This document shows positions 1 to 64,000 of a stretch of 64,000 nucleotides of DNA, piece after piece. Within the stretch, counting starts at the first letter, position 1, and each line of letters opens with the position of its first letter. The position numbers were made by a program, and so were the translations under genes. Origin of the DNA: Maribacter flavus (GTDB lineage Bacteria; Bacteroidota; Bacteroidia; Flavobacteriales; Flavobacteriaceae); contig NZ_VUOE01000001.1 in NCBI RefSeq assembly GCF_008386635.1, forward strand, positions 682,001 through 746,000. Reading direction: 5' to 3'. The notes beneath the pieces were generated by a model. The model was not told the origin of the DNA. It saw only the letters and a list, made by a program, of their open reading frames with translations, and made no database searches.

Positions 1-1045
1 TCCAATTAAGGGTGCCGTTCAATGTCCTAAAATCAAATTGGTTATTTTCCGCATTGATATTTTGGATCTTGGTTATCAGATCCAACTGATAGAAATCCTT
101 TGTGAAAAAGCCCGTAAAGGATATCTGGTCCTTTTCCGTGGGCAAATACAATAGTTTTAGGGTAGCATCCTGAAAATTGGCCTTGGTATTCTTTAAACGT
201 TCAGAAAATAGTGGCAACAGGAAATCCGTAAAACCCGCCCTGCCCCCAAGGCTCATCATCAATTTATCCTTTATCAATGGAGTTTCAATGGCCAACCGAC
301 TTGAAATGATACCAACTCCGCCGCTCAATTTAAATTTATTCGTATACGGATTTTTGACCTTTACATCCAATACGGAAGTTGTTCTTCCTCCATATCGGGA
401 AGGAATATTTGCCCGATACAAATCTACGGATGAAACCGATTCTGGAGTAAATACCGAAAACAAACCGAATAAATGGGTGGGATTAAAAACTGGCGCATAA
501 TCATACAGTAATAGGTTTTGGTCCAAGGAACCGCCCCGTACCGATAGTCCGTTACTAAGTTCCCCCGCATTGTTTACACCCGCTAACAATGTCATACCTC
601 GCAGCACATCGAACTCTCCAATCGCGGCCGGTATTTTTTTAAGCTCTTGGGAATTTAGTTCCAACGCGCCCATTTGCGGAGTTTCCAAATTGTCCAAAAT
701 ACGTTTGGCACGGACCACTACCTCAGAGAGCTGTTCTTCTTGCGGCCATAATTTAACCGTAATTACCTGGCTTTGATTTAGACCGATGTTTAAAACCTCT
801 TTGGTAAATCCAATATAATTTACGGTCGCCGTGTAATCCCCACGCGGCAAATCGATTGAAAACCTGCCGGCCTCATTGGTAATACCCCCACAGCTACAAG
901 GAGTTATGGAAATCTGTGCATTTTCCATGGGAAGATTCGTCTCTTCGTTTAGCACTATAAGGGACAAGGTGAGATCCTGGGCATGGGCTAGGAAAGACGA
1001 AAAAAGTACTAATATAATTAATAGGGATTGGACTTTTACTGTCAT
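1..1045 (-). CDS. TonB-dependent outer-membrane receptor, N-terminal part (truncated by window edge)
   Basis: About 348 residues are visible from an ATG whose complement lies at 1043-1045; the rest lies beyond base 1. Residues 1-20 form a signal peptide ending LAHAQ. A carboxypeptidase-regulatory-like domain (about 22-110) follows, with the usual NYIGF and LSEVVV stretches, and then a TonB plug domain with LRGMTLLAGV and LSVRGGSLDQN. Such receptors import a ligand across the outer membrane using ExbB/ExbD/TonB energy. It starts 10 bases after the stop of the DUF4249 lipoprotein, so the two are one operon. This receptor/DUF4249 pairing is common in Bacteroidota, and its substrate is not generally known. 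It is not a SusC, because no SusD follows. Family call is firm; substrate is unknown. Confidence 0.9.
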   Translation of the reverse strand, partial: MTVKVQSLLIILVLFSSFLAHAQDLTLSLIVLNEETNLPMENAQISITPCSCGGITNEAGRFSIDLPRGDYTATVNYIGFTKEVLNIGLNQSQVITVKLWPQEEQLSEVVVRAKRILDNLETPQMGALELNSQELKKIPAAIGEFDVLRGMTLLAGVNNAGELSNGLSVRGGSLDQNLLLYDYAPVFNPTHLFGLFSVFTPESVSSVDLYRANIPSRYGGRTTSVLDVKVKNPYTNKFKLSGGVGIISSRLAIETPLIKDKLMMSLGGRAGFTDFLLPLFSERLKNTKANFQDATLKLLYLPTEKDQISFTGFFTKDFYQLDLITKIQNINAENNQFDFRTLNGTLNW

Positions 1046-1055
1046 TTTCTATGTT

Positions 1056-2246
1056 TTACTGCCAACCCTCCGGTTCAATAGCTGTTCTATATCTCGATTC
1101 TTCACATGGGGCCAAATTGGTGGCAGGAGGGGGATAGGGTGAACCTATGGTAGGTTCCAAGGACACGGCTGGTGGCTGTCTGGTCGCAATAGCAGCTTCG
1201 TTGATAAGTTCCCTTACTACATACACATTGACTATAGAAGAAGCGGCCGCGGTAAACCTGCCCAATACAATTTCCTGAGAATCATCAGCATTGTAAAGAT
1301 TACCAATTAAGGCCGCTGGCGGCGGGGCATTAAACCCGGAGGCATTGTCCACAATATCCTTCAAGACCTTGTAATATTTATGGGCAGCGGGGGTCAAGGA
1401 GAATTGTTGTACTTCTACCACCATGTTTTCCTTTGTATACAATGGTAAAGAACCCACTTCCAAACCGGTAACCGTTTTCCCGTTCGAAAATGTATCATCA
1501 AAGATGTTGACAGATTCAGGGTAACGTATGGACCAACATTCCGTTTCACAGATATAGTCGAAGTATCTGTACAATCTACCACTCAAATCATACGGGACAC
1601 AGCCTCCTTCTCTATATATACCCTCGTTACAACGTATGCAATAGTCCAGATTTTCAAAGGAGCGATAACTCCAATAGTAATTGTTTTCGGAATTTGAAGG
1701 ATCGTCAAAACTGACTGAAATCTTGTGCCCAGGTATGAATCGGTTTGCCGAGGGCCTAAACTCCAACTCAGGATCGTAATCGATTGAAACATCGGTTATG
1801 GGTACAGGGGTTAAAACAATCTCAGGCTCAGACTCGTATATAGTGCCATTGGGCATGACAACAATGAGCTTCCAACGTTCCCCAGGTACCACCTTAAAAT
1901 CCTGAGGTGAGAGGTATGCATCTTCAGATTCAAAAAAACTAACAGTTCGCCCCGTATCCTGGTTTTCCACATGTACCGAAGCCCCGGTTATGAATTCCAA
2001 ACCCCTAACCCCAAATTCCGTGACAGATTCATTTATGCCAACATAGGAAGAACCGGCATTGGAACTGGCAAAACCCTCTATAAAAATAAGCCCATCCTCA
2101 TAATCAAATTCCGGAGAAACTGGATCGATGCATCCAACAAGCAAAAAAGAAAAAACCAGGATTCCGGTAAGGGGCCTCACAACAAAATCAAAAAAAATAC
2201 TGTTGAAAAATTTACTTTTGAATGTGAGCGACCGAATGGGTATCAT
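1056..2246 (-). CDS. DUF4249 domain lipoprotein
   Basis: A 396-residue outer-membrane lipoprotein. The lipobox LLVGC puts the lipidated cysteine at residue 39. That gives an unusually long n-region, so a GTG or TTG codon inside the first 23 residues could be the true start. The body matches DUF4249: an early SPEFDYEDGLIFIEGFA-type strand, a cluster of cysteines (CIRC, then a single C, then a CETEC-type pair) near the middle, and a proline-rich tail near PYPPP. The function of DUF4249 is not established. It is nearly always encoded beside a TonB-dependent receptor and may act as its surface partner, as SusD does for SusC (inference). It is the promoter-proximal gene of that pair here. Confidence 0.8.
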   Translation of the reverse strand: MIPIRSLTFKSKFFNSIFFDFVVRPLTGILVFSFLLVGCIDPVSPEFDYEDGLIFIEGFASSNAGSSYVGINESVTEFGVRGLEFITGASVHVENQDTGRTVSFFESEDAYLSPQDFKVVPGERWKLIVVMPNGTIYESEPEIVLTPVPITDVSIDYDPELEFRPSANRFIPGHKISVSFDDPSNSENNYYWSYRSFENLDYCIRCNEGIYREGGCVPYDLSGRLYRYFDYICETECWSIRYPESVNIFDDTFSNGKTVTGLEVGSLPLYTKENMVVEVQQFSLTPAAHKYYKVLKDIVDNASGFNAPPPAALIGNLYNADDSQEIVLGRFTAAASSIVNVYVVRELINEAAIATRQPPAVSLEPTIGSPYPPPATNLAPCEESRYRTAIEPEGWQ

Positions 2247-2353
2247 ATTAAAATTGTAAAATCAAACTTTTTCTTTCACTACTGCAAAGAAGGGAAAGAT
2301 ACCATTTTAAATAATAAGCTCTCATAATTACCTGATCATCCTTCAGACTAAAA

Positions 2354-2385
2354 TAAAAAAACCTTCCAATTTCTTGGAAGGTTTT
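2354..2385 (-). terminator. Rho-independent terminator of the lipocalin-like gene
   Basis: On the minus strand a 10-bp stem (AACCTTCCAA with TTGGAAGGTT, 4-base loop) is followed by a run of seven T. It lies 19 bases after the stop of the lipoprotein gene that ends at 2404. Confidence 0.85.
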
Positions 2386-2403
2386 AGCATCGAGATTTGT
2401 TAT

Positions 2404-2901
2404 TTATCGTCGTTGAAAGACCAATTGTCCTTCCTCATCAAATTCCGGGATTTGGAGATCCTCGGCATCTACCAGCATGGTATCCCCGTTAATGGTTACA
2501 TTGACTTCCACTACCTCTCCATTTACGTTCACAAAACTTACCATATTATTTTCGTAGGTATAGGTACTTGTCTCGGTTTCAAAGGTTGTGGGGCATGGAA
2601 TATCGAAACCAGAGGTTGTATCAATTTCAAGATAGTCGGTTGAATTTGTTGCCGATGCCGTCAAATCGGCATTAAACTGTAACGTTATAATAGTACAGTT
2701 TTGATCCGTTAGGTATGCAAGGGCTTCCCTGGCAAAAATGGCATTGTCACTTGCCGTATTTTCATCGACACGAAGCTCGGTCGCCTCCCAGGCACCCACA
2801 ATATTTGCAGTTGCATCAATATCTGAGCCGTTCCCTTTGTCGGAACTACAGGAAATGGCCAAAAAGGCTGTTGTAAGAATCGTCAAATACGTCTTTTTCA
2901 T
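2404..2901 (-). CDS. Lipocalin-like lipoprotein, function unknown
   Basis: A 165-residue exported lipoprotein. The chosen start is the internal ATG at 2901 (MKKTYLTIL), because it gives a compact signal peptide with lipobox LAISC (Cys18) and an A-rich upstream stretch typical of this phylum. A longer in-frame start at 2925 adds eight Asn/Lys-rich residues. The mature protein has the layout of Bacteroidota lipocalin-like domains: an opening IVGAWEATEL, a central TIITLQFNADLTAS, then beta strands around TYTYENNMVSF. Such proteins are predicted small barrels that bind lipophilic ligands; no ligand can be inferred here. It is a single-gene unit with its own terminator. Confidence 0.7.
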   Translation of the reverse strand: MKKTYLTILTTAFLAISCSSDKGNGSDIDATANIVGAWEATELRVDENTASDNAIFAREALAYLTDQNCTIITLQFNADLTASATNSTDYLEIDTTSGFDIPCPTTFETETSTYTYENNMVSFVNVNGEVVEVNVTINGDTMLVDAEDLQIPEFDEEGQLVFQRR

Positions 2902-3600
2902 TTGTTTATTTTTATTGTTTGTCATAGATCATGCTTTGGCTACGTTCAGCACAGGGTTGTAATTATTCACATCATTTCATTTGTTTAGCATGGGTGTTCA
3001 AGGATCTTCGATTTCGCCATCGTGAAGCTTATCGGGACATCTCAGTGGGTATTAAGACTTGTAGTAGCTTACTACATATCTTTTATTTTTTGTTTTTTAT
3101 GTACGTTGGTTTTGCTATTAAATGGAACGTTTTCTACCTGAAGCAATTAAATCGAATATATCCATCTCATTTTTTCCAATTAACACCTTGCTTGAACTAA
3201 AATTTCACCTAATTGATTATTAATTCTTTAAGTACATATAATAACATCATGTCAAGAGTACGTAATCCAAAGTTTAGAACGTCCAAGTTGATAGAATATT
3301 TTCCTGGAAACAATTAAAGTCTTCCATTCAAAAATATTTCAGTTCCGGCGAAAGTATCAGGGTTACCCTCACAAAGCTTTAACGCTTTAATTTTCAAATT
3401 TAAATTATCATAATTTGCCAAATATCATTTTCTTCCAAGTACTGGGAACAACTATTTTTATCCTTTCCTATCGAATCCAAAATTAGTCGTGGAAAAATCT
3501 GAAAATATTTAGAAACAAGTATTTGCAATTCATTTTAATAATTGTACATTTGCAGCCCATTTCACGGGATTGAATAGAATAATAGTTAAAAACAGTAGCA
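2902..3600. other. Intergenic region upstream of rplM, no gene seen
   Basis: About 700 bases without a supported coding region. It holds a 7-bp inverted repeat with 3-base loop (TGTAGTA/TACTACA, 3060-3076) followed by T-rich sequence, which could end a short plus-strand transcript. The rplM promoter is at its right end. The open reading frame at 2931-3200 has no RBS, no family resemblance and odd composition, and was not accepted. Confidence 0.6.
3522..3552 (+). promoter_or_regulatory. Bacteroidota-type promoter of rplM-rpsI
   Basis: TTTG at 3522-3525 and TAcaTTTG at 3545-3552 are separated by 19 bases, which matches the Bacteroidota consensus (-33 TTTG, -7 TAnnTTTG). The predicted transcript starts near 3558, leaving a leader of roughly 40 bases before the GTG start. 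Confidence 0.75.
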
Positions 3601-4056
3601 GTGGATACACTAAGTTATAAAACCATATCCGCCAACAAATCAACCGTAAACAAAGAATGGTTGTTGGTAGATGCCGAAGGAGAAACGTTAGGTCGTTTGT
3701 CTTCAAAAGTGGCTAATTTATTGAGAGGAAAGCATAAACCAAGTTTTACTCCACATGTTGATTGCGGTGACAATGTTGTAGTCATCAATGCTGAGAAAAT
3801 TACCCTAAGCGGCAATAAATGGGCAGACAAAACGTATCAAAGGTATACGGGTTATCCAGGAGGACAGCGTTTCACAAATGCGAAGGTTTTGTTGGACAAA
3901 AACCCAACTGCCATTATCGAGAAAGCTGTTAAGGGCATGCTTCCAAAGAACAAATTGGGCGCGGACCTTTTCAGAAACCTTAAGGTGTATGCTGGTGCCC
4001 AACATGGTCAGGAAGCACAAAAACCAACTGCGGTTAATTTAAAAGATATTAAGTAA
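3601..4056 (+). CDS. rplM: 50S ribosomal protein L13 (uL13)
   Basis: A 151-residue protein of standard L13 length. Diagnostic segments are [19 protein letters not shown] near the start, the [16 protein letters not shown] strand, and the C-terminal [11 protein letters not shown] and [11 protein letters not shown] motifs. L13 binds 23S rRNA early in large-subunit assembly. Translation starts at GTG; no in-frame ATG nearby preserves the N-terminus. The stop overlaps the rpsI ATG by one base (TAATG), so the two are translationally coupled, the conserved bacterial arrangement. Confidence 0.97.
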
Positions 4057-4442
4057 TGGAAGTGATTCACAAAATAGGTAGAAGAAAAACTGCTGTTGCC
4101 AGAGTTTACCTTTCCCAAGGAAATGGAACTATTACCATAAACAACAAGGATTTAAACGTTTATTTTCCAACCGCTACTTTACAGTATAAGGTAAAACAAC
4201 CTTTTACACTTACGGATACTACGGATAACTTTGATGTACGCGTAAACGTATTTGGTGGAGGAATTACCGGTCAAGCCGAAGCGATTCGATTGGCAATCTC
4301 CAGAGCCATGTGCGATGTGGATAGTGAAAACCGTGCAATCTTGAAACCCGAAGGCTTGTTGACAAGGGATCCAAGAATGGTTGAAAGGAAGAAATTCGGT
4401 CAGAAGAAAGCCCGTAAGAAATTCCAATTCTCCAAGCGTTAA
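4056..4442 (+). CDS. rpsI: 30S ribosomal protein S9 (uS9)
   Basis: A 128-residue protein of normal S9 length. It starts with IGRRKTAVARVYL, contains GGGITGQAEAIRLAISRAM, and ends in the basic KKARKKFQFSKR tail whose terminal Lys-Arg reaches the P-site tRNA in the ribosome. It overlaps rplM by one base and is the last gene of that operon. Confidence 0.97.
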   Translation: MEVIHKIGRRKTAVARVYLSQGNGTITINNKDLNVYFPTATLQYKVKQPFTLTDTTDNFDVRVNVFGGGITGQAEAIRLAISRAMCDVDSENRAILKPEGLLTRDPRMVERKKFGQKKARKKFQFSKR

Positions 4443-4688
4443 TCCAACGATTTTTTCAAAGCATCCGTCATTTGGCGGATGCCTGTTTATATTGATCTTG
4501 CCGGTGCAATTCCGGTATTTTTATTAACAAGTTCATTGAAAGTCCGCTTTTCGGACACTTAAAAATCCTTCATTCCATTTAAAATGAAGGTAACTTAGTT
4601 TAGCATCTAAATGATGAAGGCTTCCTTCTTTAAATTAGGATACCACTTTGTCATTGCTATTTCAAAAGAACGTAAACTAAATTTAAAA
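4443..4688 (+). promoter_or_regulatory. Hairpin-rich rpsI-rpsB spacer and candidate rpsB leader
   Basis: 246 bases carry several hairpins: GCATCCG/CGGATGC (4461-4482), GTCCG/CGGAC (4542-4556) and CCTTCATT/AATGAAGG (4567-4590). A second ATGAAGG (4614-4620) and a CTTCCTTC (4621-4628) could form alternative pairings with the last hairpin. The first hairpin may weakly end the rpsI transcript. The rest lies just ahead of rpsB, where S2-dependent feedback control is known in other bacteria. A regulatory role here is inference. Confidence 0.4.
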
Positions 4689-5822
4689 ATGGCGAAAGTC
4701 GAAGTAAAACAATTATTAGAAGCAGGTGTGCATTTTGGCCACCTTACCAGAAAGTGGAACCCCAACATGGCTCCTTACATCTACATGGAGCGTAACGGTA
4801 TCCACGTAATCAATCTTTACAAAACTGTTGCGAAATTGGACGAAGCCAATGAGGCTTTGGCTAAAATTGCTGCATCGGGAAGGAAAATTCTTTTCGTTGC
4901 TACGAAAAAGCAGGCGAAGGACATCGTTGCAGAGAAGGCATCGAACGTAAACATGCCCTACATCACTGAAAGATGGCCAGGTGGTATGCTGACCAACTTT
5001 GTAACCATCCGTAAGGCCGTTAAAAAAATGGCTTCCATTGACAGGATGAAAAAAGACGGCACGTTCAACACCCTTTCCAAGAAAGAGCGTCTACAAGTAG
5101 ACCGTTTAAGGGCTAAATTGGAAAAGAACCTTGGTTCCATTTCTGAAATGACCCGTTTACCAGGTGCGTTGTTCATCGTGGATACCATGAGGGAACACAT
5201 TGCAGTGAAAGAAGCCCAAAAATTGAACATTCCAATTTTTGCCATGGTCGATACGAATTCTGACCCCAGGGATGTGGATTTCGTTATTCCATCCAATGAC
5301 GATGCTTCAAAATCGATTGAAATCATTATGACCCAGGTAACCGACGCAGTTGCCGGAGGTCTAGCCGAACGCAAATCTGAAAAAGCGGAAGGTTCAGAAG
5401 AAAAGAAAGAGAAAAGCTCCAAAAAGAAAGAGAAAGAAGCTAAGGAAAAACTAGAGCCAACTCCAGACAACGTGGACACCAAACCAACCCCTGTTGTAGA
5501 CAAGGTTCCTAACGTAACTGTTGACGTTGAGGCGACAAAGGAAGCGGTGAAGAAGGATAAAAAGGCCGAGGCCGACGACCTTACCAAAATTGAAGGTGTG
5601 GGGCCAAAAGCTGCCGAGGCTCTTATAAATTCCGGTTTGGATACATATGCAAAGGTTGCCAAAGCCGATGCTGATGAAATGAAAGAAATCTTGACAGAAG
5701 CAAGTTCCAGAATGGCGCATTTAGACCCAACTTCATGGCCAAAGCAGGCCCAAATGGCCGCGGACGGTCAATGGGACGAGCTTAAGGAATGGCAGGACAG
5801 TGTTAAAGGTGGTATTGAATAA
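4689..5822 (+). CDS. rpsB: 30S ribosomal protein S2 (uS2) with C-terminal helix-hairpin-helix extension
   Basis: 377 residues from the ATG at 4689 (MAKVEVKQLLEAGVHFGH), chosen because S2 homology starts there; an upstream in-frame ATG at 4611 would add 26 unrelated residues. Residues 1 to about 224 are a normal S2, with HFGHLTRKWNPNM, WPGGMLTNF and PIFAMVDTNSDP. Residues 225-295 are a Lys/Glu-rich linker. Residues 296-377 form a helix-hairpin-helix-like domain (LTKIEGVGPKAAEAL). S2 is usually 230-260 residues, so about 150 residues are extra. The gene pairs with tsf as in most bacteria. The extension is likely a clade feature with an unknown role, perhaps RNA or ribosome contacts (inference). 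Confidence 0.95.
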   Translation: MAKVEVKQLLEAGVHFGHLTRKWNPNMAPYIYMERNGIHVINLYKTVAKLDEANEALAKIAASGRKILFVATKKQAKDIVAEKASNVNMPYITERWPGGMLTNFVTIRKAVKKMASIDRMKKDGTFNTLSKKERLQVDRLRAKLEKNLGSISEMTRLPGALFIVDTMREHIAVKEAQKLNIPIFAMVDTNSDPRDVDFVIPSNDDASKSIEIIMTQVTDAVAGGLAERKSEKAEGSEEKKEKSSKKKEKEAKEKLEPTPDNVDTKPTPVVDKVPNVTVDVEATKEAVKKDKKAEADDLTKIEGVGPKAAEALINSGLDTYAKVAKADADEMKEILTEASSRMAHLDPTSWPKQAQMAADGQWDELKEWQDSVKGGIE

Positions 5823-5884
5823 AGGCACTCTTATAAATAATTGATAATTAAACCTCTCTTTAAAGGGAACAAAAAACATAGAAA

Positions 5885-6709
5885 ATGGCAAAGATTACAG
5901 CCGCAGAAGTAAACAGATTAAGACAAACAACAGGTGCTGGTATGATGGACTGCAAAAAAGCCTTGGTTGAAGCCGAAGGTGATTTTGACAAAGCCATCGA
6001 AATTCTTCGTAAAAAGGGACAAAAAGTCGCTGCAAATAGAGCCGACAGGGATTCCTCAGAGGGTGCCGCCATCGCCAAAGTAAACGATGACAACACAAGC
6101 GGTGTAATCATATCGCTTAACTGTGAAACCGACTTTGTGGCCAAAAATGATTCCTTCGTTACTTTGGCCAACGAATTAGCTGATTTGGCTATAAGCTATG
6201 ATACCAAAGAAGCTTTCTTAGCTGCGGACTTTAAAGGAATGACCGTTCAGGATAAATTGACAGAGCAAACTGGCGTCATTGGCGAAAAAATCGAAATAGG
6301 AGGTTTTGAAAGGTTAAGCGCTCCTTTTGTTGGATCATACATACATGCCGGTAACAAGATTGCCGTCCTAACAGGTCTTTCAGCGGCAGTAGAAGGTGCA
6401 GACGTTGTTGCCAAGGATGTGTCCATGCAGGCAGCGGCAATGAACCCTGTTGCATTGAACGAGGCAGGTGTTGATCAGTCCATTATCGACAAAGAAATAG
6501 AAATCGCAAAGGACCAACTTCGTCAAGAAGGTAAGCCTGAAGCTATGTTGGACAACATCGCAAAAGGAAAATTGAACAGGTTCTTCAAGGATAACACCTT
6601 GGTGAACCAGGATTTCATCAAGGACAGCAAGCAAAGTGTTGCCCAGTATGTAAAATCGGTAGATTCAAATTTAGAAGTAACCGGATTTAAGCGAGTTGCG
6701 CTAGGATAA
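5885..6709 (+). CDS. tsf: Translation elongation factor Ts
   Basis: A 274-residue protein of usual EF-Ts length. The UBA-like N-terminal domain has VNRLRQTTGAGMMDCKKAL (about 9-27). The core has the conserved LNCETDFVAKN segment. EF-Ts is the cytosolic guanine-nucleotide exchange factor for EF-Tu. It lies 62 bases after rpsB in the conserved rpsB-tsf order and is followed by a strong terminator. Confidence 0.97.
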   Translation: MAKITAAEVNRLRQTTGAGMMDCKKALVEAEGDFDKAIEILRKKGQKVAANRADRDSSEGAAIAKVNDDNTSGVIISLNCETDFVAKNDSFVTLANELADLAISYDTKEAFLAADFKGMTVQDKLTEQTGVIGEKIEIGGFERLSAPFVGSYIHAGNKIAVLTGLSAAVEGADVVAKDVSMQAAAMNPVALNEAGVDQSIIDKEIEIAKDQLRQEGKPEAMLDNIAKGKLNRFFKDNTLVNQDFIKDSKQSVAQYVKSVDSNLEVTGFKRVALG

Positions 6710-6730
6710 GCATCGATTCCCTCTAATAAT

Positions 6731-6763
6731 AAAAAATGCCGGACATTGGTCCGGCATTTTTTT
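6731..6763. terminator. Bidirectional terminator between tsf and the M61 peptidase gene
   Basis: A perfect stem (6732-6744 with 6749-6761, core TGCCGGAC/GTCCGGCA, loop ATTG) is flanked by A on one side and T on the other. It can end transcription of the convergent genes on both strands. Confidence 0.9.
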
Positions 6764-6783
6764 ATTGCATAATTTTTCAGACA

Positions 6784-8655
6784 CTACCCTTTTAGCCAAG
6801 CGTTTCTAAGTGCTTTGATTTCATCTGAAACATCTTCAATAGGGGTAATCTTATTCACAACTATCGTAGGGGTTCCAACGGCACCTTCTACCGTTACGAC
6901 TTCTCCATCCCTTTCCAATTCCAATTTTATCATCGTATCAGGACCCCATCCAAAACTCTGTCCTATAATTGGTCTGATCGACTCTAGGTTTATGGCCGTT
7001 CCGTTAATGCTTTTGATAACATCCCCTCCTTGAACGCCCAAACCTTTGAAGAAAGAATTTAACTCGATTCCCTTTCGAACGAAAATAGCGTCATTATTGG
7101 ATTGATCCACATCGATATAAGGTATTTCACCTTGCAAAAAATAACCTGATTGCTCCTCTACTTCGTTTAGGGTCAATCCCATTTTAGCAAGGTATATGGA
7201 ATAATCTATGGGTGTGTTCCCTATTACGTGCTTATTGAAAAAATCCCGTACTTCGGGGTATGTTATAGATACAATCTCATCAATAAGTTTGTCGTCCTCA
7301 AAAGGGGCATCTACCCCATACTTGTTTGAAAGTTCCTTCATCAACCAAAGCACTCCCTTTTCCCCATTACTTTTTTCACGGATTAAAATGTCCAAAGCCA
7401 TATTGATCAATGCTCCCTTTTCATAGACATTCGCGTAGTTACTTTCGTAGGGTGCTTCCAAGATATTCATGCTCATGGTGGTAAAGGACATGGCATCATC
7501 ATAGCCTTTTGCATTATCCATTTTAGTGCGCATCCTTTCATAAAATTCCGCTTCTTCTATTAGCCCCTCATGCACCTGAAACAGGTTGGCAAAATATTCT
7601 GTAGTTCCTTCGTACATCCATAAATGTTGCGACATTTTAGGGTCATTGTAGTCGAAGTAATGAATCTCATTGGAATGCACGGAAAGTGGTGTCACAATGT
7701 GAAAGAATTCATGGGAAACCACATCTACCATGGCCTGTTCCAATCTGTCCTGAGGTATCGCCTCAGGTAACACCACGACAGTAGACGTATGGTGTTCCAA
7801 GGCACCGAAGCCCCTGGCATCCGTATCCTCCATAGTAGACAGGTACAATAAAATATTATATCTTTTTGTAGCATCAATATCTCCCAAAAATGCCTTTTGT
7901 GCGCTCATCATGCCCTCCATTCGATTCCGTAAATCACTAGCTCGGTAGGCTCCCGTTGGCGAAAATATACTTAAAGTAACTTCAATCCCACCTACCTTGA
8001 ATGTCTCCTTATCCGGTTTGGTGTAGAAAATTGGGTTATCAATAATTTCAAAATACCTATTTGCCATAAATACATCCCCATTTTCGATAGCATCGTCCAA
8101 TACAACTTGGTTCAAGGAAGTAGCCGCTTCCAAACCGGAAGGTTTTTCGATGATTAATCGGTAGGGTATTTCCTTATATCCATCAAAATAACCTACGAAT
8201 CCATGCAAATTCAGCATATAATTGGAGTCCTTTTCTATGTTCGTTCCAGCCGGCGAGAAAACGGCATCCTCCACTTCGTTTTCGGTATCATAGGTATCGT
8301 TTACAAAATAAGATATCTTGTCCAACATCGTGGCGTTGGAAATGTTCCACGTGTTTACATCTAATTTTGATACCTGCATAGGATTCCCTGAGTAATCATA
8401 CGCAACAAGACCTTCTATATATTGTCCGTAATCATCGGCACTGTAGGTACCAGGAACCGTTTTAGGAATTCTAAAAGATATTTGACCTACCGTAAAGGCA
8501 CCGGGATCCACTATTACTTTCACTTGATCATTGGTAACGTTGACCAAATCCATGAAGACCTGGACAGGCCCCTTATCAATGGTCGTTAAGTTTTTACCAG
8601 CACCACAACCATAAAGAAAGGCTATTGCAATTACATAAAAGAATACTTTTTTCAT
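6784..8655 (-). CDS. M61-family metallopeptidase with PDZ domain, lipoprotein
   Basis: 623 residues from the ATG at 8655 (MKKVFFYVI), which gives a signal peptide with lipobox FLYGC (Cys17); a start at 8667 would add four residues. The zinc motif HEFFH is at 315-319, and a downstream glutamate in LWMYEGTTEY (Glu349) is the expected third zinc ligand of the M61 (glycyl aminopeptidase) family. A PDZ domain lies near the C-terminus (about 500-590, around GLGVQGGDVIKSING). It probably cleaves peptides in the periplasm or on the outer membrane. It is monocistronic and convergent with tsf. Confidence 0.9.
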   Translation of the reverse strand: MKKVFFYVIAIAFLYGCGAGKNLTTIDKGPVQVFMDLVNVTNDQVKVIVDPGAFTVGQISFRIPKTVPGTYSADDYGQYIEGLVAYDYSGNPMQVSKLDVNTWNISNATMLDKISYFVNDTYDTENEVEDAVFSPAGTNIEKDSNYMLNLHGFVGYFDGYKEIPYRLIIEKPSGLEAATSLNQVVLDDAIENGDVFMANRYFEIIDNPIFYTKPDKETFKVGGIEVTLSIFSPTGAYRASDLRNRMEGMMSAQKAFLGDIDATKRYNILLYLSTMEDTDARGFGALEHHTSTVVVLPEAIPQDRLEQAMVDVVSHEFFHIVTPLSVHSNEIHYFDYNDPKMSQHLWMYEGTTEYFANLFQVHEGLIEEAEFYERMRTKMDNAKGYDDAMSFTTMSMNILEAPYESNYANVYEKGALINMALDILIREKSNGEKGVLWLMKELSNKYGVDAPFEDDKLIDEIVSITYPEVRDFFNKHVIGNTPIDYSIYLAKMGLTLNEVEEQSGYFLQGEIPYIDVDQSNNDAIFVRKGIELNSFFKGLGVQGGDVIKSINGTAINLESIRPIIGQSFGWGPDTMIKLELERDGEVVTVEGAVGTPTIVVNKITPIEDVSDEIKALRNAWLKG

Positions 8656-8751
8656 TCTTTCTATCATTAAAACAAATTATTAGTCAAAAAATCAAATCCT
8701 CCTGCAAGGATATTAAAAATACCAATGATAGCCGTTTCGATTAGTAAATAA

Positions 8752-9537
<786 letters not shown>

Positions 9538-9576
9538 TTTTGGTATAATTTGTGCTTTTGAATACAAAATTTTGAT

Positions 9577-10131
9577 ATGAACGAAGAAATACAATTTGTT
9601 TTGGACTCAGCCAAGGAAAGTATGGATGCCGCAGTGGCCCATTTGGAGAGGGCTTTTGTTAAAATCAGGGCAGGAAAGGCCAGTCCTGCGATGCTATCTT
9701 CCGTATTGGTAGAGTATTATGGATCACAAACACCATTGTCCCAGGTAGCCAACATCAATACACCGGATGGTAGGACGATTTCCGTACAACCTTGGGAAAA
9801 AGGAATGCTACCCGAAATAGAAAAGGCGATTATGAACGCCAACCTTGGCTTCAACCCTATGAACAATGGCGACCTTATCATAATCAACGTGCCCCCACTT
9901 ACTGAGGAACGCAGGGTCCAATTGACCAAACAGGCAAAGGCCGAAGCAGAACACGCAAAAGTAGGCGTACGAAGTGCCAGGCAGGATGCGAATAAGGAAA
10001 TCAAGGATTTGGACGTTTCCGAAGACCTTGAAAAAAACGCTACCGCAGATGTGCAGGAACTAACGGACAAATACGTTAAGAAAATCGACGATTTTCTGAG
10101 CGCAAAAGAGGCCGAGATAATGAAGGTTTAA
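9577..10131 (+). CDS. frr: Ribosome recycling factor
   Basis: A 184-residue protein of standard RRF length. Typical segments are the helix AHLERAFVKIRAGKASPAML, VEYYGSQTPLSQVANI, and the C-terminal helix with KYVKKIDDFLSAKEAEIMKV. With EF-G it splits post-termination ribosomes. It forms an operon with pyrH. The likely operon terminator is at 10236-10266. Confidence 0.97.
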   Translation: MNEEIQFVLDSAKESMDAAVAHLERAFVKIRAGKASPAMLSSVLVEYYGSQTPLSQVANINTPDGRTISVQPWEKGMLPEIEKAIMNANLGFNPMNNGDLIIINVPPLTEERRVQLTKQAKAEAEHAKVGVRSARQDANKEIKDLDVSEDLEKNATADVQELTDKYVKKIDDFLSAKEAEIMKV

Positions 10132-10235
10132 TTAAACCTGCTTTCATCGAGGGATTTTTTATGGTAAGTTAAATGCCGCTACAAAAAGAATTGATTAAGA
10201 ATCCAGTTATTAATCTATTTTTAATAGTATGAAGC

Positions 10236-10266
10236 AAAGAGAGCGGACCAGTGGTCCGCTCTCTTT
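10236..10266 (+). terminator. Terminator after pyrH-frr
   Basis: A perfect 15-bp inverted repeat (10236-10250 with 10252-10266, core GAGAGCGGACCA) is followed by a moderately T-rich stretch. It sits about 105 bases after frr. It also falls inside the longer open frame of the next gene, which supports the later start used for that gene. Confidence 0.75.
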
Positions 10267-10315
10267 CGTATTTATATTCTTCCAATACTTTTTAGGTTCA
10301 ATTAACCACAATGGT

Positions 10316-10323
10316 TACCTTTG
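10316..10323 (+). promoter_or_regulatory. Candidate -7 element for the RND transporter gene
   Basis: TAccTTTG is a perfect match to the Bacteroidota -7 element, 20 bases before the ATG at 10343 and after the frr terminator. Confidence 0.55.
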
Positions 10324-10342
10324 CAATCGCCTAAAAACAAGT

Positions 10343-12730
10343 ATGGTTGCTAAACTTACCAAAGGGTTTTGGCCAAAAACGGCCAGGATAATACTGAGGA
10401 ATAGGATTCTTATTTTATGTTTGGTTGCTGGAATTACCATATTTCTCGCCATACAATGGGAAAACATGCGTTTTTCCAATTCCCAGGCCAATCTTCTTCC
10501 GGACGACCACCCCATAAATTTGGAATACCAGGAGTTTCTGGATCAGTTTGGCGAGGAAGGCAACGCCGTAGTGTTCGCCATCAGGGATTCCGCCTTGTTC
10601 ACTCCGCAAAATTTCAATCGGTGGAACAAACTGAGCAAGCAATTGGAGGCTTTCCCCGAAGTCGATTTTGTCCTTTCTACGGATAACCTGAAAGAACTTG
10701 TCAAGGATACCGTTGAACAGAAATTCGTGATGCGCCCTTTGATCGAGGAAACCCCGGATTCCAGGGCTGAGGTCAATCGTATCACCCAGCACCTTTTCAA
10801 CGAACTTCCTTTCTACGAAAACCTGATCTACAACAAAGAATCCGGCACCATAAGAACAGTTATGTATCTGGACAAGGATATTGTGAATACCAGTGTCCGA
10901 AAGGATTTTATTTTACAAGACCTGAGCCGACTGATCGAAAACTTTGAGGAAGATACCAACTTGGACGTTCGTATCTCTGGAATGCCCTACGTGCGTACGA
11001 TGAATTCCCAGAATATCATAGACGAAATTGGCAAGTTTATCTTGGCCGCGCTTGGGGTGACCTCACTCATCTTCTTCTTTTTCTTTAGAAGTTTCAGGGC
11101 TACCTTCATTTCAATGTGTGTTGTTATAATTGGGGTGATGTGGGCCTTTGGGGTATTAGGCCTTTTACAATATGAGATAACCGTTCTTACGGCATTGATT
11201 CCTCCCTTGATCATCGTAATTGGCATCCCCAATTGTATTTTCCTGATAAATAAATATCAACAGGAAGTCAAAAAACATGGAAATCAGGCTTTATCATTAC
11301 AACGGGTAATTTCCAAGATTGGAAATGCCACCCTTATGACCAATATTACGACGGCATCGGGTTTTGCCACCTTCATCATAACCGATAGTAAGTTACTGAA
11401 GGAATTTGGTATTGTGGCCTCCATCAATATTATCGGGATTTTCATATTGTCACTTTTGATTATACCCATCGTTTATAGTTTTCTGTCCCTTCCAAAAACC
11501 AGGCACTTAAAACACCTGAACAAAAGATGGATAGATGCCTTCGTAAATTGGATGGAAAATATCGTCCGTAACAGAAGAATCGCCGTTTATATCATTTCCA
11601 TTTGCTTGTTGGTGGTGAGCATCATCGGAATTTATCAAATAAATATTTCAGGAAGCCCCATTGAGGATATGCCCAAAAAGGCCGAATTTTTTAAGGATAT
11701 ACGCTTTTTTGAAAATGAGTTTGATGGTATCATGCCTGTTGAAATTGTGGTGGACACGAAGAATCCCAAAGGCGTCATGAAGCCGGCCACCCTACGAAGA
11801 ATGGACCAATTTGGTGAAGTGATTGCCGAAATCCCGGAACTTTCACCATCCCTATCCATAGTGAATCTGGTGAAGTACTCCAAACAGGCATTTTACAACG
11901 GAATCCCAAAGTATTATCAATTACCCACCAGCCAGGAAAATACCTTTATCATGGATGTGGCCCGGAAATCATCGGATGAGAGCAATCTGCTGGATAGTTT
12001 TGTGGACAGCACAGGACAAGTGGCCCGTATGACTACCTACATGCGCGATGTAAAGACTAGCCGCATGGAACAGATCGAGGAACGTCTTTTGGAGAATATC
12101 ACTAAAATATTTCCCGAAGAACGTTATTCCGTCTACATGACCGGTAGTGCCCTCCTATTTTTGAAGGGAACCAAGTACCTCGTTAAAAACTTGGTAATGT
12201 CACTTGCGCTGGCCATTGGATTAATTGCCCTCTTTATGGCCTATCTATTCCGGTCCTTTAGGATGATCGTAATATCACTCATACCCAATTTGTTGCCATT
12301 AATCGTTACCGCGGGCATCATGGGATTCATTGGTGTACCTATTAAACCTTCAACCATTTTGGTATTCAGTATAGCCTTTGGTATTTCCGTAGACGATACC
12401 ATACACTTCTTGGCCAAGTATAGACAGGAACTGGAGTCTAAAAAATGGCAGATCAAAAAATCCGTGTACGCGGCCTTACGCGAAACAGGTGTTAGTATGT
12501 TCTACACATCCATTGTACTTTTCTTTGGATTTTCAGTGTTCATCATCTCCAATTTTGGGGGAACGGTCGCTTTGGGGGCCCTTGTTTCGGCCACCTTATT
12601 GTTCGCCATGTTGGCCAACTTGATTTTGCTACCTTCCCTGCTGCTCTCCCTGGAGAAAAGCATCGCCAACAAGAATACCCTGAAGGAACCACAAATAGAT
12701 ATACTGCCACAGGACGAGGAAAACGATTAG
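10343..12730 (+). CDS. RND/MMPL-family transporter
   Basis: 795 residues from the ATG at 10343 (MVAKLTKGFWPKTARI), chosen because the preceding in-frame 38 codons overlap a terminator and promoter. The layout is a duplicated RND half-protein: one TM helix (about 20-37), a large periplasmic domain starting NLLPDDHPINLEYQEF, a five-helix MMPL/sterol-sensing-like bundle, then a second TM helix, domain and bundle with the conserved FGISVDDTIHFLAKY segment. This class exports lipids, hopanoids or drugs using the proton gradient; the substrate cannot be told here. It appears monocistronic. Confidence 0.9.
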   Translation: MVAKLTKGFWPKTARIILRNRILILCLVAGITIFLAIQWENMRFSNSQANLLPDDHPINLEYQEFLDQFGEEGNAVVFAIRDSALFTPQNFNRWNKLSKQLEAFPEVDFVLSTDNLKELVKDTVEQKFVMRPLIEETPDSRAEVNRITQHLFNELPFYENLIYNKESGTIRTVMYLDKDIVNTSVRKDFILQDLSRLIENFEEDTNLDVRISGMPYVRTMNSQNIIDEIGKFILAALGVTSLIFFFFFRSFRATFISMCVVIIGVMWAFGVLGLLQYEITVLTALIPPLIIVIGIPNCIFLINKYQQEVKKHGNQALSLQRVISKIGNATLMTNITTASGFATFIITDSKLLKEFGIVASINIIGIFILSLLIIPIVYSFLSLPKTRHLKHLNKRWIDAFVNWMENIVRNRRIAVYIISICLLVVSIIGIYQINISGSPIEDMPKKAEFFKDIRFFENEFDGIMPVEIVVDTKNPKGVMKPATLRRMDQFGEVIAEIPELSPSLSIVNLVKYSKQAFYNGIPKYYQLPTSQENTFIMDVARKSSDESNLLDSFVDSTGQVARMTTYMRDVKTSRMEQIEERLLENITKIFPEERYSVYMTGSALLFLKGTKYLVKNLVMSLALAIGLIALFMAYLFRSFRMIVISLIPNLLPLIVTAGIMGFIGVPIKPSTILVFSIAFGISVDDTIHFLAKYRQELESKKWQIKKSVYAALRETGVSMFYTSIVLFFGFSVFIISNFGGTVALGALVSATLLFAMLANLILLPSLLLSLEKSIANKNTLKEPQIDILPQDEEND

Positions 12731-12779
12731 GTACCGCTAAAACCGATGCTTATTCATTTATTCTTTTGGGTCAAAAACC

Positions 12780-12787
12780 TATCTTTG
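12780..12787 (+). promoter_or_regulatory. Candidate -7 element for asnS
   Basis: TAtcTTTG matches the Bacteroidota -7 consensus and ends 25 bases before the asnS ATG. No good -33 TTTG at the usual spacing was seen. Confidence 0.45.
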
Positions 12788-12812
12788 GCTTTTAATTTTC
12801 AATCGATTTATA

Positions 12813-14246
12813 ATGCGCTCAGTAAGCATCAAAGAACTCCTAACAGGAAAGCAATTATTACAGGAAATTACCGTGAACGGATGGGTACGAACTTTTAGAA
12901 GCAATCGGTTTATCGCCCTAAATGATGGTTCCACACTCCATAATATTCAATGTGTTGTGGATTTTGAAAAGTTCGACGATGCCATATTAAAGCACGTTAA
13001 TACAGGTGCCGCCCTAAAGATTACAGGGACCTTGGTGGAAAGTCAGGGTAAGGGACAAAGTGTTGAGATCCAGGTAAGGGATATCTTCGTTCATGGAGGT
13101 GCCGATCCAGAGGTTTATCCCATTCAGCCCAAAAAGCACTCTTTGGAATTTCTACGGGAGAAGGCACATCTAAGGGTTCGCACCAACACGTTCAGCGCGG
13201 TGATGCGCGTACGTTCTGCCCTAGCCTTCGCAATCCACCAGTATTTTAGGGATAATGGATTTTATTATTTTCATGCCCCTATTATTACCGGCTCAGATGC
13301 CGAGGGTGCCGGCGAGATGTTCCGGGTAACCACATTGGACGAAAAGAACCCCCCATTAAAAGAAGATGGAACGGTCGACTTTAAGGAAGATTTCTTCGGA
13401 AAGGAAACCAATCTCACAGTTTCAGGGCAATTGGAGGCCGAAGCTTACGCTATGGCATTGGGCAAGGTGTACACCTTTGGACCTACTTTTAGAGCAGAAA
13501 ATTCGAACACCTCCAGGCATCTGGCGGAATTTTGGATGATCGAACCGGAAATGGCCTTTTATGACCTGGATGCCAATATGGATCTGGCCGAAGATTTTAT
13601 CAAATACGTTATTCGCTATGTCCTAGATCATTGTGAAGAGGACCTGAAGTTTCTGGAAACCCGATTGCTGGATGAAGAGAAAACAAAACCACAGGCGGAA
13701 CGTAGTGAAATGGCCCTGATCGAAAAATTGAAGTTTATTACGGACAACAATTTTAAACGTGTTACCTATACGGAAGCCATCGAAATCTTAAGGAATAGCA
13801 GTCCCAACAAAAAGAAGAAATTCCAATATTTAATCGATGAATGGGGAGCTGACCTACAAAGCGAGCATGAGCGCTATCTAGTTGAAAAACACTTTAAATG
13901 CCCTGTCATCCTTTTTGATTATCCGGCAAAAATAAAGGCCTTTTATATGCGTTTAAACGAGGACGGGAAGACCGTTAGGGCCATGGATATCCTTTTTCCC
14001 GGTATTGGGGAAATCGTTGGCGGTTCGCAAAGGGAGGAGCGCTTGGATGTTCTTAAGCAGAAAATGGCCGCCTTGGATATCCCCGAGGAAGAACTTTGGT
14101 GGTATCTGGATTTACGAAAATTCGGTACCGCGGTTCATAGCGGTTTTGGCTTGGGGTTTGAACGTTTGGTGTTATTTGCCACGGGAATGGGTAACATAAG
14201 GGATGTCATTCCATTCCCAAGAACGCCACAGAATGCCGAATTCTAA
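12813..14246 (+). CDS. asnS: Asparaginyl-tRNA synthetase
   Basis: 477 residues, close to other AsnRS. The N-terminal OB-fold anticodon domain has [20 protein letters not shown]. The class II catalytic core has [20 protein letters not shown], the motif 2 region [25 protein letters not shown] (in parts), and motif 3 [12 protein letters not shown] near the end. It charges tRNA-Asn in the cytosol. rpoN follows after 38 bases, so the two may be co-transcribed. Confidence 0.97.
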
Positions 14247-14284
14247 GCGTATTTGGTTATTTTTATAGATAGTGAATAAAAGAG

Positions 14285-15742
14285 ATGTTAAAACAGCACT
14301 TACAGTTTAAGCTTTCCCAAAAGTTGTCTCCTCAACAGATTCAGTTGATGAAGTTGATTCAGCTACCCACACAGGCGTTCGAGCAACGCTTAAAACAGGA
14401 GCTGGAGGAGAATCCCGCATTGGAAAGCGGTAAGGAAGATCTGGACACTGCTACGGATGATTATGACGATATGTACGAGAACGAATCCGATAGCGAGACC
14501 ATAGCTGCCGATGATATCAACATAGACGACTATCTTAGTGATGATGAAGTCCCGGATTATAGGACACAATCCAATAATTATAGTGCTGACGATGATGAAA
14601 AGAGCGTTCCCTATGCTGCAGGAACAACGTTCAATCAATATTTGATCAATCAACTGAATACGGTATACCTGAACGATGAGGAATGGGCAATTGCCGAATT
14701 TCTAGTGGGTAGTGTGGATGAAAGTGGTTATATAAGAAGACCTATTTCGGACATTTTGGATGATCTTGCATTCACCCAAAATGTCTTTACGGACGAGGTA
14801 ACGATAAAAAAAGTGTTGTCCATTGTACAGGAATTGGATCCTCCCGGGGTAGCGGCCAGGTCTTTGGAAGAATGCCTTATTATTCAATTGGAACGGAAAG
14901 AGCTTACCCCAAGTATCGAGTTGGCAAAGGCCATTCTTAAAAAGTCATTTGATCAATTCACCAAAAAACATTATAAAAAGCTTATCCAAAAGCACAATGT
15001 TACCGAAGAAGAATTAAAGGATGCTATCTCTGAAATAGAAAAATTGAACCCAAAACCGGGTGGATCCTATTCTGGTAATACTAGAATCATAGAACATGTA
15101 GTGCCGGATTTTTCCATCCGCATAGTGGAAGGGGAGCTCGAACTTAGTCTTAATGGACGTAACGCACCGGAATTGCACGTATCCAAGGAGTACAGCAACA
15201 TGCTCAAAGGCTACAAGGAATCCAAGGACAAAACCAAATCCCAAAAGGATACGGTCCTTTTTATCAAACAAAAATTGGATGCCGCCAAATGGTTCATAGA
15301 TGCTATCAGACAGCGCCAACAGACCTTGTTCATTACCATGAACGCCATTATGCAGTATCAAAAGGAGTATTTCCTAACCGGGGACGAGCGAAACCTACGC
15401 CCTATGATCCTTAAGGATATTGCCGATGAAATAGATATGGACGTGAGTACCGTCTCCAGGGTGGCCAATAGCAAGTACGTAGACACCCCCTATGGAACAA
15501 AATTGATCAAGGAATACTTTTCAGAATCCATGAAAAATGATCAGGGGGAAGACGTTTCTACCAAGGAAATCAAAAAAATATTGGAAACGGTCATCAAAAA
15601 TGAGGAAAAAAGAAAACCTCTGACGGATGACAAACTTGCGGCTATCCTAAAGGAAAAAGGATATCCTATTGCCCGGAGGACGGTTGCAAAATATAGAGAA
15701 CAATTGGATATTCCGGTTGCCAGATTGAGAAAGGAAATTTGA
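14285..15742 (+). CDS. rpoN: RNA polymerase sigma-54 factor
   Basis: 485 residues, the usual length. Region I is the Gln/Leu-rich start with LSQKLSPQQIQLMKLIQLP. An acidic region II (about 45-110) follows, then the core-binding region and the HTH segment MDVSTVSRVANSKYV. The C-terminal RpoN box, ARRTVAKYREQ, recognises the -24 promoter element. It directs activator-dependent transcription. Its stop overlaps the next ATG (TGATG). Confidence 0.97.
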   Translation: MLKQHLQFKLSQKLSPQQIQLMKLIQLPTQAFEQRLKQELEENPALESGKEDLDTATDDYDDMYENESDSETIAADDINIDDYLSDDEVPDYRTQSNNYSADDDEKSVPYAAGTTFNQYLINQLNTVYLNDEEWAIAEFLVGSVDESGYIRRPISDILDDLAFTQNVFTDEVTIKKVLSIVQELDPPGVAARSLEECLIIQLERKELTPSIELAKAILKKSFDQFTKKHYKKLIQKHNVTEEELKDAISEIEKLNPKPGGSYSGNTRIIEHVVPDFSIRIVEGELELSLNGRNAPELHVSKEYSNMLKGYKESKDKTKSQKDTVLFIKQKLDAAKWFIDAIRQRQQTLFITMNAIMQYQKEYFLTGDERNLRPMILKDIADEIDMDVSTVSRVANSKYVDTPYGTKLIKEYFSESMKNDQGEDVSTKEIKKILETVIKNEEKRKPLTDDKLAAILKEKGYPIARRTVAKYREQLDIPVARLRKEI

Positions 15743-16347
15743 TGAAACTTTTCTTTCATACAATATCCTATATTTTTCATCCAATTTTTGTACCGATTGC
15801 GGGTACTGCAGCCTATTTCTTGACCACCCCAAAGTACAGTCCCCTAGAAATACAAAGCGGCAATATCCTGCCCATATTTATCCTAACGGTTATTATCCCA
15901 ATAATAACCTTTTTAATCCTAAAAAACCTGGGGGTAACCAATTCCATTTTTTTAAACTCTGTCAACGAAAGAAGGTACCCTTTATTCATACATATCATCT
16001 TACTGGGATTGATATTGTTCAAGGTAATCCCCAACAACTACATCGCGGAACTTTACTATTACTTCGTGGGACTCATGGGAGCCTCATTTGCATGCTTATT
16101 GCTGATTTATTTCAATTTTAAGACTAGTTTACATGCGGTTGGGATTGCGGGTATACTCATGTACCTAATCAACCTTAGCATCCATTTTGAGATAAACATC
16201 ATTATCGCCATTGGCTTCATGACCTTGATGACAGGTATTGTTGTTTCCGCTAGGTTGTACCTTAAGGCACATTCAAAACTAGAAATTATTGTAGGTTTGT
16301 TGATCGGACTTTTGTCCCAACTTCTTACGGTAAAGTTTTGGTTATAG
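15742..16347 (+). CDS. Multi-pass membrane protein, PAP2-like tail
   Basis: 201 residues from the ATG at 15742, which overlaps the rpoN stop by one base, so it is translationally coupled. Hydropathy suggests about six transmembrane helices. The segment SARLYLKAHSKLEIIVG near the C-terminus resembles the last phosphatase motif region of PAP2 enzymes (SR..L..H....D), but Lys, Ser and Glu replace expected residues and no earlier PAP2 motif is evident. It may be an inactive relative. Its 3' end overlaps the convergent gene by six bases, with no terminator between. Confidence 0.7.
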   Translation: MKLFFHTISYIFHPIFVPIAGTAAYFLTTPKYSPLEIQSGNILPIFILTVIIPIITFLILKNLGVTNSIFLNSVNERRYPLFIHIILLGLILFKVIPNNYIAELYYYFVGLMGASFACLLLIYFNFKTSLHAVGIAGILMYLINLSIHFEINIIIAIGFMTLMTGIVVSARLYLKAHSKLEIIVGLLIGLLSQLLTVKFWL

Positions 16348-17022
16348 AATGTAGAAAATTAAACCGATCCTTAATGGCTTAATATCAATAGACTCATTAT
16401 TTAGAACTGCGTTATCCCCCAATAATTCTGTCAACGAATAATAAATGTGGACATTGAAGGTATTATAACCAACATTAAAAGTTGGTCCGTATTGAAAACT
16501 ATTTACATCTGTATTGAAAAAGCCATCCCTATAGTCGGAAGTTACCAATTTAGACCTGGCCCCAACCACGTATCCAAATTTCACTCCTGCATATATTCTC
16601 CAAAATTTGTAATCCTCCAGTGTGGAATTGCGCCATCTAAACTCCATAGGAAACTCAATTAAATGCGTCTCCACCTTACTTCTTTTAAAACCCGGGATAG
16701 TACCTCCAAAATTATAGGAAAAGCCGTCAAGAAGCTCTGAAACCACTAAATTGGAGTAATAGGTGTTCAAGGCAAAACCTAAGCCGATTCCAAGCGCTTT
16801 CGTTCCTCTTTCATTTAATGGCACGTCCTTTATAATACCGCCTTGGAGTCCATAGGATAGGTTTCTTTGATTAAAGCCCTGCGGTCGATTCCGAATAAAG
16901 TTGTACGTAATACCCATATAAAATTGATCTTCATAGTACCGCTCCTTGCATTCAGAAGAGGTGTCTTGGGCAAAACATGCCAAGCCAAAAATGAAAGTCA
17001 ACACAAATATGAAAAGCCTCAT
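16342..17022 (-). CDS. PorT-like outer-membrane beta-barrel protein
   Basis: A 226-residue exported protein with a signal peptide (residues 1-18, cut after CFA). Repeated amphipathic strands follow, such as QFYMGITYNFI, LGIGLGFALNTYYSNL, HLIEFPMEFRWR and RIYAGVKFGYVVGA, ending in a strand with GLIFYIL. This is the pattern of small eight-strand PorT-family barrels. Some PorT proteins serve the type IX secretion system, but most are uncharacterised and I cannot claim the T9SS one here. It is convergent and overlapping with the membrane gene downstream of rpoN. Confidence 0.75.
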   Translation of the reverse strand: MRLFIFVLTFIFGLACFAQDTSSECKERYYEDQFYMGITYNFIRNRPQGFNQRNLSYGLQGGIIKDVPLNERGTKALGIGLGFALNTYYSNLVVSELLDGFSYNFGGTIPGFKRSKVETHLIEFPMEFRWRNSTLEDYKFWRIYAGVKFGYVVGARSKLVTSDYRDGFFNTDVNSFQYGPTFNVGYNTFNVHIYYSLTELLGDNAVLNNESIDIKPLRIGLIFYIL

Positions 17023-17136
17023 ACTCCAAAATTATTCACGAAAAATACTTTAAATGAGAATTAAGATTGTAACAAAGAAACCTGCTTTTTGCAAGCTGCT
17101 CGTGCCTTAAGGTATTAATATCCTTGTTGATACGAA

Positions 17137-17170
17137 TAAAAAACGCTTCAAAAAAAATTTGAAGCGCTTT
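17137..17170 (-). terminator. Terminator of the exbB-exbD operon
   Basis: On the minus strand the hairpin GCGCTTCAAA/TTTGAAGCG is followed by TTTTTTATT. It lies 24 bases after the last exbD gene. Confidence 0.8.
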
Positions 17171-17193
17171 CTATAAGTTTGAAAAATTACAAA

Positions 17194-17676
17194 CTATTGA
17201 AGGTTCCTAAAGGCGTCCCCTTCATACGTTGTATAGTTTACTTTTAATGCATTCACTTTACGTAACTCTTGCTTAATGTCTGATATAAGACCCATATTGG
17301 CATTTTTATCAACTTTTAAAGCAGTGGTCAATACGTTCTGTAATTCTTGAGGTTTCTTGGCTCTTTCCATTAAGATATAGTCACCTACCTCCGATGGCTT
17401 GGCAAACTTATCATTCAATTGTATTTGAGGCTCCGTTCCATATACCTTTTCGTACTCCCTAGTTGGCTTACCTACGTATATGTAAATTACCCTATCCTTT
17501 TTCTCCAATTTCTTGACCTCATTGGCATTGGGTAACACATTCTCGACCTTTAGGGAACTATCCTTCATAACCGTTACCGTCATAAAGAAAAACAAAAGCA
17601 TAAATACAATGTCAGGAAGCGATGCGGTTGAGACCGCAGGTACTTCACCATCTTTTTTCTTTGCAAATTTAGACAT
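17194..17676 (-). CDS. exbD: ExbD/TolR-family biopolymer transport protein (second copy)
   Basis: A 160-residue protein with a single N-terminal TM helix (about 22-40) after the basic MSKFAKKKDG start. The helix holds the expected aspartate in TASLPDIVFMLLFFFM, which is the proton-path residue of ExbD. The periplasmic part has KVENVLPNANE and a C-terminal ALKVDKNANMGLISDIKQELRKV region. With ExbB it energises TonB for outer-membrane receptors such as the TonB and SusC receptors of this window. It is the last gene of the four-gene operon, 23 bases after exbD copy 1. Confidence 0.93.
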   Translation of the reverse strand: MSKFAKKKDGEVPAVSTASLPDIVFMLLFFFMTVTVMKDSSLKVENVLPNANEVKKLEKKDRVIYIYVGKPTREYEKVYGTEPQIQLNDKFAKPSEVGDYILMERAKKPQELQNVLTTALKVDKNANMGLISDIKQELRKVNALKVNYTTYEGDAFRNLQ

Positions 17677-17699
17677 AGTGTTTCAGTTTTTCTTCTTTA

Positions 17700-18320
17700 T
17701 TAATTGGTAGTGGTTTCAGCTTCGGATAATTTTTGAGGAAATAACTCCTGAATACGTTGAACTTTTTCTTTAAGCTCCTCCTTCGCTTCGTCCGAAGTTT
17801 CAGGATTAAGGTATTCTGCCTCCATCTCCACGAAATTCTTACCATATAATCTTTGTGCTTCCCTATCCCTTAAATCATTGTAGGCCCCCACTAGTTCATT
17901 CTGAACGGTGATATAGGTAGAATACTTTGTTTCCCTATCGTTCTTTAAGGAGATAATCGCTTTTGCCGGACTGTCAGATGAAGATGCGTCTCTAGACCCC
18001 TTGCAGTAGCTACAATAATCGGGACTTCCTTGAGGTGCTCCCCCGTTATCCAAGAACGCCATGGCCTTCTCCCTTAAATCCGAAATTTCTATCAACTCAT
18101 CATCAGCCAGTAACTGACCATTTTTGTTGATGTTTACCTGAAAGATATTCTTTTGCTTAATTACAACATCTTGATCGGGCGGTTCAATTGGAGGCAACAT
18201 ACGGTCCAAACCTGCATCCGTTTCTATAGTAGTAGTTACCAAGAAAAAGATGAGCAGTAGAAACGCTATGTCCGCCATGGAACCTGCATTTACTTCTGGT
18301 GCTCCTGCTCTTCTAGCCAT
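17700..18320 (-). CDS. exbD: ExbD/TolR-family biopolymer transport protein (first copy) with CxxC insert
   Basis: A 206-residue protein with an N-terminal TM helix carrying MADIAFLLLIFFLVTTT, including the conserved membrane aspartate. The periplasmic domain starts at LDRMLPP. Compared with the second copy it has an insert with a CSYC motif in the stretch around PDYCSYCKGSRD, and a longer acidic C-terminus. The CxxC could bind metal or form a disulfide (inference). It lies 10 bases after the small membrane protein gene and is part of the same TonB-energising operon. Confidence 0.92.
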   Translation of the reverse strand: MARRAGAPEVNAGSMADIAFLLLIFFLVTTTIETDAGLDRMLPPIEPPDQDVVIKQKNIFQVNINKNGQLLADDELIEISDLREKAMAFLDNGGAPQGSPDYCSYCKGSRDASSSDSPAKAIISLKNDRETKYSTYITVQNELVGAYNDLRDREAQRLYGKNFVEMEAEYLNPETSDEAKEELKEKVQRIQELFPQKLSEAETTTN

Positions 18321-18330
18321 AACTTATTTT

Positions 18331-18762
18331 TTATTTACCAAATAGTTTCTTAACCCCAGGAAGAACCATCAAAACAACTGCAACTGCCGTCAAAATGAAA
18401 AACACGTTCAATCCCATTCCTATTTTTTTCACCGTAGACTCGCTAGACATAGCCATGTACTCAGGTGCTACATCCGTACCACTTGAAAGTACGTATGAAA
18501 TACCAACGACTATTGCCAACCCAACAACTACAAATAGCGTCTTTTTTAGGCCTTGAGGATTAGAAAACAAATTTTTTAAGGTGAACAACAATGCAGCTAC
18601 CACAGCGATTCCTAAAAGAATATATGTGATAACGAACATTCCGTTCATTGCTCCGCTTTGAGCTGCCTCGGCTGCCGGCATGTCACTACTTGGCAACATA
18701 TACCAAAGTACCGCACTTAGTAAGCCAATGACAATCAATGCTATTTTTATAATTTTTTGCAT
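18331..18762 (-). CDS. Small four-helix membrane protein of the exbB-exbD operon
   Basis: A 143-residue protein with about four predicted TM helices (roughly 5-22, 43-62, 74-91 and 117-135) and no recognisable catalytic motif. It lies between exbB and the first exbD with gaps of 30 and 10 bases, so it is co-transcribed with them. A protein of this size between exbB and exbD is a recurring arrangement in this phylum. It may be an accessory of the proton-driven complex, which is inference. Confidence 0.8.
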   Translation of the reverse strand: MQKIIKIALIVIGLLSAVLWYMLPSSDMPAAEAAQSGAMNGMFVITYILLGIAVVAALLFTLKNLFSNPQGLKKTLFVVVGLAIVVGISYVLSSGTDVAPEYMAMSSESTVKKIGMGLNVFFILTAVAVVLMVLPGVKKLFGK

Positions 18763-18792
18763 GATATTATTTTTAGGTATTGAATGTGGAAC

Positions 18793-19542
18793 TTATTTTT
18801 TGTGGTCTACCAACATATCAATCAAAGTGATCGATGAATCCTCCATATCATTTACGATACTATCAATCTTGGCGATAATATAGTTGTAAAAAATTTGAAG
18901 TATGATAGCCGTAATAAGACCGAATACCGTAGTCAACAACGCCACCTGAATATCACCTGCAATAAGAGAGGCACTCAAGTTACCAACCGCAGCGATTTTT
19001 TGGAAGGCCTGAATCATACCAATTACCGTACCCATGAAACCAAGCATCGGTGCAATGGCGATAAATAAGGACAACCAAGATACATTCTTCTCCAACTGAC
19101 CCATTTGAACACCACCATATGCCACAACAGCTTTTTCTGCAGATTCAACACTTTCTCCAGCCCTATCCAAACCTTGGTAATATATAGAAGCAACAGGTCC
19201 TTTTGTATTTCTACAAACTTCTTTAGCGGCCTCAACTCCACCAGATGCCAATGCATCCTCAACTTGTTGTTTTAATTTGGCAGTATTAGTACTGGCCATA
19301 TTCAAATAGATAATCCTTTCAATAGCAACGGCCAAACCAAGAATCAAACACAAAAGTACAATCCCCATGAAGCCAGCACCACCTTGGATGAACTGCTCTT
19401 TCAACACTTGGGTAAATCCTCTATCCGCTTCAGGAGCCGCGTCTTGAACAAGCAAAGCTACCGCCGCCACTTTTGCACTTACCATATTTGTACCTGCTAC
19501 AAACGCCCCAGCAACAGCTAGGCTTGGAAATAATTTTTTCAT
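18793..19542 (-). CDS. exbB: ExbB/TolQ/MotA-family proton channel protein
   Basis: A 249-residue inner-membrane protein. Three long TM helices are visible: GFMGIVLLCLILGLAVAIERII, then WLSLFIAIAPMLGFMGTVIGMI and LLTTVFGLITAIILQIFYN. The conserved GLLGTVxGMI-type segment of ExbB (here GFMGTVIGMIQAF) is present. The first 20 residues look like an extra N-terminal hydrophobic stretch. ExbB with ExbD converts proton flow into force on TonB. It is the first gene of the operon. Confidence 0.94.
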   Translation of the reverse strand: MKKLFPSLAVAGAFVAGTNMVSAKVAAVALLVQDAAPEADRGFTQVLKEQFIQGGAGFMGIVLLCLILGLAVAIERIIYLNMASTNTAKLKQQVEDALASGGVEAAKEVCRNTKGPVASIYYQGLDRAGESVESAEKAVVAYGGVQMGQLEKNVSWLSLFIAIAPMLGFMGTVIGMIQAFQKIAAVGNLSASLIAGDIQVALLTTVFGLITAIILQIFYNYIIAKIDSIVNDMEDSSITLIDMLVDHKK

Positions 19543-19619
19543 TTTTTCAAACTTAAATTAGTTAGTTAATAGGGTTAAAGATAAAAAAAAATCAATATAA
19601 AAAAAGTAAAACTTATTCG

Positions 19620-19707
19620 CAGAGAGGAAGGGATTCGAACCCTCGATACACTTTTGGTGTATACACACTTTCCAGGCGTGCGCCTTCGACCACTCGGCCA
19701 CCTCTCT
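19620..19707 (-). tRNA. tRNA-Ser (GGA)
   Basis: A complete class II tRNA of 88 bases. The acceptor stem AGAGAGG/CCTCTCT is perfect. The anticodon arm CACGC-CTGGAAA-GTGTG gives anticodon GGA. There is a long variable arm pairing GTATACAC with GTGTATC-type bases, and the T arm is GAGGG-TTCGAAT-CCCTT. CCA is not encoded. It reads UCU/UCC serine codons. Confidence 0.97.
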
Positions 19708-19778
19708 ATTTTTCGCCTTTTTTAAGGTGGGGCAAATAACAAAAAAAATATTAGACAATAAAATATTACCCGTTAATT

Positions 19779-20804
19779 TTAGTGCATTTCTCCACGTAAT
19801 GAGGTCTCGAAAACTGTCTTAAAGTGTTTGTTTGACACCCCACTCCCGAGTATGTACATTGCCTTTGAAATTGCCGCCTCCGTGGTAATATCCTTACCAT
19901 TAATTACTTGCATGTCCATTAGCGCGGAACTGGTCTCATATTTACCCATTAACACACTGCCCCCAGAACACTGTGTAACATTTATAACATGTAAGCCCTC
20001 AGCTATTGATTTTTTTAAAGAATCCAAAAACCAATCTGCGGTAGGACCATTTCCTGAACCATAGGTTTCCAAGACGAGTGCCTTCAGTCCATCGGTTTTT
20101 AATATATTTTCAAATACGAACCTGTTCATTCCCGGAAATAATTTAACCAAAGCCACATTTTCGTCCATTTTTTTATGAACTATCAAATTTTTATTGCGTT
20201 TCAAAGGCAAAAGATATTCCGAAAACACATTCAAATGTACTCCGGATTCCGCCAAGTGCGGGTAGTTTAATGATGCAAAAGCCCTAAAGTTTTCTGCATT
20301 AATCTTAGTGGTCCTGTTCCCTCTATATAATTTATATTCAAAATACAAGCCCACCTCCCTAATGACCGATGTTCCATTTTTTTGAAGGGCGGCGATCTGG
20401 ACGGATGTTATCAGGTTCTCCTTGGCATCCGTACGTAAATCCCCAATGGGCAACTGCGAACCGGTAAGGATGACAGGCTTATCCAGGTTTTCCAATAAAA
20501 AACTCAATGCCGATGCCGTATAGCTCATCGTATCGCTTCCGTGCAGGATTACAAAACCGTTATAATTTTCATAGTGTTCCTCGATCAGGGTGACAATTCG
20601 TACCCACTCGGCGGGATTCATGTTCGAACTATCCAATGGGTTTTCAAAGGAAATGGTTTCTATAGTGCAGTCCAATTGGTTCAGTTCCGGAACATGTTTT
20701 AAAAGTTCATTAAAATCAAAGGATTTGAGAGCCCCCGTTTGGTAGTCCTTTACCATTCCTATGGTTCCCCCCGTATACATCAAAAGAATTTTTCTTGTGT
20801 CCAA
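19779..20804 (-). CDS. ansA: Type I L-asparaginase
   Basis: A 341-residue cytosolic-type asparaginase without signal peptide. The first catalytic threonine lies in MYTGGTIGM and the second in VILHGSDTMSYTASAL. The usual PVILTGSQLPIG segment is also present. It hydrolyses asparagine to aspartate and ammonia. The start is TTG at 20804, because the first ATG codons lie inside the active-site strand. It follows tatD by 15 bases, so both form one operon. Confidence 0.95.
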   Translation of the reverse strand: MDTRKILLMYTGGTIGMVKDYQTGALKSFDFNELLKHVPELNQLDCTIETISFENPLDSSNMNPAEWVRIVTLIEEHYENYNGFVILHGSDTMSYTASALSFLLENLDKPVILTGSQLPIGDLRTDAKENLITSVQIAALQKNGTSVIREVGLYFEYKLYRGNRTTKINAENFRAFASLNYPHLAESGVHLNVFSEYLLPLKRNKNLIVHKKMDENVALVKLFPGMNRFVFENILKTDGLKALVLETYGSGNGPTADWFLDSLKKSIAEGLHVINVTQCSGGSVLMGKYETSSALMDMQVINGKDITTEAAISKAMYILGSGVSNKHFKTVFETSLRGEMH

Positions 20805-20819
20805 ACCTTACTTTATAAT

Positions 20820-21587
20820 TTAAATCCCAAATACCTCCTTTGAATTCTCAGTAGTCACAGCGGCCACAACCGCTTCCTCCATGCCATAAATCTCGGCAAC
20901 CCTTTTTAAGACGTTCACAACATAGGCACTTTCATTTCGCTTCCCCCGGTACGGCACAGGTGCCAAATAAGGTGCGTCCGTTTCAAGAACGATATTCAAC
21001 AGGTCGATTTGATGTAGAAAAGTATCAATTTTTCCATTCTTAAACGTTACAACCCCGCCTATTCCCAACTTCATATCGTATGATAATGCCCGCTCCGCTT
21101 GTTCCAAATTTCCGGTAAAACAGTGAAAAATACCTCTTAACGATCCTCCTTTTTCTTGCTCCAATACATCAAATACTTCATCGAAGGCATCCCTACAATG
21201 AATAACGATGGGCAACTCCATGGTTTTTGCAAGTCGTATTTGCCTAGCAAAAGCTTCCTGTTGTTCCTTTAAATAAGTCTTATCCCAATACAGGTCGATG
21301 CCAATCTCACCAATTGCATAATATTGCCGCTTTTTTACCGAATCTTCCACATGCCGAAGCTCTTCATCAAAATTTTCTTTAACATGTGTTGGATGAAGCC
21401 CCGTCATCAAGAAAACATTTTCAGGAAAGCGATTCTTTAATTGCAACATTCGCTCCGTATACGTGGAATCAATGGCCGGAACGAAAAATCGGGTGACTCC
21501 TTGGTCCATGGCCCTTTGAATCATGCCTTCCCTATCTTCATCAAATGCTTCACTATACAAATGTGTATGGGTGTCCGTTATAATCAT
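20820..21587 (-). CDS. tatD: TatD-family metal-dependent hydrolase (DNase)
   Basis: A 255-residue amidohydrolase-fold protein of standard length. Metal-binding motifs are DTHTHLYSE near the N-terminus, IGEIGIDLYW, VIHCRDAFDEV, GIFHCFTGN, and VLETDAPYLAP near the C-terminus. TatD proteins are cytosolic 3'-5' exonucleases. It is upstream of and co-transcribed with ansA. Confidence 0.95.
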   Translation of the reverse strand: MIITDTHTHLYSEAFDEDREGMIQRAMDQGVTRFFVPAIDSTYTERMLQLKNRFPENVFLMTGLHPTHVKENFDEELRHVEDSVKKRQYYAIGEIGIDLYWDKTYLKEQQEAFARQIRLAKTMELPIVIHCRDAFDEVFDVLEQEKGGSLRGIFHCFTGNLEQAERALSYDMKLGIGGVVTFKNGKIDTFLHQIDLLNIVLETDAPYLAPVPYRGKRNESAYVVNVLKRVAEIYGMEEAVVAAVTTENSKEVFGI

Positions 21588-21668
21588 ACCGCAAAAATAG
21601 GTTTATCTTTGACTTTTTTAAGCCTAATCCAAGTATTCGCCCCATCATTTGATGTAAACTAAACTTCT

Positions 21669-22118
21669 ATGCACTCCCTAAAAAAATACCTAAAGAAAAA
21701 GGGATATGACAAAATTCCCCTGACCCTTACCAAAACAAATCATTTGGAGTTTTCTGCTATTATCAATGGTACACCGGGAAGATTTATTCTGGATACAGGA
21801 GCTTCCAATACGTGTATCGGCTTTGACAAAATCGATTATTTTAATTTGAAATCCAAAGAATCCAAAATAAAAGCGGCCGGAGCCGGGGCCACCGACATGG
21901 AAACGCTCACCTCCAAAAAAAACACTATAGATATTGGCAAATGGCGCCACAAGAAGCTGAAAATAGTGTTGTTCGATCTTGTTCACGTCAATACTGCCCT
22001 TATAAGTCATGATGCGGAACCCGTTGATGGCATCATTGGTGCCGATGTGCTGAACGAAGGTAAAGCCATAATCGATTACAAAAAGAAGGCACTGTACCTA
22101 AAGGTCAAAAAGTTATAA
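21669..22118 (+). CDS. Retropepsin-like aspartic protease family protein
   Basis: A 149-residue protein with the single-domain aspartic protease motif FILDTGASNTCIGF (catalytic Asp at about 41) and the partner strand GIIGADVLNEGKAIIDYKK. No signal peptide or TM helix is visible, so it is probably cytosolic. Retropepsin-like proteins act as dimers. Similar short proteins are common in Bacteroidota without a known substrate. It is divergent from tatD and ends at a terminator shared with odhB. Confidence 0.85.
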   Translation: MHSLKKYLKKKGYDKIPLTLTKTNHLEFSAIINGTPGRFILDTGASNTCIGFDKIDYFNLKSKESKIKAAGAGATDMETLTSKKNTIDIGKWRHKKLKIVLFDLVHVNTALISHDAEPVDGIIGADVLNEGKAIIDYKKKALYLKVKKL

Positions 22119-22121
22119 AAG

Positions 22122-22155
22122 CAAAAAGCACCGATATTTCGGTGCTTTTATTTTT
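22122..22155. terminator. Bidirectional terminator between the aspartic protease gene and odhB
   Basis: The stem AAAAGCACCG/CGGTGCTTTT with a six-base loop is flanked by A on the left and T on the right. It lies between two convergent stops. Confidence 0.88.
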
Positions 22156-22169
22156 AGGTACATATGGAA

Positions 22170-23447
22170 TTACATTTCTAATGCCCTTTTAACATCATTG
22201 CCCATCAGTAATTCTTCCGGACTCTCCAAGGCCTCTTTTACGGCCACCAAAAACCCGACGGATTCCTTACCATCAATAATTCGGTGGTCATAAGACAATG
22301 CTACATACATTATTGGGGCTATGGCAATGGCACCATCCCTAGCAATGGGACGCTCCACGATGTTATGCATTCCCAAAATGGCACTTTGTGGCGGATTGAT
22401 AATAGGGGTGGACAACATGGAACCAAACACGCCACCATTGGTAATTGTGAAGGTACCGCCTGTCATTTCATCTACCGTTATCTCCCCTTCCCTTGCGCGT
22501 ATCGCCAAACGTTTTACTTCGGCCTCAATACCTCTAAAGGAAAGATTTTCCGCATTTCTGATTACAGGAACCATCAACCCTTTTGGACCTGATACCGCAA
22601 TACTTATATCACAAAAATCGTAGGACACCATTTCCTTACCATCTATCATGGAGTTAACGGCAGGGTACATTTCCAAGGCCCTTACGACTGCTTTGGTAAA
22701 GAAGGACATAAACCCTAGACTTACACCGTGTCTCTCTTTAAAATCGTCCTTGTATTTATTTCGCAACTCGAATATTGGGGACATATCCACTTCGTTGAAA
22801 GTGGTCAACATGGCTGTTTCATTTTTTGCCGAAACCAAACGTTCCGCCACTTTTCTTCGCAGCATGGATAGTTTAGATCGGGTCTCGCCCCTACTTCCTC
22901 CAGAAACAGGTGAGCCCATGGATGGCTTTGCGTTCATGGCATCTGACTTGGTAATTCTTCCATCCCTTCCGGTTCCTGTAACGCTGGAAGCCTCGACTCC
23001 CTTTTCGTTCAAAATTTTCTTTGCAGCTGGCGAAGCCACTCCAGAAGCGTAGGTTTCCTTTGCCTGAGGGGGCTGGGGCGCCTTTTCGCTTTCCTTTTTC
23101 GTATCCTTTTCCTCTCGTTGTTTATCCAAATCCTTTGCGGCATTACTTGAGGATCCTTCGTCCCCACCCGACGCGGAACTTGCAGCTTTACTTGCCCCAT
23201 CCGGTTTTTCGGCGCTAGTATCAATAAGACACACAACGGCACCCACGGCTACAGCATCCCCAACCTCGGCCTTTAAGGTTATTGTCCCGCTTGCTTCCGC
23301 CGGCAATTCCAAGGTTGCCTTGTCAGAATCGACCTCGGCAATGGCCTGATCCTTCTCTACATAATCGCCATCTTCAACCAACCACTCCGCTATCTCAACT
23401 TCCGTTATGGATTCCCCAGGTGAGGGAACTTTCATTTCTAGAATCAT
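22170..23447 (-). CDS. odhB: 2-oxoglutarate dehydrogenase E2, dihydrolipoyllysine succinyltransferase
   Basis: A 425-residue TCA-cycle enzyme. The N-terminal lipoyl domain has Lys43 in [12 protein letters not shown] Ser/Gly/Lys/Pro-rich linker and the peripheral-subunit-binding domain ([14 protein letters not shown]) follow. The C-terminal catalytic domain carries the active-site His388 and Asp392 in [11 protein letters not shown]. It transfers succinyl groups from lipoyl-lysine to CoA in the cytosol. It starts 31 bases after odhA, so the two are an operon. No E3 (lpd) gene is in the window. Confidence 0.96.
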
Positions 23448-23478
23448 TCTTTCTATTATTTGCTATTCTTAATTCTTG

Positions 23479-26274
23479 TTATTTTGGTTTGGACATATTA
23501 TCCTTGGTCTTATCAAAGACATAGTCTATTACTTGCTGATGCCTGGCCTTGGACCTTACCGCACTACCGGCGGCCGGGGCGGCATAAAACCTTCTGGAGG
23601 CCACCCTAAATTTGCCCACATCGCTAAAATGCATCATCAAGTGGCTCCATGCGCCCATATTTCTTGGTTCTTCCTGAGCCCAAACTATATCGTCCGCATT
23701 TTTATATTTTGCGATAATGTCCTTCATCTGCTGGTCTGGCAGTGGAAACAATTGCTCCACACGGACCAAGGCCACATCATCCCGATTCAATGCCTCCTTA
23801 ACGGCAAGAAGGTCGTAATAAAACTTACCGGTACAGAAAACCAAGCTTTTTACTTTCTTGACATCTGCCGTAGCATCGTCTATCACTTCCTTAAAACTAC
23901 CATTCGCCAGCTCGTCCACCGTAGAAACTGCCTTTGGATGTCTCAACAAACTCTTTGGGGTAAAGATAATAAGCGGTTTTCTAAAATTCGCTTTCATTTG
24001 TCTCCTAAGGATATGGAACATTTGGGCCGGCGTGGTTACATCTGCGATATACATATTGTCCCTTGCACATAGTTGGAGGTATCTTTCCATACGGGCCGAA
24101 GAGTGTTCCGCGCCTTGACCTTCATAACCGTGTGGTAACAACATTACCAGACCATTTTGAAGCTTCCATTTATCCTCTGCCGCCGATATATATTGGTCGA
24201 TCATAATCTGGGCCCCGTTACTGAAGTCCCCAAATTGGGCTTCCCAAATGGTCAAGGTATTGGGACTTGCCATGGCGTACCCATAATCGAAGCCTACCAC
24301 ACCATATTCTGATAGGAGCGAATTATATATTTGAAACCTTCCTTGTTCCTTTGAAATATTGTTCAGAAGCAACACTTCCTCCTCACTTTCCTCAACTTTC
24401 ATGACCGCATGCCTGTGCGAAAAAGTTCCCCGCTCCACATCCTGACCGGACATACGGACCCCAAAACCTTCCTGCAGTAGGGTCCCGTAGGCCAATAGTT
24501 CTCCCATTGCCCAGTCCAAGGAGTCGTCCTCAAAGTACATTTTATGTCGGTCTTTCACCAACTTCTCCACCTTGCGTAAAAACTTTTTACCCTTTGGCAA
24601 TTCGGTTATGACCTTGGCGATCTCGGTCAGTTTTTCCTTTTCAAAGGTGGTATCGATGGGGTCCATCATCTCCCACTCGCGCACATTCTCAAAACCTTTC
24701 CATTCATCGGCCATAAACGGCGTAATAATGGTCTTGTCCTCTTTCCTGGAATCTTCCAGTTTTACCTCCAAACTATCCTTATACTGTTTCTCAAGCTCAG
24801 CCACATAACCCTCGTTTATGACACCTTCCTTGATCAAACGTTCTGCATAAATATCCCGTGGATTCATATGCTTGGCGATGGCCTTGTATAGTTTGGGCTG
24901 GGTGAACCGAGGTTCGTCACCTTCGTTGTGGCCATATTTTCTATATCCCAAAAGATCCAAGAATACGTCCTGATCGAACTGCATCCTATATTCCAGGGCA
25001 AACAAAGCGGCATGGACTACGGCCTCCGCATCATCGGCATTGACGTGGAGTACAGGACTTAAAGTTACCTTACCAACATCGGTACAATAGGTGGAACTTC
25101 TTGCATCCAAATAGTTTGTGGTGAAACCAATTTGATTGTTTACTACTATATGTATGGTTCCTCCTGTCCTATAGCCGTCCAAATTGGCCATTTGGACCAC
25201 TTCATAGACCAAGCCTTGGCCTGCAATGGCGGCATCGCCGTGCACCACAATAGGTAGCACTTTTGAAAAATCGTCCTGATAATGGGCATCCTGCTTCGCC
25301 CTGGCAATACCCTCAACTACTGCACCTACTGTTTCCAAATGCGATGGGTTTGGTGCGATGTTCATACGTATCTGGTTTCCGTTATCGGACATGCGGTCCG
25401 AAGTCCAGCCCAGATGGTATTTCACGTCCCCGTCAAATATTTCCTGCTCATAATCCTTTCCATCGAACTCGCTAAAAATATCCTTTGCGGATTTCCCGAA
25501 AATATTCGTTAGTACGTTCAATCTTCCCCTATGGGCCATTCCCATTACAAATTGTTTTACGCCCATTTCCGCGGCACGCTCCACTATGACATCCAACGCG
25601 GGAATCAAGGATTCGTTACCCTCCAGTGAAAATCGTTTCTGGCCTACGTACTTGGTATGCAAAAAGCCCTCAAAGGAAACGGCCTGATTCAATTTCTTTA
25701 GAATATGCTTTTTACGCTCCGGACTAAAATTGGGGTGGTTGTCGTTTACATTTATCCAATTCTGAATCCATTTGATCCGTTCCGGCTTTCTGATATACAT
25801 ATACTCCACACCTATGGAGTCACAATAGATACTGGTCAAATGGGCGATTATCTCGCGAAGCGTACTGGGCCCTATCCCAATGATATCGCCGGCATTGAAG
25901 ACCGTATCCAAATCGGCCTCCGTAAGACCAAAGTTCACGATGTCCAATGTGGGCTCGTACTGCCTTCTTTCCCTAACGGGGTTCGTTTTTGTAAACAAAT
26001 GCCCCCTGCTCCTGTAACCGTCTATCAACCTAATGACCTGAAACTCCTTTTGCAAGGATTCCGGCATTTCCACTTGGTTGCCGTTAATGGTAACGGTACT
26101 TCTGTTTTCTGGGTCGATATCCAATTCGTCCAACGAACTTTCAATACCGAAATCAAAGCCTTGAAAAAAGGCACGCCAGCTAGGTTCAATACTATCCGGA
26201 TTGATCAAATACTTATCATATAACTCGGAAAAATAGGAGGTATGAACAGCATTCAAAAAGGAATATTTATCCAT
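23479..26274 (-). CDS. odhA: 2-oxoglutarate dehydrogenase E1 component
   Basis: A 931-residue thiamine-diphosphate enzyme of normal length. The N-terminus has YSELYDKYLINPDSIEPSW-type residues that contact E2. Core motifs include MGMAHRGRLNVL, HGDAAIAGQGLVYE, the ThDP region NNQIGFTTN, RKYGHNEGDEPRFTQP, and the C-terminal VWAQEEPRNMGAW. It decarboxylates 2-oxoglutarate and succinylates the lipoyl arm of E2. It is the first gene of odhA-odhB and is divergent from a small outer-membrane protein gene. Confidence 0.97.
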   Translation of the reverse strand: MDKYSFLNAVHTSYFSELYDKYLINPDSIEPSWRAFFQGFDFGIESSLDELDIDPENRSTVTINGNQVEMPESLQKEFQVIRLIDGYRSRGHLFTKTNPVRERRQYEPTLDIVNFGLTEADLDTVFNAGDIIGIGPSTLREIIAHLTSIYCDSIGVEYMYIRKPERIKWIQNWINVNDNHPNFSPERKKHILKKLNQAVSFEGFLHTKYVGQKRFSLEGNESLIPALDVIVERAAEMGVKQFVMGMAHRGRLNVLTNIFGKSAKDIFSEFDGKDYEQEIFDGDVKYHLGWTSDRMSDNGNQIRMNIAPNPSHLETVGAVVEGIARAKQDAHYQDDFSKVLPIVVHGDAAIAGQGLVYEVVQMANLDGYRTGGTIHIVVNNQIGFTTNYLDARSSTYCTDVGKVTLSPVLHVNADDAEAVVHAALFALEYRMQFDQDVFLDLLGYRKYGHNEGDEPRFTQPKLYKAIAKHMNPRDIYAERLIKEGVINEGYVAELEKQYKDSLEVKLEDSRKEDKTIITPFMADEWKGFENVREWEMMDPIDTTFEKEKLTEIAKVITELPKGKKFLRKVEKLVKDRHKMYFEDDSLDWAMGELLAYGTLLQEGFGVRMSGQDVERGTFSHRHAVMKVEESEEEVLLLNNISKEQGRFQIYNSLLSEYGVVGFDYGYAMASPNTLTIWEAQFGDFSNGAQIMIDQYISAAEDKWKLQNGLVMLLPHGYEGQGAEHSSARMERYLQLCARDNMYIADVTTPAQMFHILRRQMKANFRKPLIIFTPKSLLRHPKAVSTVDELANGSFKEVIDDATADVKKVKSLVFCTGKFYYDLLAVKEALNRDDVALVRVEQLFPLPDQQMKDIIAKYKNADDIVWAQEEPRNMGAWSHLMMHFSDVGKFRVASRRFYAAPAAGSAVRSKARHQQVIDYVFDKTKDNMSKPK

Positions 26275-26308
26275 GAATTACTTTCTGTATCTTTAGAAGA
26301 AATTTGTA

Positions 26309-26316
26309 CAAAAATA
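26309..26316 (-). promoter_or_regulatory. Candidate -7 element of the odhA promoter
   Basis: On the minus strand TATTTTTG fits TAnnTTTG and lies about 35 bases before the odhA ATG. The -33 position has only a weak match. Confidence 0.45.
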
Positions 26317-26394
26317 CAACATTTACAATATCTAACGGAATGCTGATTGGTATTATTGGAAAATTTTAAGGTTTCAAACAAATTTTTAAAATCA

Positions 26395-26907
26395 ATGGAT
26401 AAAAAAATCCTTTTGACTTGTCTTTCAGTGTGCGCCCTGTCTTTTATTTATTCCCAAAATACCCAAATAACCAACAGTTTTTGGCGGGATGTTAGGTACG
26501 GGGGAAGTCTTGGACTTAACTTTTTTAGCGGTGGTTTCAATGCTTCCGTATCGCCTAGTGCTATTTATCCATTTAGCGACCGGTTTTCTGCCGGGACGAG
26601 TCTCAATTTCAACTATGCGAAATTCGACGATGACGAACTAATGGCCTATGGAGGCAGTCTTCTTTCCCTTTACAATCCCATTCCGGAAATACAGCTCTCC
26701 GCAGAATTGGAGCAATTGAGAATTAATAGAACCTTTGAAGCCTTTCCCAACACTATAAAGGATAATTATTGGTCCCCGGCATTATTTTTAGGAATTGGAT
26801 ACAGTACGTATAATGTAACGGTAGGATTAAGGTATAATCTCCTATTCGATGAGGATAGAAGTATTTATACCAATGCTTTATTGCCCTTCATTCGTGTGTT
26901 TTTTTAA
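26395..26907 (+). CDS. Small outer-membrane protein divergent from odhA
   Basis: 170 residues from the ATG at 26395 (MDKKILLTCLSVC), chosen because it gives a clean signal peptide ending IYSQ; the longer frame from 26347 adds 16 unlikely residues. The mature part has repeated amphipathic strands (YGGSLGLNFFSGGF, RFSAGTSLNFNYAKF, ALFLGIGYSTYNVTVGLRYNLLF) and ends in Phe-Phe, typical of a small outer-membrane beta-barrel. Database entries next to odhA are sometimes labelled alpha-ketoglutarate decarboxylase, but nothing in this protein supports an enzyme role. Function unknown. Confidence 0.75.
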   Translation: MDKKILLTCLSVCALSFIYSQNTQITNSFWRDVRYGGSLGLNFFSGGFNASVSPSAIYPFSDRFSAGTSLNFNYAKFDDDELMAYGGSLLSLYNPIPEIQLSAELEQLRINRTFEAFPNTIKDNYWSPALFLGIGYSTYNVTVGLRYNLLFDEDRSIYTNALLPFIRVFF

Positions 26908-26909
26908 GG

Positions 26910-27260
26910 TCAGTTTCCATAACGCCTTTTTGATCGTACCTTTTTCAATTCCCTTTCCAAAACAAAAAAAGATACTTGCTCCGCGACCTCTACGGCATCC
27001 ATGGCATCTATTTGTCGAAGTGTATGTTCAGGGACATCGATGACATACAGCAGGTTTAGGTACTCATCAAAACGTTCCATGAGCAATACGTACAATTTTT
27101 CCTTTACCAGGAGGGACAGGTTTTGGGGAGAAATAGCATCTTCCAGTTTTAAATTGCAGTTCGCCAAGAGAAAATCCTTCTTTATTTGCTGTAACAAATC
27201 CAGATAAAGCCCTTCTTCCTGTGACCTTTGCAATAATTCCAATACCTTCTTTTCCCCCAC
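26910..27260 (-). CDS. Conserved-looking hypothetical protein, 116 residues
   Basis: A helical, Leu- and Glu-rich cytosolic protein (LLQRSQEEGLYLDLLQQIKKDF, LSLLVKEKLYVLLMERFDEYL) ending in a basic VRSKRRYGN tail. No signal peptide, TM helix or known motif is visible. It begins 17 bases after the amidohydrolase stop, so it is the second gene of that operon, and it is convergent with the outer-membrane protein gene (two bases apart). I do not recognise a family. Confidence 0.65.
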   Translation of the reverse strand: MGEKKVLELLQRSQEEGLYLDLLQQIKKDFLLANCNLKLEDAISPQNLSLLVKEKLYVLLMERFDEYLNLLYVIDVPEHTLRQIDAMDAVEVAEQVSFFVLERELKKVRSKRRYGN

Positions 27261-27277
27261 CTTCTCCGTATAATTTC

Positions 27278-28558
27278 CTATTCAGATACCGATTTAAAGA
27301 TCTCGCCCCCTTTCATTACAAAAACGACATCTTCCAAGGCGCCCACATTTTGCAAGGGATTTTCGTTGACCGCGACAATATCGGCTATAAAACCTTCCTT
27401 TATCTGTCCTAAAGTCTCCATGCCCAAAAGTTTGGCATTGGTAATCGTTGCCGCCTGCAAGGTCTCAAGAATGGGCATGCCAGCCCGATGCATGTATCCA
27501 AACTCCTTCCCATTATCCCCATGGGGCGATACACCCGCATCCGTACCAAAGGCAATGGGCACGCCTTTTTTATAGGCCCTGGCAAAGGTCTTCTCCGAGT
27601 AGGGGCCAATTTCCAAGGCTTTCTTGGCCACCACCGGCGGAAAGTATCCCGGTATCTTTGCCAACCGTGCCGCTTCCTGACCTGCCGAAATCGTTGGGAC
27701 CAAATACGCATCGTATTGAATCATCAATTCCATGGTCTCTTCGGACATCAGCGTTCCATGCTCAATGGTCTTGATCCCTCCTTTTATGGCCCGCTGCATA
27801 CCTTCATCACCATGGGCGTGTGCGGCGGTGAGCATTCCATAGTCCTTGGCCGTTTCCGTAATCGCCCGTACCTCCTCAACGGTGAACTGGGGGTTCTGCC
27901 CATTTTTGGCGACGCTCAGCACGCCCCCTGTTGCCGTTATCTTGATGACATCCGCGCCATTCTTATAGCGCTGGCGCACTGCCTTTCTACCATCTTCCGG
28001 GGAATTTACCACACCCTCCTTTGGACCCGGATCCCCCATAAGGTCATCCCGAGTACCGTTCGTGGGGTCTGCATGACCACCCGTAGTGGCAATGGACTTA
28101 CCGGCCGTAAATATTCTAGGCCCAACAATGGTGCCCTTATTGATGGCATTTCTTAGCGCGATGTTCACGCCAGAACCACCCAAATCACGAACGGTGGTGA
28201 ATCCCGCCATCAAAGTTTTCTTGGCATAGATGGTGGACTGGAAGGCAACATCGGCTTCGTTCTTGGTAAATCGCTCCAAGTATCGGGAAGGGCTGGATTC
28301 ACTTTCAATATGCACGTGCATATCAATAAAACCGGGTAGGACGGTCTTTGATTTCAAATCCACTACCTGATCGGCATTAGTACCTGAAACAAAGCCATTT
28401 CGGATACTTTTTATCATTCCGTCGGAAACAACAATAGTCCTTTCTTCAAGCAGCTTGCCGGATGTAACATCCAAAATTTTTCCACATTGGAGGTAGGTGT
28501 CCTGGGCGCTCACCAGGCCTAGTACCGAAAACATAAAAAATACCAGTAGTTTTTTCAT
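27278..28558 (-). CDS. Secreted amidohydrolase (imidazolonepropionase-like)
   Basis: 426 residues from the ATG at 28558 (MKKLLVFFMF), which gives a signal peptide ending VSAQ. Metal-dependent amidohydrolase motifs are GFIDMHVHIE (first metal ligands), TTVRDLGGSG, AHAHGDEGMQRAI, KTIEHGTLM and AFGTDAGVSPHG. This subgroup includes periplasmic dipeptidases and prolidase-like enzymes; a peptide or imide substrate is likely but not provable here. It lies downstream of a terminator following galE and forms an operon with the 116-residue protein. Confidence 0.88.
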   Translation of the reverse strand: MKKLLVFFMFSVLGLVSAQDTYLQCGKILDVTSGKLLEERTIVVSDGMIKSIRNGFVSGTNADQVVDLKSKTVLPGFIDMHVHIESESSPSRYLERFTKNEADVAFQSTIYAKKTLMAGFTTVRDLGGSGVNIALRNAINKGTIVGPRIFTAGKSIATTGGHADPTNGTRDDLMGDPGPKEGVVNSPEDGRKAVRQRYKNGADVIKITATGGVLSVAKNGQNPQFTVEEVRAITETAKDYGMLTAAHAHGDEGMQRAIKGGIKTIEHGTLMSEETMELMIQYDAYLVPTISAGQEAARLAKIPGYFPPVVAKKALEIGPYSEKTFARAYKKGVPIAFGTDAGVSPHGDNGKEFGYMHRAGMPILETLQAATITNAKLLGMETLGQIKEGFIADIVAVNENPLQNVGALEDVVFVMKGGEIFKSVSE

Positions 28559-28580
28559 ACGATACATATCTAAAATAAAT

Positions 28581-28608
28581 AAGGGGAAATATAACCATAT
28601 TTCCCCTT
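28581..28608 (-). terminator. Terminator of the DegT-galE operon
   Basis: A perfect 12-bp stem, AAGGGGAAATAT/ATATTTCCCCTT with a four-base loop, lies 25 bases after the galE stop. On the minus strand it is followed by ATTTATTTTAG. Confidence 0.8.
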
Positions 28609-28632
28609 AGAACCGATTCCTTACTCAGGAAA

Positions 28633-29649
28633 TCACTTTCTGATTTTTTGTTCCCAATCCCAGGCAGATTTCATGGCCTCGTCCAAAGTATATTGTGATT
28701 TCCACCCCAACACGGAATTGGCCTTGGTAGTATCGGCATAGGCCGTTGTGATATCACCCGGTCTTCTTCCTACGATCTTATAGCTCAATTTTTTGCCTGA
28801 AACTCGTTCAAAACTACCAATAACCTCTAAAACCGAACTTCCTTTTCCCGTACCTACATTAAAGACTTCATAATTAACGGTATTTTTCCCGGCCAACAAG
28901 CGTTCCAAGGCTACGACATGAGCCTTTGCCAAATCAACGACATATATATAATCTCGGATACAGGTTCCGTCCTCCGTGGGATAATCGTCCCCAAAAACTG
29001 AAAGTTCCTTTCTAAGTCCCACGCCCGTTTGGGTAATAAATGGCACCAGATTTTGTGGCACCCCAATGGGCAACTCCCCTATTTCGGCACTGGGATGTGC
29101 TCCCATGGGGTTGAAATAGCGCAACGCAATGGCATTTAAATTAGGGGTTACCTTGCAGGTATCCCTAATGATTTCCTCGCCCATTTGCTTTGTATTACCG
29201 TAAGGTGACTCCGCTTCCTTTACAGGGGCGTTTTCAGTAATGGGCATTGTATCCGCCTGCCCATAAACCGTACAAGATGAACTGAATATAAAACTGGCCT
29301 TTTTCTTTTTACTCAATTCCTTGAGAAGGTAGACCAAGGTGCCAATATTGTTTTCATAATACAACAGAGGTTTTTCAACGCTTTCGCCTACGGCTTTGGA
29401 AGCCGCAAAGTGGATAACTCCCTCCACATCTGGGTAACGTTGAAAGAAGTCCTCGACTTTCTCCCGTTCCTTTAAATCGAATTTCTCAAAGATTGGTTTT
29501 TTTCCTGATATTTTTTCTATACCCTGAAGCACTTTTTCATCGGCATTAGAGCAATCATCAATGATGATGACCTCAAATCCTTTTGCCTGAAGTTCCACAA
29601 CCGTATGGGAACCAATAAATCCTAGACCTCCGGTTACTAGTATTTTCAT
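28633..29649 (-). CDS. galE: UDP-glucose 4-epimerase
   Basis: A 338-residue short-chain dehydrogenase-type epimerase. The NAD motif GGLGFIGSHTVVEL is at the N-terminus, and VIHFAASKAVGESVEKPLLYY and the catalytic SSSCTVYG with Tyr in SPYGNTKQMGEEI follow. The C-terminal region with NVGTGKGSSVLEVI and RRPGDITTAYAD is typical of GalE. It interconverts UDP-glucose and UDP-galactose for surface polysaccharide and galactose metabolism. It is 41 bases downstream of the DegT aminotransferase. Confidence 0.93.
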   Translation of the reverse strand: MKILVTGGLGFIGSHTVVELQAKGFEVIIIDDCSNADEKVLQGIEKISGKKPIFEKFDLKEREKVEDFFQRYPDVEGVIHFAASKAVGESVEKPLLYYENNIGTLVYLLKELSKKKKASFIFSSSCTVYGQADTMPITENAPVKEAESPYGNTKQMGEEIIRDTCKVTPNLNAIALRYFNPMGAHPSAEIGELPIGVPQNLVPFITQTGVGLRKELSVFGDDYPTEDGTCIRDYIYVVDLAKAHVVALERLLAGKNTVNYEVFNVGTGKGSSVLEVIGSFERVSGKKLSYKIVGRRPGDITTAYADTTKANSVLGWKSQYTLDEAMKSAWDWEQKIRK

Positions 29650-29690
29650 AATTTTAGTTTACAAGTGCGAAAAGTACTTTTTGTTTTTGT

Positions 29691-30845
29691 TTAATCGTTC
29701 ATAAACTCGATAACCTTCCCGGTAATAAAGGCGATTTGTTCATCATCCAATTCCGTATGCATCGGCAAGGATATGACCTCATTCACCAATTGGTTGGTCA
29801 CTTTAAAATCGGCCTCGTCATATCTTGCATCCAAATATGCTTTTTGGCGATGTAAGGGAATAGGGTAATAGATTCCACAGGGAATATCGTTTTCCGCCAA
29901 AAACCTTACCAGACCATCACGCTTTCCATTGGTTATCCTTATTGTGTACTGATGGAACACATGGCAATCACAGGTTTCGCAAATACCCTCACAGGAATTG
30001 ACCGTTTTTGGGAGTACAATATCCTTATGGCCTTTTAAAGCCGCATTATATTTCCTGGCGGCTGTTCTACGGGCATTGCAATACCCATTCAACTTTGGGA
30101 GCTTTGCCCGAAGCACAGCGGCCTGAATGGAATCCAGCCTGGAGTTTACCCCAATTACATCGTGATGATAACGCTCGTACATACCGTGGTTTACGATGCC
30201 CCTTAAGGTATGCGCCAAATCGTCATCATTGGTGAAAATGGCCCCACCATCCCCATAGCAGCCTAAATTCTTTGACGGAAAAAAGGAGGTTGCCCCTACG
30301 TGTCCAATGGTTCCTGCCATTTTCCTTGTTCCATCGGCCGACAAATATTTCGCTCCAATGGCTTGTGCGTTATCCTCGATTACGAACAAATTATGTTTTT
30401 CCGCCAAGGCCATGATGGCATCCAAATTGGCACATTGCCCAAAGAGATGCACGGGAACGATTGCCTTGGTTTTTGGAGTAATGGCCCTTTCAACGGCCTT
30501 TATGTCTATATTAAAGGTTTCGGGATCTACATCCACCAAGACCGGCGTAAGTTGCAACAGGGCAATCACCTCTACGGTAGCAGCGAAGGTAAAATCGGCC
30601 GTAATGACCTCATCCCCTGGTTTCAAGCCAAGTCCCATCATGGCTATTTGTAGGGCATCGGTTCCGTTCGCACAAGGAATGACATGCTTCACTCCCAAAT
30701 ACTCCTCCAGTTCCTTTTGAAACGCATGGACTTCCGGACCATTAATAAAGGAAGTGGATTCAAATATCTGGGAAATGGACGCATTGACCTGTTCCTTTAT
30801 TTCCTGATACTGACCGCCAAGGTCTACCATTTGTATCTTTTTCAT
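29691..30845 (-). CDS. DegT/DnrJ/EryC1/StrS-family sugar aminotransferase
   Basis: A 384-residue PLP enzyme. Typical parts are CANGTDALQIAMMGLGLKPGDEV near the N-terminus, VPVHLFGQCANLDAI, VIEDNAQAIGA, and the PLP lysine in SFFPSKNLGCYGDGG, with HQYTIRI further on. Such enzymes aminate keto-sugar nucleotides for lipopolysaccharide or capsule. It carries an extra CEGICETCDC cysteine patch before the HVFHQYT strand, in a region where relatives often lack cysteines. It is first in an operon with galE and divergent from waaA, both fitting cell-envelope synthesis. Confidence 0.92.
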   Translation of the reverse strand: MKKIQMVDLGGQYQEIKEQVNASISQIFESTSFINGPEVHAFQKELEEYLGVKHVIPCANGTDALQIAMMGLGLKPGDEVITADFTFAATVEVIALLQLTPVLVDVDPETFNIDIKAVERAITPKTKAIVPVHLFGQCANLDAIMALAEKHNLFVIEDNAQAIGAKYLSADGTRKMAGTIGHVGATSFFPSKNLGCYGDGGAIFTNDDDLAHTLRGIVNHGMYERYHHDVIGVNSRLDSIQAAVLRAKLPKLNGYCNARRTAARKYNAALKGHKDIVLPKTVNSCEGICETCDCHVFHQYTIRITNGKRDGLVRFLAENDIPCGIYYPIPLHRQKAYLDARYDEADFKVTNQLVNEVISLPMHTELDDEQIAFITGKVIEFMND

Positions 30846-30936
30846 GTTGTGGTATTATATGAAGCAGGGCAAAAATACGAAACGTGCCACAATGATTTTC
30901 TGGAAAGAACCGTAATTTAGTCGCAAACAAATCAAA

Positions 30937-32175
30937 TTGCGCCATCTCTACTCCTTTATAGTCGTACTAACTTGGCAAATCCTAAAATTGGTAGGATTTG
31001 TAAATCCAAAGATTTCAAAATTTGTAAATGGGCGTAAAGAGGTTGTGAAGTCGCTTAAAGTTCAATTCACCAAAAACGATAGAATTATCTGGTTACATGC
31101 GGCCTCCTTGGGGGAGTATGAACAGGGACTGCCTATTTTGGAAGAATTGAAAAAGGAAAAACCCCAGCACAAAATACTACTGACCTTTTTTTCGCCCTCT
31201 GGATACGAAGTGAAAAAGAACTCTTCTCCAGCGGACCTCACCACGTATTTGCCTTTGGACACTCCACGGAACGTGCGCTCATTTTTGGATGCCGCCAGAC
31301 CGGAGATGGCCATTTTTATCAAATACGAAATTTGGCCCAATTATCTTTTTGCCCTGGAAAGTAGGGGAATCCCAATTCTCCTGATTTCTGCTAGGTTCAG
31401 TGCCGATAAAATCTATTTTAAAAACTACGGTAGATTCATGCGAAAGGCCCTTTACAGGTTTTCGCACATTTATGTACAAGACAAACTATCCTTGGAGCTA
31501 CTTGAAGGAATTAACATAAAAAATGTGCGTATTGCGGGGGATACGCGTTTGGACCGTGTATCCAAAATCTTGAAAAGGGACAATACCTTGGAAATTATTG
31601 AGAATTTCTGCGGACAAAATAAATGCCTTGTTGCGGGCAGTACATGGCCCGATGATGAACGGATACTGACAAACTACATCAACCATGCACCAAAGGACCT
31701 AAAATTCATAATCGCGCCCCATACTATAAAAAAAGGCCCTATTAACCAGCTCTTTAAATCCATTCAAAAAAAGGCCGAACTATATTCCAGTATTTCACAA
31801 AAAACCAAAGATGACACGCAGGTATTGATTATAGATTCCATAGGTGTATTGACAAAAATTTATAGCTATGCAACAGTGGCCTTCGTGGGGGGTGGATTTG
31901 CCACTGGCCTTCACAATACCTTGGAACCTGCCGTTTTTGGGATTCCTGTAATTATCGGCCCTAATTATAAGGGTTTTTTGGAAGCAGAGGATTTGGTGAA
32001 ACTGGGAGGTATACTTCCCATTAAGGATGAAAAAGGATTTAAAAGTGTTGCGGACAAATTGCTTCAGGATGCAATAACCTCCCAAAAAATAGGACAGATA
32101 AATTCACAATATATCTTAAATAATAAAGGGGCTAGCGTCCAAATCATGGAAGGAATCCGTACATATTTAAAGTAA
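30937..32175 (+). CDS. waaA: 3-deoxy-D-manno-octulosonic acid (Kdo) transferase
   Basis: A 412-residue GT30 glycosyltransferase that adds Kdo to lipid A at the inner membrane. A hydrophobic N-terminal anchor (YSFIVVLTWQILKLVGFV) precedes the catalytic LHAASLGEYEQGLPILEEL, where the glutamate is the expected base. Later motifs are FIKYEIWPNYL, SARFSADKIYFK, AGSTWPDDERIL and the donor-site FVGGGFATGLHNTLEPAVFGIPVI. The start is TTG at 30937; no in-frame ATG precedes the anchor. A small lipoprotein gene follows 17 bases later. Confidence 0.95.
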   Translation: MRHLYSFIVVLTWQILKLVGFVNPKISKFVNGRKEVVKSLKVQFTKNDRIIWLHAASLGEYEQGLPILEELKKEKPQHKILLTFFSPSGYEVKKNSSPADLTTYLPLDTPRNVRSFLDAARPEMAIFIKYEIWPNYLFALESRGIPILLISARFSADKIYFKNYGRFMRKALYRFSHIYVQDKLSLELLEGINIKNVRIAGDTRLDRVSKILKRDNTLEIIENFCGQNKCLVAGSTWPDDERILTNYINHAPKDLKFIIAPHTIKKGPINQLFKSIQKKAELYSSISQKTKDDTQVLIIDSIGVLTKIYSYATVAFVGGGFATGLHNTLEPAVFGIPVIIGPNYKGFLEAEDLVKLGGILPIKDEKGFKSVADKLLQDAITSQKIGQINSQYILNNKGASVQIMEGIRTYLK

Positions 32176-32192
32176 TCAAAGTCATAGAACAG

Positions 32193-32444
32193 ATGAAATG
32201 CCCCAAAATCATCTATCCTTTACTCCTTCTCATCCCCTTTATTTTTAGCTCTTGTTGGGATTCCTTTGTGAATTCGAGGGATAACAAGAATAGGGAAGCC
32301 CCTCAGGAAATGGACTCTATAAGAATTGATTCCAGTTCTTTAAAAACCCGACCTCCTGAAAAACAAATCAAGCCCAAACGGAACAAAGCTTTGGACACAT
32401 TAAAACCTGGAATTGCCATGATACATCTGCTTACCAAAGATTGA
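32193..32444 (+). CDS. Small lipoprotein, 83 residues
   Basis: A signal peptide with lipobox FIFSSC (Cys21), followed by a charged, probably disordered tail rich in Arg, Lys, Ser and Pro (RPPEKQIKPKRNKALDTLKP). It begins 17 bases after waaA and is likely co-transcribed. No family is recognised. An outer-membrane or periplasmic anchor role can only be guessed. Confidence 0.6.
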   Translation: MKCPKIIYPLLLLIPFIFSSCWDSFVNSRDNKNREAPQEMDSIRIDSSSLKTRPPEKQIKPKRNKALDTLKPGIAMIHLLTKD

Positions 32445-32669
32445 ATTTTGAATTGAAGGCATGGCAGTGTTATAGTTTTTTAAAGAGCATTTTCCTCCCT
32501 TAATCGAATTAAGCCCCTGTTTTTCAGAAACTTTGTTTTAAAATCGGTATATTGAGAAGACTTTCAGAGTAAAGTAACTAAGAGATTATATTAAAACTAA
32601 ATTTATACAACCGCCGTGAAGTTGGCTTGTATGAATCTCGATTATCGAGAAAAGAACGCTAATAAGAAT

Positions 32670-32801
32670 ATGGAACAGGAACTATCTTTTGGGGTGAAAC
32701 TCCTCAATGGTTTTTTAAAATTTATGATTGCCTGCCTGATAGGAATTTTGGTGGCCATTCCAATAGCTCTAATTTTGGATTGGTTGGGCATTATCGATTA
32801 G
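32670..32801 (+). CDS. Tiny single-pass membrane protein, 43 residues
   Basis: An ATG at 32670 opens MEQELSFGVKLLNGF, followed by one hydrophobic helix (about 18-40) and ending LGIID. Longer in-frame starts (32616, 32631) would add up to 18 polar residues. A terminator hairpin lies 23 bases after the stop. It resembles the 40-residue protein at 33033-33155 in size and layout (LSF near the start, one helix, a LGLI/LGII end). Real but uncharacterised is the best reading. Confidence 0.5.
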   Translation: MEQELSFGVKLLNGFLKFMIACLIGILVAIPIALILDWLGIID

Positions 32802-32823
32802 TAATTACAGTAAATGTAAATTT

Positions 32824-32857
32824 GGGATGCGCACCGTGATGGGGCCCATCCTTTTTT
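32824..32857 (+). terminator. Terminator after the 43-residue protein gene
   Basis: GATGGG/CCCATC (38-50 of the 32800 block), within a longer GGATG/CATCC pairing, is followed by six T. Confidence 0.6.
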
Positions 32858-33032
32858 GTTTATAACATCGGCGAAACGTTCGAGATTATCGACAAAAGGC
32901 CTAATTTTCAAGATGTCCAACTACAAAATTTATGTCTTACACAACGCTAAACCACTGTTAGACAACAACAAATACAATTAAAGATTTAATTATGCGTACT
33001 TTATTGTAAATAACTTTAAAGTAGGTAATGTT

Positions 33033-33155
33033 ATGAACAATTTATCATTTAAAACTGGGGTTGACGCTTACTTGTCAATTCTGATTATTGCGATGAACGC
33101 TTTTTTGGCAGTAGTTGCAGTAGGATCCTTATTGGCCTTGTTTGGCCTAATTTAA
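33033..33155 (+). CDS. Tiny single-pass membrane protein, 40 residues
   Basis: An ATG at 33033 encodes 40 residues: a short polar start (MNNLSFKTGVDAYL) and one long hydrophobic helix ending FGLI. A strong terminator begins 48 bases after the stop, which supports a transcribed unit. It is similar in layout to the 43-residue protein upstream. No known family; a small membrane regulator or a hydrophobic toxin-like peptide are both possible, without direct evidence. Confidence 0.45.
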   Translation: MNNLSFKTGVDAYLSILIIAMNAFLAVVAVGSLLALFGLI

Positions 33156-33202
33156 ACCGTTAAATCCTTCAATTATAGATTAAAATCTACAATCTCTAAT
33201 TC

Positions 33203-33226
33203 ACCCTCCTTATGGAGGGTTTTTTT
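33203..33226 (+). terminator. Strong terminator after the 40-residue protein gene
   Basis: The stem ACCCTCC/GGAGGGT with loop TTAT is followed by seven T. Confidence 0.88.
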
Positions 33227-33344
33227 ATGTTCTTCTATTACATTATTCAGAGTACAAAGCCCTTGATCTCTCAATTATCTAACTTTTAAATAATTACAGA
33301 AAATCAAATGAGTTTAATAATATAGGGCAAAACAGAAATAGTAT

Positions 33345-35228
33345 TTGACCAGTAAATTTAATATTTTAGAGTTCTCTAAGATAGATAATGACGGTTTGAA
33401 CAGAAGCTCCAAAATATTCGTTATTGTTTTCATTACAATACACGCATCAGTATTTTCCCAAAAACAAAGAATAGACAGTATTACGGGGTATTTTACTCGA
33501 ATTGAAAAATTGGTTTCCGAAACAAAAAATCAAAATAAATATAAGGAAATCAATACATTAACAGCGATGAAGGACAATGCTTTTGGCAAGGAAAAAGCCG
33601 ATATCCTTCTTCAATTATGTCACCTCTATAAATACCGTAACATTGAAATCTCAAACAACTATAACCAAGAAGCACTGGCCGTATCAGAGCAATTGAATTA
33701 TCAACATGGAATTTATAAGGCCAAATACAATATGGCCTATCTCATGTTTGTCCAAGGAAATTTCAATCGTTCCATGGAAGTCATCAATGGATTACAAAAA
33801 GTAATCAATTATAGCAGATATCCACAAACGTACGCTGAATTTGAAAACCTAAAAGCCGACATATATACCGAAAGAGGGGAATATGATAAGGCTTTGGAAA
33901 CAGGACTGAAACTCTTAGATATAGCCGAAACTACCAAAAATAAATTCATCTTATCCAAAGCCCATGCAGCTTTGTCCCATTATTATCTCCGTTTGGAAAA
34001 CTATCAAAAAGCTTTGGAGCACTGTTTGAAAGGACTAGATTATATTATTGAACAGAAGGACACCCACTACATTTTTCAAAAAGTAGATGAAATAGCAAGA
34101 ATGTGCGCAAAACTCGGGAATAAAGAAGCTGCCCTAAAGGCTTACGACTTTTATTTAAAATTGGAAAAAAATCTCTACTCCCCAGGCAGTTATATTCAAA
34201 GCGTGGTCTACATGAACATGGCAGACATTTACCTTTCAACTGGGGAGTACGAACGATCTAAAAACTACCTGGAACAAGCAATAACTATGGTGAACGCCAA
34301 CAACTATAGATTCAGACTACCTAGAGCACTGATGATACAGGCGGAGCTATTTCTTAAAACGAAGGATACAATCAGCGCCATTCTCACCTATGAAAAGAGT
34401 GTGGATGCTGCAGAAAACATAAATGCTTTCGATGTTATAAAATCCAATAGCTTGGTTCTAATGGATTTATATGATAAAGTAGGTGAACCGGATAAAGTAA
34501 TTGAGAATAAGACAATGTATGATGCCATTCGAGACTCTTTATTCAACAATGAAAAGGAGCAACGCATCGTTATTTTAGAAGCTAGAAGGAAGATAAAGGA
34601 AGCTGGCTTAAAGCAGCAGGCATTGGAATTAGAGAACATGTCACAAAGAGCTGAATTAACCGCCATTATAACAGCTTTGGTCTTAATTCTGGTATTTGGT
34701 TTGTTCGTCGTTATCGTCTACGTTAAATTCAAGGAAAAAAACAAGGTAATTTACAGACGAACAATTGAAAATCTTGAGGCGCAATTAAGAACAGAAAATA
34801 AAAAGATTCCCACTAAACTTGCAGAGATAAAAAACGACGATAAAACTGTTACAACTATAGACGATAACATAAAAGAAATAATACTAAAAAGATTAAAAAA
34901 ACTGGAAGAAGAGCTTTTCTTTATAGAATCTGATTGTAATCTACATCAATTGTCTGAAAAGCTCAAGACAAATCCCAAATACTTATCTCAAGTAATCAAT
35001 ATTGAAAAAGGCTCTAACTTCAACAATTACATAAATGAACTTAGGATTAATCATCTCCTAACAAAACTCTTACAGGACGAAGAATTTCGTAACAGAAAAC
35101 TTAGTTATATAGCAGCCTCAGTAGGTTATAATAATCTTAACACCTTTAATTCAGCCTTTAAAAAGAGACAGGGCATATTACCGTCGTTTTTCATAAAACA
35201 GTTAAACGAAGAAACACAAAAAGGTTAA
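33345..35228 (+). CDS. TPR sensor regulator with TM helix and AraC-type DNA-binding domain
   Basis: A 627-residue membrane-bound transcription factor. A signal-anchor lies at 23-40. TPR-like helical repeats fill about 60-430 (for example KADIYTERGEYDKALETGLKLLDIA and YLRLENYQKALEHCLKGLDYI, shown in part). A TM helix follows at about 436-460 (ITALVLILVFGLFVVIVYV), then a cytosolic linker and an AraC-type HTH domain (about 515-620, with LSEKLKTNPKYLSQVIN and LSYIAASVGYNNLNTFNSAF). The start is TTG at 33345 or TTG at 33396; the latter gives a neater signal peptide. It probably controls the neighbouring susC/susD genes (inference from position). Confidence 0.9.
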   Translation: MTSKFNILEFSKIDNDGLNRSSKIFVIVFITIHASVFSQKQRIDSITGYFTRIEKLVSETKNQNKYKEINTLTAMKDNAFGKEKADILLQLCHLYKYRNIEISNNYNQEALAVSEQLNYQHGIYKAKYNMAYLMFVQGNFNRSMEVINGLQKVINYSRYPQTYAEFENLKADIYTERGEYDKALETGLKLLDIAETTKNKFILSKAHAALSHYYLRLENYQKALEHCLKGLDYIIEQKDTHYIFQKVDEIARMCAKLGNKEAALKAYDFYLKLEKNLYSPGSYIQSVVYMNMADIYLSTGEYERSKNYLEQAITMVNANNYRFRLPRALMIQAELFLKTKDTISAILTYEKSVDAAENINAFDVIKSNSLVLMDLYDKVGEPDKVIENKTMYDAIRDSLFNNEKEQRIVILEARRKIKEAGLKQQALELENMSQRAELTAIITALVLILVFGLFVVIVYVKFKEKNKVIYRRTIENLEAQLRTENKKIPTKLAEIKNDDKTVTTIDDNIKEIILKRLKKLEEELFFIESDCNLHQLSEKLKTNPKYLSQVINIEKGSNFNNYINELRINHLLTKLLQDEEFRNRKLSYIAASVGYNNLNTFNSAFKKRQGILPSFFIKQLNEETQKG

Positions 35229-35244
35229 GACAATTTTAAAAAAG

Positions 35245-35278
35245 AAAAAGGTAGTACGGGAACCAGTACTACCTTTTT
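35245..35278 (+). terminator. Terminator of the TPR-AraC regulator gene
   Basis: A perfect 13-bp stem, core AAAAAGGTAGTAC/GTACTACCTTTTT with an eight-base loop, lies 17 bases after the stop; its 3' arm ends in five T. Confidence 0.88.
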
Positions 35279-35649
35279 GAAATTAAAAAAACTAACTCTA
35301 ACATTTTTGTAGCCCTAAACTACATATACAATTTACGTTAAAAACCAGTCACTTAACTTGAAAATAGAGGGCAATTCTGTAAAATTCATGAATTTTAGAA
35401 AGAGAAAAGAATTATTAAAGGAACGACCAAAATAATAGTCAATTGGCATAGCATAAAACGCTTTTCCTATGTATAAACGAGAGTTTTAAAGAATCATTCT
35501 TTAATGGTATCTTTCAGATAGAAACTTATTCTCTTTAATAGTCGATAAAATTGGATATCCGTTCCATGAAATATCCAGAAATCAATCAAACAGATAGTTA
35601 AGGACAATTTTAATACCTACGCTTATTAATACTGTAATCCAAAACTAGA
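35279..35649. other. Intergenic region between regulator and susD, two palindromes
   Basis: No coding region is supported. It contains the 16-base palindrome AAAATTCATGAATTTT (35380-35395), which recurs upstream of susC, and a 9-1-9 inverted repeat TTAAAGAAT/ATTCTTTAA (35486-35504). Confidence 0.55.
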
Positions 35650-35683
35650 AAAATGCCCGAGGAAATGTTTCTTCGGGCATTTT
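35650..35683 (-). terminator. Terminator of the susC-susD operon
   Basis: AAATGCCCGA pairs with TCGGGCATTT (35671-35683 side). On the minus strand it is followed by TTTTTCTAG, 27 bases after the susD stop. Confidence 0.85.
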
Positions 35684-35709
35684 AAACAATTAACTTAAAA
35701 AAATACTTT

Positions 35710-37464
35710 CTAATATGCTGGATCTTGGGTCAATGTTGGCTGCCCATCCAATGCGGAACGATCTATAGCTTCCAAGGGTATTGGAAAGAACTCATGCTTT
35801 CCAGCGGTAAAAGAACGACCTTGCAGGTAGGCACGATGTTGTGACTCACTTGCAATGTAAGCGTTCAAAACCTCGGCTGAGACTCCCCATCGTTGAAGGT
35901 CAAAAAATCTATGACCCTCCATTGCGAACTCCAGTCTCGTCTCAAAACGTACTGCCTGTCGGGCCAAATCTTGATCGGTCCAAGGGTCGTCATAGGTTGC
36001 AATATCGTAATTGGCGGCCGGCGTACCTTCTTCAATGGTAAAATCGTTTCTTTCTACACCTTGAATGGCATTAGGTACGAAACCTTCCGGATTAGCAGCC
36101 CTACTCCTTATAGCATTTACCAATTCTCTCGCCCTCTCTAAGTTACCTAATTCAACTTCTGCTTCAGCTAGCCACAAATAAATCATGCTCAACCTCATGA
36201 TGCGATAGTTATTGGCAGAAAGGTTTTGCCAGCCACCTTGACCGAATGCCTCGGGCTCCGCAACATGTTTCATGGAAAACCATGGGCCCGCATAGGAAAG
36301 ATCACGTACAAAATCGGTTTGATAGATTTTAAAGCCTTTATAAAGAATCCCTGGCCTTCCAACAGTATGGTCGACTCTTGGGTCTAATGTAGTGGTCACT
36401 ACTGAGGAACCATCGGCATTAGTATCTGGTGAAACATCTGTATCATCAAATGTTTCCAATAATGGCAAGCCATTCTCGGTTTGGTAGGCATTGACCAAGT
36501 TTTGTGATACTTGATAGAAACCGCAACAACCCCATGGGTCTGTATATGGGTGCGCCAGACCAATGCCCCTATTAGCAGCATCACCAGTAGCACTATTTAT
36601 AGCATATTGAACTTCAAAGATAGATTCTGCATTGTTTCGTGTGGCCACCAAAAAGTTGTCTTCAAATTTATCCACCAACTGAAATGGCCCATTATCAATG
36701 ATATCATCCAGAATTATTTTCGCTTCACCCAATTTAGCAGTGTTTGCAACACCATTGTCATCCCATCCCTGATACATTTTTGCTTTTGCCAAAAATGCCT
36801 TAGCAGCCCAACTAGTTGGCCTACCTACATCACCTTGTGTATCCGGCAATACGGCAGCAGCCGCTTCAAAATCGGCCTCAATTAATGGCCATATTTCACG
36901 ATCATTAGGAATCTTGGTGCTTTCTAAATCGTTAAGGACGAAGTTTTCCTCACTGATGTAAACGGGCATACGCCACATTTTTCTTGCCTCAAAATGAAAG
37001 AGTCCCCTTAAAAACCTTGCTTCTGCAACAATTTGTGCTCTTCTTTCATCTGTTATTCCTTCTTCAACAAGTGCCAATGTATTGATTACATTATTGGCTC
37101 CAGCAACTCCTTTATAAAGTCCTCTCCATTTATCTCGAATATGCACATTGAAGGCTTGAAAATCGTAAGCCTCAATAAAGGACTGTTCCGGCTGGTCACC
37201 GGCGTCAGTACCTTTCAAAGCGTCATCTGAGGCAATGTTGAAAACCCAATTATGAATATCATTGTGCCAGGTCTGACCAGTAAGTCCACCGCCTGGAACC
37301 ATTGTGTATGTAGCAATTAAAAGACCCTCAACCCCTTCTGGAGTCGCAACATCACCTTCACTGAACCGACCCTCCGGTTCCCTGTTCAAATAATCGTCAC
37401 TACAGCCTGTCGCTATTACCAGGAAGGCTATGACGGCCCTAAGAATAAAATTTCTCTTTTTCAT
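35710..37464 (-). CDS. susD: SusD/RagB-family nutrient-binding outer-membrane lipoprotein
   Basis: 584 residues from the ATG at 37464 (MKKRNFILRAVIAFL), which gives lipobox IATGC (Cys21). An in-frame ATG at 37482 would add six residues. SusD hallmarks are CSDDYLNREPEG, the N-terminal TPR-like helices (WRGLYKGVAGANNVIN, ARFLRGLFHFEARKMW), YRIMRLSMIYLWLAEAEVELGN, and a C-terminal RFETRLEFAMEGHRFFDLQRWG. SusD caps the SusC barrel and binds oligosaccharides on the cell surface. It follows susC by about 25 bases. The glycan is unknown; the adjacent sulfatase might hint at a sulfated one. Confidence 0.95.
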   Translation of the reverse strand: MKKRNFILRAVIAFLVIATGCSDDYLNREPEGRFSEGDVATPEGVEGLLIATYTMVPGGGLTGQTWHNDIHNWVFNIASDDALKGTDAGDQPEQSFIEAYDFQAFNVHIRDKWRGLYKGVAGANNVINTLALVEEGITDERRAQIVAEARFLRGLFHFEARKMWRMPVYISEENFVLNDLESTKIPNDREIWPLIEADFEAAAAVLPDTQGDVGRPTSWAAKAFLAKAKMYQGWDDNGVANTAKLGEAKIILDDIIDNGPFQLVDKFEDNFLVATRNNAESIFEVQYAINSATGDAANRGIGLAHPYTDPWGCCGFYQVSQNLVNAYQTENGLPLLETFDDTDVSPDTNADGSSVVTTTLDPRVDHTVGRPGILYKGFKIYQTDFVRDLSYAGPWFSMKHVAEPEAFGQGGWQNLSANNYRIMRLSMIYLWLAEAEVELGNLERARELVNAIRSRAANPEGFVPNAIQGVERNDFTIEEGTPAANYDIATYDDPWTDQDLARQAVRFETRLEFAMEGHRFFDLQRWGVSAEVLNAYIASESQHRAYLQGRSFTAGKHEFFPIPLEAIDRSALDGQPTLTQDPAY

Positions 37465-37489
37465 ATTAATTATATCTAACATAATTTTT

Positions 37490-40400
37490 TTAATTTAAAG
37501 TTACATTAAGTCCCAATAGGAAAGTCCTTGCTACAGGCATGAAACCTCCGTCGTAACCAATATCTATACTATTTGGTGTTTGAATTTCGGGATTTAGACC
37601 TGAATATTTTGTCCAAGTAGCCAAGTTTTGTCCTTGAATGTATACTGACGCCCTGGAAACTCCCGGAAGTGAATTCAACAGATTGTCAGTGAAATTGTAT
37701 GTCAATTGTACGTTCTTTATCCTAAAGTAGCTACCGTCTTCAACAAAATAAGAAGATGGACGGCTACTTACTTGATCGTTTGCATCCATTATGGGAACGG
37801 TGGCACCTGGATTGGCAGCAACCCAGGTAGATGGATCTGCTTGAGGATTTGTAGGCTGCCAAGCATCATATAAAGCCCTTCTTGAGCGGTTACCTTGGAA
37901 GGTGTTAAAATCAGCGAAGTACCGTACGTAGTTGTAAATATCATTGCCTTGAGATCCGTTTCCAAAAATGTTCAAGGCCAGATTTTTATAGGTGAAATCC
38001 AAATTGATACCGTAAACAAAATCCGGATGTGGATTACCTATTACTGTTCTATCGTCATCATTTATAACGCCATCTCCATTTATATCCGCAATCTTTAACT
38101 TACCTGGAGCATTATAGGTGCCGTATTCCGGCCAAGCATCCGCCTCTGCCTGTGATTGGAAAATACCAACCGTTTTAAATCCAAAAAAGGAAGAAAGTGG
38201 AGATCCTGCCTGAGTAACGGTAAGCGATGGTACCCTTCTGGAACCCCCTAAGAATCTAGTGGAAGGATTATCATCTAATTTGTCAACATTATTTGTATAG
38301 TGTGAAAAATTTGTATTGATACTATAGCCAAAATCACCTTTTTTGTCACTAAAGCCCAGAGCCAAGTCTACACCATTATTGGTAATACCACCTACGTTGA
38401 AACGCGGAGCATCCGCTTGTCCAGCTGTATAGGTTGGAGGAATCTGGAACAACATATCCGTCGTAACCCTGTTATAAACATCAATTTCAAAGGAAAGTCT
38501 GCTATCCAAAGCAGTAAGATCCAAACCAATGTTATTGGTCGTCGTAGTTTCCCATTTTGCGTTAGGGTTACCAAAGGCCTGGGGCGCAAAACCAATCGCA
38601 GGGGATGAAGGGTTGCCGTCTATAGGATAACCTCCCGTGCCAATGTTGGATTGAAAGGTGGTAAACGCATTATAGTCCCCTATTTGCTGATTCCCTGTCT
38701 GACCCCATCCATACCGCAATTTAAGGTTGTCGATCCATCCTATATTATCCATAAAACTCTCGTCCGAAATACGCCAACCCAAACTAAATGCAGGGAAGAT
38801 TGCACTTCTGGAGGCCGATTGGAATCTGGAGGAGGAATCATTTCTTAATGTAAACTGCGCCAAATATTTACCGTTGTAGTCATAATCTATTCTTCCAAAC
38901 TGAGACCAAAGCGAATAATCCTGTTCCACAAAACCATAGTTGGTCGCTGTAGTGGCATTACCTAAATTAAGGTAACTTAGAATATTGGTCGTTTCAAAGG
39001 CAAATCGTTGTCTAGAAGCCCCAAAACGTTCCTCAAATTGTTGTATACTTTCAACTCCCAGGAAAGCGGTAACGTTGTGGGCATCGTTAAACGTGTTGGT
39101 ATACGTCAATCCATTGGTCCAGGTCCATTGATACTCATATTCTTCCCTTGCTGTAGAACTGTTGATGAAGTTACCCTCAACATATTCGGGTTGCGGTCTT
39201 CCCAAATCACGTTCCCTTTGAACCCTACTATCCAAACCAAAACTTGAACGGATACTCAAATTTGGAGTAATTGCCAGATCAGCAAAAACATTTCCCAATA
39301 AACGCAACCTATAAGTCCTATCATCTTGATCTCTAGACAAAACCGCAAAAGGATTAAAGTTGTTACCAAGGTTTGCCCCCCTACTACCCGCAAAATTGCC
39401 GGCTATATCCCGTACGGGCAATAACGGATGGTGCTTGTAGGCAGCGGAAACCGCATTCTGTTCCTGGTCATTCTGAAAATTACCTTTTTGATTGTCAAAA
39501 GAGGCAGTAAAATTCTCGCCAATAGTCAACTTATTGTTGAATGCCTTGAATTCTGTGTTTGCCCGTAAAGAAATCCTGTTATAGCTGGCAAACTTTACAA
39601 GGTAATCTTGTTCAAAATACCCCAAGCTAAATGCATATCTGGCACTTTCAGTGGCCCCTGATGCGGAAATATTATGCTGTTGAATTGGGGCCGATCGAGT
39701 AACCTCGTTCCACCAATTTGTGTCCGCAGATCGAGTAATGGCATAAATATTACCTTCCTCTAAAGCATATAGACTTGGATCCGTCCCCGGATCACCTTCG
39801 TTCGCTCCACTTGGAAAGACAAAATCAGGAATCGTAACTTCTCCATTGGGGCCAAAAGTATATTGACCATGACTAGGCACTTTTCCTGCATAGATATCGG
39901 CCAAGTAAAGATACTCGCCCAGTTCACGGGCATTTAGTGCCTCCGGATCTTTCTCTGGAGAACCTATCCCATAATAGGAGTTGTATGAAATGGTAGGCTG
40001 TCCAAGTTTACCCTTTTTCGTGGTAATGATGATAACTCCATTTGCAGCACGGGAACCATAAATGGAGGCGGCAGATGCGTCCTTAAGAACTTGAAGCGAT
40101 TCAATGTCGTTTGGATTAAAATTTGCTTGAGACTGAGTAGGAACACCATCAACAATGTATAAAGGAGCGTTATTACCAACGGTACCAAATCCTCTAATTC
40201 TCACGGTAGCCTCACCACCAGGTCTAGCATCGTTGATAATACTTATTCCTGAAGCTCTACCTTGCAATTGCTGAGCAAATGTTGTTGCAGGAACTGCCAG
40301 AAGATCTTCTGTATCCACTACAGAGACGGAACCTGTTAAGTCCTTCTTAGCCTGCGAACCATACCCAGTCACAACAACTTCATCCAATTTACTGGCATCC

Positions 40401-40687
40401 TCCTCCATGGTAACATCGATGGTAGATTGACCGTTTACAGGAACTTCAACCGTTTTAAAACCAATGTAGCTAAACACCAATGTAGCGTTGTCATTTACAT
40501 TATTCAAGGTATAATTACCGTCAAAATCAGTTTGGGTACCTGTCGTCGTGCCTTTAATCAAAACACTGGCACCGGGCAAAGGACCCATTGGGTCAGAAAC
40601 CGTACCTGTTACTGTTTGGGCCTTTGCCAATCCAATGCATAAAAATGCACAAAACAGCAGAAAACCTTTAAAGAATGTACTCTTCAT
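37490..40687 (-). CDS. susC: SusC/RagA-family TonB-linked outer-membrane transporter
   Basis: A 1065-residue protein of normal SusC length. A signal peptide (1-24, ending AKAQ) precedes the carboxypeptidase-like domain (about 25-105, VTGTVSDPMGPLPGASVLIKG). The region around LDEVVVTGYGSQAKKDLTGSV precedes the plug domain with the SusC signature (NAPLYIVDGVP, DIESLQVLKDASAASIYGSRAANGVIIITTKKG, shown in part). The rest is a 22-strand barrel. It imports oligosaccharides with SusD, energised by TonB-ExbB-ExbD. It is the first gene of the operon. A promoter could not be identified clearly. Confidence 0.96.
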   Translation of the reverse strand: MKSTFFKGFLLFCAFLCIGLAKAQTVTGTVSDPMGPLPGASVLIKGTTTGTQTDFDGNYTLNNVNDNATLVFSYIGFKTVEVPVNGQSTIDVTMEEDASKLDEVVVTGYGSQAKKDLTGSVSVVDTEDLLAVPATTFAQQLQGRASGISIINDARPGGEATVRIRGFGTVGNNAPLYIVDGVPTQSQANFNPNDIESLQVLKDASAASIYGSRAANGVIIITTKKGKLGQPTISYNSYYGIGSPEKDPEALNARELGEYLYLADIYAGKVPSHGQYTFGPNGEVTIPDFVFPSGANEGDPGTDPSLYALEEGNIYAITRSADTNWWNEVTRSAPIQQHNISASGATESARYAFSLGYFEQDYLVKFASYNRISLRANTEFKAFNNKLTIGENFTASFDNQKGNFQNDQEQNAVSAAYKHHPLLPVRDIAGNFAGSRGANLGNNFNPFAVLSRDQDDRTYRLRLLGNVFADLAITPNLSIRSSFGLDSRVQRERDLGRPQPEYVEGNFINSSTAREEYEYQWTWTNGLTYTNTFNDAHNVTAFLGVESIQQFEERFGASRQRFAFETTNILSYLNLGNATTATNYGFVEQDYSLWSQFGRIDYDYNGKYLAQFTLRNDSSSRFQSASRSAIFPAFSLGWRISDESFMDNIGWIDNLKLRYGWGQTGNQQIGDYNAFTTFQSNIGTGGYPIDGNPSSPAIGFAPQAFGNPNAKWETTTTNNIGLDLTALDSRLSFEIDVYNRVTTDMLFQIPPTYTAGQADAPRFNVGGITNNGVDLALGFSDKKGDFGYSINTNFSHYTNNVDKLDDNPSTRFLGGSRRVPSLTVTQAGSPLSSFFGFKTVGIFQSQAEADAWPEYGTYNAPGKLKIADINGDGVINDDDRTVIGNPHPDFVYGINLDFTYKNLALNIFGNGSQGNDIYNYVRYFADFNTFQGNRSRRALYDAWQPTNPQADPSTWVAANPGATVPIMDANDQVSSRPSSYFVEDGSYFRIKNVQLTYNFTDNLLNSLPGVSRASVYIQGQNLATWTKYSGLNPEIQTPNSIDIGYDGGFMPVARTFLLGLNVTLN

Positions 40688-41463
40688 AAATAATTTAGGT
40701 TTAAGTTAATATTGATTGTTGTTAGTTAAAATAAATTAATGTCAATGGTTCGACCGGTTTTTAAACAAACACACCTATTATGATTGTTTTATGTTAAAAA
40801 ATTAACACTCCTTAAAATTACCTTAACGGAATTGATCTTAGGTAAATATCAAACGGGAAGAACTATCAAATTCATGAATTTTGGGGTGGAGGGGTTAAAA
40901 AATAATCACATATGCCCAAAACCCGATTAATTATTAAGTTTCTAAAATACACATCAAAATATTGTTGATTTCTCAAAATAATTGATATTTTAACATAAAA
41001 TCACAAAAAATTAAATTGTACTTTCATGCAAATTGTAAGGCCGAATTAGTCGCTAAATAATTTAAAAAAACAATGCAATTGACTTACAAACTCATTTGTT
41101 CCAACAAAATAATAGGTAAGTTTCTAAAATACTTGTCAAATATACATCTCCACTAATTTAATCCAGCAGTTGGAGAAGCTTTATAAACATATAATTTGTA
41201 ATTCAAAGTTTTACAAAAGCTTATAACAAGATTGAACCTTTAAAAATCCGATGATACCACTACAATCACAGCGTATGAATTTTGACTAACATCCAACATA
41301 TGAACTCAATTAAGAAATATCAACAAATTACGTTACCAACATATAGCGCCTTTAAAGATCTCCATAGGATTCCCTAGGTATCCCAAAAAAAGATAAACAT
41401 GTAATCCAAATACTAATATTACTACTTTAAAGCCTAATTTATTCGCTAAAACATATTTTATCT
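40688..41463. other. Divergent regulatory region between susC and the sulfatase gene
   Basis: 776 very A+T-rich bases with no supported gene. Repeats suggest regulator binding: the palindrome AAATTCATGAATTT at 40868-40881, 180 bases upstream of the susC start, and a 16-base direct repeat TAAGTTTCTAAAATAC at 40935-40950 and 41117-41132. Each direct repeat copy is followed by a TCAAA three bases later. A short frame at 41300-41377 has no support. Confidence 0.6.
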
Positions 41464-43185
41464 ATGAAAACTGAAACCGACTCAAAATATCTAATATTCA
41501 AAAACATCTTCAATTTTGTAGCTCTTCTACTATGTGTTTCTGTTTTTTTTGGATGTAATGAGGATGCAAAAGAAACACCCATAAAGCCAAATATTGTCTT
41601 TATTATGTCCGATGACCATGCCTATCAGGCCATTTCGGCATATGATAACCGCTTAATCGAAACACCCAACATAGACAGGATAGCAAAAATGGGGATGCTT
41701 TTCACGAATGCAAGCGTTACCAATAGTATCTGTGCCCCATCTAGGGCGACCATCCTTACCGGAAAACATTCACACCTAAACGGAAAAATAGACAATGTAT
41801 CCCCTTTTGACACCACGAATGTTACCTTTCCCCAACTCCTACAAAAGGCAGGGTACCAAACGGCAATGTTTGGAAAACTGCATTTTGGTAACAATCCCAA
41901 AGGTTTTGACCAGTTCAAGATTTTACCTGGACAAGGATTCTATTATAACCCAGACTTCATCACAAAAAACGAAGGCGAGATCAATGTAAAGGGATACGTA
42001 ACAGATATTGTAACCGATATGACCCTTGATTGGCTGGAAAACGAACGTCAAGCGGATAAACCCTTTATGCTTATGTATTTGCACAAAGCACCACACCGCT
42101 CGTGGTTGATGGCCGAACGTCATATGGCCGAGTTTACCCAGAAAAAATTCCCGGAGCCGGTCACCTTGTTCGACACCCATGAAGGTATGCCTGCCGCAAA
42201 AGTCGCCAAAATGAAGGTTGACGGTGATATGGGCTGGGCAGCGGACAGTAAACTATATCCAGAAGTTATGGATCAATTGGGATTGGAGGAGCAAATTGGT
42301 TTTGATAAACGTAGGTATGAAATGACGGTGGGCCGATTAGACTCCACCCAGAAAGCTACATTTGACACCTATTATAGGGCCATTGCGGATGAATTTATAG
42401 CGAACTTACCCAACATGACCGAAACCGATATTGCCAAATGGCGCTATCAGCGCTATATGCAGGATTATCTGGGCACTATTAAATCCGTTGATGAAAACGT
42501 AGGTAGGGTGCTGGATTATCTGGAAGCCAACAATATGATGGAAAATACCATTGTCGTTTATACCTCGGACCAAGGATTTTACTTGGGCGAACATGGTTGG
42601 TTCGATAAAAGATTCGTGTATGACGAAAGCCTAAAAACACCTTTGTTGGTTTCTTGGAAAAACCATATAAAACCTGGAAGTGTTTCCGATGAACTAGTGC
42701 AAAACTTGGATTTTGCCCAAACATTTTTGGATGTTGCCGGAGTGGAGCAACCAGCGGATATGCAAGGAAAAAGTTTGGTGCCGGTGTTGACCGATGACAT
42801 GGAAAATTGGGACAGGGATGCCGTATATTACCATTACTACGAGCACCCCTCCGAACACAACGTAAACAGACATTATGCGGTAATTACAAAGGATTACAAA
42901 CTGATCCATTACTATTTTGATATGGATTATTGGGAATTGATAGACCGAAAAAAAGATTCGTTGGAGCAGCACAATTATTATGATGACCCTGCCTATGCCA
43001 ATATACAGAAAGACCTCCACCAAAAACTGGATGCCCTGCGGAAGCTATACGGAGATTCCGAGGCCCTTAGCCAACGGTATATTGACGAATTTATGCCCCT
43101 TGCAAAGGAAGGAAAGGTCTATGGGGTTGAAGAAGAGATCTTAAAACCCATGGTGGAAAAATGGGAAAACTCGAAGAAGGATTGA
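41464..43185 (+). CDS. S1-family sulfatase lipoprotein
   Basis: A 573-residue exported lipoprotein (lipobox FFGC, Cys31). The metal-binding start KPNIVFIMSDDHAYQA (Asp50, Asp51) and the sulfatase signature SICAPSRATILTG are present. Cys90 is the residue converted to formylglycine. The downstream YTSDQGFYLGEHGWFDKRF carries further metal and substrate residues. It cleaves sulfate esters, most likely from an algal polysaccharide, though the subfamily cannot be fixed here. No formylglycine-generating enzyme gene is in the window. It is divergent from susC and ends at a hairpin at 43230-43257. Confidence 0.93.
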   Translation: MKTETDSKYLIFKNIFNFVALLLCVSVFFGCNEDAKETPIKPNIVFIMSDDHAYQAISAYDNRLIETPNIDRIAKMGMLFTNASVTNSICAPSRATILTGKHSHLNGKIDNVSPFDTTNVTFPQLLQKAGYQTAMFGKLHFGNNPKGFDQFKILPGQGFYYNPDFITKNEGEINVKGYVTDIVTDMTLDWLENERQADKPFMLMYLHKAPHRSWLMAERHMAEFTQKKFPEPVTLFDTHEGMPAAKVAKMKVDGDMGWAADSKLYPEVMDQLGLEEQIGFDKRRYEMTVGRLDSTQKATFDTYYRAIADEFIANLPNMTETDIAKWRYQRYMQDYLGTIKSVDENVGRVLDYLEANNMMENTIVVYTSDQGFYLGEHGWFDKRFVYDESLKTPLLVSWKNHIKPGSVSDELVQNLDFAQTFLDVAGVEQPADMQGKSLVPVLTDDMENWDRDAVYYHYYEHPSEHNVNRHYAVITKDYKLIHYYFDMDYWELIDRKKDSLEQHNYYDDPAYANIQKDLHQKLDALRKLYGDSEALSQRYIDEFMPLAKEGKVYGVEEEILKPMVEKWENSKKD

Positions 43186-43229
43186 TCTACCAAATATCAA
43201 ATGTAGTTCCACATATTTTTGATTAACAA

Positions 43230-43257
43230 AAAAGCCGACTTCTAAAAGTCGGCTTTT
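43230..43257. terminator. Terminator hairpin after the sulfatase gene
   Basis: A perfect 12-bp stem AAAAGCCGACTT/AAGTCGGCTTTT with loop CTAA. It can end the sulfatase transcript; on the minus strand it lies directly downstream of the tRNA-like remnant. Confidence 0.8.
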
Positions 43258-43264
43258 CCCTTTG

Positions 43265-43362
43265 TACAGGCGAAGAGACTCGAACTCTCACACCTTGTGG
43301 CACCAAATACTATGTTTGATTCAGAATCAAATCGTGTAACCTCCAAGTTCATTCAACGTATT
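43265..43362 (-). pseudogene. tRNA-like remnant (Leu-type layout, anticodon-loop CTG)
   Basis: On the minus strand a T arm GAGAG-TTCGAGT-CTCTT is followed by CGCCTGT-A, like the 3' half of an acceptor stem. Upstream there is an anticodon-like arm TTTGA-TTCTGAA-TCAAA, a 25-base variable region, and a D-loop-like CTTGGAGGTTACACG. No matching 5' acceptor strand (ACAGGCG) is found, so it cannot fold as a functional tRNA. The variable arm suggests a leucine-type origin while the loop would read CTG (Gln). A degenerate tRNA is the best reading. Left edge is sure, right edge approximate. Confidence 0.5.
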
Positions 43363-43636
43363 TGATAAAATATAATCAATCAAATGCAGTAATATATAAG
43401 CAAAAATCACCCGCAAAAATTCAAACAAAACCTTTAATCTTGCATAATAATACCCCATCACGGTTTAAAGTATATACAAGATTTGCTGACTTTTCTAAAT
43501 TCCCAGTATTATTTATCAAAAGCTCAGTTCAATGAGGTTTTGTTTTTTGATGAAAGTTTGCTGCAATAATTACGATAAACAACACTGTCCTAAAGATGTG
43601 TAAAAATTATATCTTTAAGAAAAAGATTAATTATAG
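43363..43636. other. Intergenic region before the propeller regulator
   Basis: About 270 A+T-rich bases. No gene is seen. A weak TAtcTTTA sequence at about 43608-43615 might be a -7 element for the regulator gene. Confidence 0.4.
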
Positions 43637-46435
43637 TTGAAAAACGTTGTATTATTTCTTGTAATATTCACTTCTATTGTAAAGGGTCAGGAACTTCCGC
43701 CAATCAAGAATTTTTCACCTTCAGATTTTGGTGCGGAAAACCAAAACTGGTCAATCTCACAGTCCAATGATCGCCTTATCTATGTAGCGAACAACAAAGG
43801 GCTTCTTGAGTTTAATGGTGCAGAATGGTTCTTATATCCGTCTCCCAATCAAACGATTATGCGGTCTGTAAGAGTAATCGATGAAAAAATCTACACCGGT
43901 TGCTACATGGAATTTGGATATTGGACAAAAAACCAGGTAGGTACATTGATATATGAATCCCTTTCCAACAGGTTCCGGGACAAACTCTTAGAGGACGAGG
44001 AGTTTTGGAATATCCTAAAAGTAGATAACCTAGTCCTGTTCCAGTCCAAAAAACGGATATACATCTATGACGAGGCAAGGCAAACATTGGAATATCTAGA
44101 GGCAAGAACGACCTTGCCAAGGATTTGGAAATTGGGAAAAACGGTTTTCTACCATACTATTGACGATGGACTTTATAAAATTAAAAATGGGGAAAAGGAA
44201 CTGGTCAATAATGAGGTGTCGGTCACAAGTGACGAGGTTGTTGAAATCATGGATTTCAATGGTAAAATACTGATACTGACCAGACATAATGGATTCTATC
44301 AAATTTCAGGGGATAAAGTAGAACCATGGCCAACACAGATAGATGTGAATTTGGCGGATGCCTCGGTTTATACCGCTTTACGACTATCAAATAATACCAT
44401 TGCCATTGGCACCATATCCAATGGACTTTTTTTGCTCAACCCAGAAGGCAAGCTACTTTATCAAATTTACATGGAAAATGGCCTTAGGAACAATACGGTA
44501 CTCTCGTTGTTCGAAGATATGGACAAGAGCATCTGGCTTGGACTTGATAACGGTCTTGGACATGTAGACCTAAATTCTCCTTTTTTGATTTATGACGATA
44601 TCGTTGGGGATATTGGAAGCGTGTACAGCGCCCTAGTATTTAATGAAAGGGTTTATGTAGGTACCAATCAAGGGCTGTTTTATAAGCCCATTAATTCAAA
44701 GTCCAATTTTCAATTTGTACAAGGTACGGAGGGCCAGGTATGGCAACTTAAGGAAATAGACGGGAAACTTTTTTGCTGTCATCACACTGGCACCTTTGTC
44801 ATTGAGGATGAAAAAGCGAGGAAGATTGAAGGCACTGAGGGTTCATGGAACCTCCAGCCCGTAGGGAATTATGGGGACCTTGTGATACAGGGGGCCTATG
44901 ACGGTCTATATATCTTGGAAAAAAAGGACAATATTTGGAAATTACGTAATAAGATCGATGGTTTTGGAAATTCTTCCCGGTTCGTTGAGCTTTTTGACAG
45001 TTTTATTTTCGTAAACCATGAATACAAGGGTTTGTTTAAAATTACCCCCGACAATGAATTTAAGAGGGTCAAATCGGTTGTGATAGATACCCTGCTTCGT
45101 GGGGATAATTCGGCCATTGTTTCCGCCAAGGAGGAACTGTTATATGCGGATAAAAAAGGTGTTTTCAAGTATGTCGATAATGCCGATAAATTTGTTAAGG
45201 ATAGTCTCCTTAGCCGTATATATGGGGAATCCAACTATACTTCCGGCAAAATGGCCGCCATTAATGATGAAATATGGTTCTTTACCAAGGACAACATCAA
45301 TAAGGTTTCAAAAAGTAGTTTGAACAATAAAAAGGTCGTTACACAAATCGAGTTGGGTGAATCCAGTAGAAATAGTATTTCGGGGTATGAAAATATCGCA
45401 CCCCTGGAAAATCCAGGTAAATATATATTAGGAACAGGACTGGGCTATATTATTTTGGACAGTAATAAGAATAAGGACAAAAATTTCATTGTAGAAATAG
45501 CGGAGATCGAAGTATCGTCCTCCACGATGGAAAAAAATAACCGTCAACTTTTGGACAAAAACGAAAAAGGCGATTTAGAAAATCATGAGAACAATTTAGT
45601 AATCTCCTATTACACCCCAGAGTACGGAAAATACATCCGGCCAAAATACCAATATAGGTTACGTGGTATCTATGATACATGGAGCGATTGGTCCTTGAAC
45701 CATACGGCAACTTTCAGCAACCTGCCCTATGGAGATTACCTATTTGAGGTCCGTTCCAAAATTGGTGATAGTCTTGCCGAAAAAACAGCAACATTTTCTT
45801 TTACCATCAAAAAGAAGTGGTATCAAACGAATATGGCAATCGCACTATATGCAGTTTTGGGAATCATAGGACTATTTTTCATGCATTTGGCATACAGGCG
45901 ACATTACAAACAAAGACAACAAAAGTTGGTGGAAAGGACAGAAAAGGAAATGCGGATCGCCAAGGCCGAAAATGAAAAAGAAATTGTACGCCTTAAAAAT
46001 GAACAGCTAAAACAGCGCGTTCGAATGAAAAGTAGTGAACTCGCCGCTTCTACCATGAGCCTTTTGAGAAAGAACGAGGTTTTAAACGAGGTAAAAAAAC
46101 AGTTGGAGCAAAAGGTCAAAGACCCAACTATAAAAACACCTATTACAAAAATTATTGATGAAAGTTTAAATAGGAATGACGATTGGGAACTATTTAAGGA
46201 AGCTTTCAACAATGCCGATAAGGAGTTCTTGGGTAAGCTAAACAAATTCCATACAAATTTGACCCAAAATGACATTCGACTCTGCGCCTATTTACGCTTA
46301 AATCTTTCGTCCAAGGAAATTGCACCGCTTTTGAATATTTCTACAAAAAGTGTTGAAGTAAAGAGATACAGGCTTCGGAAAAAACTGGGCCTAGAACACG
46401 ACAAAAACCTGGTGGATTATATCTTAAACCTATAA
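43637..46435 (+). CDS. Membrane sensor-regulator: beta-propeller, Y_Y_Y domain and LuxR-type HTH
   Basis: A 932-residue one-component regulator. A signal peptide (1-17, ending VKGQ) leads to a periplasmic two-propeller sensor (about 25-640; repeated blades such as NNTVLSLFEDMDKSIWLGLDNGLGH, shown in part). A Y_Y_Y domain (about 665-725, YQYRLRGIYDTWSDWS), a TM helix (about 733-755) and a coiled coil follow. The C-terminal LuxR-type HTH (about 874-930) has LRLNLSSKEIAPLLNIST and VEVKRYRLRKKLGL. It has no kinase or receiver domain, unlike hybrid two-component regulators. The start is TTG. It probably senses a glucan product and switches on the operon that follows (inference). Confidence 0.92.
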   Translation: MKNVVLFLVIFTSIVKGQELPPIKNFSPSDFGAENQNWSISQSNDRLIYVANNKGLLEFNGAEWFLYPSPNQTIMRSVRVIDEKIYTGCYMEFGYWTKNQVGTLIYESLSNRFRDKLLEDEEFWNILKVDNLVLFQSKKRIYIYDEARQTLEYLEARTTLPRIWKLGKTVFYHTIDDGLYKIKNGEKELVNNEVSVTSDEVVEIMDFNGKILILTRHNGFYQISGDKVEPWPTQIDVNLADASVYTALRLSNNTIAIGTISNGLFLLNPEGKLLYQIYMENGLRNNTVLSLFEDMDKSIWLGLDNGLGHVDLNSPFLIYDDIVGDIGSVYSALVFNERVYVGTNQGLFYKPINSKSNFQFVQGTEGQVWQLKEIDGKLFCCHHTGTFVIEDEKARKIEGTEGSWNLQPVGNYGDLVIQGAYDGLYILEKKDNIWKLRNKIDGFGNSSRFVELFDSFIFVNHEYKGLFKITPDNEFKRVKSVVIDTLLRGDNSAIVSAKEELLYADKKGVFKYVDNADKFVKDSLLSRIYGESNYTSGKMAAINDEIWFFTKDNINKVSKSSLNNKKVVTQIELGESSRNSISGYENIAPLENPGKYILGTGLGYIILDSNKNKDKNFIVEIAEIEVSSSTMEKNNRQLLDKNEKGDLENHENNLVISYYTPEYGKYIRPKYQYRLRGIYDTWSDWSLNHTATFSNLPYGDYLFEVRSKIGDSLAEKTATFSFTIKKKWYQTNMAIALYAVLGIIGLFFMHLAYRRHYKQRQQKLVERTEKEMRIAKAENEKEIVRLKNEQLKQRVRMKSSELAASTMSLLRKNEVLNEVKKQLEQKVKDPTIKTPITKIIDESLNRNDDWELFKEAFNNADKEFLGKLNKFHTNLTQNDIRLCAYLRLNLSSKEIAPLLNISTKSVEVKRYRLRKKLGLEHDKNLVDYILNL

Positions 46436-46732
46436 GGACCACCCTACAGTGGTTTGTTTTACCACTACATCACCTATACAAGCTTTATTTTTTAGCCCCA
46501 TTAGTTGAATTGAACACAAAACTAAACAAGGTGTAAAACACTATTCAAACTAGGGTTTTGGGAATTTCTGTAGTGTTTTTTTGCCGTGTATGTTTTTTGT
46601 AGCGGTGAAATTTAAGAATACCTTAAAATTCGAGGTTATTTTTGAGAAAACTGTAAAAAAAACAATCAAAAGATTGCCTGATTCACGAAATACTTGGCAT
46701 ATCTCTATTCCTAACACTTTAAAAAATATAAC
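46436..46732. other. Spacer between the regulator and the glucan operon
   Basis: 297 bases. A hairpin AGTGGT/ACCACT (46448-46466) follows the regulator stop but lacks a strong T run. The operon promoter must lie here or upstream; no convincing TAnnTTTG was found. Confidence 0.4.
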
Positions 46733-49700
46733 ATGAAGATTAGGTTTCTCGCATTATTCATCTCCCTTTGCTCCCTCTCTGGTTATTCCCAAACAGATAA
46801 AGTGGCCTTGGTTCAAACCCAAAATGGTACCAAGCTTCAGGTGAACGGTGAGGATTTTATGATCAATGGGATGAACTGGGATTACATTCCCATCGGTACC
46901 AATACGGTAAATGCAAGATTTTGGGAAAAGTCGGACGATATTATCAAAGCGGGATTGGATACGGAGATGTCCCTGTTAAAAAACATGGGGGTCAATGTAA
47001 TACGACAATATACGGGGGTTCCTGCCAAATGGATAAAATATATCTATGAGGAGTATGGCATTTATACCTTGCTCAATCACTCCTTTGGCAGGTATGGATT
47101 GACCATAGATGGTGTTTGGACACCCGTAACTGTTTACGACGATCCTAAAACCCAAGCATTGTTGACCCAAGAATTGACCCTGCTCGTAGAAGAGTACAAA
47201 GACACTCCTGGCCTACTTATGTACTTATTGGGTAACGAAAACAACTACGGACTTTTTTGGCAAGGTGCGGAAACGGAGGATTTCCCAGATGATGAACAAG
47301 AAAAGCAGTTCATTGGTGAAAAACGTGGTAGGCCCATGTATCGCCTTATGAACGAAGTGACGAAAAAAATGAAGACCATCGATGGAAATCATCCCGTTGC
47401 GATTTGTAATGGCGATGTCCTTTTCATAGATATTATTGCCGAGGAGTGTCCGGATGTTGATATTTATGGCACAAATGTATACCGAGGTGTTTCTTTTGGG
47501 GACATGTTCCAAGTGGTCAAGGAAAAATTGAACAAGCCCATCATGTTTACCGAGTTTGGTGCGGACGCATACAACGCGGTGGAGAATAAGGAAGATCAAT
47601 TATCTCAGGCCTATTATATGGTGGGCAATTGGGAAGAAATCTACGCCAATGCCGCAGGTCTAGGGAAAGCTGGCAACTCCATAGGAGGGTTTACCTTTCA
47701 GTTCAGTGATGGCTGGTGGAAATATGGGTTTGACGACCGTAAGAACGCCGATGTCCACGACAATAATGCCTCCTGGTCCAATGGTGGCTATTCGAGGGAT
47801 TTGGCTGGCGAAGGAGTTAATAACATGAACGAGGAATGGTTTGGTATCTGCGCAAAAGGTCAAACGAACTCACGAGGACTTTATGACCTATATCCTCGGG
47901 CAGCTTATTACGCATTGCAAGAGGCCCATAAATTGAACCCATATGAACCCGGTATGGATTTGAACTTTTTGGAAAACTATTTTGACAATATCGTTCTTAT
48001 GGACGCCGTACTTAAGGCGAGGGGAGATAAGGCGGCTTTAAATTCTGAACAAAGCAGTTTATTACGGATAAGCAACTTACTAGCTAAATTCGCTACGTTT
48101 AGTACGGGGGGAAGTCTAATTACTACCCCCGACAATCCAGACCCAGACGACCCAAATACCTTCCCAAACCAACTGGGCTTCGACCATATGCAATCCTATT
48201 TTGTAGGCGTTGAAGGCAACCCGGCTCCAAATATGCGGGCAGAAGTGAATCTAAACGTGGTGGGCAATGTCGCCCAGAATCCCATCAACGAAATCTTCTA
48301 CGAAAACAATTCACGGCCTATAGACGTGAGCACCGATCGCGGAGATGTAGTAGTTTCGGACGTAAACAGGGTACGGGTATACCAGGCCGAATTTGAATGG
48401 AACGCCAAGGAATTCGATCTTCGCGGATTCTACAGGACCGGGCACTACCACTGGGGCTATGAAGGCGATTTCTTCGGATTTTACCCTGAAGCCAACTACG
48501 GCCCAAACCTCGATATTTACAATGGGGAAATCTTGGGCGCTGAAATTGATGGCAAAGGACCCTTAAAGGGCTTAAAGGTCGCGGTAGGGCCTCAATTGTG
48601 GTGGGGTGCCAATCCTACCATGTTGTTCAAATACCGGAAGCATATTGGTAAATTCAACGTTACGGGCATTTATCATCGCGATTTTGAGACCGATGTGGAG
48701 CTGGATGAAAACGGTCGCCGAATATTGGACCTCAACCAAGTACGCAGTGGTGTGATACCCCCATGGCCCACAGAACGTGCGGCAATTGCCATTGAGCGTG
48801 AATTTGGAAAATTTGGAGTGGAACTGGGCGGCATTTGGTCCGGAAGCCCATTGAACGGCCTAACGTTCCAGGATGTACGTGGCGAAACGGGCAACTACAT
48901 CGTTTTTGAAGACCGTATACAGGCAAGTGACAACTGGGGCGGAAAGGTCAAGATCACCTACGAAGGCGGTAAATTTAATTGGTACGGTCAAGCTTCTGCC
49001 ATGGGGCTTATTGCCAATGGCGGGGCGGACCAGACATTGACATTTACCGGATGGAAACTACGCGATACGGGAAGTGGCAACGTTACCAGCCTTTTGACAG
49101 GTTTTACCATTGCTTCGGGCAAATTCCAGATCGCCCCTAATTTTATGATCCAGAAACCATTGGTAGAGGCGATGCCCAATGATGTTCAAGGACCGGGCCG
49201 TTTAAGGAATATTATCGACGACCCTTTCTCGGTACGTGCCAACAGGGAGACCATCGGTAGTGAACTATTGATATCCTTTGATCCTACGCCGGGCACCTGG
49301 ATGTATGAATGGGACAATGACCGTGCGGAGGACGCCCCGTTTGCGATGAACCTCGGTTTTGTCTACAGGCACTTGCCAACCACCATGGACGCCCACATTG
49401 GCTTCCTGGCCAACAGGCAGTTTTTTGCCTTCCCCAACTCGGCTCCTGCCGAGGATCTCTGGGAAATACATTCCCGCATGGTGTCAAAAATAGGACCGGA
49501 CCTGGGCTTTATCGGTAACTTCTACTACGGCAATGGTCAGGGAAACGGTGATAGCCAACGCCTTATCAAACGATTTGGTGGGGATATCAGGGCCATTTAT
49601 AAGAATTATAAACTTTCTACCCACGTAAAGGTGAACGATTGGGGGCCTTTTGATTACCATCGTGATTTTAACTTGACGTTTCCCCTACAATTGATGTTGG

Positions 49701-49918
49701 ATGTCTCCACAACCTTGGGCAAACCGGACTGGTTCATCCTGCCAAGTACCCAAGTAGGCATTCGGGGAATATGGCGCTCCTTGAACGAATTTTCACCGAG
49801 ATATGCGCCAAATGCCGCCGAAGAATTTTCAAACCAACCGATCATTAGCCCTGTAGGTTTCCCCAACGGATCGGAATGGGAAATCATGACTTATGTACAT
49901 ATCAATATTGGTAAATAA
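46733..49918 (+). CDS. Clan GH-A glycosidase fused to an outer-membrane beta-barrel
   Basis: A 1061-residue exported protein with a signal peptide (1-19). Residues about 25-400 form a TIM-barrel of GH2/GH-A type: LLGNENNYGLFW gives the acid/base Glu169 after Asn168, and KPIMFTEFGADAY the nucleophile Glu274. A Pro/Asp-rich linker (460-480) follows. From about 500 to the end runs a series of amphipathic aromatic strands (RVRVYQAEFEW, GLKVAVGPQLWW, WGGKVKITYEGGKFNWYG, STQVGIRGIWRSLN), ending EWEIMTYVHINIG, as in outer-membrane porins. The first gene of the glucan operon, it would place an active site at a pore. GH family number is uncertain; beta-1,3-glucan is the likely substrate from context. 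Confidence 0.85.
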   Translation: MKIRFLALFISLCSLSGYSQTDKVALVQTQNGTKLQVNGEDFMINGMNWDYIPIGTNTVNARFWEKSDDIIKAGLDTEMSLLKNMGVNVIRQYTGVPAKWIKYIYEEYGIYTLLNHSFGRYGLTIDGVWTPVTVYDDPKTQALLTQELTLLVEEYKDTPGLLMYLLGNENNYGLFWQGAETEDFPDDEQEKQFIGEKRGRPMYRLMNEVTKKMKTIDGNHPVAICNGDVLFIDIIAEECPDVDIYGTNVYRGVSFGDMFQVVKEKLNKPIMFTEFGADAYNAVENKEDQLSQAYYMVGNWEEIYANAAGLGKAGNSIGGFTFQFSDGWWKYGFDDRKNADVHDNNASWSNGGYSRDLAGEGVNNMNEEWFGICAKGQTNSRGLYDLYPRAAYYALQEAHKLNPYEPGMDLNFLENYFDNIVLMDAVLKARGDKAALNSEQSSLLRISNLLAKFATFSTGGSLITTPDNPDPDDPNTFPNQLGFDHMQSYFVGVEGNPAPNMRAEVNLNVVGNVAQNPINEIFYENNSRPIDVSTDRGDVVVSDVNRVRVYQAEFEWNAKEFDLRGFYRTGHYHWGYEGDFFGFYPEANYGPNLDIYNGEILGAEIDGKGPLKGLKVAVGPQLWWGANPTMLFKYRKHIGKFNVTGIYHRDFETDVELDENGRRILDLNQVRSGVIPPWPTERAAIAIEREFGKFGVELGGIWSGSPLNGLTFQDVRGETGNYIVFEDRIQASDNWGGKVKITYEGGKFNWYGQASAMGLIANGGADQTLTFTGWKLRDTGSGNVTSLLTGFTIASGKFQIAPNFMIQKPLVEAMPNDVQGPGRLRNIIDDPFSVRANRETIGSELLISFDPTPGTWMYEWDNDRAEDAPFAMNLGFVYRHLPTTMDAHIGFLANRQFFAFPNSAPAEDLWEIHSRMVSKIGPDLGFIGNFYYGNGQGNGDSQRLIKRFGGDIRAIYKNYKLSTHVKVNDWGPFDYHRDFNLTFPLQLMLDVSTTLGKPDWFILPSTQVGIRGIWRSLNEFSPRYAPNAAEEFSNQPIISPVGFPNGSEWEIMTYVHINIGK

Positions 49919-49925
49919 CAACGGA

Positions 49926-51341
49926 ATGATGAAAAACAACAGATATATCAATACCAGAAATACCTTGTTTTCCGCTATTGTTCTGACCTTGCTGTTGGGA
50001 TGTGAACGGAACTTTTCAGAAGACGTAGCGTTTGCGACCTTTCCGCCTAATGGAGACGTTTTCATCGATACCTTTTCCGCAGGCCTGGATTATTTTCCAT
50101 TTGTGGATGGAGGAGCGGACCCTGAAGCATTTAGCGTGGATACCCAAGAGTTTTTTGCCGGCAATGCCTCCATGCGTTTTGACGTGCCCCCTTTTGGTGT
50201 GGGGTTTGTAGGCGCCACATTTAATACAACGGTAAAAAGGGATCTGTCCGGTTTTGATGCCCTTACCTTTTATGCCAAGGCATCCCAAGCTGCGGATATA
50301 AACGAAATTGGATTTGGTATCGAAGGGGAAACAGGAAATAAATTCCAAGTGACCACTCAAAATTTACAAATAAGTACCCAATGGGAAAAATACACCATAC
50401 CCATACCAGACCCTTCAAAACTTTTTAATCAAACCGGATTGTTTTGGCTAGCCGAGGGTGCCGAAAACGAATTTGACGAAGGCGGTTATACCTTGTGGTT
50501 TGATGAAATAAAATTTGAAAAGACCGGAACCTTGGGGCAGCCGAGGCCGGCAATCCTAAACGGTGCAGACGTGCAACAGCCCGGTTTTGTGAACATTGGT
50601 CAATCATTGACCGGCCTTACCCAAACCGTGAACTTGGAATCCGGGGAAAATATTACCGTGATTGCCGCACCGTCGTACTTTGACTTTTCATCATCAAATA
50701 ATGGGGTTGCCCAGGTAAATGAGTTGGGAAATATTTCGGTTACGGGTCTTGGTCAAACAACCATTACAGCCTCCTTGGCAAACAATCCTGCCGAAGGTTC
50801 CTTGGAGCTGAATGTTGAAAGTGCCTTTGAATTCGCCCCTACCCCGCCGTCACGGGCGCCTGAAGATGTCATCTCGGTTTTTAGCGATGCCTATGCGAAC
50901 GTTGCGGTAGATTACTTTAATGGCTTTTTTACCCCTGACGGACAAACCACCCAAGGTGGCTCACCGCCGCTAGACTTTAACGGGGACAGGATCATCAACT
51001 ATACCCAACTCAACTTTGTGGGCATTGGTACTTTCTTGAACGTGGCACCGATCAATGCTTCGGCCATGACCACACTACATATCGATATCAAGGTCAATGA
51101 AGCCATTGACCCGGGAGATTTTATAAGGATCCAATTGTTAAACTCCGTTGGCAATGGCGAAACCTCCGGTTCGGTGACCCTGGCGGCCTCCGATCTAAGA
51201 CAAGACGAATGGGTCAGTTTTGATATCCCATTGGCCGACTTTACAGGGTTGGGCGATCGCTCACAAATTGGTCTATTGTTCTTTGTATCGGACAGCACCA
51301 TTTCAGACATTTTTGTTGACAACATCTATTATTACAGGTAA
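49926..51341 (+). CDS. Putative surface glycan-binding lipoprotein
   Basis: 471 residues from the ATG at 49926 (MMKNNRYINTRN), with lipobox LLLGC (Cys26). A longer in-frame start at 49893 would overlap the previous gene by 26 bases and has no signal peptide. Residues about 50-200 look like a carbohydrate-binding jelly roll (SMRFDVPPFGVGFVGATF, GYTLWFDEIKFE). A BIG2-like Ig domain follows (about 220-310, QVNELGNISVTGLGQTTITASL), and a second jelly roll to the end (DIFVDNIYYY). This matches SusE/SusF-like or surface glycan-binding proteins that feed a glycan to nearby enzymes. It starts 7 bases after the barrel gene stop. Confidence 0.8.
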   Translation: MMKNNRYINTRNTLFSAIVLTLLLGCERNFSEDVAFATFPPNGDVFIDTFSAGLDYFPFVDGGADPEAFSVDTQEFFAGNASMRFDVPPFGVGFVGATFNTTVKRDLSGFDALTFYAKASQAADINEIGFGIEGETGNKFQVTTQNLQISTQWEKYTIPIPDPSKLFNQTGLFWLAEGAENEFDEGGYTLWFDEIKFEKTGTLGQPRPAILNGADVQQPGFVNIGQSLTGLTQTVNLESGENITVIAAPSYFDFSSSNNGVAQVNELGNISVTGLGQTTITASLANNPAEGSLELNVESAFEFAPTPPSRAPEDVISVFSDAYANVAVDYFNGFFTPDGQTTQGGSPPLDFNGDRIINYTQLNFVGIGTFLNVAPINASAMTTLHIDIKVNEAIDPGDFIRIQLLNSVGNGETSGSVTLAASDLRQDEWVSFDIPLADFTGLGDRSQIGLLFFVSDSTISDIFVDNIYYYR

Positions 51342-51360
51342 TAAGAAAAAGAAACTTCAA

Positions 51361-52194
51361 ATGCTTAATAGAAAAAGAAAGATTGTGAAAAATACTGTGT
51401 ATCAAGTTTTTATGGGCCTTTTTATCAGCTCATTCATCGGGTGTGAGGTGGATGAAACCCAGACGGTAACGACCTTGACCAATGTGGTACTTTCGGAGGA
51501 ATTCGATACAGACGGTGCCCCAAATCCAGATGTATGGGGCTTTGATATTGGACGGGGACCTAATGGCGACGGTTGGGGAAACCAAGAATTGCAGTATTAC
51601 ACAGATCGTCCAACGAACGTGGCCATAGAAAACGGCAACTTAAAAATTACGGTCCGCCAGGAATCCTTCCAGGGTGTGGGCTATACATCCGCCCGATTGT
51701 TGACCAAAAACCGATTTGAACAGGCTTATGGTCGTTTTGAAGCAAGAATACAATTACCAACAGGCCAAGGAATTTGGCCCGCCTTTTGGATGTTGGGTGC
51801 GGATATTGATGAGAACCCGTGGCCCGGAGCCGGTGAAATCGATATCATGGAATACAGGGGTCAAAACCCCACCATCTTAGTTGGTAGTGTGCACGGTCCA
51901 GGCTATTCGGCGGGAAATGCCATTTCAAAGGAATATGAACTGCGCAACGACAGGTTCGATACGGGGTATCACATTTTTGGTATTGAATGGTCTCCAGTTG
52001 CCATCAACTTCTATGTGGACGATGTGCTCTACAACCAAATAACTCCAGAAGATGTAACTGGGGAATGGGTTTTTAATAAGCCATTCTTTCTATTAATGAA
52101 CGTAGCGGTAGGAGGAAATTTCGTGGGGCCACCCAATTCTGAAACCCGGTTTCCCCAGACTATGCTGGTAGACTATGTACGCGTATTTAATTAA
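51361..52194 (+). CDS. GH16 laminarinase (endo-beta-1,3-glucanase) lipoprotein
   Basis: 277 residues from the ATG at 51361 (MLNRKRKIVKN), with lipobox FIGC (Cys28); a longer frame opening at 51220 lies inside the previous gene. GH16 features are WGFDIGRG, GWGNQELQYY, and the catalytic GEIDIMEYRG (nucleophile Glu159, Asp161, acid/base Glu164). The Met inside EIDIME is typical of the bulge-containing laminarinase subfamilies such as GH16_3. C-terminal parts are GIEWSPVAINFYVDDV and MLVDYVRVF. It cleaves internal beta-1,3-glucan bonds at the cell surface. It follows the binding protein by 19 bases. Confidence 0.95.
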   Translation: MLNRKRKIVKNTVYQVFMGLFISSFIGCEVDETQTVTTLTNVVLSEEFDTDGAPNPDVWGFDIGRGPNGDGWGNQELQYYTDRPTNVAIENGNLKITVRQESFQGVGYTSARLLTKNRFEQAYGRFEARIQLPTGQGIWPAFWMLGADIDENPWPGAGEIDIMEYRGQNPTILVGSVHGPGYSAGNAISKEYELRNDRFDTGYHIFGIEWSPVAINFYVDDVLYNQITPEDVTGEWVFNKPFFLLMNVAVGGNFVGPPNSETRFPQTMLVDYVRVFN

Positions 52195-52239
52195 GGAATT
52201 GCTTTATAAACAGAAAATTGACTAATTAAACATTTAACT

Positions 52240-54417
52240 ATGAAATCATTTTTTAAAAAAGGGAAATTAATTTCCATGTCGGCTTTATTGCTTTTATTTC
52301 TTGGATGTAGTGATGATGATGAAGTTTTACCGGAAGTTGTTGCAAGTTTCACCCAATCCATAGACCAGACCACGGGTACGGTCACGTTTACCAACAATTC
52401 CCAAAACGCCACTACCTATTCGTGGAATTTTGGAAATGGAAATACGTCTACGGCCAAAAACCCCACACAGGTCTATGAAAATGGGGACTATACGGTAACA
52501 TTGACAGCCTCAAATGTGGCCGGTGATTCTGATACGGCCACCGCGAACTTTACGATTACCATACCGGATGACGGAGGCGATGGTGGAGATGGAGGAAACG
52601 ATTTTGATAGTGGCCTGCTTACCAATGGCGATTTTGAGGCCGGTGTGGAACCTTGGATTGGCAATGCTGCCAACGTACAGGAAGACGGGGGAAACAGCTT
52701 TAATTTTGCAGATGTACAGGCAGCGGGTAACCCATTTGATGTGAACTTGAGCCAAGTTGTGGCCATAACCCAAGGCACCAATTACATTTTAAAGTTTGAT
52801 GCTTCATCGGACAGGGAAAGGACCATATTGGCAGGTATAGGGTTAAACGAGGCCCCTTTCACCAATACAAACGTGGAAATTAACTTGACAACGGCAACCC
52901 AAACCTTTGAGCTACAACTCGCCGCAACTGATTTTGGCGGGTCCAATAGTCGCGTATTGTTCGATATGGGCGCAGCCATAGGTACCGTGGTAATAGACAA
53001 TGTATCCTTAGTTGAGGGCGGAGATGGTAGTGATTCCAACACCGGAGGTGGTGATAGTGGTTTTGACAGCGGACTATTGACCAATGGTGATTTTGAGGGA
53101 GGCGTAACCCCATGGATCGGGAATGCGGCCAACGTACAGGAAGATGGTGGAAACAGCTTCAATTTTGCAAATGTCATGGCCGCAGGTAACGTATTCGACG
53201 TAAACCTTAGCCAAGTTGTGGCAATTACCCAAGGAACCAACTATATCTTGACCTTTGATGCTTCTTCCGATCGTGAACGCACGATGTTAGCCGGAATCGG
53301 TTTGAATGAAGCACCGTTTACAAACACGAGCGTTTCTGTAAACCTGACCCCTGAGACGCAAACGTTTACGTTGCAATTGGCCGCTTCTGATTTTGGTGGC
53401 GCCAATAGTCGGGTCCTATTTGATATGGGAGGTGAAGTTGGTGTAGTGGTTATTGATAATGTCTCCTTGGTTGAAGGTGGCGATGGCAGTGATTCCAACC
53501 CAGGAAATGGCGGAGGTACCGGTGAGGTGACCGCTTTTTGTAACACCCAGATCCAAGCCTTTGGGGGTGATGCAGGTTCAGATATTTTCTTGTCCGTTTT
53601 TAACGTAAACGCTACTACCATGCGCGTTGAAATCTCTTCCGCGGATAGCGACCCGGTCGACTTATTGGTATTGCCCGCTGGCGCGTGGGTTCCTAACGAT
53701 GCCGGTATTTCAATGGCACCTATGGAAGTTTCACCCGGAGTTTGGGCGGGAGAATTTTTCTTCCCCAATGGAGCACCTGAAAATGTAGAACTTTTCATTG
53801 AGTGGAGTAAGTTATCTTTTGCAGGAAACTGGAGATCTACGGCCCCTGACATCTTGGATACAGTCGCTTTCAATGCTACGTGTGACACAGGATCCGGAGG
53901 AGGTACCGGCGGTGGAAATACAGGTGATGGTTCTGGAATCGTTGTAGATTTTGAGGATGGCGGTACATTGACAGGTGCCTTTGACAATGGTGCCAATGGT
54001 GCTAATGCGACCAACCCCGATCAAAGTGGGATCAATACATCGGCCACGGTATATCAGTTTAACAAAATTGTAGGCTCCGCCTGGTATTCAGGAGCGTTTA
54101 ATGTCTTTCCACAAGACCTTTCAGCGACGGGCGGTACAACTTTTAAAATGAAAATATGGTCACCAAATGCAGGTGTCAATGTACGCTTTCAGTTGGAGAA
54201 AGAAGGGAACCAAGGCCCCATTGTCACCTACAACGTAGACCAAACGGTTACGGAAGCCAACACCTGGGTTGAGTTGACATTCGATTTTTCATCGACACCG
54301 CTTGATCTGACCGATGGTTATGATAAAATCGTCATCTTCCCAGATTATGATGAGTCCAACCAAGTACCGGTTGCTACGGAGGCAATCTACTATTTTGATG
54401 ACATAACCCAGGAATAA
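52240..54417 (+). CDS. PKD/CBM multi-domain glycan-binding lipoprotein
   Basis: A 725-residue surface lipoprotein (lipobox LFLGC, Cys23). A PKD domain (about 34-105, TYSWNFGNGNTSTAKNPTQVY) is followed by two CBM4/9-like modules (about 121-268 and 274-424), each starting FDSGLLTNGDFE and ending VVIDNVSLVEGG. They repeat with a 153-residue (459-base) period and are very similar. A further domain (about 435-550) and a C-terminal jelly roll (570-725) follow. Gly/Asp/Ser linkers separate the modules. No catalytic motif is seen, so it probably binds beta-1,3-glucan. It lies in the operon between GH16 and the phosphorylase. Confidence 0.88.
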   Translation: MKSFFKKGKLISMSALLLLFLGCSDDDEVLPEVVASFTQSIDQTTGTVTFTNNSQNATTYSWNFGNGNTSTAKNPTQVYENGDYTVTLTASNVAGDSDTATANFTITIPDDGGDGGDGGNDFDSGLLTNGDFEAGVEPWIGNAANVQEDGGNSFNFADVQAAGNPFDVNLSQVVAITQGTNYILKFDASSDRERTILAGIGLNEAPFTNTNVEINLTTATQTFELQLAATDFGGSNSRVLFDMGAAIGTVVIDNVSLVEGGDGSDSNTGGGDSGFDSGLLTNGDFEGGVTPWIGNAANVQEDGGNSFNFANVMAAGNVFDVNLSQVVAITQGTNYILTFDASSDRERTMLAGIGLNEAPFTNTSVSVNLTPETQTFTLQLAASDFGGANSRVLFDMGGEVGVVVIDNVSLVEGGDGSDSNPGNGGGTGEVTAFCNTQIQAFGGDAGSDIFLSVFNVNATTMRVEISSADSDPVDLLVLPAGAWVPNDAGISMAPMEVSPGVWAGEFFFPNGAPENVELFIEWSKLSFAGNWRSTAPDILDTVAFNATCDTGSGGGTGGGNTGDGSGIVVDFEDGGTLTGAFDNGANGANATNPDQSGINTSATVYQFNKIVGSAWYSGAFNVFPQDLSATGGTTFKMKIWSPNAGVNVRFQLEKEGNQGPIVTYNVDQTVTEANTWVELTFDFSSTPLDLTDGYDKIVIFPDYDESNQVPVATEAIYYFDDITQE
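52600..53487 (+). repeat. In-frame tandem duplication of a CBM module
   Basis: Two copies with a 459-base period, beginning at 52600 and 53059, lie within the PKD/CBM gene. Both encode FDSGLLTNGDFE, an intermediate PWIGNAANVQEDGGNSFNFA and the end VVIDNVSLVEGGDGSDSN. Differences are mostly synonymous or conservative, so the duplication is fairly recent. Confidence 0.9.
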
Positions 54418-54445
54418 CGACAGAATTAACGCTGATTTTGGGTTG

Positions 54446-54479
54446 AAAAGGCCGGTTTGAAAATAGGCCGGCCTTTTTC
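54446..54479 (+). terminator. Hairpin between the binding-protein genes and the phosphorylase gene
   Basis: AAAAGGCCGG pairs with CCGGCCTTTT, followed by T. It lies 28 bases after the PKD/CBM stop and 28 bases before the phosphorylase ATG. It may end or attenuate the upstream transcript. Confidence 0.7.
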
Positions 54480-54507
54480 AATAAATCTTAAAAAATAATT
54501 ACCGGAA

Positions 54508-57500
54508 ATGACCGAAAAATCCAAGGTACCCTTAGAATATATCGAAATAGAGAACGAAAGCTATTTTAAAATTGGCAATTACGATTCCATGCGGCCTTTC
54601 TTCATGAGTATCGTAAGTGATTCCAATCACTGGATGTTCATTTCAAGCAATGGCGGATTGACAGCTGGCCGTAAAAATGCCGAATTCTCCCTATTTCCTT
54701 ATTATACGGACGATAAAATCACAGAATCGGCAGAAATAACGGGTAGCAAAAGCATTTTTAGGGTTCATAAGGACGACACCGTATGGATTTGGGAACCGTT
54801 TTCAAACCTTGGAAAAACTGCTTATCGTACCACTCGAAACCTATATAAAAACAGTCATGGCAATAAATTAATTTTTGAAGAAATAAACCATGACCTGCAA
54901 TTGACTTTTTCCTATCAGTGGAATTCAAGTAACCGTTTTGGTTTTGTGCGTAAGTCCCAGATTCATAACAACTGCGATTCAAAAATTGAAATTTCCGTTT
55001 TGGACGGTATCCAAAATGTGCTTCCTTACGGTGTGGGAAGCTATACCCAGACCAATTCCAGCAATCTGGTCGATGCCTATAAAAGAAATCAATTATTAAA
55101 GAATTCCGGCCTTGGCATCTATGCCCTGAGTGCCATTATTGTGGACAAGGCGGAACCCAGCGAGGCCCTAAAGGCCAATGTGGTTTGGTCACTAGGTCTT
55201 GATAATTTAGGGTATTTGGTTTCCTCCCTTCAATTAGATCATTTTAGAAGAACGGGTACCATAGGCACGGAAACCGATGTGAAGGCAGAAAAAGGAGCTT
55301 ATTTCATCCATGCCGATTTAATTTTGCCCCCAAATTCCAAAAAGGAATGGCAATTGGTGGCGAACGTAAACCAGGACCACAGTGCCATAATCGCTTTGGA
55401 CAAAAGTATCAAAGAGGATACGGGGCTTTACCAAAAAATCCAGGAGGATATAGATTTGGGGACGAAAAACCTGATTGGTCTTTGCGCGGCTTCGGATGGG
55501 CTACAGGACACTAAAGATGTCTTGAGGGATACCAGACACTTTTCCAATACGCTCTTTAACATCATGCGCGGTGGTATTTTTGACCACAATTACGATATCG
55601 AAAAACGGGATTTTAGGGCGTACCTAGTAAATGCCAACAAAGAGGTAGCTAAAAATAATAGTGCCCCGATTGATGCCCTACCGGAAATTTTTGCGGCCAA
55701 TGATTTAAAGCAGCAGGCGCTATCGAATACAGATGTACATTTCAAACGCCTTTGCTTGGAATACCTACCATTGAAATTTAGCAGAAGGCACGGAGATCCT
55801 AGCCGGCCATGGAACCGTTTCTCCATCAATACGCGTAGTGAAGTTGATGGATCCAAAATTTTGGATTACGAAGGCAATTGGAGGGATATCTTCCAGAATT
55901 GGGAGGCTCTTTCCATTTCTTACCCAGAGTTTTTGGAAAGTATGATCCACAAATTCCTGAACGCATCTACTTTTGACGGATACAATCCGTACCGAGTGAC
56001 CAAAGGGGGCTTTGACTGGGAAACAATTGAGCCGGACGACCCTTGGAGTTATATTGGGTACTGGGGCGATCACCAGATAATTTATCTGCTTAAATTTTTG
56101 GAACGGTTCGAAAGTCATAATCCCAAACAGTTGGAAAGCCTTTTGGACCAGGAAGTTTTTGTGTATGCCAACGTACCGTACAAAATTAAATCGTACGAAA
56201 AGCTTCTAGAAAACCCAAAGGATACGATTTTATTCGACGAAGAGCTGGATAAGGAAATCCGACAAAAACGGGCCGAACTAGGTGCGGATGGTGCACTTTT
56301 ACAAGATTCTAACGGAAGCATCGTAAGGGCGAATTTTCTGGAAAAGATTTTGGCAACGACCTTGGCAAAGCTTTCCAATTTTATTCCAGAGGGCGGTATC
56401 TGGATGAACACCCAACGGCCGGAATGGAACGATGCCAACAACGCGCTGGTAGGTAACGGCGTCTCCATGGTAACGCTCTATTACCTACGCCGGTTTTTGA
56501 ACTTTTTTAAAGAAATTTTTGAAAATATAGAAAAACCAGAGTTTACCATCGCTATTGAACTTTTTGAATTTTTCGATTCCGTAGCAAAAACGTTGGCCAG
56601 GCATAAAGAAGCCCTGACCGGCCCCATGAATGACCAAACCCGAAAAAATATCCTAGATGGACTAGGCAAGGCGGGCGCTTCCTTTCGAAATCAGGTTTAT
56701 GAAAATTCCTTTTCGGGTGAAAAAAGAAGTGTATCCCTGGAGGAATTGAAAGCGTTCATTGAACTCGAAATTAGGTATTTAGAACACTCCATTAAGGCCA
56801 ACAGGCGAAAAGACGATTTGTACCATGCCTATAATCTTATGTCCGTTACCCCAGACAATGGAGTGTCCATTTCCTACCTGGAAGAGATGCTTGAAGGTCA
56901 GGTGGCCGTTCTAAGCTCAGGATATTTATCCTCAAAAGAAGCATTGAACGTGCTGGATGCATTGAAGCACAGTAAACTTTTTCGTGAAGACCAATACAGT
57001 TATTTGTTGTACCCCAACAAGGAGCTTCCCCTGTTTTTGGAGAAAAACAACATCCCGGAAGCATCGGTCAAAAAATCGAAATTACTTACCAAGTTGGTAA
57101 AAGAAGGCAATAAGGAACTCATTGTAAGATCGGTTGACGGCTCTTACCACTTTAACGGGAACTTCAACAACGCCAACGATGTCACCAAAGCCTTGGATTC
57201 CCTTAGTAATAAAGAATATAAAAACTTAATTCCATCAGAACGGAACTATATTCTTCAGGTTTTTGAAGAAGTTTTCAACCATAAGGCCTTCACCGGCAGA
57301 TCGGGTACCTTTTACGGTTACGAAGGTTTGGGCTCCATCTACTGGCACATGGTTTCCAAGCTGTTTTTGGCGGTCCAGGAGTGCTGTCTAAAAGCGGTAC
57401 ATGAAGGAGAAAACCCTGAAATCGTAGGCAGGTTACTGGAACACTATTACGAAATCAATGAAGGGATCGGGGTACACAAATCCCCTACCCTTTACGGTGC

Positions 57501-57942
57501 CTTCCCCACAGACCCCTACTCGCACACACCGGCAGGCAAGGGGGCCCAACAGCCGGGGATGACAGGACAGGTAAAAGAGGACATTTTAAGCCGATTTGGA
57601 GAACTGGGAGCTTTTGTTAACGAAGGAAAATTATGCTTTGAACCCTGTTTATTGCGTAAGAGCGAATTTTTGGAAGCGGGTAAAAACTTCACCTATATTG
57701 GAGTGGATGGAATTGCAAACGAAATACCCCTGCCATCCAACACGATAGCCTTCACCTACTGTCAGGTTCCAATAATTTATAAAATGGCCGAAAATGAATC
57801 CCTAATAATCGGTTTTACGGACGGTACTAAAAAATCGATGGATACCCTTTGTCTTAATCGCAAACTATCGGAATCTGTATTCAAGCGAAAAGGCGAAGTA
57901 TCGCGAATTGAAGTGGCCCTAAACCCATCCCGATTAAAATGA
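54508..57942 (+). CDS. GH149-like beta-1,3-oligoglucan phosphorylase
   Basis: A 1144-residue cytosolic protein without a signal peptide, the length and layout of GH149 glycoside phosphorylases. An N-terminal beta-sandwich region (FMSIVSDSNHWMFISSNGGLTAGR) precedes a long (alpha/alpha)6 barrel with WSYIGYWGDHQIIYLLKFLE; Asp521 in that segment is the probable catalytic acid region by analogy to GH94. Also present are WMNTQRPEWNDANNALVGNG and the phosphate-loop-like HKSPTLYGAFPTDPYSHTP. It would phosphorolyse imported beta-1,3-glucooligosaccharides to glucose-1-phosphate. GH161 is a possible alternative. The gene overlaps the next by four bases. Confidence 0.85.
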   Translation: MTEKSKVPLEYIEIENESYFKIGNYDSMRPFFMSIVSDSNHWMFISSNGGLTAGRKNAEFSLFPYYTDDKITESAEITGSKSIFRVHKDDTVWIWEPFSNLGKTAYRTTRNLYKNSHGNKLIFEEINHDLQLTFSYQWNSSNRFGFVRKSQIHNNCDSKIEISVLDGIQNVLPYGVGSYTQTNSSNLVDAYKRNQLLKNSGLGIYALSAIIVDKAEPSEALKANVVWSLGLDNLGYLVSSLQLDHFRRTGTIGTETDVKAEKGAYFIHADLILPPNSKKEWQLVANVNQDHSAIIALDKSIKEDTGLYQKIQEDIDLGTKNLIGLCAASDGLQDTKDVLRDTRHFSNTLFNIMRGGIFDHNYDIEKRDFRAYLVNANKEVAKNNSAPIDALPEIFAANDLKQQALSNTDVHFKRLCLEYLPLKFSRRHGDPSRPWNRFSINTRSEVDGSKILDYEGNWRDIFQNWEALSISYPEFLESMIHKFLNASTFDGYNPYRVTKGGFDWETIEPDDPWSYIGYWGDHQIIYLLKFLERFESHNPKQLESLLDQEVFVYANVPYKIKSYEKLLENPKDTILFDEELDKEIRQKRAELGADGALLQDSNGSIVRANFLEKILATTLAKLSNFIPEGGIWMNTQRPEWNDANNALVGNGVSMVTLYYLRRFLNFFKEIFENIEKPEFTIAIELFEFFDSVAKTLARHKEALTGPMNDQTRKNILDGLGKAGASFRNQVYENSFSGEKRSVSLEELKAFIELEIRYLEHSIKANRRKDDLYHAYNLMSVTPDNGVSISYLEEMLEGQVAVLSSGYLSSKEALNVLDALKHSKLFREDQYSYLLYPNKELPLFLEKNNIPEASVKKSKLLTKLVKEGNKELIVRSVDGSYHFNGNFNNANDVTKALDSLSNKEYKNLIPSERNYILQVFEEVFNHKAFTGRSGTFYGYEGLGSIYWHMVSKLFLAVQECCLKAVHEGENPEIVGRLLEHYYEINEGIGVHKSPTLYGAFPTDPYSHTPAGKGAQQPGMTGQVKEDILSRFGELGAFVNEGKLCFEPCLLRKSEFLEAGKNFTYIGVDGIANEIPLPSNTIAFTYCQVPIIYKMAENESLIIGFTDGTKKSMDTLCLNRKLSESVFKRKGEVSRIEVALNPSRLK

Positions 57943-59231
57943 TAGCCATGAAATTAAAACGGAATATCATAGGGATACTAAGCATATTGCTTTTGGTGTC
58001 ATGTAAGGAAAAAGCAAATGAGAATCCCCCATACCAACAAAAACAAGAACAACAAGTGACTGCAAGAGATATATTGGGCAACCCAGAATACCAGGCCATC
58101 TCGTATGGCGGATACCGAAAAAATTCACGACAACTACAACCCACCATGGACCAGCTCAAGGAAGATATGCGTTTGCTAAATGCTATGGGTATACGGGTAT
58201 TGCGAACCTACAATGTGCAGTTGCCCCATGCATCAAACGTGCTCAAGGCCATTCGTGAACTAAAAAATGAGGACGAAACCTTTGAAATGTATGTTATGCT
58301 GGGCGCATGGATCGATTGTAAAAACGCATGGACAGGAAAACCGGTAGATCACAACATTGAAAGTGAACAAAACGCCGATGAGATAAAACGGGCCGTTGCC
58401 TTGGCCAATGATTATCAGGATATTGTAAAGGTCATTGCCGTTGGCAACGAGGCTATGGTCAAATGGGCGGAATCCTATTACGTGCAACCGGAAATCATCC
58501 TTAAGTGGGTGAACCATTTACAGGCATTAAAATCAGAAGGAAAACTGCCCTCAGATCTATGGATTACGAGTTCCGACAATTTTGCCTCCTGGGGAGGTGG
58601 CGGCCCAGAATACCATGTTAAGGATTTGGACGAATTGATCAAAGCGGTCGACTACCTATCAGTACATACCTATCCCATGCACGATACCCATTACAATCCG
58701 CAATTTTGGGGCATCACAAATGATGAAGCATCCCTTTCACAAACCGAGCAAATTAATGCGGCGATGCAACGAGCTTTGGACTATGCCAAATCACAGTACA
58801 ACAGTGTGGTAAGATATATGAAGAACCTAGGCGTTGACAAACCGGTCCATATTGGCGAAACGGGTTGGGCAAGCCATTCCGATGGACTTTACGGCCCCGA
58901 AGGTTCAAAGGCATGTGATGAATATAAGTCGGCCATTTATTACCAATTGATGCGTAACTGGACCCAAGCCGAAGGAATTTCATGTTTCTATTTCGAAGCC
59001 TTTGATGAGCCTTGGAAAGATGCGCAAAATCCGAACGGTTCAGAAAATCATTTCGGACTTTTCACAGTAGATGGAAACGCGAAATATGCCCTTTGGAACC
59101 TTGTAGATGAAGGAATCCTTGAAGGAATGGTAAGGGATGGAAACACCATCTCAAAAACATATAGCGGTGACTTGGAGCTACTTTTAAATGATGTGGCCCT
59201 TCCCTCCATTAACAACGAAATCAACAACTAA
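57939..59231 (+). CDS. GH17 beta-1,3-glucanase lipoprotein
   Basis: A 430-residue exported lipoprotein (lipobox LLVSC, Cys22). GH17 motifs are AISYGGYRKNSRQ near the start, the acid/base Glu171 in AVGNEAMVKW, YLSVHTYPM, and nucleophile Glu307 in HIGETGWAS. It probably trims beta-1,3-gluco-oligosaccharides in the periplasm. The start ATG at 57939 overlaps the phosphorylase stop (ATGA); a second ATG three codons later is possible. It precedes the transporter gene by 15 bases. Confidence 0.93.
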   Translation: MIAMKLKRNIIGILSILLLVSCKEKANENPPYQQKQEQQVTARDILGNPEYQAISYGGYRKNSRQLQPTMDQLKEDMRLLNAMGIRVLRTYNVQLPHASNVLKAIRELKNEDETFEMYVMLGAWIDCKNAWTGKPVDHNIESEQNADEIKRAVALANDYQDIVKVIAVGNEAMVKWAESYYVQPEIILKWVNHLQALKSEGKLPSDLWITSSDNFASWGGGGPEYHVKDLDELIKAVDYLSVHTYPMHDTHYNPQFWGITNDEASLSQTEQINAAMQRALDYAKSQYNSVVRYMKNLGVDKPVHIGETGWASHSDGLYGPEGSKACDEYKSAIYYQLMRNWTQAEGISCFYFEAFDEPWKDAQNPNGSENHFGLFTVDGNAKYALWNLVDEGILEGMVRDGNTISKTYSGDLELLLNDVALPSINNEINN

Positions 59232-59246
59232 AACCAACCAAACGAT

Positions 59247-60671
59247 ATGAGTGCAACAAACGAATTTATTGTAGGTAGAAAAGTGCCTTTTGGACAAAAA
59301 CTGGCCTTTGGGATTGGCATGTTCGCCAATCAGATGTTTCCGGCCATTTTAGGGATTTTTATGGTGGTACTGGTCCAAGATTTGGGTTTCCCTGGATGGA
59401 TGTGGTCCCTTATCTATTTCTTCCCTAGAATCTTTGATTCCATTACAGACCCTATCATGGGATTTATATCGGATAACACCAAATCCAAATGGGGAAGACG
59501 CCGCCAATATGTACTTATTGGAGGTATCATTATGGGTATCGCCTATATTTTCATGTGGCAATTATATAAGGATAATTCGTTGGAATATAATTTTTGGTAT
59601 TTCTTCTTATGGTCCATCATTTTTTATTTAGGGCTTACCTTTTTTAGTGTGCCTTATGTGGCCATGGGTTATGAAATGAGCGACGATTTTCACGAACGAA
59701 CCAATATTATGGCCGTTGCCCAATGGATCGGTCAATGGGCATGGGTCATCGCCCCTTGGTTCTGGATTATCATGTACGATCCTGATTGGTTTCCTTCAGC
59801 AGATGTCGCAGTAAGGGAATTGGCGATTTGGGTGGCAATACCGTGTGCCTTAGCGGCCATTGTACCCGCAATTTTCATTAAGAGCAAATCTACACTGCAA
59901 GAAGATTACGAACCTTTGAACGCTGCAAATATTGGAGGTAGTTTAATGAAAATACTCAAAAGCTTCAAGGAGGCCTTTAAAATCCCCGAATTCAGAAAAA
60001 TCTGTGGAGCTACCTTTTTAATATTCAATGCCTTCAATACCGTGGCCGCACTAACCTTTTTTGTAATCGTTTACAAACTTTTCAACGGTGATGCAGAAGC
60101 AACGGGTATTTGGGTGGCATTGTTTGGTTGCTTGGGGGCATTGGGCACCACGTTCATAGTTATACCCATTGTGGCATGGATGTCCAAGAAAATGGGCAAG
60201 AAAAAGGCCTTTATGCTCGCCCAGGCAATTTCAGTGATAGGATACATTATGCTGTACTTTTTGTTTGTGCCCGGTAAACCATGGTTATACATTATAGGTT
60301 TGCCGTTTTTCTCCTTTGGGATCGGTAGCCTATTTACCATCATGATGTCAATGACGGCCGATGTCATCGATATTGATGAATTGAACTCCGGAAAGCGGCG
60401 AGAGGGGATATTTGGCGCAATTTATTGGTGGATGGTAAAAGTTGGTTTTGCCTTGGCCGGTGCATTGAGTGGGGCGATCATTGCCTTTGTAGGATTTAAT
60501 CCTGAGTTGATGACGACCGAACAACAAGGTGCGGTAGATGGGCTTCATGCTTTTTTCTGCTTTTTTCCTATGGTAGGAACTTTGGTCGCCATGTGGATTA
60601 TGCGCAATTATGATGTGACAGAGGAACGGGCCAATGAAATTAGGGCGGCCTTGGAAGGCCGAAAAAATTAA
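59247..60671 (+). CDS. GPH-family (MFS) sugar transporter
   Basis: A 474-residue inner-membrane protein with about 12 TM helices. The glycoside-pentoside-hexuronide signature FDSITDPIMGFISDNTKSKWGRRR (shown with its key residues DP, D, SK.GRRR) lies between helices 2 and 3. A central cytoplasmic loop follows, then MTADVIDIDELNSGKRREG in the second half. Such carriers use H+ or Na+ to import oligosaccharides. It lies between the two GH17 genes and would feed products to the cytosolic phosphorylase and GH17. Confidence 0.93.
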   Translation: MSATNEFIVGRKVPFGQKLAFGIGMFANQMFPAILGIFMVVLVQDLGFPGWMWSLIYFFPRIFDSITDPIMGFISDNTKSKWGRRRQYVLIGGIIMGIAYIFMWQLYKDNSLEYNFWYFFLWSIIFYLGLTFFSVPYVAMGYEMSDDFHERTNIMAVAQWIGQWAWVIAPWFWIIMYDPDWFPSADVAVRELAIWVAIPCALAAIVPAIFIKSKSTLQEDYEPLNAANIGGSLMKILKSFKEAFKIPEFRKICGATFLIFNAFNTVAALTFFVIVYKLFNGDAEATGIWVALFGCLGALGTTFIVIPIVAWMSKKMGKKKAFMLAQAISVIGYIMLYFLFVPGKPWLYIIGLPFFSFGIGSLFTIMMSMTADVIDIDELNSGKRREGIFGAIYWWMVKVGFALAGALSGAIIAFVGFNPELMTTEQQGAVDGLHAFFCFFPMVGTLVAMWIMRNYDVTEERANEIRAALEGRKN

Positions 60672-60691
60672 TCAAAATCATAGGAAAAACT

Positions 60692-61579
60692 ATGTCTTCA
60701 AGTAGAGCGGAAAAATATTTATCCTTAGCAACCTATAACTTTAAGGGTTACAACGAGGACGAGTTAATGTCCATGGCAAGGAAAACATTGGAAAAGGGAA
60801 TGCATGGCCTATGTTTTAGCCCCTATGTTGAAGGCCAAAAACCTGGTGACCAGTTGTCTGATAACCAAATTCGAAGACGGCTGGAAATAATAAAACCCTA
60901 CACGAAATGGGTGCGGTCATTCTCATGTACCGAAGGCAATGAGAACATTCCTAGATTAGCCAAGGAATACGGCATGAAAACACTTGTGGGTGCATGGCTC
61001 GGAAACGATAGGGAATCCAATGAAAAGGAGCTTGAGGGCTTAATTCAACTGACAAATGAGGGTGTGGTCGATATCGCTGCGATAGGCAACGAAGTACTGT
61101 ATAGGGGTGATTTGACTGAGTCTGAACTATTGGATTATATTCATCGAGGCAAAGTAGAGATCGAAGACGTTCCAGTGGGCTATGTAGATGCCTATTATGA
61201 GTTTCGGGACCATCCAAAAGTCTCTGAGGCCTGTGATATAATTTTGGCGAACTGTTATCCTTTTTGGGAGGGATGTGAAATGGACTACTCACTTTTATAT
61301 ATAAAGGATATGTACCGTCAGGCACAGGAAGCGGCTCAAGGGAAAAAAGTTATCATTACGGAAACTGGATGGCCCAGTCAAGGTACTAATTTACGTGGTG
61401 CGCTTCCTTCGTACCAAAACTTTTTGAAATATTTCATAAATACCCAAAAATGGTCACAGGAAGCAGAAATTGAAATTTTCTTTTTCTCTTCTTTTGACGA
61501 ATCATGGAAAGTGGGTACCGAAGGGGATGTGGGGGCTTATTGGGGCCTATGGGACAAGGATGAAAATTTGAAGTTTTGA
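60692..61579 (+). CDS. Cytosolic GH17 beta-1,3-glucanase
   Basis: A 295-residue protein with no signal peptide, so cytosolic. It has the GH17 core: LCFSPYVEGQKPGDQLS, acid/base Glu134 in AAIGNEVLYRG, LANCYPFWEG, and nucleophile Glu224 in ITETGWPSQGT, with FFFSSFDESWKVG near the end. It shares only the fold and motifs with the lipoprotein GH17 upstream. It likely hydrolyses or transglycosylates short imported glucans beside the phosphorylase. It is 20 bases after the transporter and ends the operon. Confidence 0.93.
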   Translation: MSSSRAEKYLSLATYNFKGYNEDELMSMARKTLEKGMHGLCFSPYVEGQKPGDQLSDNQIRRRLEIIKPYTKWVRSFSCTEGNENIPRLAKEYGMKTLVGAWLGNDRESNEKELEGLIQLTNEGVVDIAAIGNEVLYRGDLTESELLDYIHRGKVEIEDVPVGYVDAYYEFRDHPKVSEACDIILANCYPFWEGCEMDYSLLYIKDMYRQAQEAAQGKKVIITETGWPSQGTNLRGALPSYQNFLKYFINTQKWSQEAEIEIFFFSSFDESWKVGTEGDVGAYWGLWDKDENLKF

Positions 61580-61797
61580 GAATAAAAGAATCCTTCCTTT
61601 GGGGGACTTATTAGGGTATAATGAAGCACCAAAAAGAATCACGAAATTAAATTTGTAAATATCTGATAATCAATTCGGTGTATCAGGGTTAGCTTCGCTG
61701 AACCTGTTGTGTATGTTGCTCAGTAATAGCCAGCAAACCTTCGGTTTCCTGTACTTTTTATTTCTCTTGTTTAAAAATTTAAGCTTGAAGCTGGAAA

Positions 61798-61825
61798 AAA
61801 AAGCCAGACAAGATGTCTGGCTTTT
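61798..61825. terminator. Terminator hairpin near the tRNA remnant
   Basis: A 12-bp stem AAAAGCCAGACA/TGTCTGGCTTTT with a three-base loop. On the minus strand it is five bases downstream of the tRNA 3'-end remnant, and it can also end plus-strand readthrough from the glucan operon. Confidence 0.8.
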
Positions 61826-61829
61826 ATTA

Positions 61830-61856
61830 GTCGGGGTGGCAGGGTTAAAACCCCTT
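61830..61856 (-). pseudogene. tRNA 3'-end remnant
   Basis: On the minus strand the sequence CCTGCCACCCCGAC matches the 3' T-stem and acceptor end of common tRNAs with a CGGGGTG acceptor (for example proline type). The T loop is TTTTAAC rather than TTCGAAT, and the 5' T-stem does not pair. Upstream sequence is degenerate. Confidence 0.4.
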
Positions 61857-62179
61857 CTCTATTCCCTTAATAACCAAACGGTTATAATCACTTTGTCAAA
61901 ATAGGTAACCGAATAGGTCTACCCGAAAGGCTTTTTGACGCTTTCGCATTATAAATTTAGGAAAAGAGTAACAAAACAGTTTAAATGGATTTGTTTTTAA
62001 ATTTTTTGAAAGACTTTTCTTAAAAGAATTAAATAATATTCCTTGGCTATATCACTATAATGAATCACTTTTTAAAATAAAGTCGCTTTTAATTTTTATA
62101 TGCTGCGAAATCTTCTCTTAACAACATTTCTAAAAATTCACAAACAAACATTAAAATTATTCGTTAAGTTTGTTATTGT

Positions 62180-62485
62180 ATGAAGGAAATGCTAGGTCGG
62201 TTTTTCTACATTCTGCTAATCAGTTTGTTACTGGTTAAGATTTCTGCGTTTCATGTTTACGAACATCATGATACGCTGGACGACTCAAACACACATTGTG
62301 AACTTTGTGTTTTGACTATTGAGGGCCAGCAGTTTGATGCTACCATCGCTACACCCATAGACATTGTTAATAATCCGCTTATAATACCTTATAAATCAGG
62401 GTTTACTTCTTTAAGTGTGGATTATGTCGATTCTTTTTATCACCACACTCTTTTCTCTAGGCCTCCACCCTCTACTTTGGGCTAA
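62180..62485 (+). CDS. Small His/CxxC membrane-anchored protein A
   Basis: A 101-residue protein with an N-terminal hydrophobic helix (about 8-22) and then a His-rich segment (FHVYEHH, His25/29/30, His39). A CELC motif (Cys40, Cys43) follows, and the protein ends SRPPPSTLG. The cysteine/histidine pattern suggests metal binding outside the inner membrane (inference). It is similar in layout to the protein at 63258-63593. A -7-like TAagTTTG lies only eight bases upstream, so transcription may start very near the ATG. Confidence 0.6.
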   Translation: MKEMLGRFFYILLISLLLVKISAFHVYEHHDTLDDSNTHCELCVLTIEGQQFDATIATPIDIVNNPLIIPYKSGFTSLSVDYVDSFYHHTLFSRPPPSTLG

Positions 62486-62653
62486 GTCTCTCTTTTTTCT
62501 GTTCTTTTTGAGAAAATTATTCGGTGCTCTTTGTGGTACCTAAATGAATTGATATTCTCTAATAATCTTTGAGATGGAGAAAAATCCAATTTCATCGGAA
62601 GCCCAATTCTAAAAAACCAAAATCAGTTTACTGTTTAATTAAGAATTTCAGCT

Positions 62654-63211
62654 ATGAAAAAAAACAAGATTTTATCCATTTTTATTCTTTTAATTCTATT
62701 GTTTACATCCTGTTCAAGCGATAATGATAACCCGGAACCTATAAACGAGGAAGAGTTGATCACAACCATAATCGTGACATTGAATCCGGATAACGGCGGT
62801 ACCGTCATCACCTTAGAATCAAAAGACTTGGATGGCGATGGGCCAAATGCCCCGGTAATTGAGGTTTCTGGAAATCTTGTCGCAGGCACGTCCTATACTG
62901 GTGATATTCTTTTATTGAACGAATCAGAGACGCCTCCTGAAAATATTACTGAAGAGGTCGAAGATGAGGATGACGAACACCAATTCTTCTATACCATTGG
63001 CGATGGTCTTGATATCACTACAGAATATGTCAATTTTGATGGTGATGGTAACCCCCTGGGCACACAAATTCGTTTAAATACCGGTACTGCAAGTAACGGG
63101 ACGCTAACATTTACCTTGCGTCATGAACCTAAAAAACCGAACGATGGAACTTTAGCCGACGCAGGTGGAGAGACCGATATTGCCCAGACATTTAATTTGA
63201 CAGTTGAATAA
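62654..63211 (+). CDS. Acidic lipoprotein of a putative metal locus
   Basis: A 185-residue lipoprotein (lipobox LFTSC, Cys20). The mature part is beta-rich, with a strand pair EELITTIIVTLNP and ESKDLDGDG, then GNLVAGTSYTGDILLLNES. A strongly acidic EEVEDEDDEHQFFY patch follows, with FTLRHEP near the end. Similar lipoproteins occur beside TonB receptors in Flavobacteria; no activity is established. The acidic/His patch could bind cations (inference). It lies between the two small CxxC proteins. Confidence 0.75.
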   Translation: MKKNKILSIFILLILLFTSCSSDNDNPEPINEEELITTIIVTLNPDNGGTVITLESKDLDGDGPNAPVIEVSGNLVAGTSYTGDILLLNESETPPENITEEVEDEDDEHQFFYTIGDGLDITTEYVNFDGDGNPLGTQIRLNTGTASNGTLTFTLRHEPKKPNDGTLADAGGETDIAQTFNLTVE

Positions 63212-63257
63212 AGAATTAAGTAATAAGGAGTGAATATACTCCGCTCCTTCTTTATCC

Positions 63258-63593
63258 ATGGGAAGCAAGAGAACCAATAATAAGTTTGCGATAATGTTGA
63301 CAGCTGTATTATTTCTACAGTTGTCATATCACACATTGCATGTGCTTACACAACATTCATTTGACTCCCATATAGAGAACAACACCCAAGATACCAAAAT
63401 CTCCGAATCTTCCTTTACCTGCGAAGTATGCGCCAAATTGTTGGGGCAAACACTTTTTTTATGGTTGATTCCTTATCTCCTCATTGTACTATCGGTTAAC
63501 GCCGCAGTAATACCTATTGATGGTTTTTTTCCAAAACCTGAGCCTAAGTTCAATTATTTACTCAGAGGCCCCCCGTCTTTGCTTATCCTATAA
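63258..63593 (+). CDS. Small His/CxxC membrane-anchored protein B
   Basis: A 111-residue protein with an N-terminal hydrophobic helix (10-22), a His-rich stretch (His25, 28, 33 and 38) and a CEVC motif (Cys55, Cys58). A second hydrophobic helix (about 64-86) follows, and the protein ends LLRGPPSLLIL. The order helix, histidines, CxxC, RGPP/RPPP tail matches protein A, so they are probably paralogues. It is 46 bases after the lipoprotein gene, with a weak hairpin between, and precedes the ABC ATPase. Confidence 0.6.
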   Translation: MGSKRTNNKFAIMLTAVLFLQLSYHTLHVLTQHSFDSHIENNTQDTKISESSFTCEVCAKLLGQTLFLWLIPYLLIVLSVNAAVIPIDGFFPKPEPKFNYLLRGPPSLLIL

Positions 63594-63705
63594 CTTATTT
63601 ACCTTTTTTTAAGGCAGCCTTTGAATCTTGATAATTAACACGATGTACCTGTAAAAAAGGCTATCACGTGGTGGTTGTATTCATTAATCTATCAACGCAT
63701 TTAAA

Positions 63706-64000
63706 ATGATAATTACCGACAATCTAACTAAAAAATATGGTGAGCATATTGCACTTAAGAATTTAAACCTAAATGTAAACGAAGGTGAAATCTATTGCCT
63801 GCTAGGGGCCAACGGTGCCGGTAAGACCACCACCATCAATTTGCTGCTCGGTTTTATCGAGCCCACTTCTGGTAGTGCCTTTATTAACCAGTTAAACGTT
63901 CGCGAGAATTCGAAGGATTCCAAGCGGTTTTTGGCCTATATCCCCGAAAATCTGATGCTATACCCGAATTTATCGGCGGTCGAGAATCTCGATTATTTCT
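63706..64000 (+). CDS. ABC transporter ATP-binding protein, N-terminal part (truncated by window edge)
   Basis: 98 residues are visible from the ATG at 63706. The Walker A motif GANGAGKTTT sits at about 37-46 after LTKKYGEHIALKNLNLNV. Then PTSGSAFINQLNVREN and the Q-loop region YIPENLMLYPNLSAVENL follow. The Q-loop has PE rather than the usual PQ. The layout resembles export-type or NosF/copper-related ATPases. The permease would lie beyond the window. Its position after the His/CxxC proteins fits metal transport (inference). Confidence 0.9.
   Translation, partial: MIITDNLTKKYGEHIALKNLNLNVNEGEIYCLLGANGAGKTTTINLLLGFIEPTSGSAFINQLNVRENSKDSKRFLAYIPENLMLYPNLSAVENLDYF

Follow-up and report, generated by a model that had tools for sequence, protein, structure and literature searches.

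A gene on the forward strand at positions 46,733–49,918 of the window (i.e., the 64,000-nucleotide stretch of the Maribacter flavus contig analysed here) encodes a clan GH-A enzyme fused to a predicted outer-membrane beta-barrel. At a probability of about 0.58, we read its product as a bifunctional outer-membrane protein for the uptake of beta-1,3-glucan (laminarin, an algal storage glucan), in which an ungated pore would carry a glucanase on its inner side. In the proposed mechanism, surface lipoproteins (a GH16 enzyme, a PKD-CBM protein, and a lipoprotein with a Big2 match) would bind and cut the glucan, the resulting pieces would cross the 24–26-strand barrel without a plug or TonB energy, and the GH-A domain, tethered at the barrel's inner mouth, would cut these pieces on emergence, so that they would be unable to diffuse back. 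A periplasmic GH17, an MFS symporter, and a cytoplasmic GH149 would complete breakdown and uptake. The open pore, the substrate, and the trapping of the pieces are what we infer in this scheme. A broader claim, i.e., that of a TonB-independent glucan importer to which hydrolysis at the pore exit gives direction, which occurs in Bacteroidota from the sea to the human gut and which is exchanged with SusC/SusD, is put forward tentatively, as possible rather than probable.

The gene is a single ATG-started ORF of 1061 amino acids that exactly fills the above coordinates in the ORF list of the window, and full-length relatives are found elsewhere. A Sec-type signal peptide without a lipobox was recognized by eye at approximately residues 1–19 (46,733–46,789), followed by a clan GH-A TIM-barrel domain at residues 24–437 that includes a C-terminal helix region (46,802–48,043; Pfam, AlphaFold2, and fold matches) and by the predicted outer-membrane barrel at residues 444–1061 (48,062–49,915; models, Foldseek, and loop statistics), all on the forward strand. 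A fusion arising by chance or through misassembly was rejected on the lengths of the relatives: counting only frames of at least 900 residues, 110 of 112 loci (all but L029 and L030) encode 1009–1066 amino acids, with contig ends truncating a few of the 110. The fusion of the enzyme to a predicted barrel is real and conserved, and the protein is probably functional. The original prediction that one chain holds both an enzyme and an outer-membrane barrel thus agrees with the barrel and the GH-A fold predicted from models and fold matches.

Among 296 genomes sampled from the phylum Bacteroidota, 28 carry the fusion at or near full length (with a match spanning at least residues 21–1006 of 1061), while some match was obtained in 46, 18 of which were enzyme-only, broken, or weak. 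The genome scan returned at least 591 stretches encoding a relative, and the 80 best were retained. Moreover, the fusion is present in a Bacteroides finegoldii record at 54% identity and in a Persicobacter record at 61%. The former (L031; NZ_OY725931.1) is labelled 'plasmid 29', yet is more likely a chromosomal piece since it bears a valine-tRNA ligase gene and rpsA; its glucan cluster has a DUF6377 protein upstream where other loci have a LuxR-type regulator, and contains a GH3 but gave no GH149 hit. In two genomes of genus g85, the fusion copy is broken by TAA codons (L029 of G119, and G235:C53), reflecting either decay or assembly error, and the copy in a third genome (G266) is intact.

The best 80 relatives and the Bacteroides finegoldii and Persicobacter records together make up the 82 loci referred to below, whose flank lengths differ. 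When a lipobox rule was applied to the fusion in these 82 relatives, two were flagged, both with the Cys inside the signal peptide, and none had an acidic export-type signal (defined as at least two D/E at +2 to +6, as a proxy for the signal described in the available text of PMC5080379). A lipoprotein signal on the fusion was thereby ruled out. One of four fused proteins from family f21 (G298) was likewise flagged by the lipobox rule, its Cys being judged to lie inside the signal peptide.

With regard to the enzyme half, Pfam yielded a weak match to the GH2 TIM-barrel family PF02836 (residues 34–286; E 1e-4; 22.0 bits), which was the sole GH2 match and lay one bit over its cut-off of 21. In the full AlphaFold2 model, strands alternate with helices up to residue 437, with strands only from there, and the top-scoring fold matches of this model are clan GH-A enzymes. 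In alignments, the predicted acid/base E169 (in a GNEN motif; 47,237–47,239, forward strand) corresponds to the NE motif known from GH2 beta-galactosidases, and the predicted nucleophile E274 (in a TEFG motif; 47,552–47,554, forward strand) to the TEFG of a GH158 structure. Both glutamates, which had already been named as catalytic from the sequence, are invariant in 81 of 81 aligned rows (i.e., the window protein and the best 80 of at least 591 relatives, 68–84% identical to it). Alignment, model, and fold matches therefore provide the hallmarks of clan GH-A, namely a (beta/alpha)8 fold, two catalytic Glu, and an N preceding the acid/base. Specifically, N168-E169 and E274 correspond to N136-E137 and E220 of BuGH158, the catalytic residues of which (with N136 before the acid/base) are given in the available text of PMC7157763.

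The GH158 and GH157 endo-beta-1,3-glucanases and GH2 enzymes have the fold and the catalytic glutamates in common with the enzyme of the fusion, but only about 10–21% identity in fold alignments, and sequence E-values were weak (0.0028 against a GH2 enzyme and 0.0078 against GH158). In GH2 proteins, jelly-roll and Ig domains precede the TIM barrel. This order is absent from the AlphaFold2 model, where the TIM domain begins at about residue 24, directly after the signal peptide. The enzyme half is probably a glycosidase family of its own.

The C-terminal half, when modelled alone, reached a pLDDT of 72.1 and a pTM of 0.72. In both this and the full model, 26 strands of at least eight residues were picked by hand from the DSSP list; the total is nevertheless given as 24–26 because the hairpin at residues 711–728 is short and charged and may belong to an outer loop. 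Hydrophobic alternation within the strands was higher than in within-strand shuffles; values this high occurred in only 3 of 2000 shuffles on one scale and 1 of 2000 on another. A Foldseek search with the C-terminal half produced 302 matches at E ≤ 0.001, and all 50 listed were outer-membrane barrel proteins, including 4q35, which is titled just 'membrane protein' and which we take to be LptD. Structure prediction, proposed along with the original prediction as a check, thus gave an antiparallel 24–26-strand barrel with hydrophobic alternation, and the Foldseek matches listed favour the claimed barrel over an Ig, CBM, or T9SS tail. Such tails, as well as a jelly-roll, were rejected as no match to them appeared in Pfam or among the listed Foldseek matches. 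For the other fold-match lists, absence of a family does not exclude it.

The same half of the window protein had no match in Pfam and no relative among PDB sequences at E up to 10. In a set of 10 diverse C-terminal halves, NCBIfam matched 0/10 and Pfam gave only unrelated sub-threshold hits (E ≥ 0.1), in 2/10. Searching this half alone against profiles, which had also been advised, accordingly retrieved no curated family from Pfam or NCBIfam and no Ig or CBM tail. The barrel half seems to be undescribed, in that no account of it was found in the accessible literature, with most subscription papers and preprints outside the search. A barrel-only query of the 296 genomes gave 31 matches in 30 of them, 28 in full fused frames of at least 1028 amino acids and three in copies that are broken or truncated at a contig end (G235, G204, and G119); with no intact barrel lacking the enzyme among these matches, the barrel was rejected as a stand-alone family.

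Across 57 non-redundant sequences, four predicted outer loops stand out by their mean conservation, i.e., the aromatic-rich loop 3 (residues 570–598; 48,440–48,526; 0.94), loop 4 (residues 622–628; 48,596–48,616; 0.98), loop 8 (0.87), and loop 12 (residues 971–981; 49,643–49,675; 0.97), the three positioned ones being encoded on the forward strand. These four loops carry conserved W, Y, F, and H, whereas loops 1, 5, and 13 are variable (0.59, 0.45, and 0.58), and outer loops pooled are no more conserved than strands (0.72 vs. 0.73). The pattern suggests that the four conserved loops may form a glucan path or docking site.

On the same forward strand, the fusion gene is preceded by a Y_Y_Y/LuxR-type regulator (43,637–46,435) and followed by a lipoprotein with a sub-threshold Big2 match, likely a surface glucan-binding partner of the barrel (49,926–51,341; start codon by eye), a GH16 lipoprotein, likely a surface endo-beta-glucanase (51,361–52,194; start codon by eye), and a PKD + CBM_4_9 lipoprotein, likely a surface binding protein (52,240–54,417; Pfam, locus comparison, and lipobox). 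Further downstream are a GH149 beta-1,3-glucan phosphorylase without a signal peptide by eye (54,508–57,942; NCBIfam NF058639, 1808 bits vs. a cut-off of 1150), a likely periplasmic GH17 lipoprotein (57,939–59,231; Pfam and lipobox rule), an inner-membrane MFS/GPH-type sugar symporter (59,247–60,671; Pfam and NCBIfam), and a second GH17 (60,692–61,579; Pfam). A scan for promoters and terminators revealed no excess over shuffles (42 vs. a mean of 41.0, and 13 vs. 22.5). As had been claimed, the operon contains no SusC/SusD among the window ORFs, and thus lacks the susCD-like pair by which a PUL is strictly defined; the pair of the window lies on the reverse strand (35,710–40,687), beyond a sulfatase (41,464–43,185, forward strand) and the regulator. 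This pair and the sulfatase are probably part of another polysaccharide locus adjoining the laminarin operon.

Homologs of these neighbours recur across the 82 loci, with the Big2 lipoprotein in 79, GH16 in 76, the regulator in 69, PKD-CBM in 63, GH149 in 57, GH17 in 54, SusC in 23, SusD in 22, and MFS in 16; judged by sequence, they are the neighbours of a laminarin operon. Lipobox and acidic export-type signals were found in 83 and 72 of 86 Big2 lipoprotein segments, 76 and 70 of 83 GH16 segments, 53 and 53 of 69 PKD-CBM segments, and 22 and 19 of 22 SusD proteins, respectively, while GH17 had a lipobox in 54 of 64 segments but the acidic signal in only 3. Because of these counts, GH16, PKD-CBM, and the Big2 lipoprotein are suggested to reside at the surface and GH17 in the periplasm. 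Elsewhere in the genome of the window, on a different contig (G000:C2:1030907-1031611), lies another GH16 of this type, at 44% identity. In addition, the last ~165 residues of the Big2 lipoprotein and the C-terminal portion of PKD-CBM have matches in other proteins close to these clusters (L125:1996-3993, L130:3-3533, and L129); these recurring stretches may be glucan-binding modules.

The relation to SusC/SusD is best seen in family f21, where 9 of 11 genomes searched had a match, four to the fusion and five to a barrel-less lipoprotein enzyme. The four fusions are each followed by the Big2 lipoprotein, in three cases together with GH16, GH149, and GH17 (in the fourth, the contig stops at this point); no SusC/SusD hit was obtained within the 12–20 kb fetched around them. 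Two of the barrel-less loci are ordered SusC-SusD-GH16-enzyme-GH149, one reads SusD-GH16-enzyme-GH149 at a contig edge, another is on a 6-kb contig, and the fifth (G123) gave no SusC/SusD hit in the 16 kb fetched. When 41 enzyme domains were placed in a tree, the five barrel-less f21 enzymes formed one clade (99/95), so their exchange of the fusion for SusC/SusD counts as one event; since this clade nests among fused rows (forks 97/97 and 97/93), the barrel was most likely lost in f21, once. As with the fusion itself, its conservation, and the operon, this exchange is shown at the level of sequence. Six rows of family f29 make up another barrel-less group (98/96), with one further f29 row apart. 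Barrel-less f29 enzymes (L127, L135–L138, and L140) adjoin genes that by eye resemble topoisomerase subunits, without a SusC/SusD hit at these loci; L127, L136, and L138, for which more flank was available, have MFS and GH149 hits close by.

Where 9 kb or more was available upstream, 22 of 67 loci have a SusC there, on the same strand in 21 of the 22, and in the other 45 no SusC hit was found in the upstream 9–10 kb. When the SusC of L061 was used as query, the genome of the window contained no close relative of this laminarin-type SusC (best match only 36% identical); 18 other SusC from these clusters (same strand, >900 amino acids) are 42–89% identical to the L061 SusC. The suggestion that the fusion replaces the SusC/SusD pair stands in part: the f21 exchange of fused and SusC/SusD-linked forms (one event) lends some support to a role overlapping that of SusC/SusD, but replacement is not universal given the 22/67 loci that hold SusC. 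Those same loci could be taken to mean that the barrel is mainly an anchor by which the enzyme, on the periplasmic side, is concentrated at the outer membrane while glucan enters by SusC/SusD or other porins, the more so as relatives without the barrel are anchored by a lipid (a lipobox in 11/11 enzymes with an N-terminus, and the acidic export signal in 1/11). However, 24–26 strands and several conserved aromatic outer loops exceed the needs of an anchor, and both the 45/67 loci without a SusC hit and the lack of a close laminarin-type SusC in the genome of the window speak against it, making a mere anchor rather unlikely.

Outer-membrane barrels have long loops outside and short turns inside, with both chain ends in the periplasm. 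In the predicted barrel, the 13 odd-to-even strand connections have a mean length of 20.8 residues, compared with 4.6 for the 12 even-to-odd connections (Mann-Whitney p 1.1e-4), and the second model gave 20.2 vs. 4.9 residues (p 1.3e-4); leaving out hairpin 711–728 does not alter the strand-parity argument. Since this alternation and the even strand number put both ends inside, the N-terminal enzyme is probably in the periplasm and not on the surface, which, like the barrel and GH-A folds, is a model prediction. The helix before strand 1 was assigned to the enzyme because barrel-less relatives also keep this C-terminal stretch of the domain, leaving only 6–9 residues between helix and strand in both models (the pTM of the whole-chain model being too low for reading enzyme-pore contact). 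The original prediction had implied the reverse topology, with the enzyme outside, cutting surface glucan and passing products inward through the barrel. Surface endo-glucanases are indeed usual in SusC/SusD systems, and the fold relative BuGH158 is described as cell-surface anchored in the available text of PMC7157763, but the loop pattern speaks against this topology by placing the N-terminus inside, the fusion has no lipobox or export signal, and so short a linker has little reach across the membrane. We consider an outside enzyme distinctly improbable.

The order of enzyme, helix, and C-terminal barrel recalls autotransporters, in which passenger, helix, and barrel follow each other and the classical barrel is 12-stranded; that the barrel exports only its own enzyme is very improbable, however, considering its 24–26 strands, the assignment of the helix to the enzyme, and the lack of an autotransporter match in Pfam. 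Equally hard to credit is a pore that exports or trims a glucan made by the cell rather than eaten (as for AlgE or PgaA), as the operon has a surface-type GH16, binding lipoproteins, and an uptake-class inner-membrane symporter, and no glycosyltransferase was found among the eight operon products scanned (Pfam and NCBIfam).

The same operon was reported in Muricauda (PMC13188888, 2026), where the available text names the gene a GH2 beta-glycosidase and, in the discussion, a GH2 beta-1,6-glucosidase, and where the main text as available does not use the word 'porin'; its records VCNI01000001.1 and SGIU01000001.1 are our loci L053 and L037, with the fusion at the matching place. As a lead only, the protein may correspond to the 'GH0' reported in a bloom survey (PMC10108472). 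Available passages further note GH149 clusters lacking susCD pairs (PMC5827456), and laminarin-induced clusters of Formosa along with laminarin as a major marine food source (PMC6246565). Laminarin uptake by Bacteroidota is usually conceived via SusC/SusD. If the proposed uptake role is true, there would be a second outer-membrane route for laminarin, present in many laminarin clusters that show no nearby SusC hit (45/67) and hidden by present annotation since the gene is called GH2 and its barrel half has no family. Surveys taking SusC/SusD as a marker of glycan uptake would be affected, and with this protein one could readily test whether cutting the glucan at the pore exit can substitute for TonB energy.

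By structure, the barrel fold resembles that of AlgE, OprD/Occ, LamB, chitoporin, and ScrY porins and of PapC/FimD ushers, none of which, unlike the fusion, has an enzyme domain named in the matches. Strand numbers are 16–18 in these porins and 24 in the ushers. No fusion of a glycosidase to an outer-membrane pore was found described in the accessible literature (most subscription papers and preprints lying outside the search), and fusions of such pores to other domains are rare according to the available text of PMC4827864. This text lists SpmT (TC 1.B.79), which likewise combines a putative pore and a hydrolase (a sphingomyelinase) in one chain, but which is from Actinobacteria, acts on another substrate, and has its hydrolase at the C-terminus where the present enzyme is N-terminal. 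The fused cytochrome-porin Cyc2 (PMC5566968, as available) also has an N-terminal functional domain and a C-terminal predicted outer-membrane barrel; its domain, however, is a cytochrome and proposed plug for iron oxidation instead of a glycosidase. FbGH17b of Formosa, too, combines transport of laminarin products with their hydrolysis in a single chain, through a helical MFS transporter fused to GH17 as opposed to a predicted outer-membrane beta-barrel, and its authors, in the text available, knew of no earlier transporter-CAZyme fusion (PMC6246565). Finally, SusC/SusD importers also combine a large barrel in the outer membrane with surface lipoproteins encoded in a glucan operon, but they feature a plug and a carboxypeptidase-like domain. 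The SusC of the window has both, whereas the fusion gave no Plug or CarboxypepD_reg match in Pfam and has the enzyme at its N-terminus instead, so that TonB-linked energy is not expected for it.
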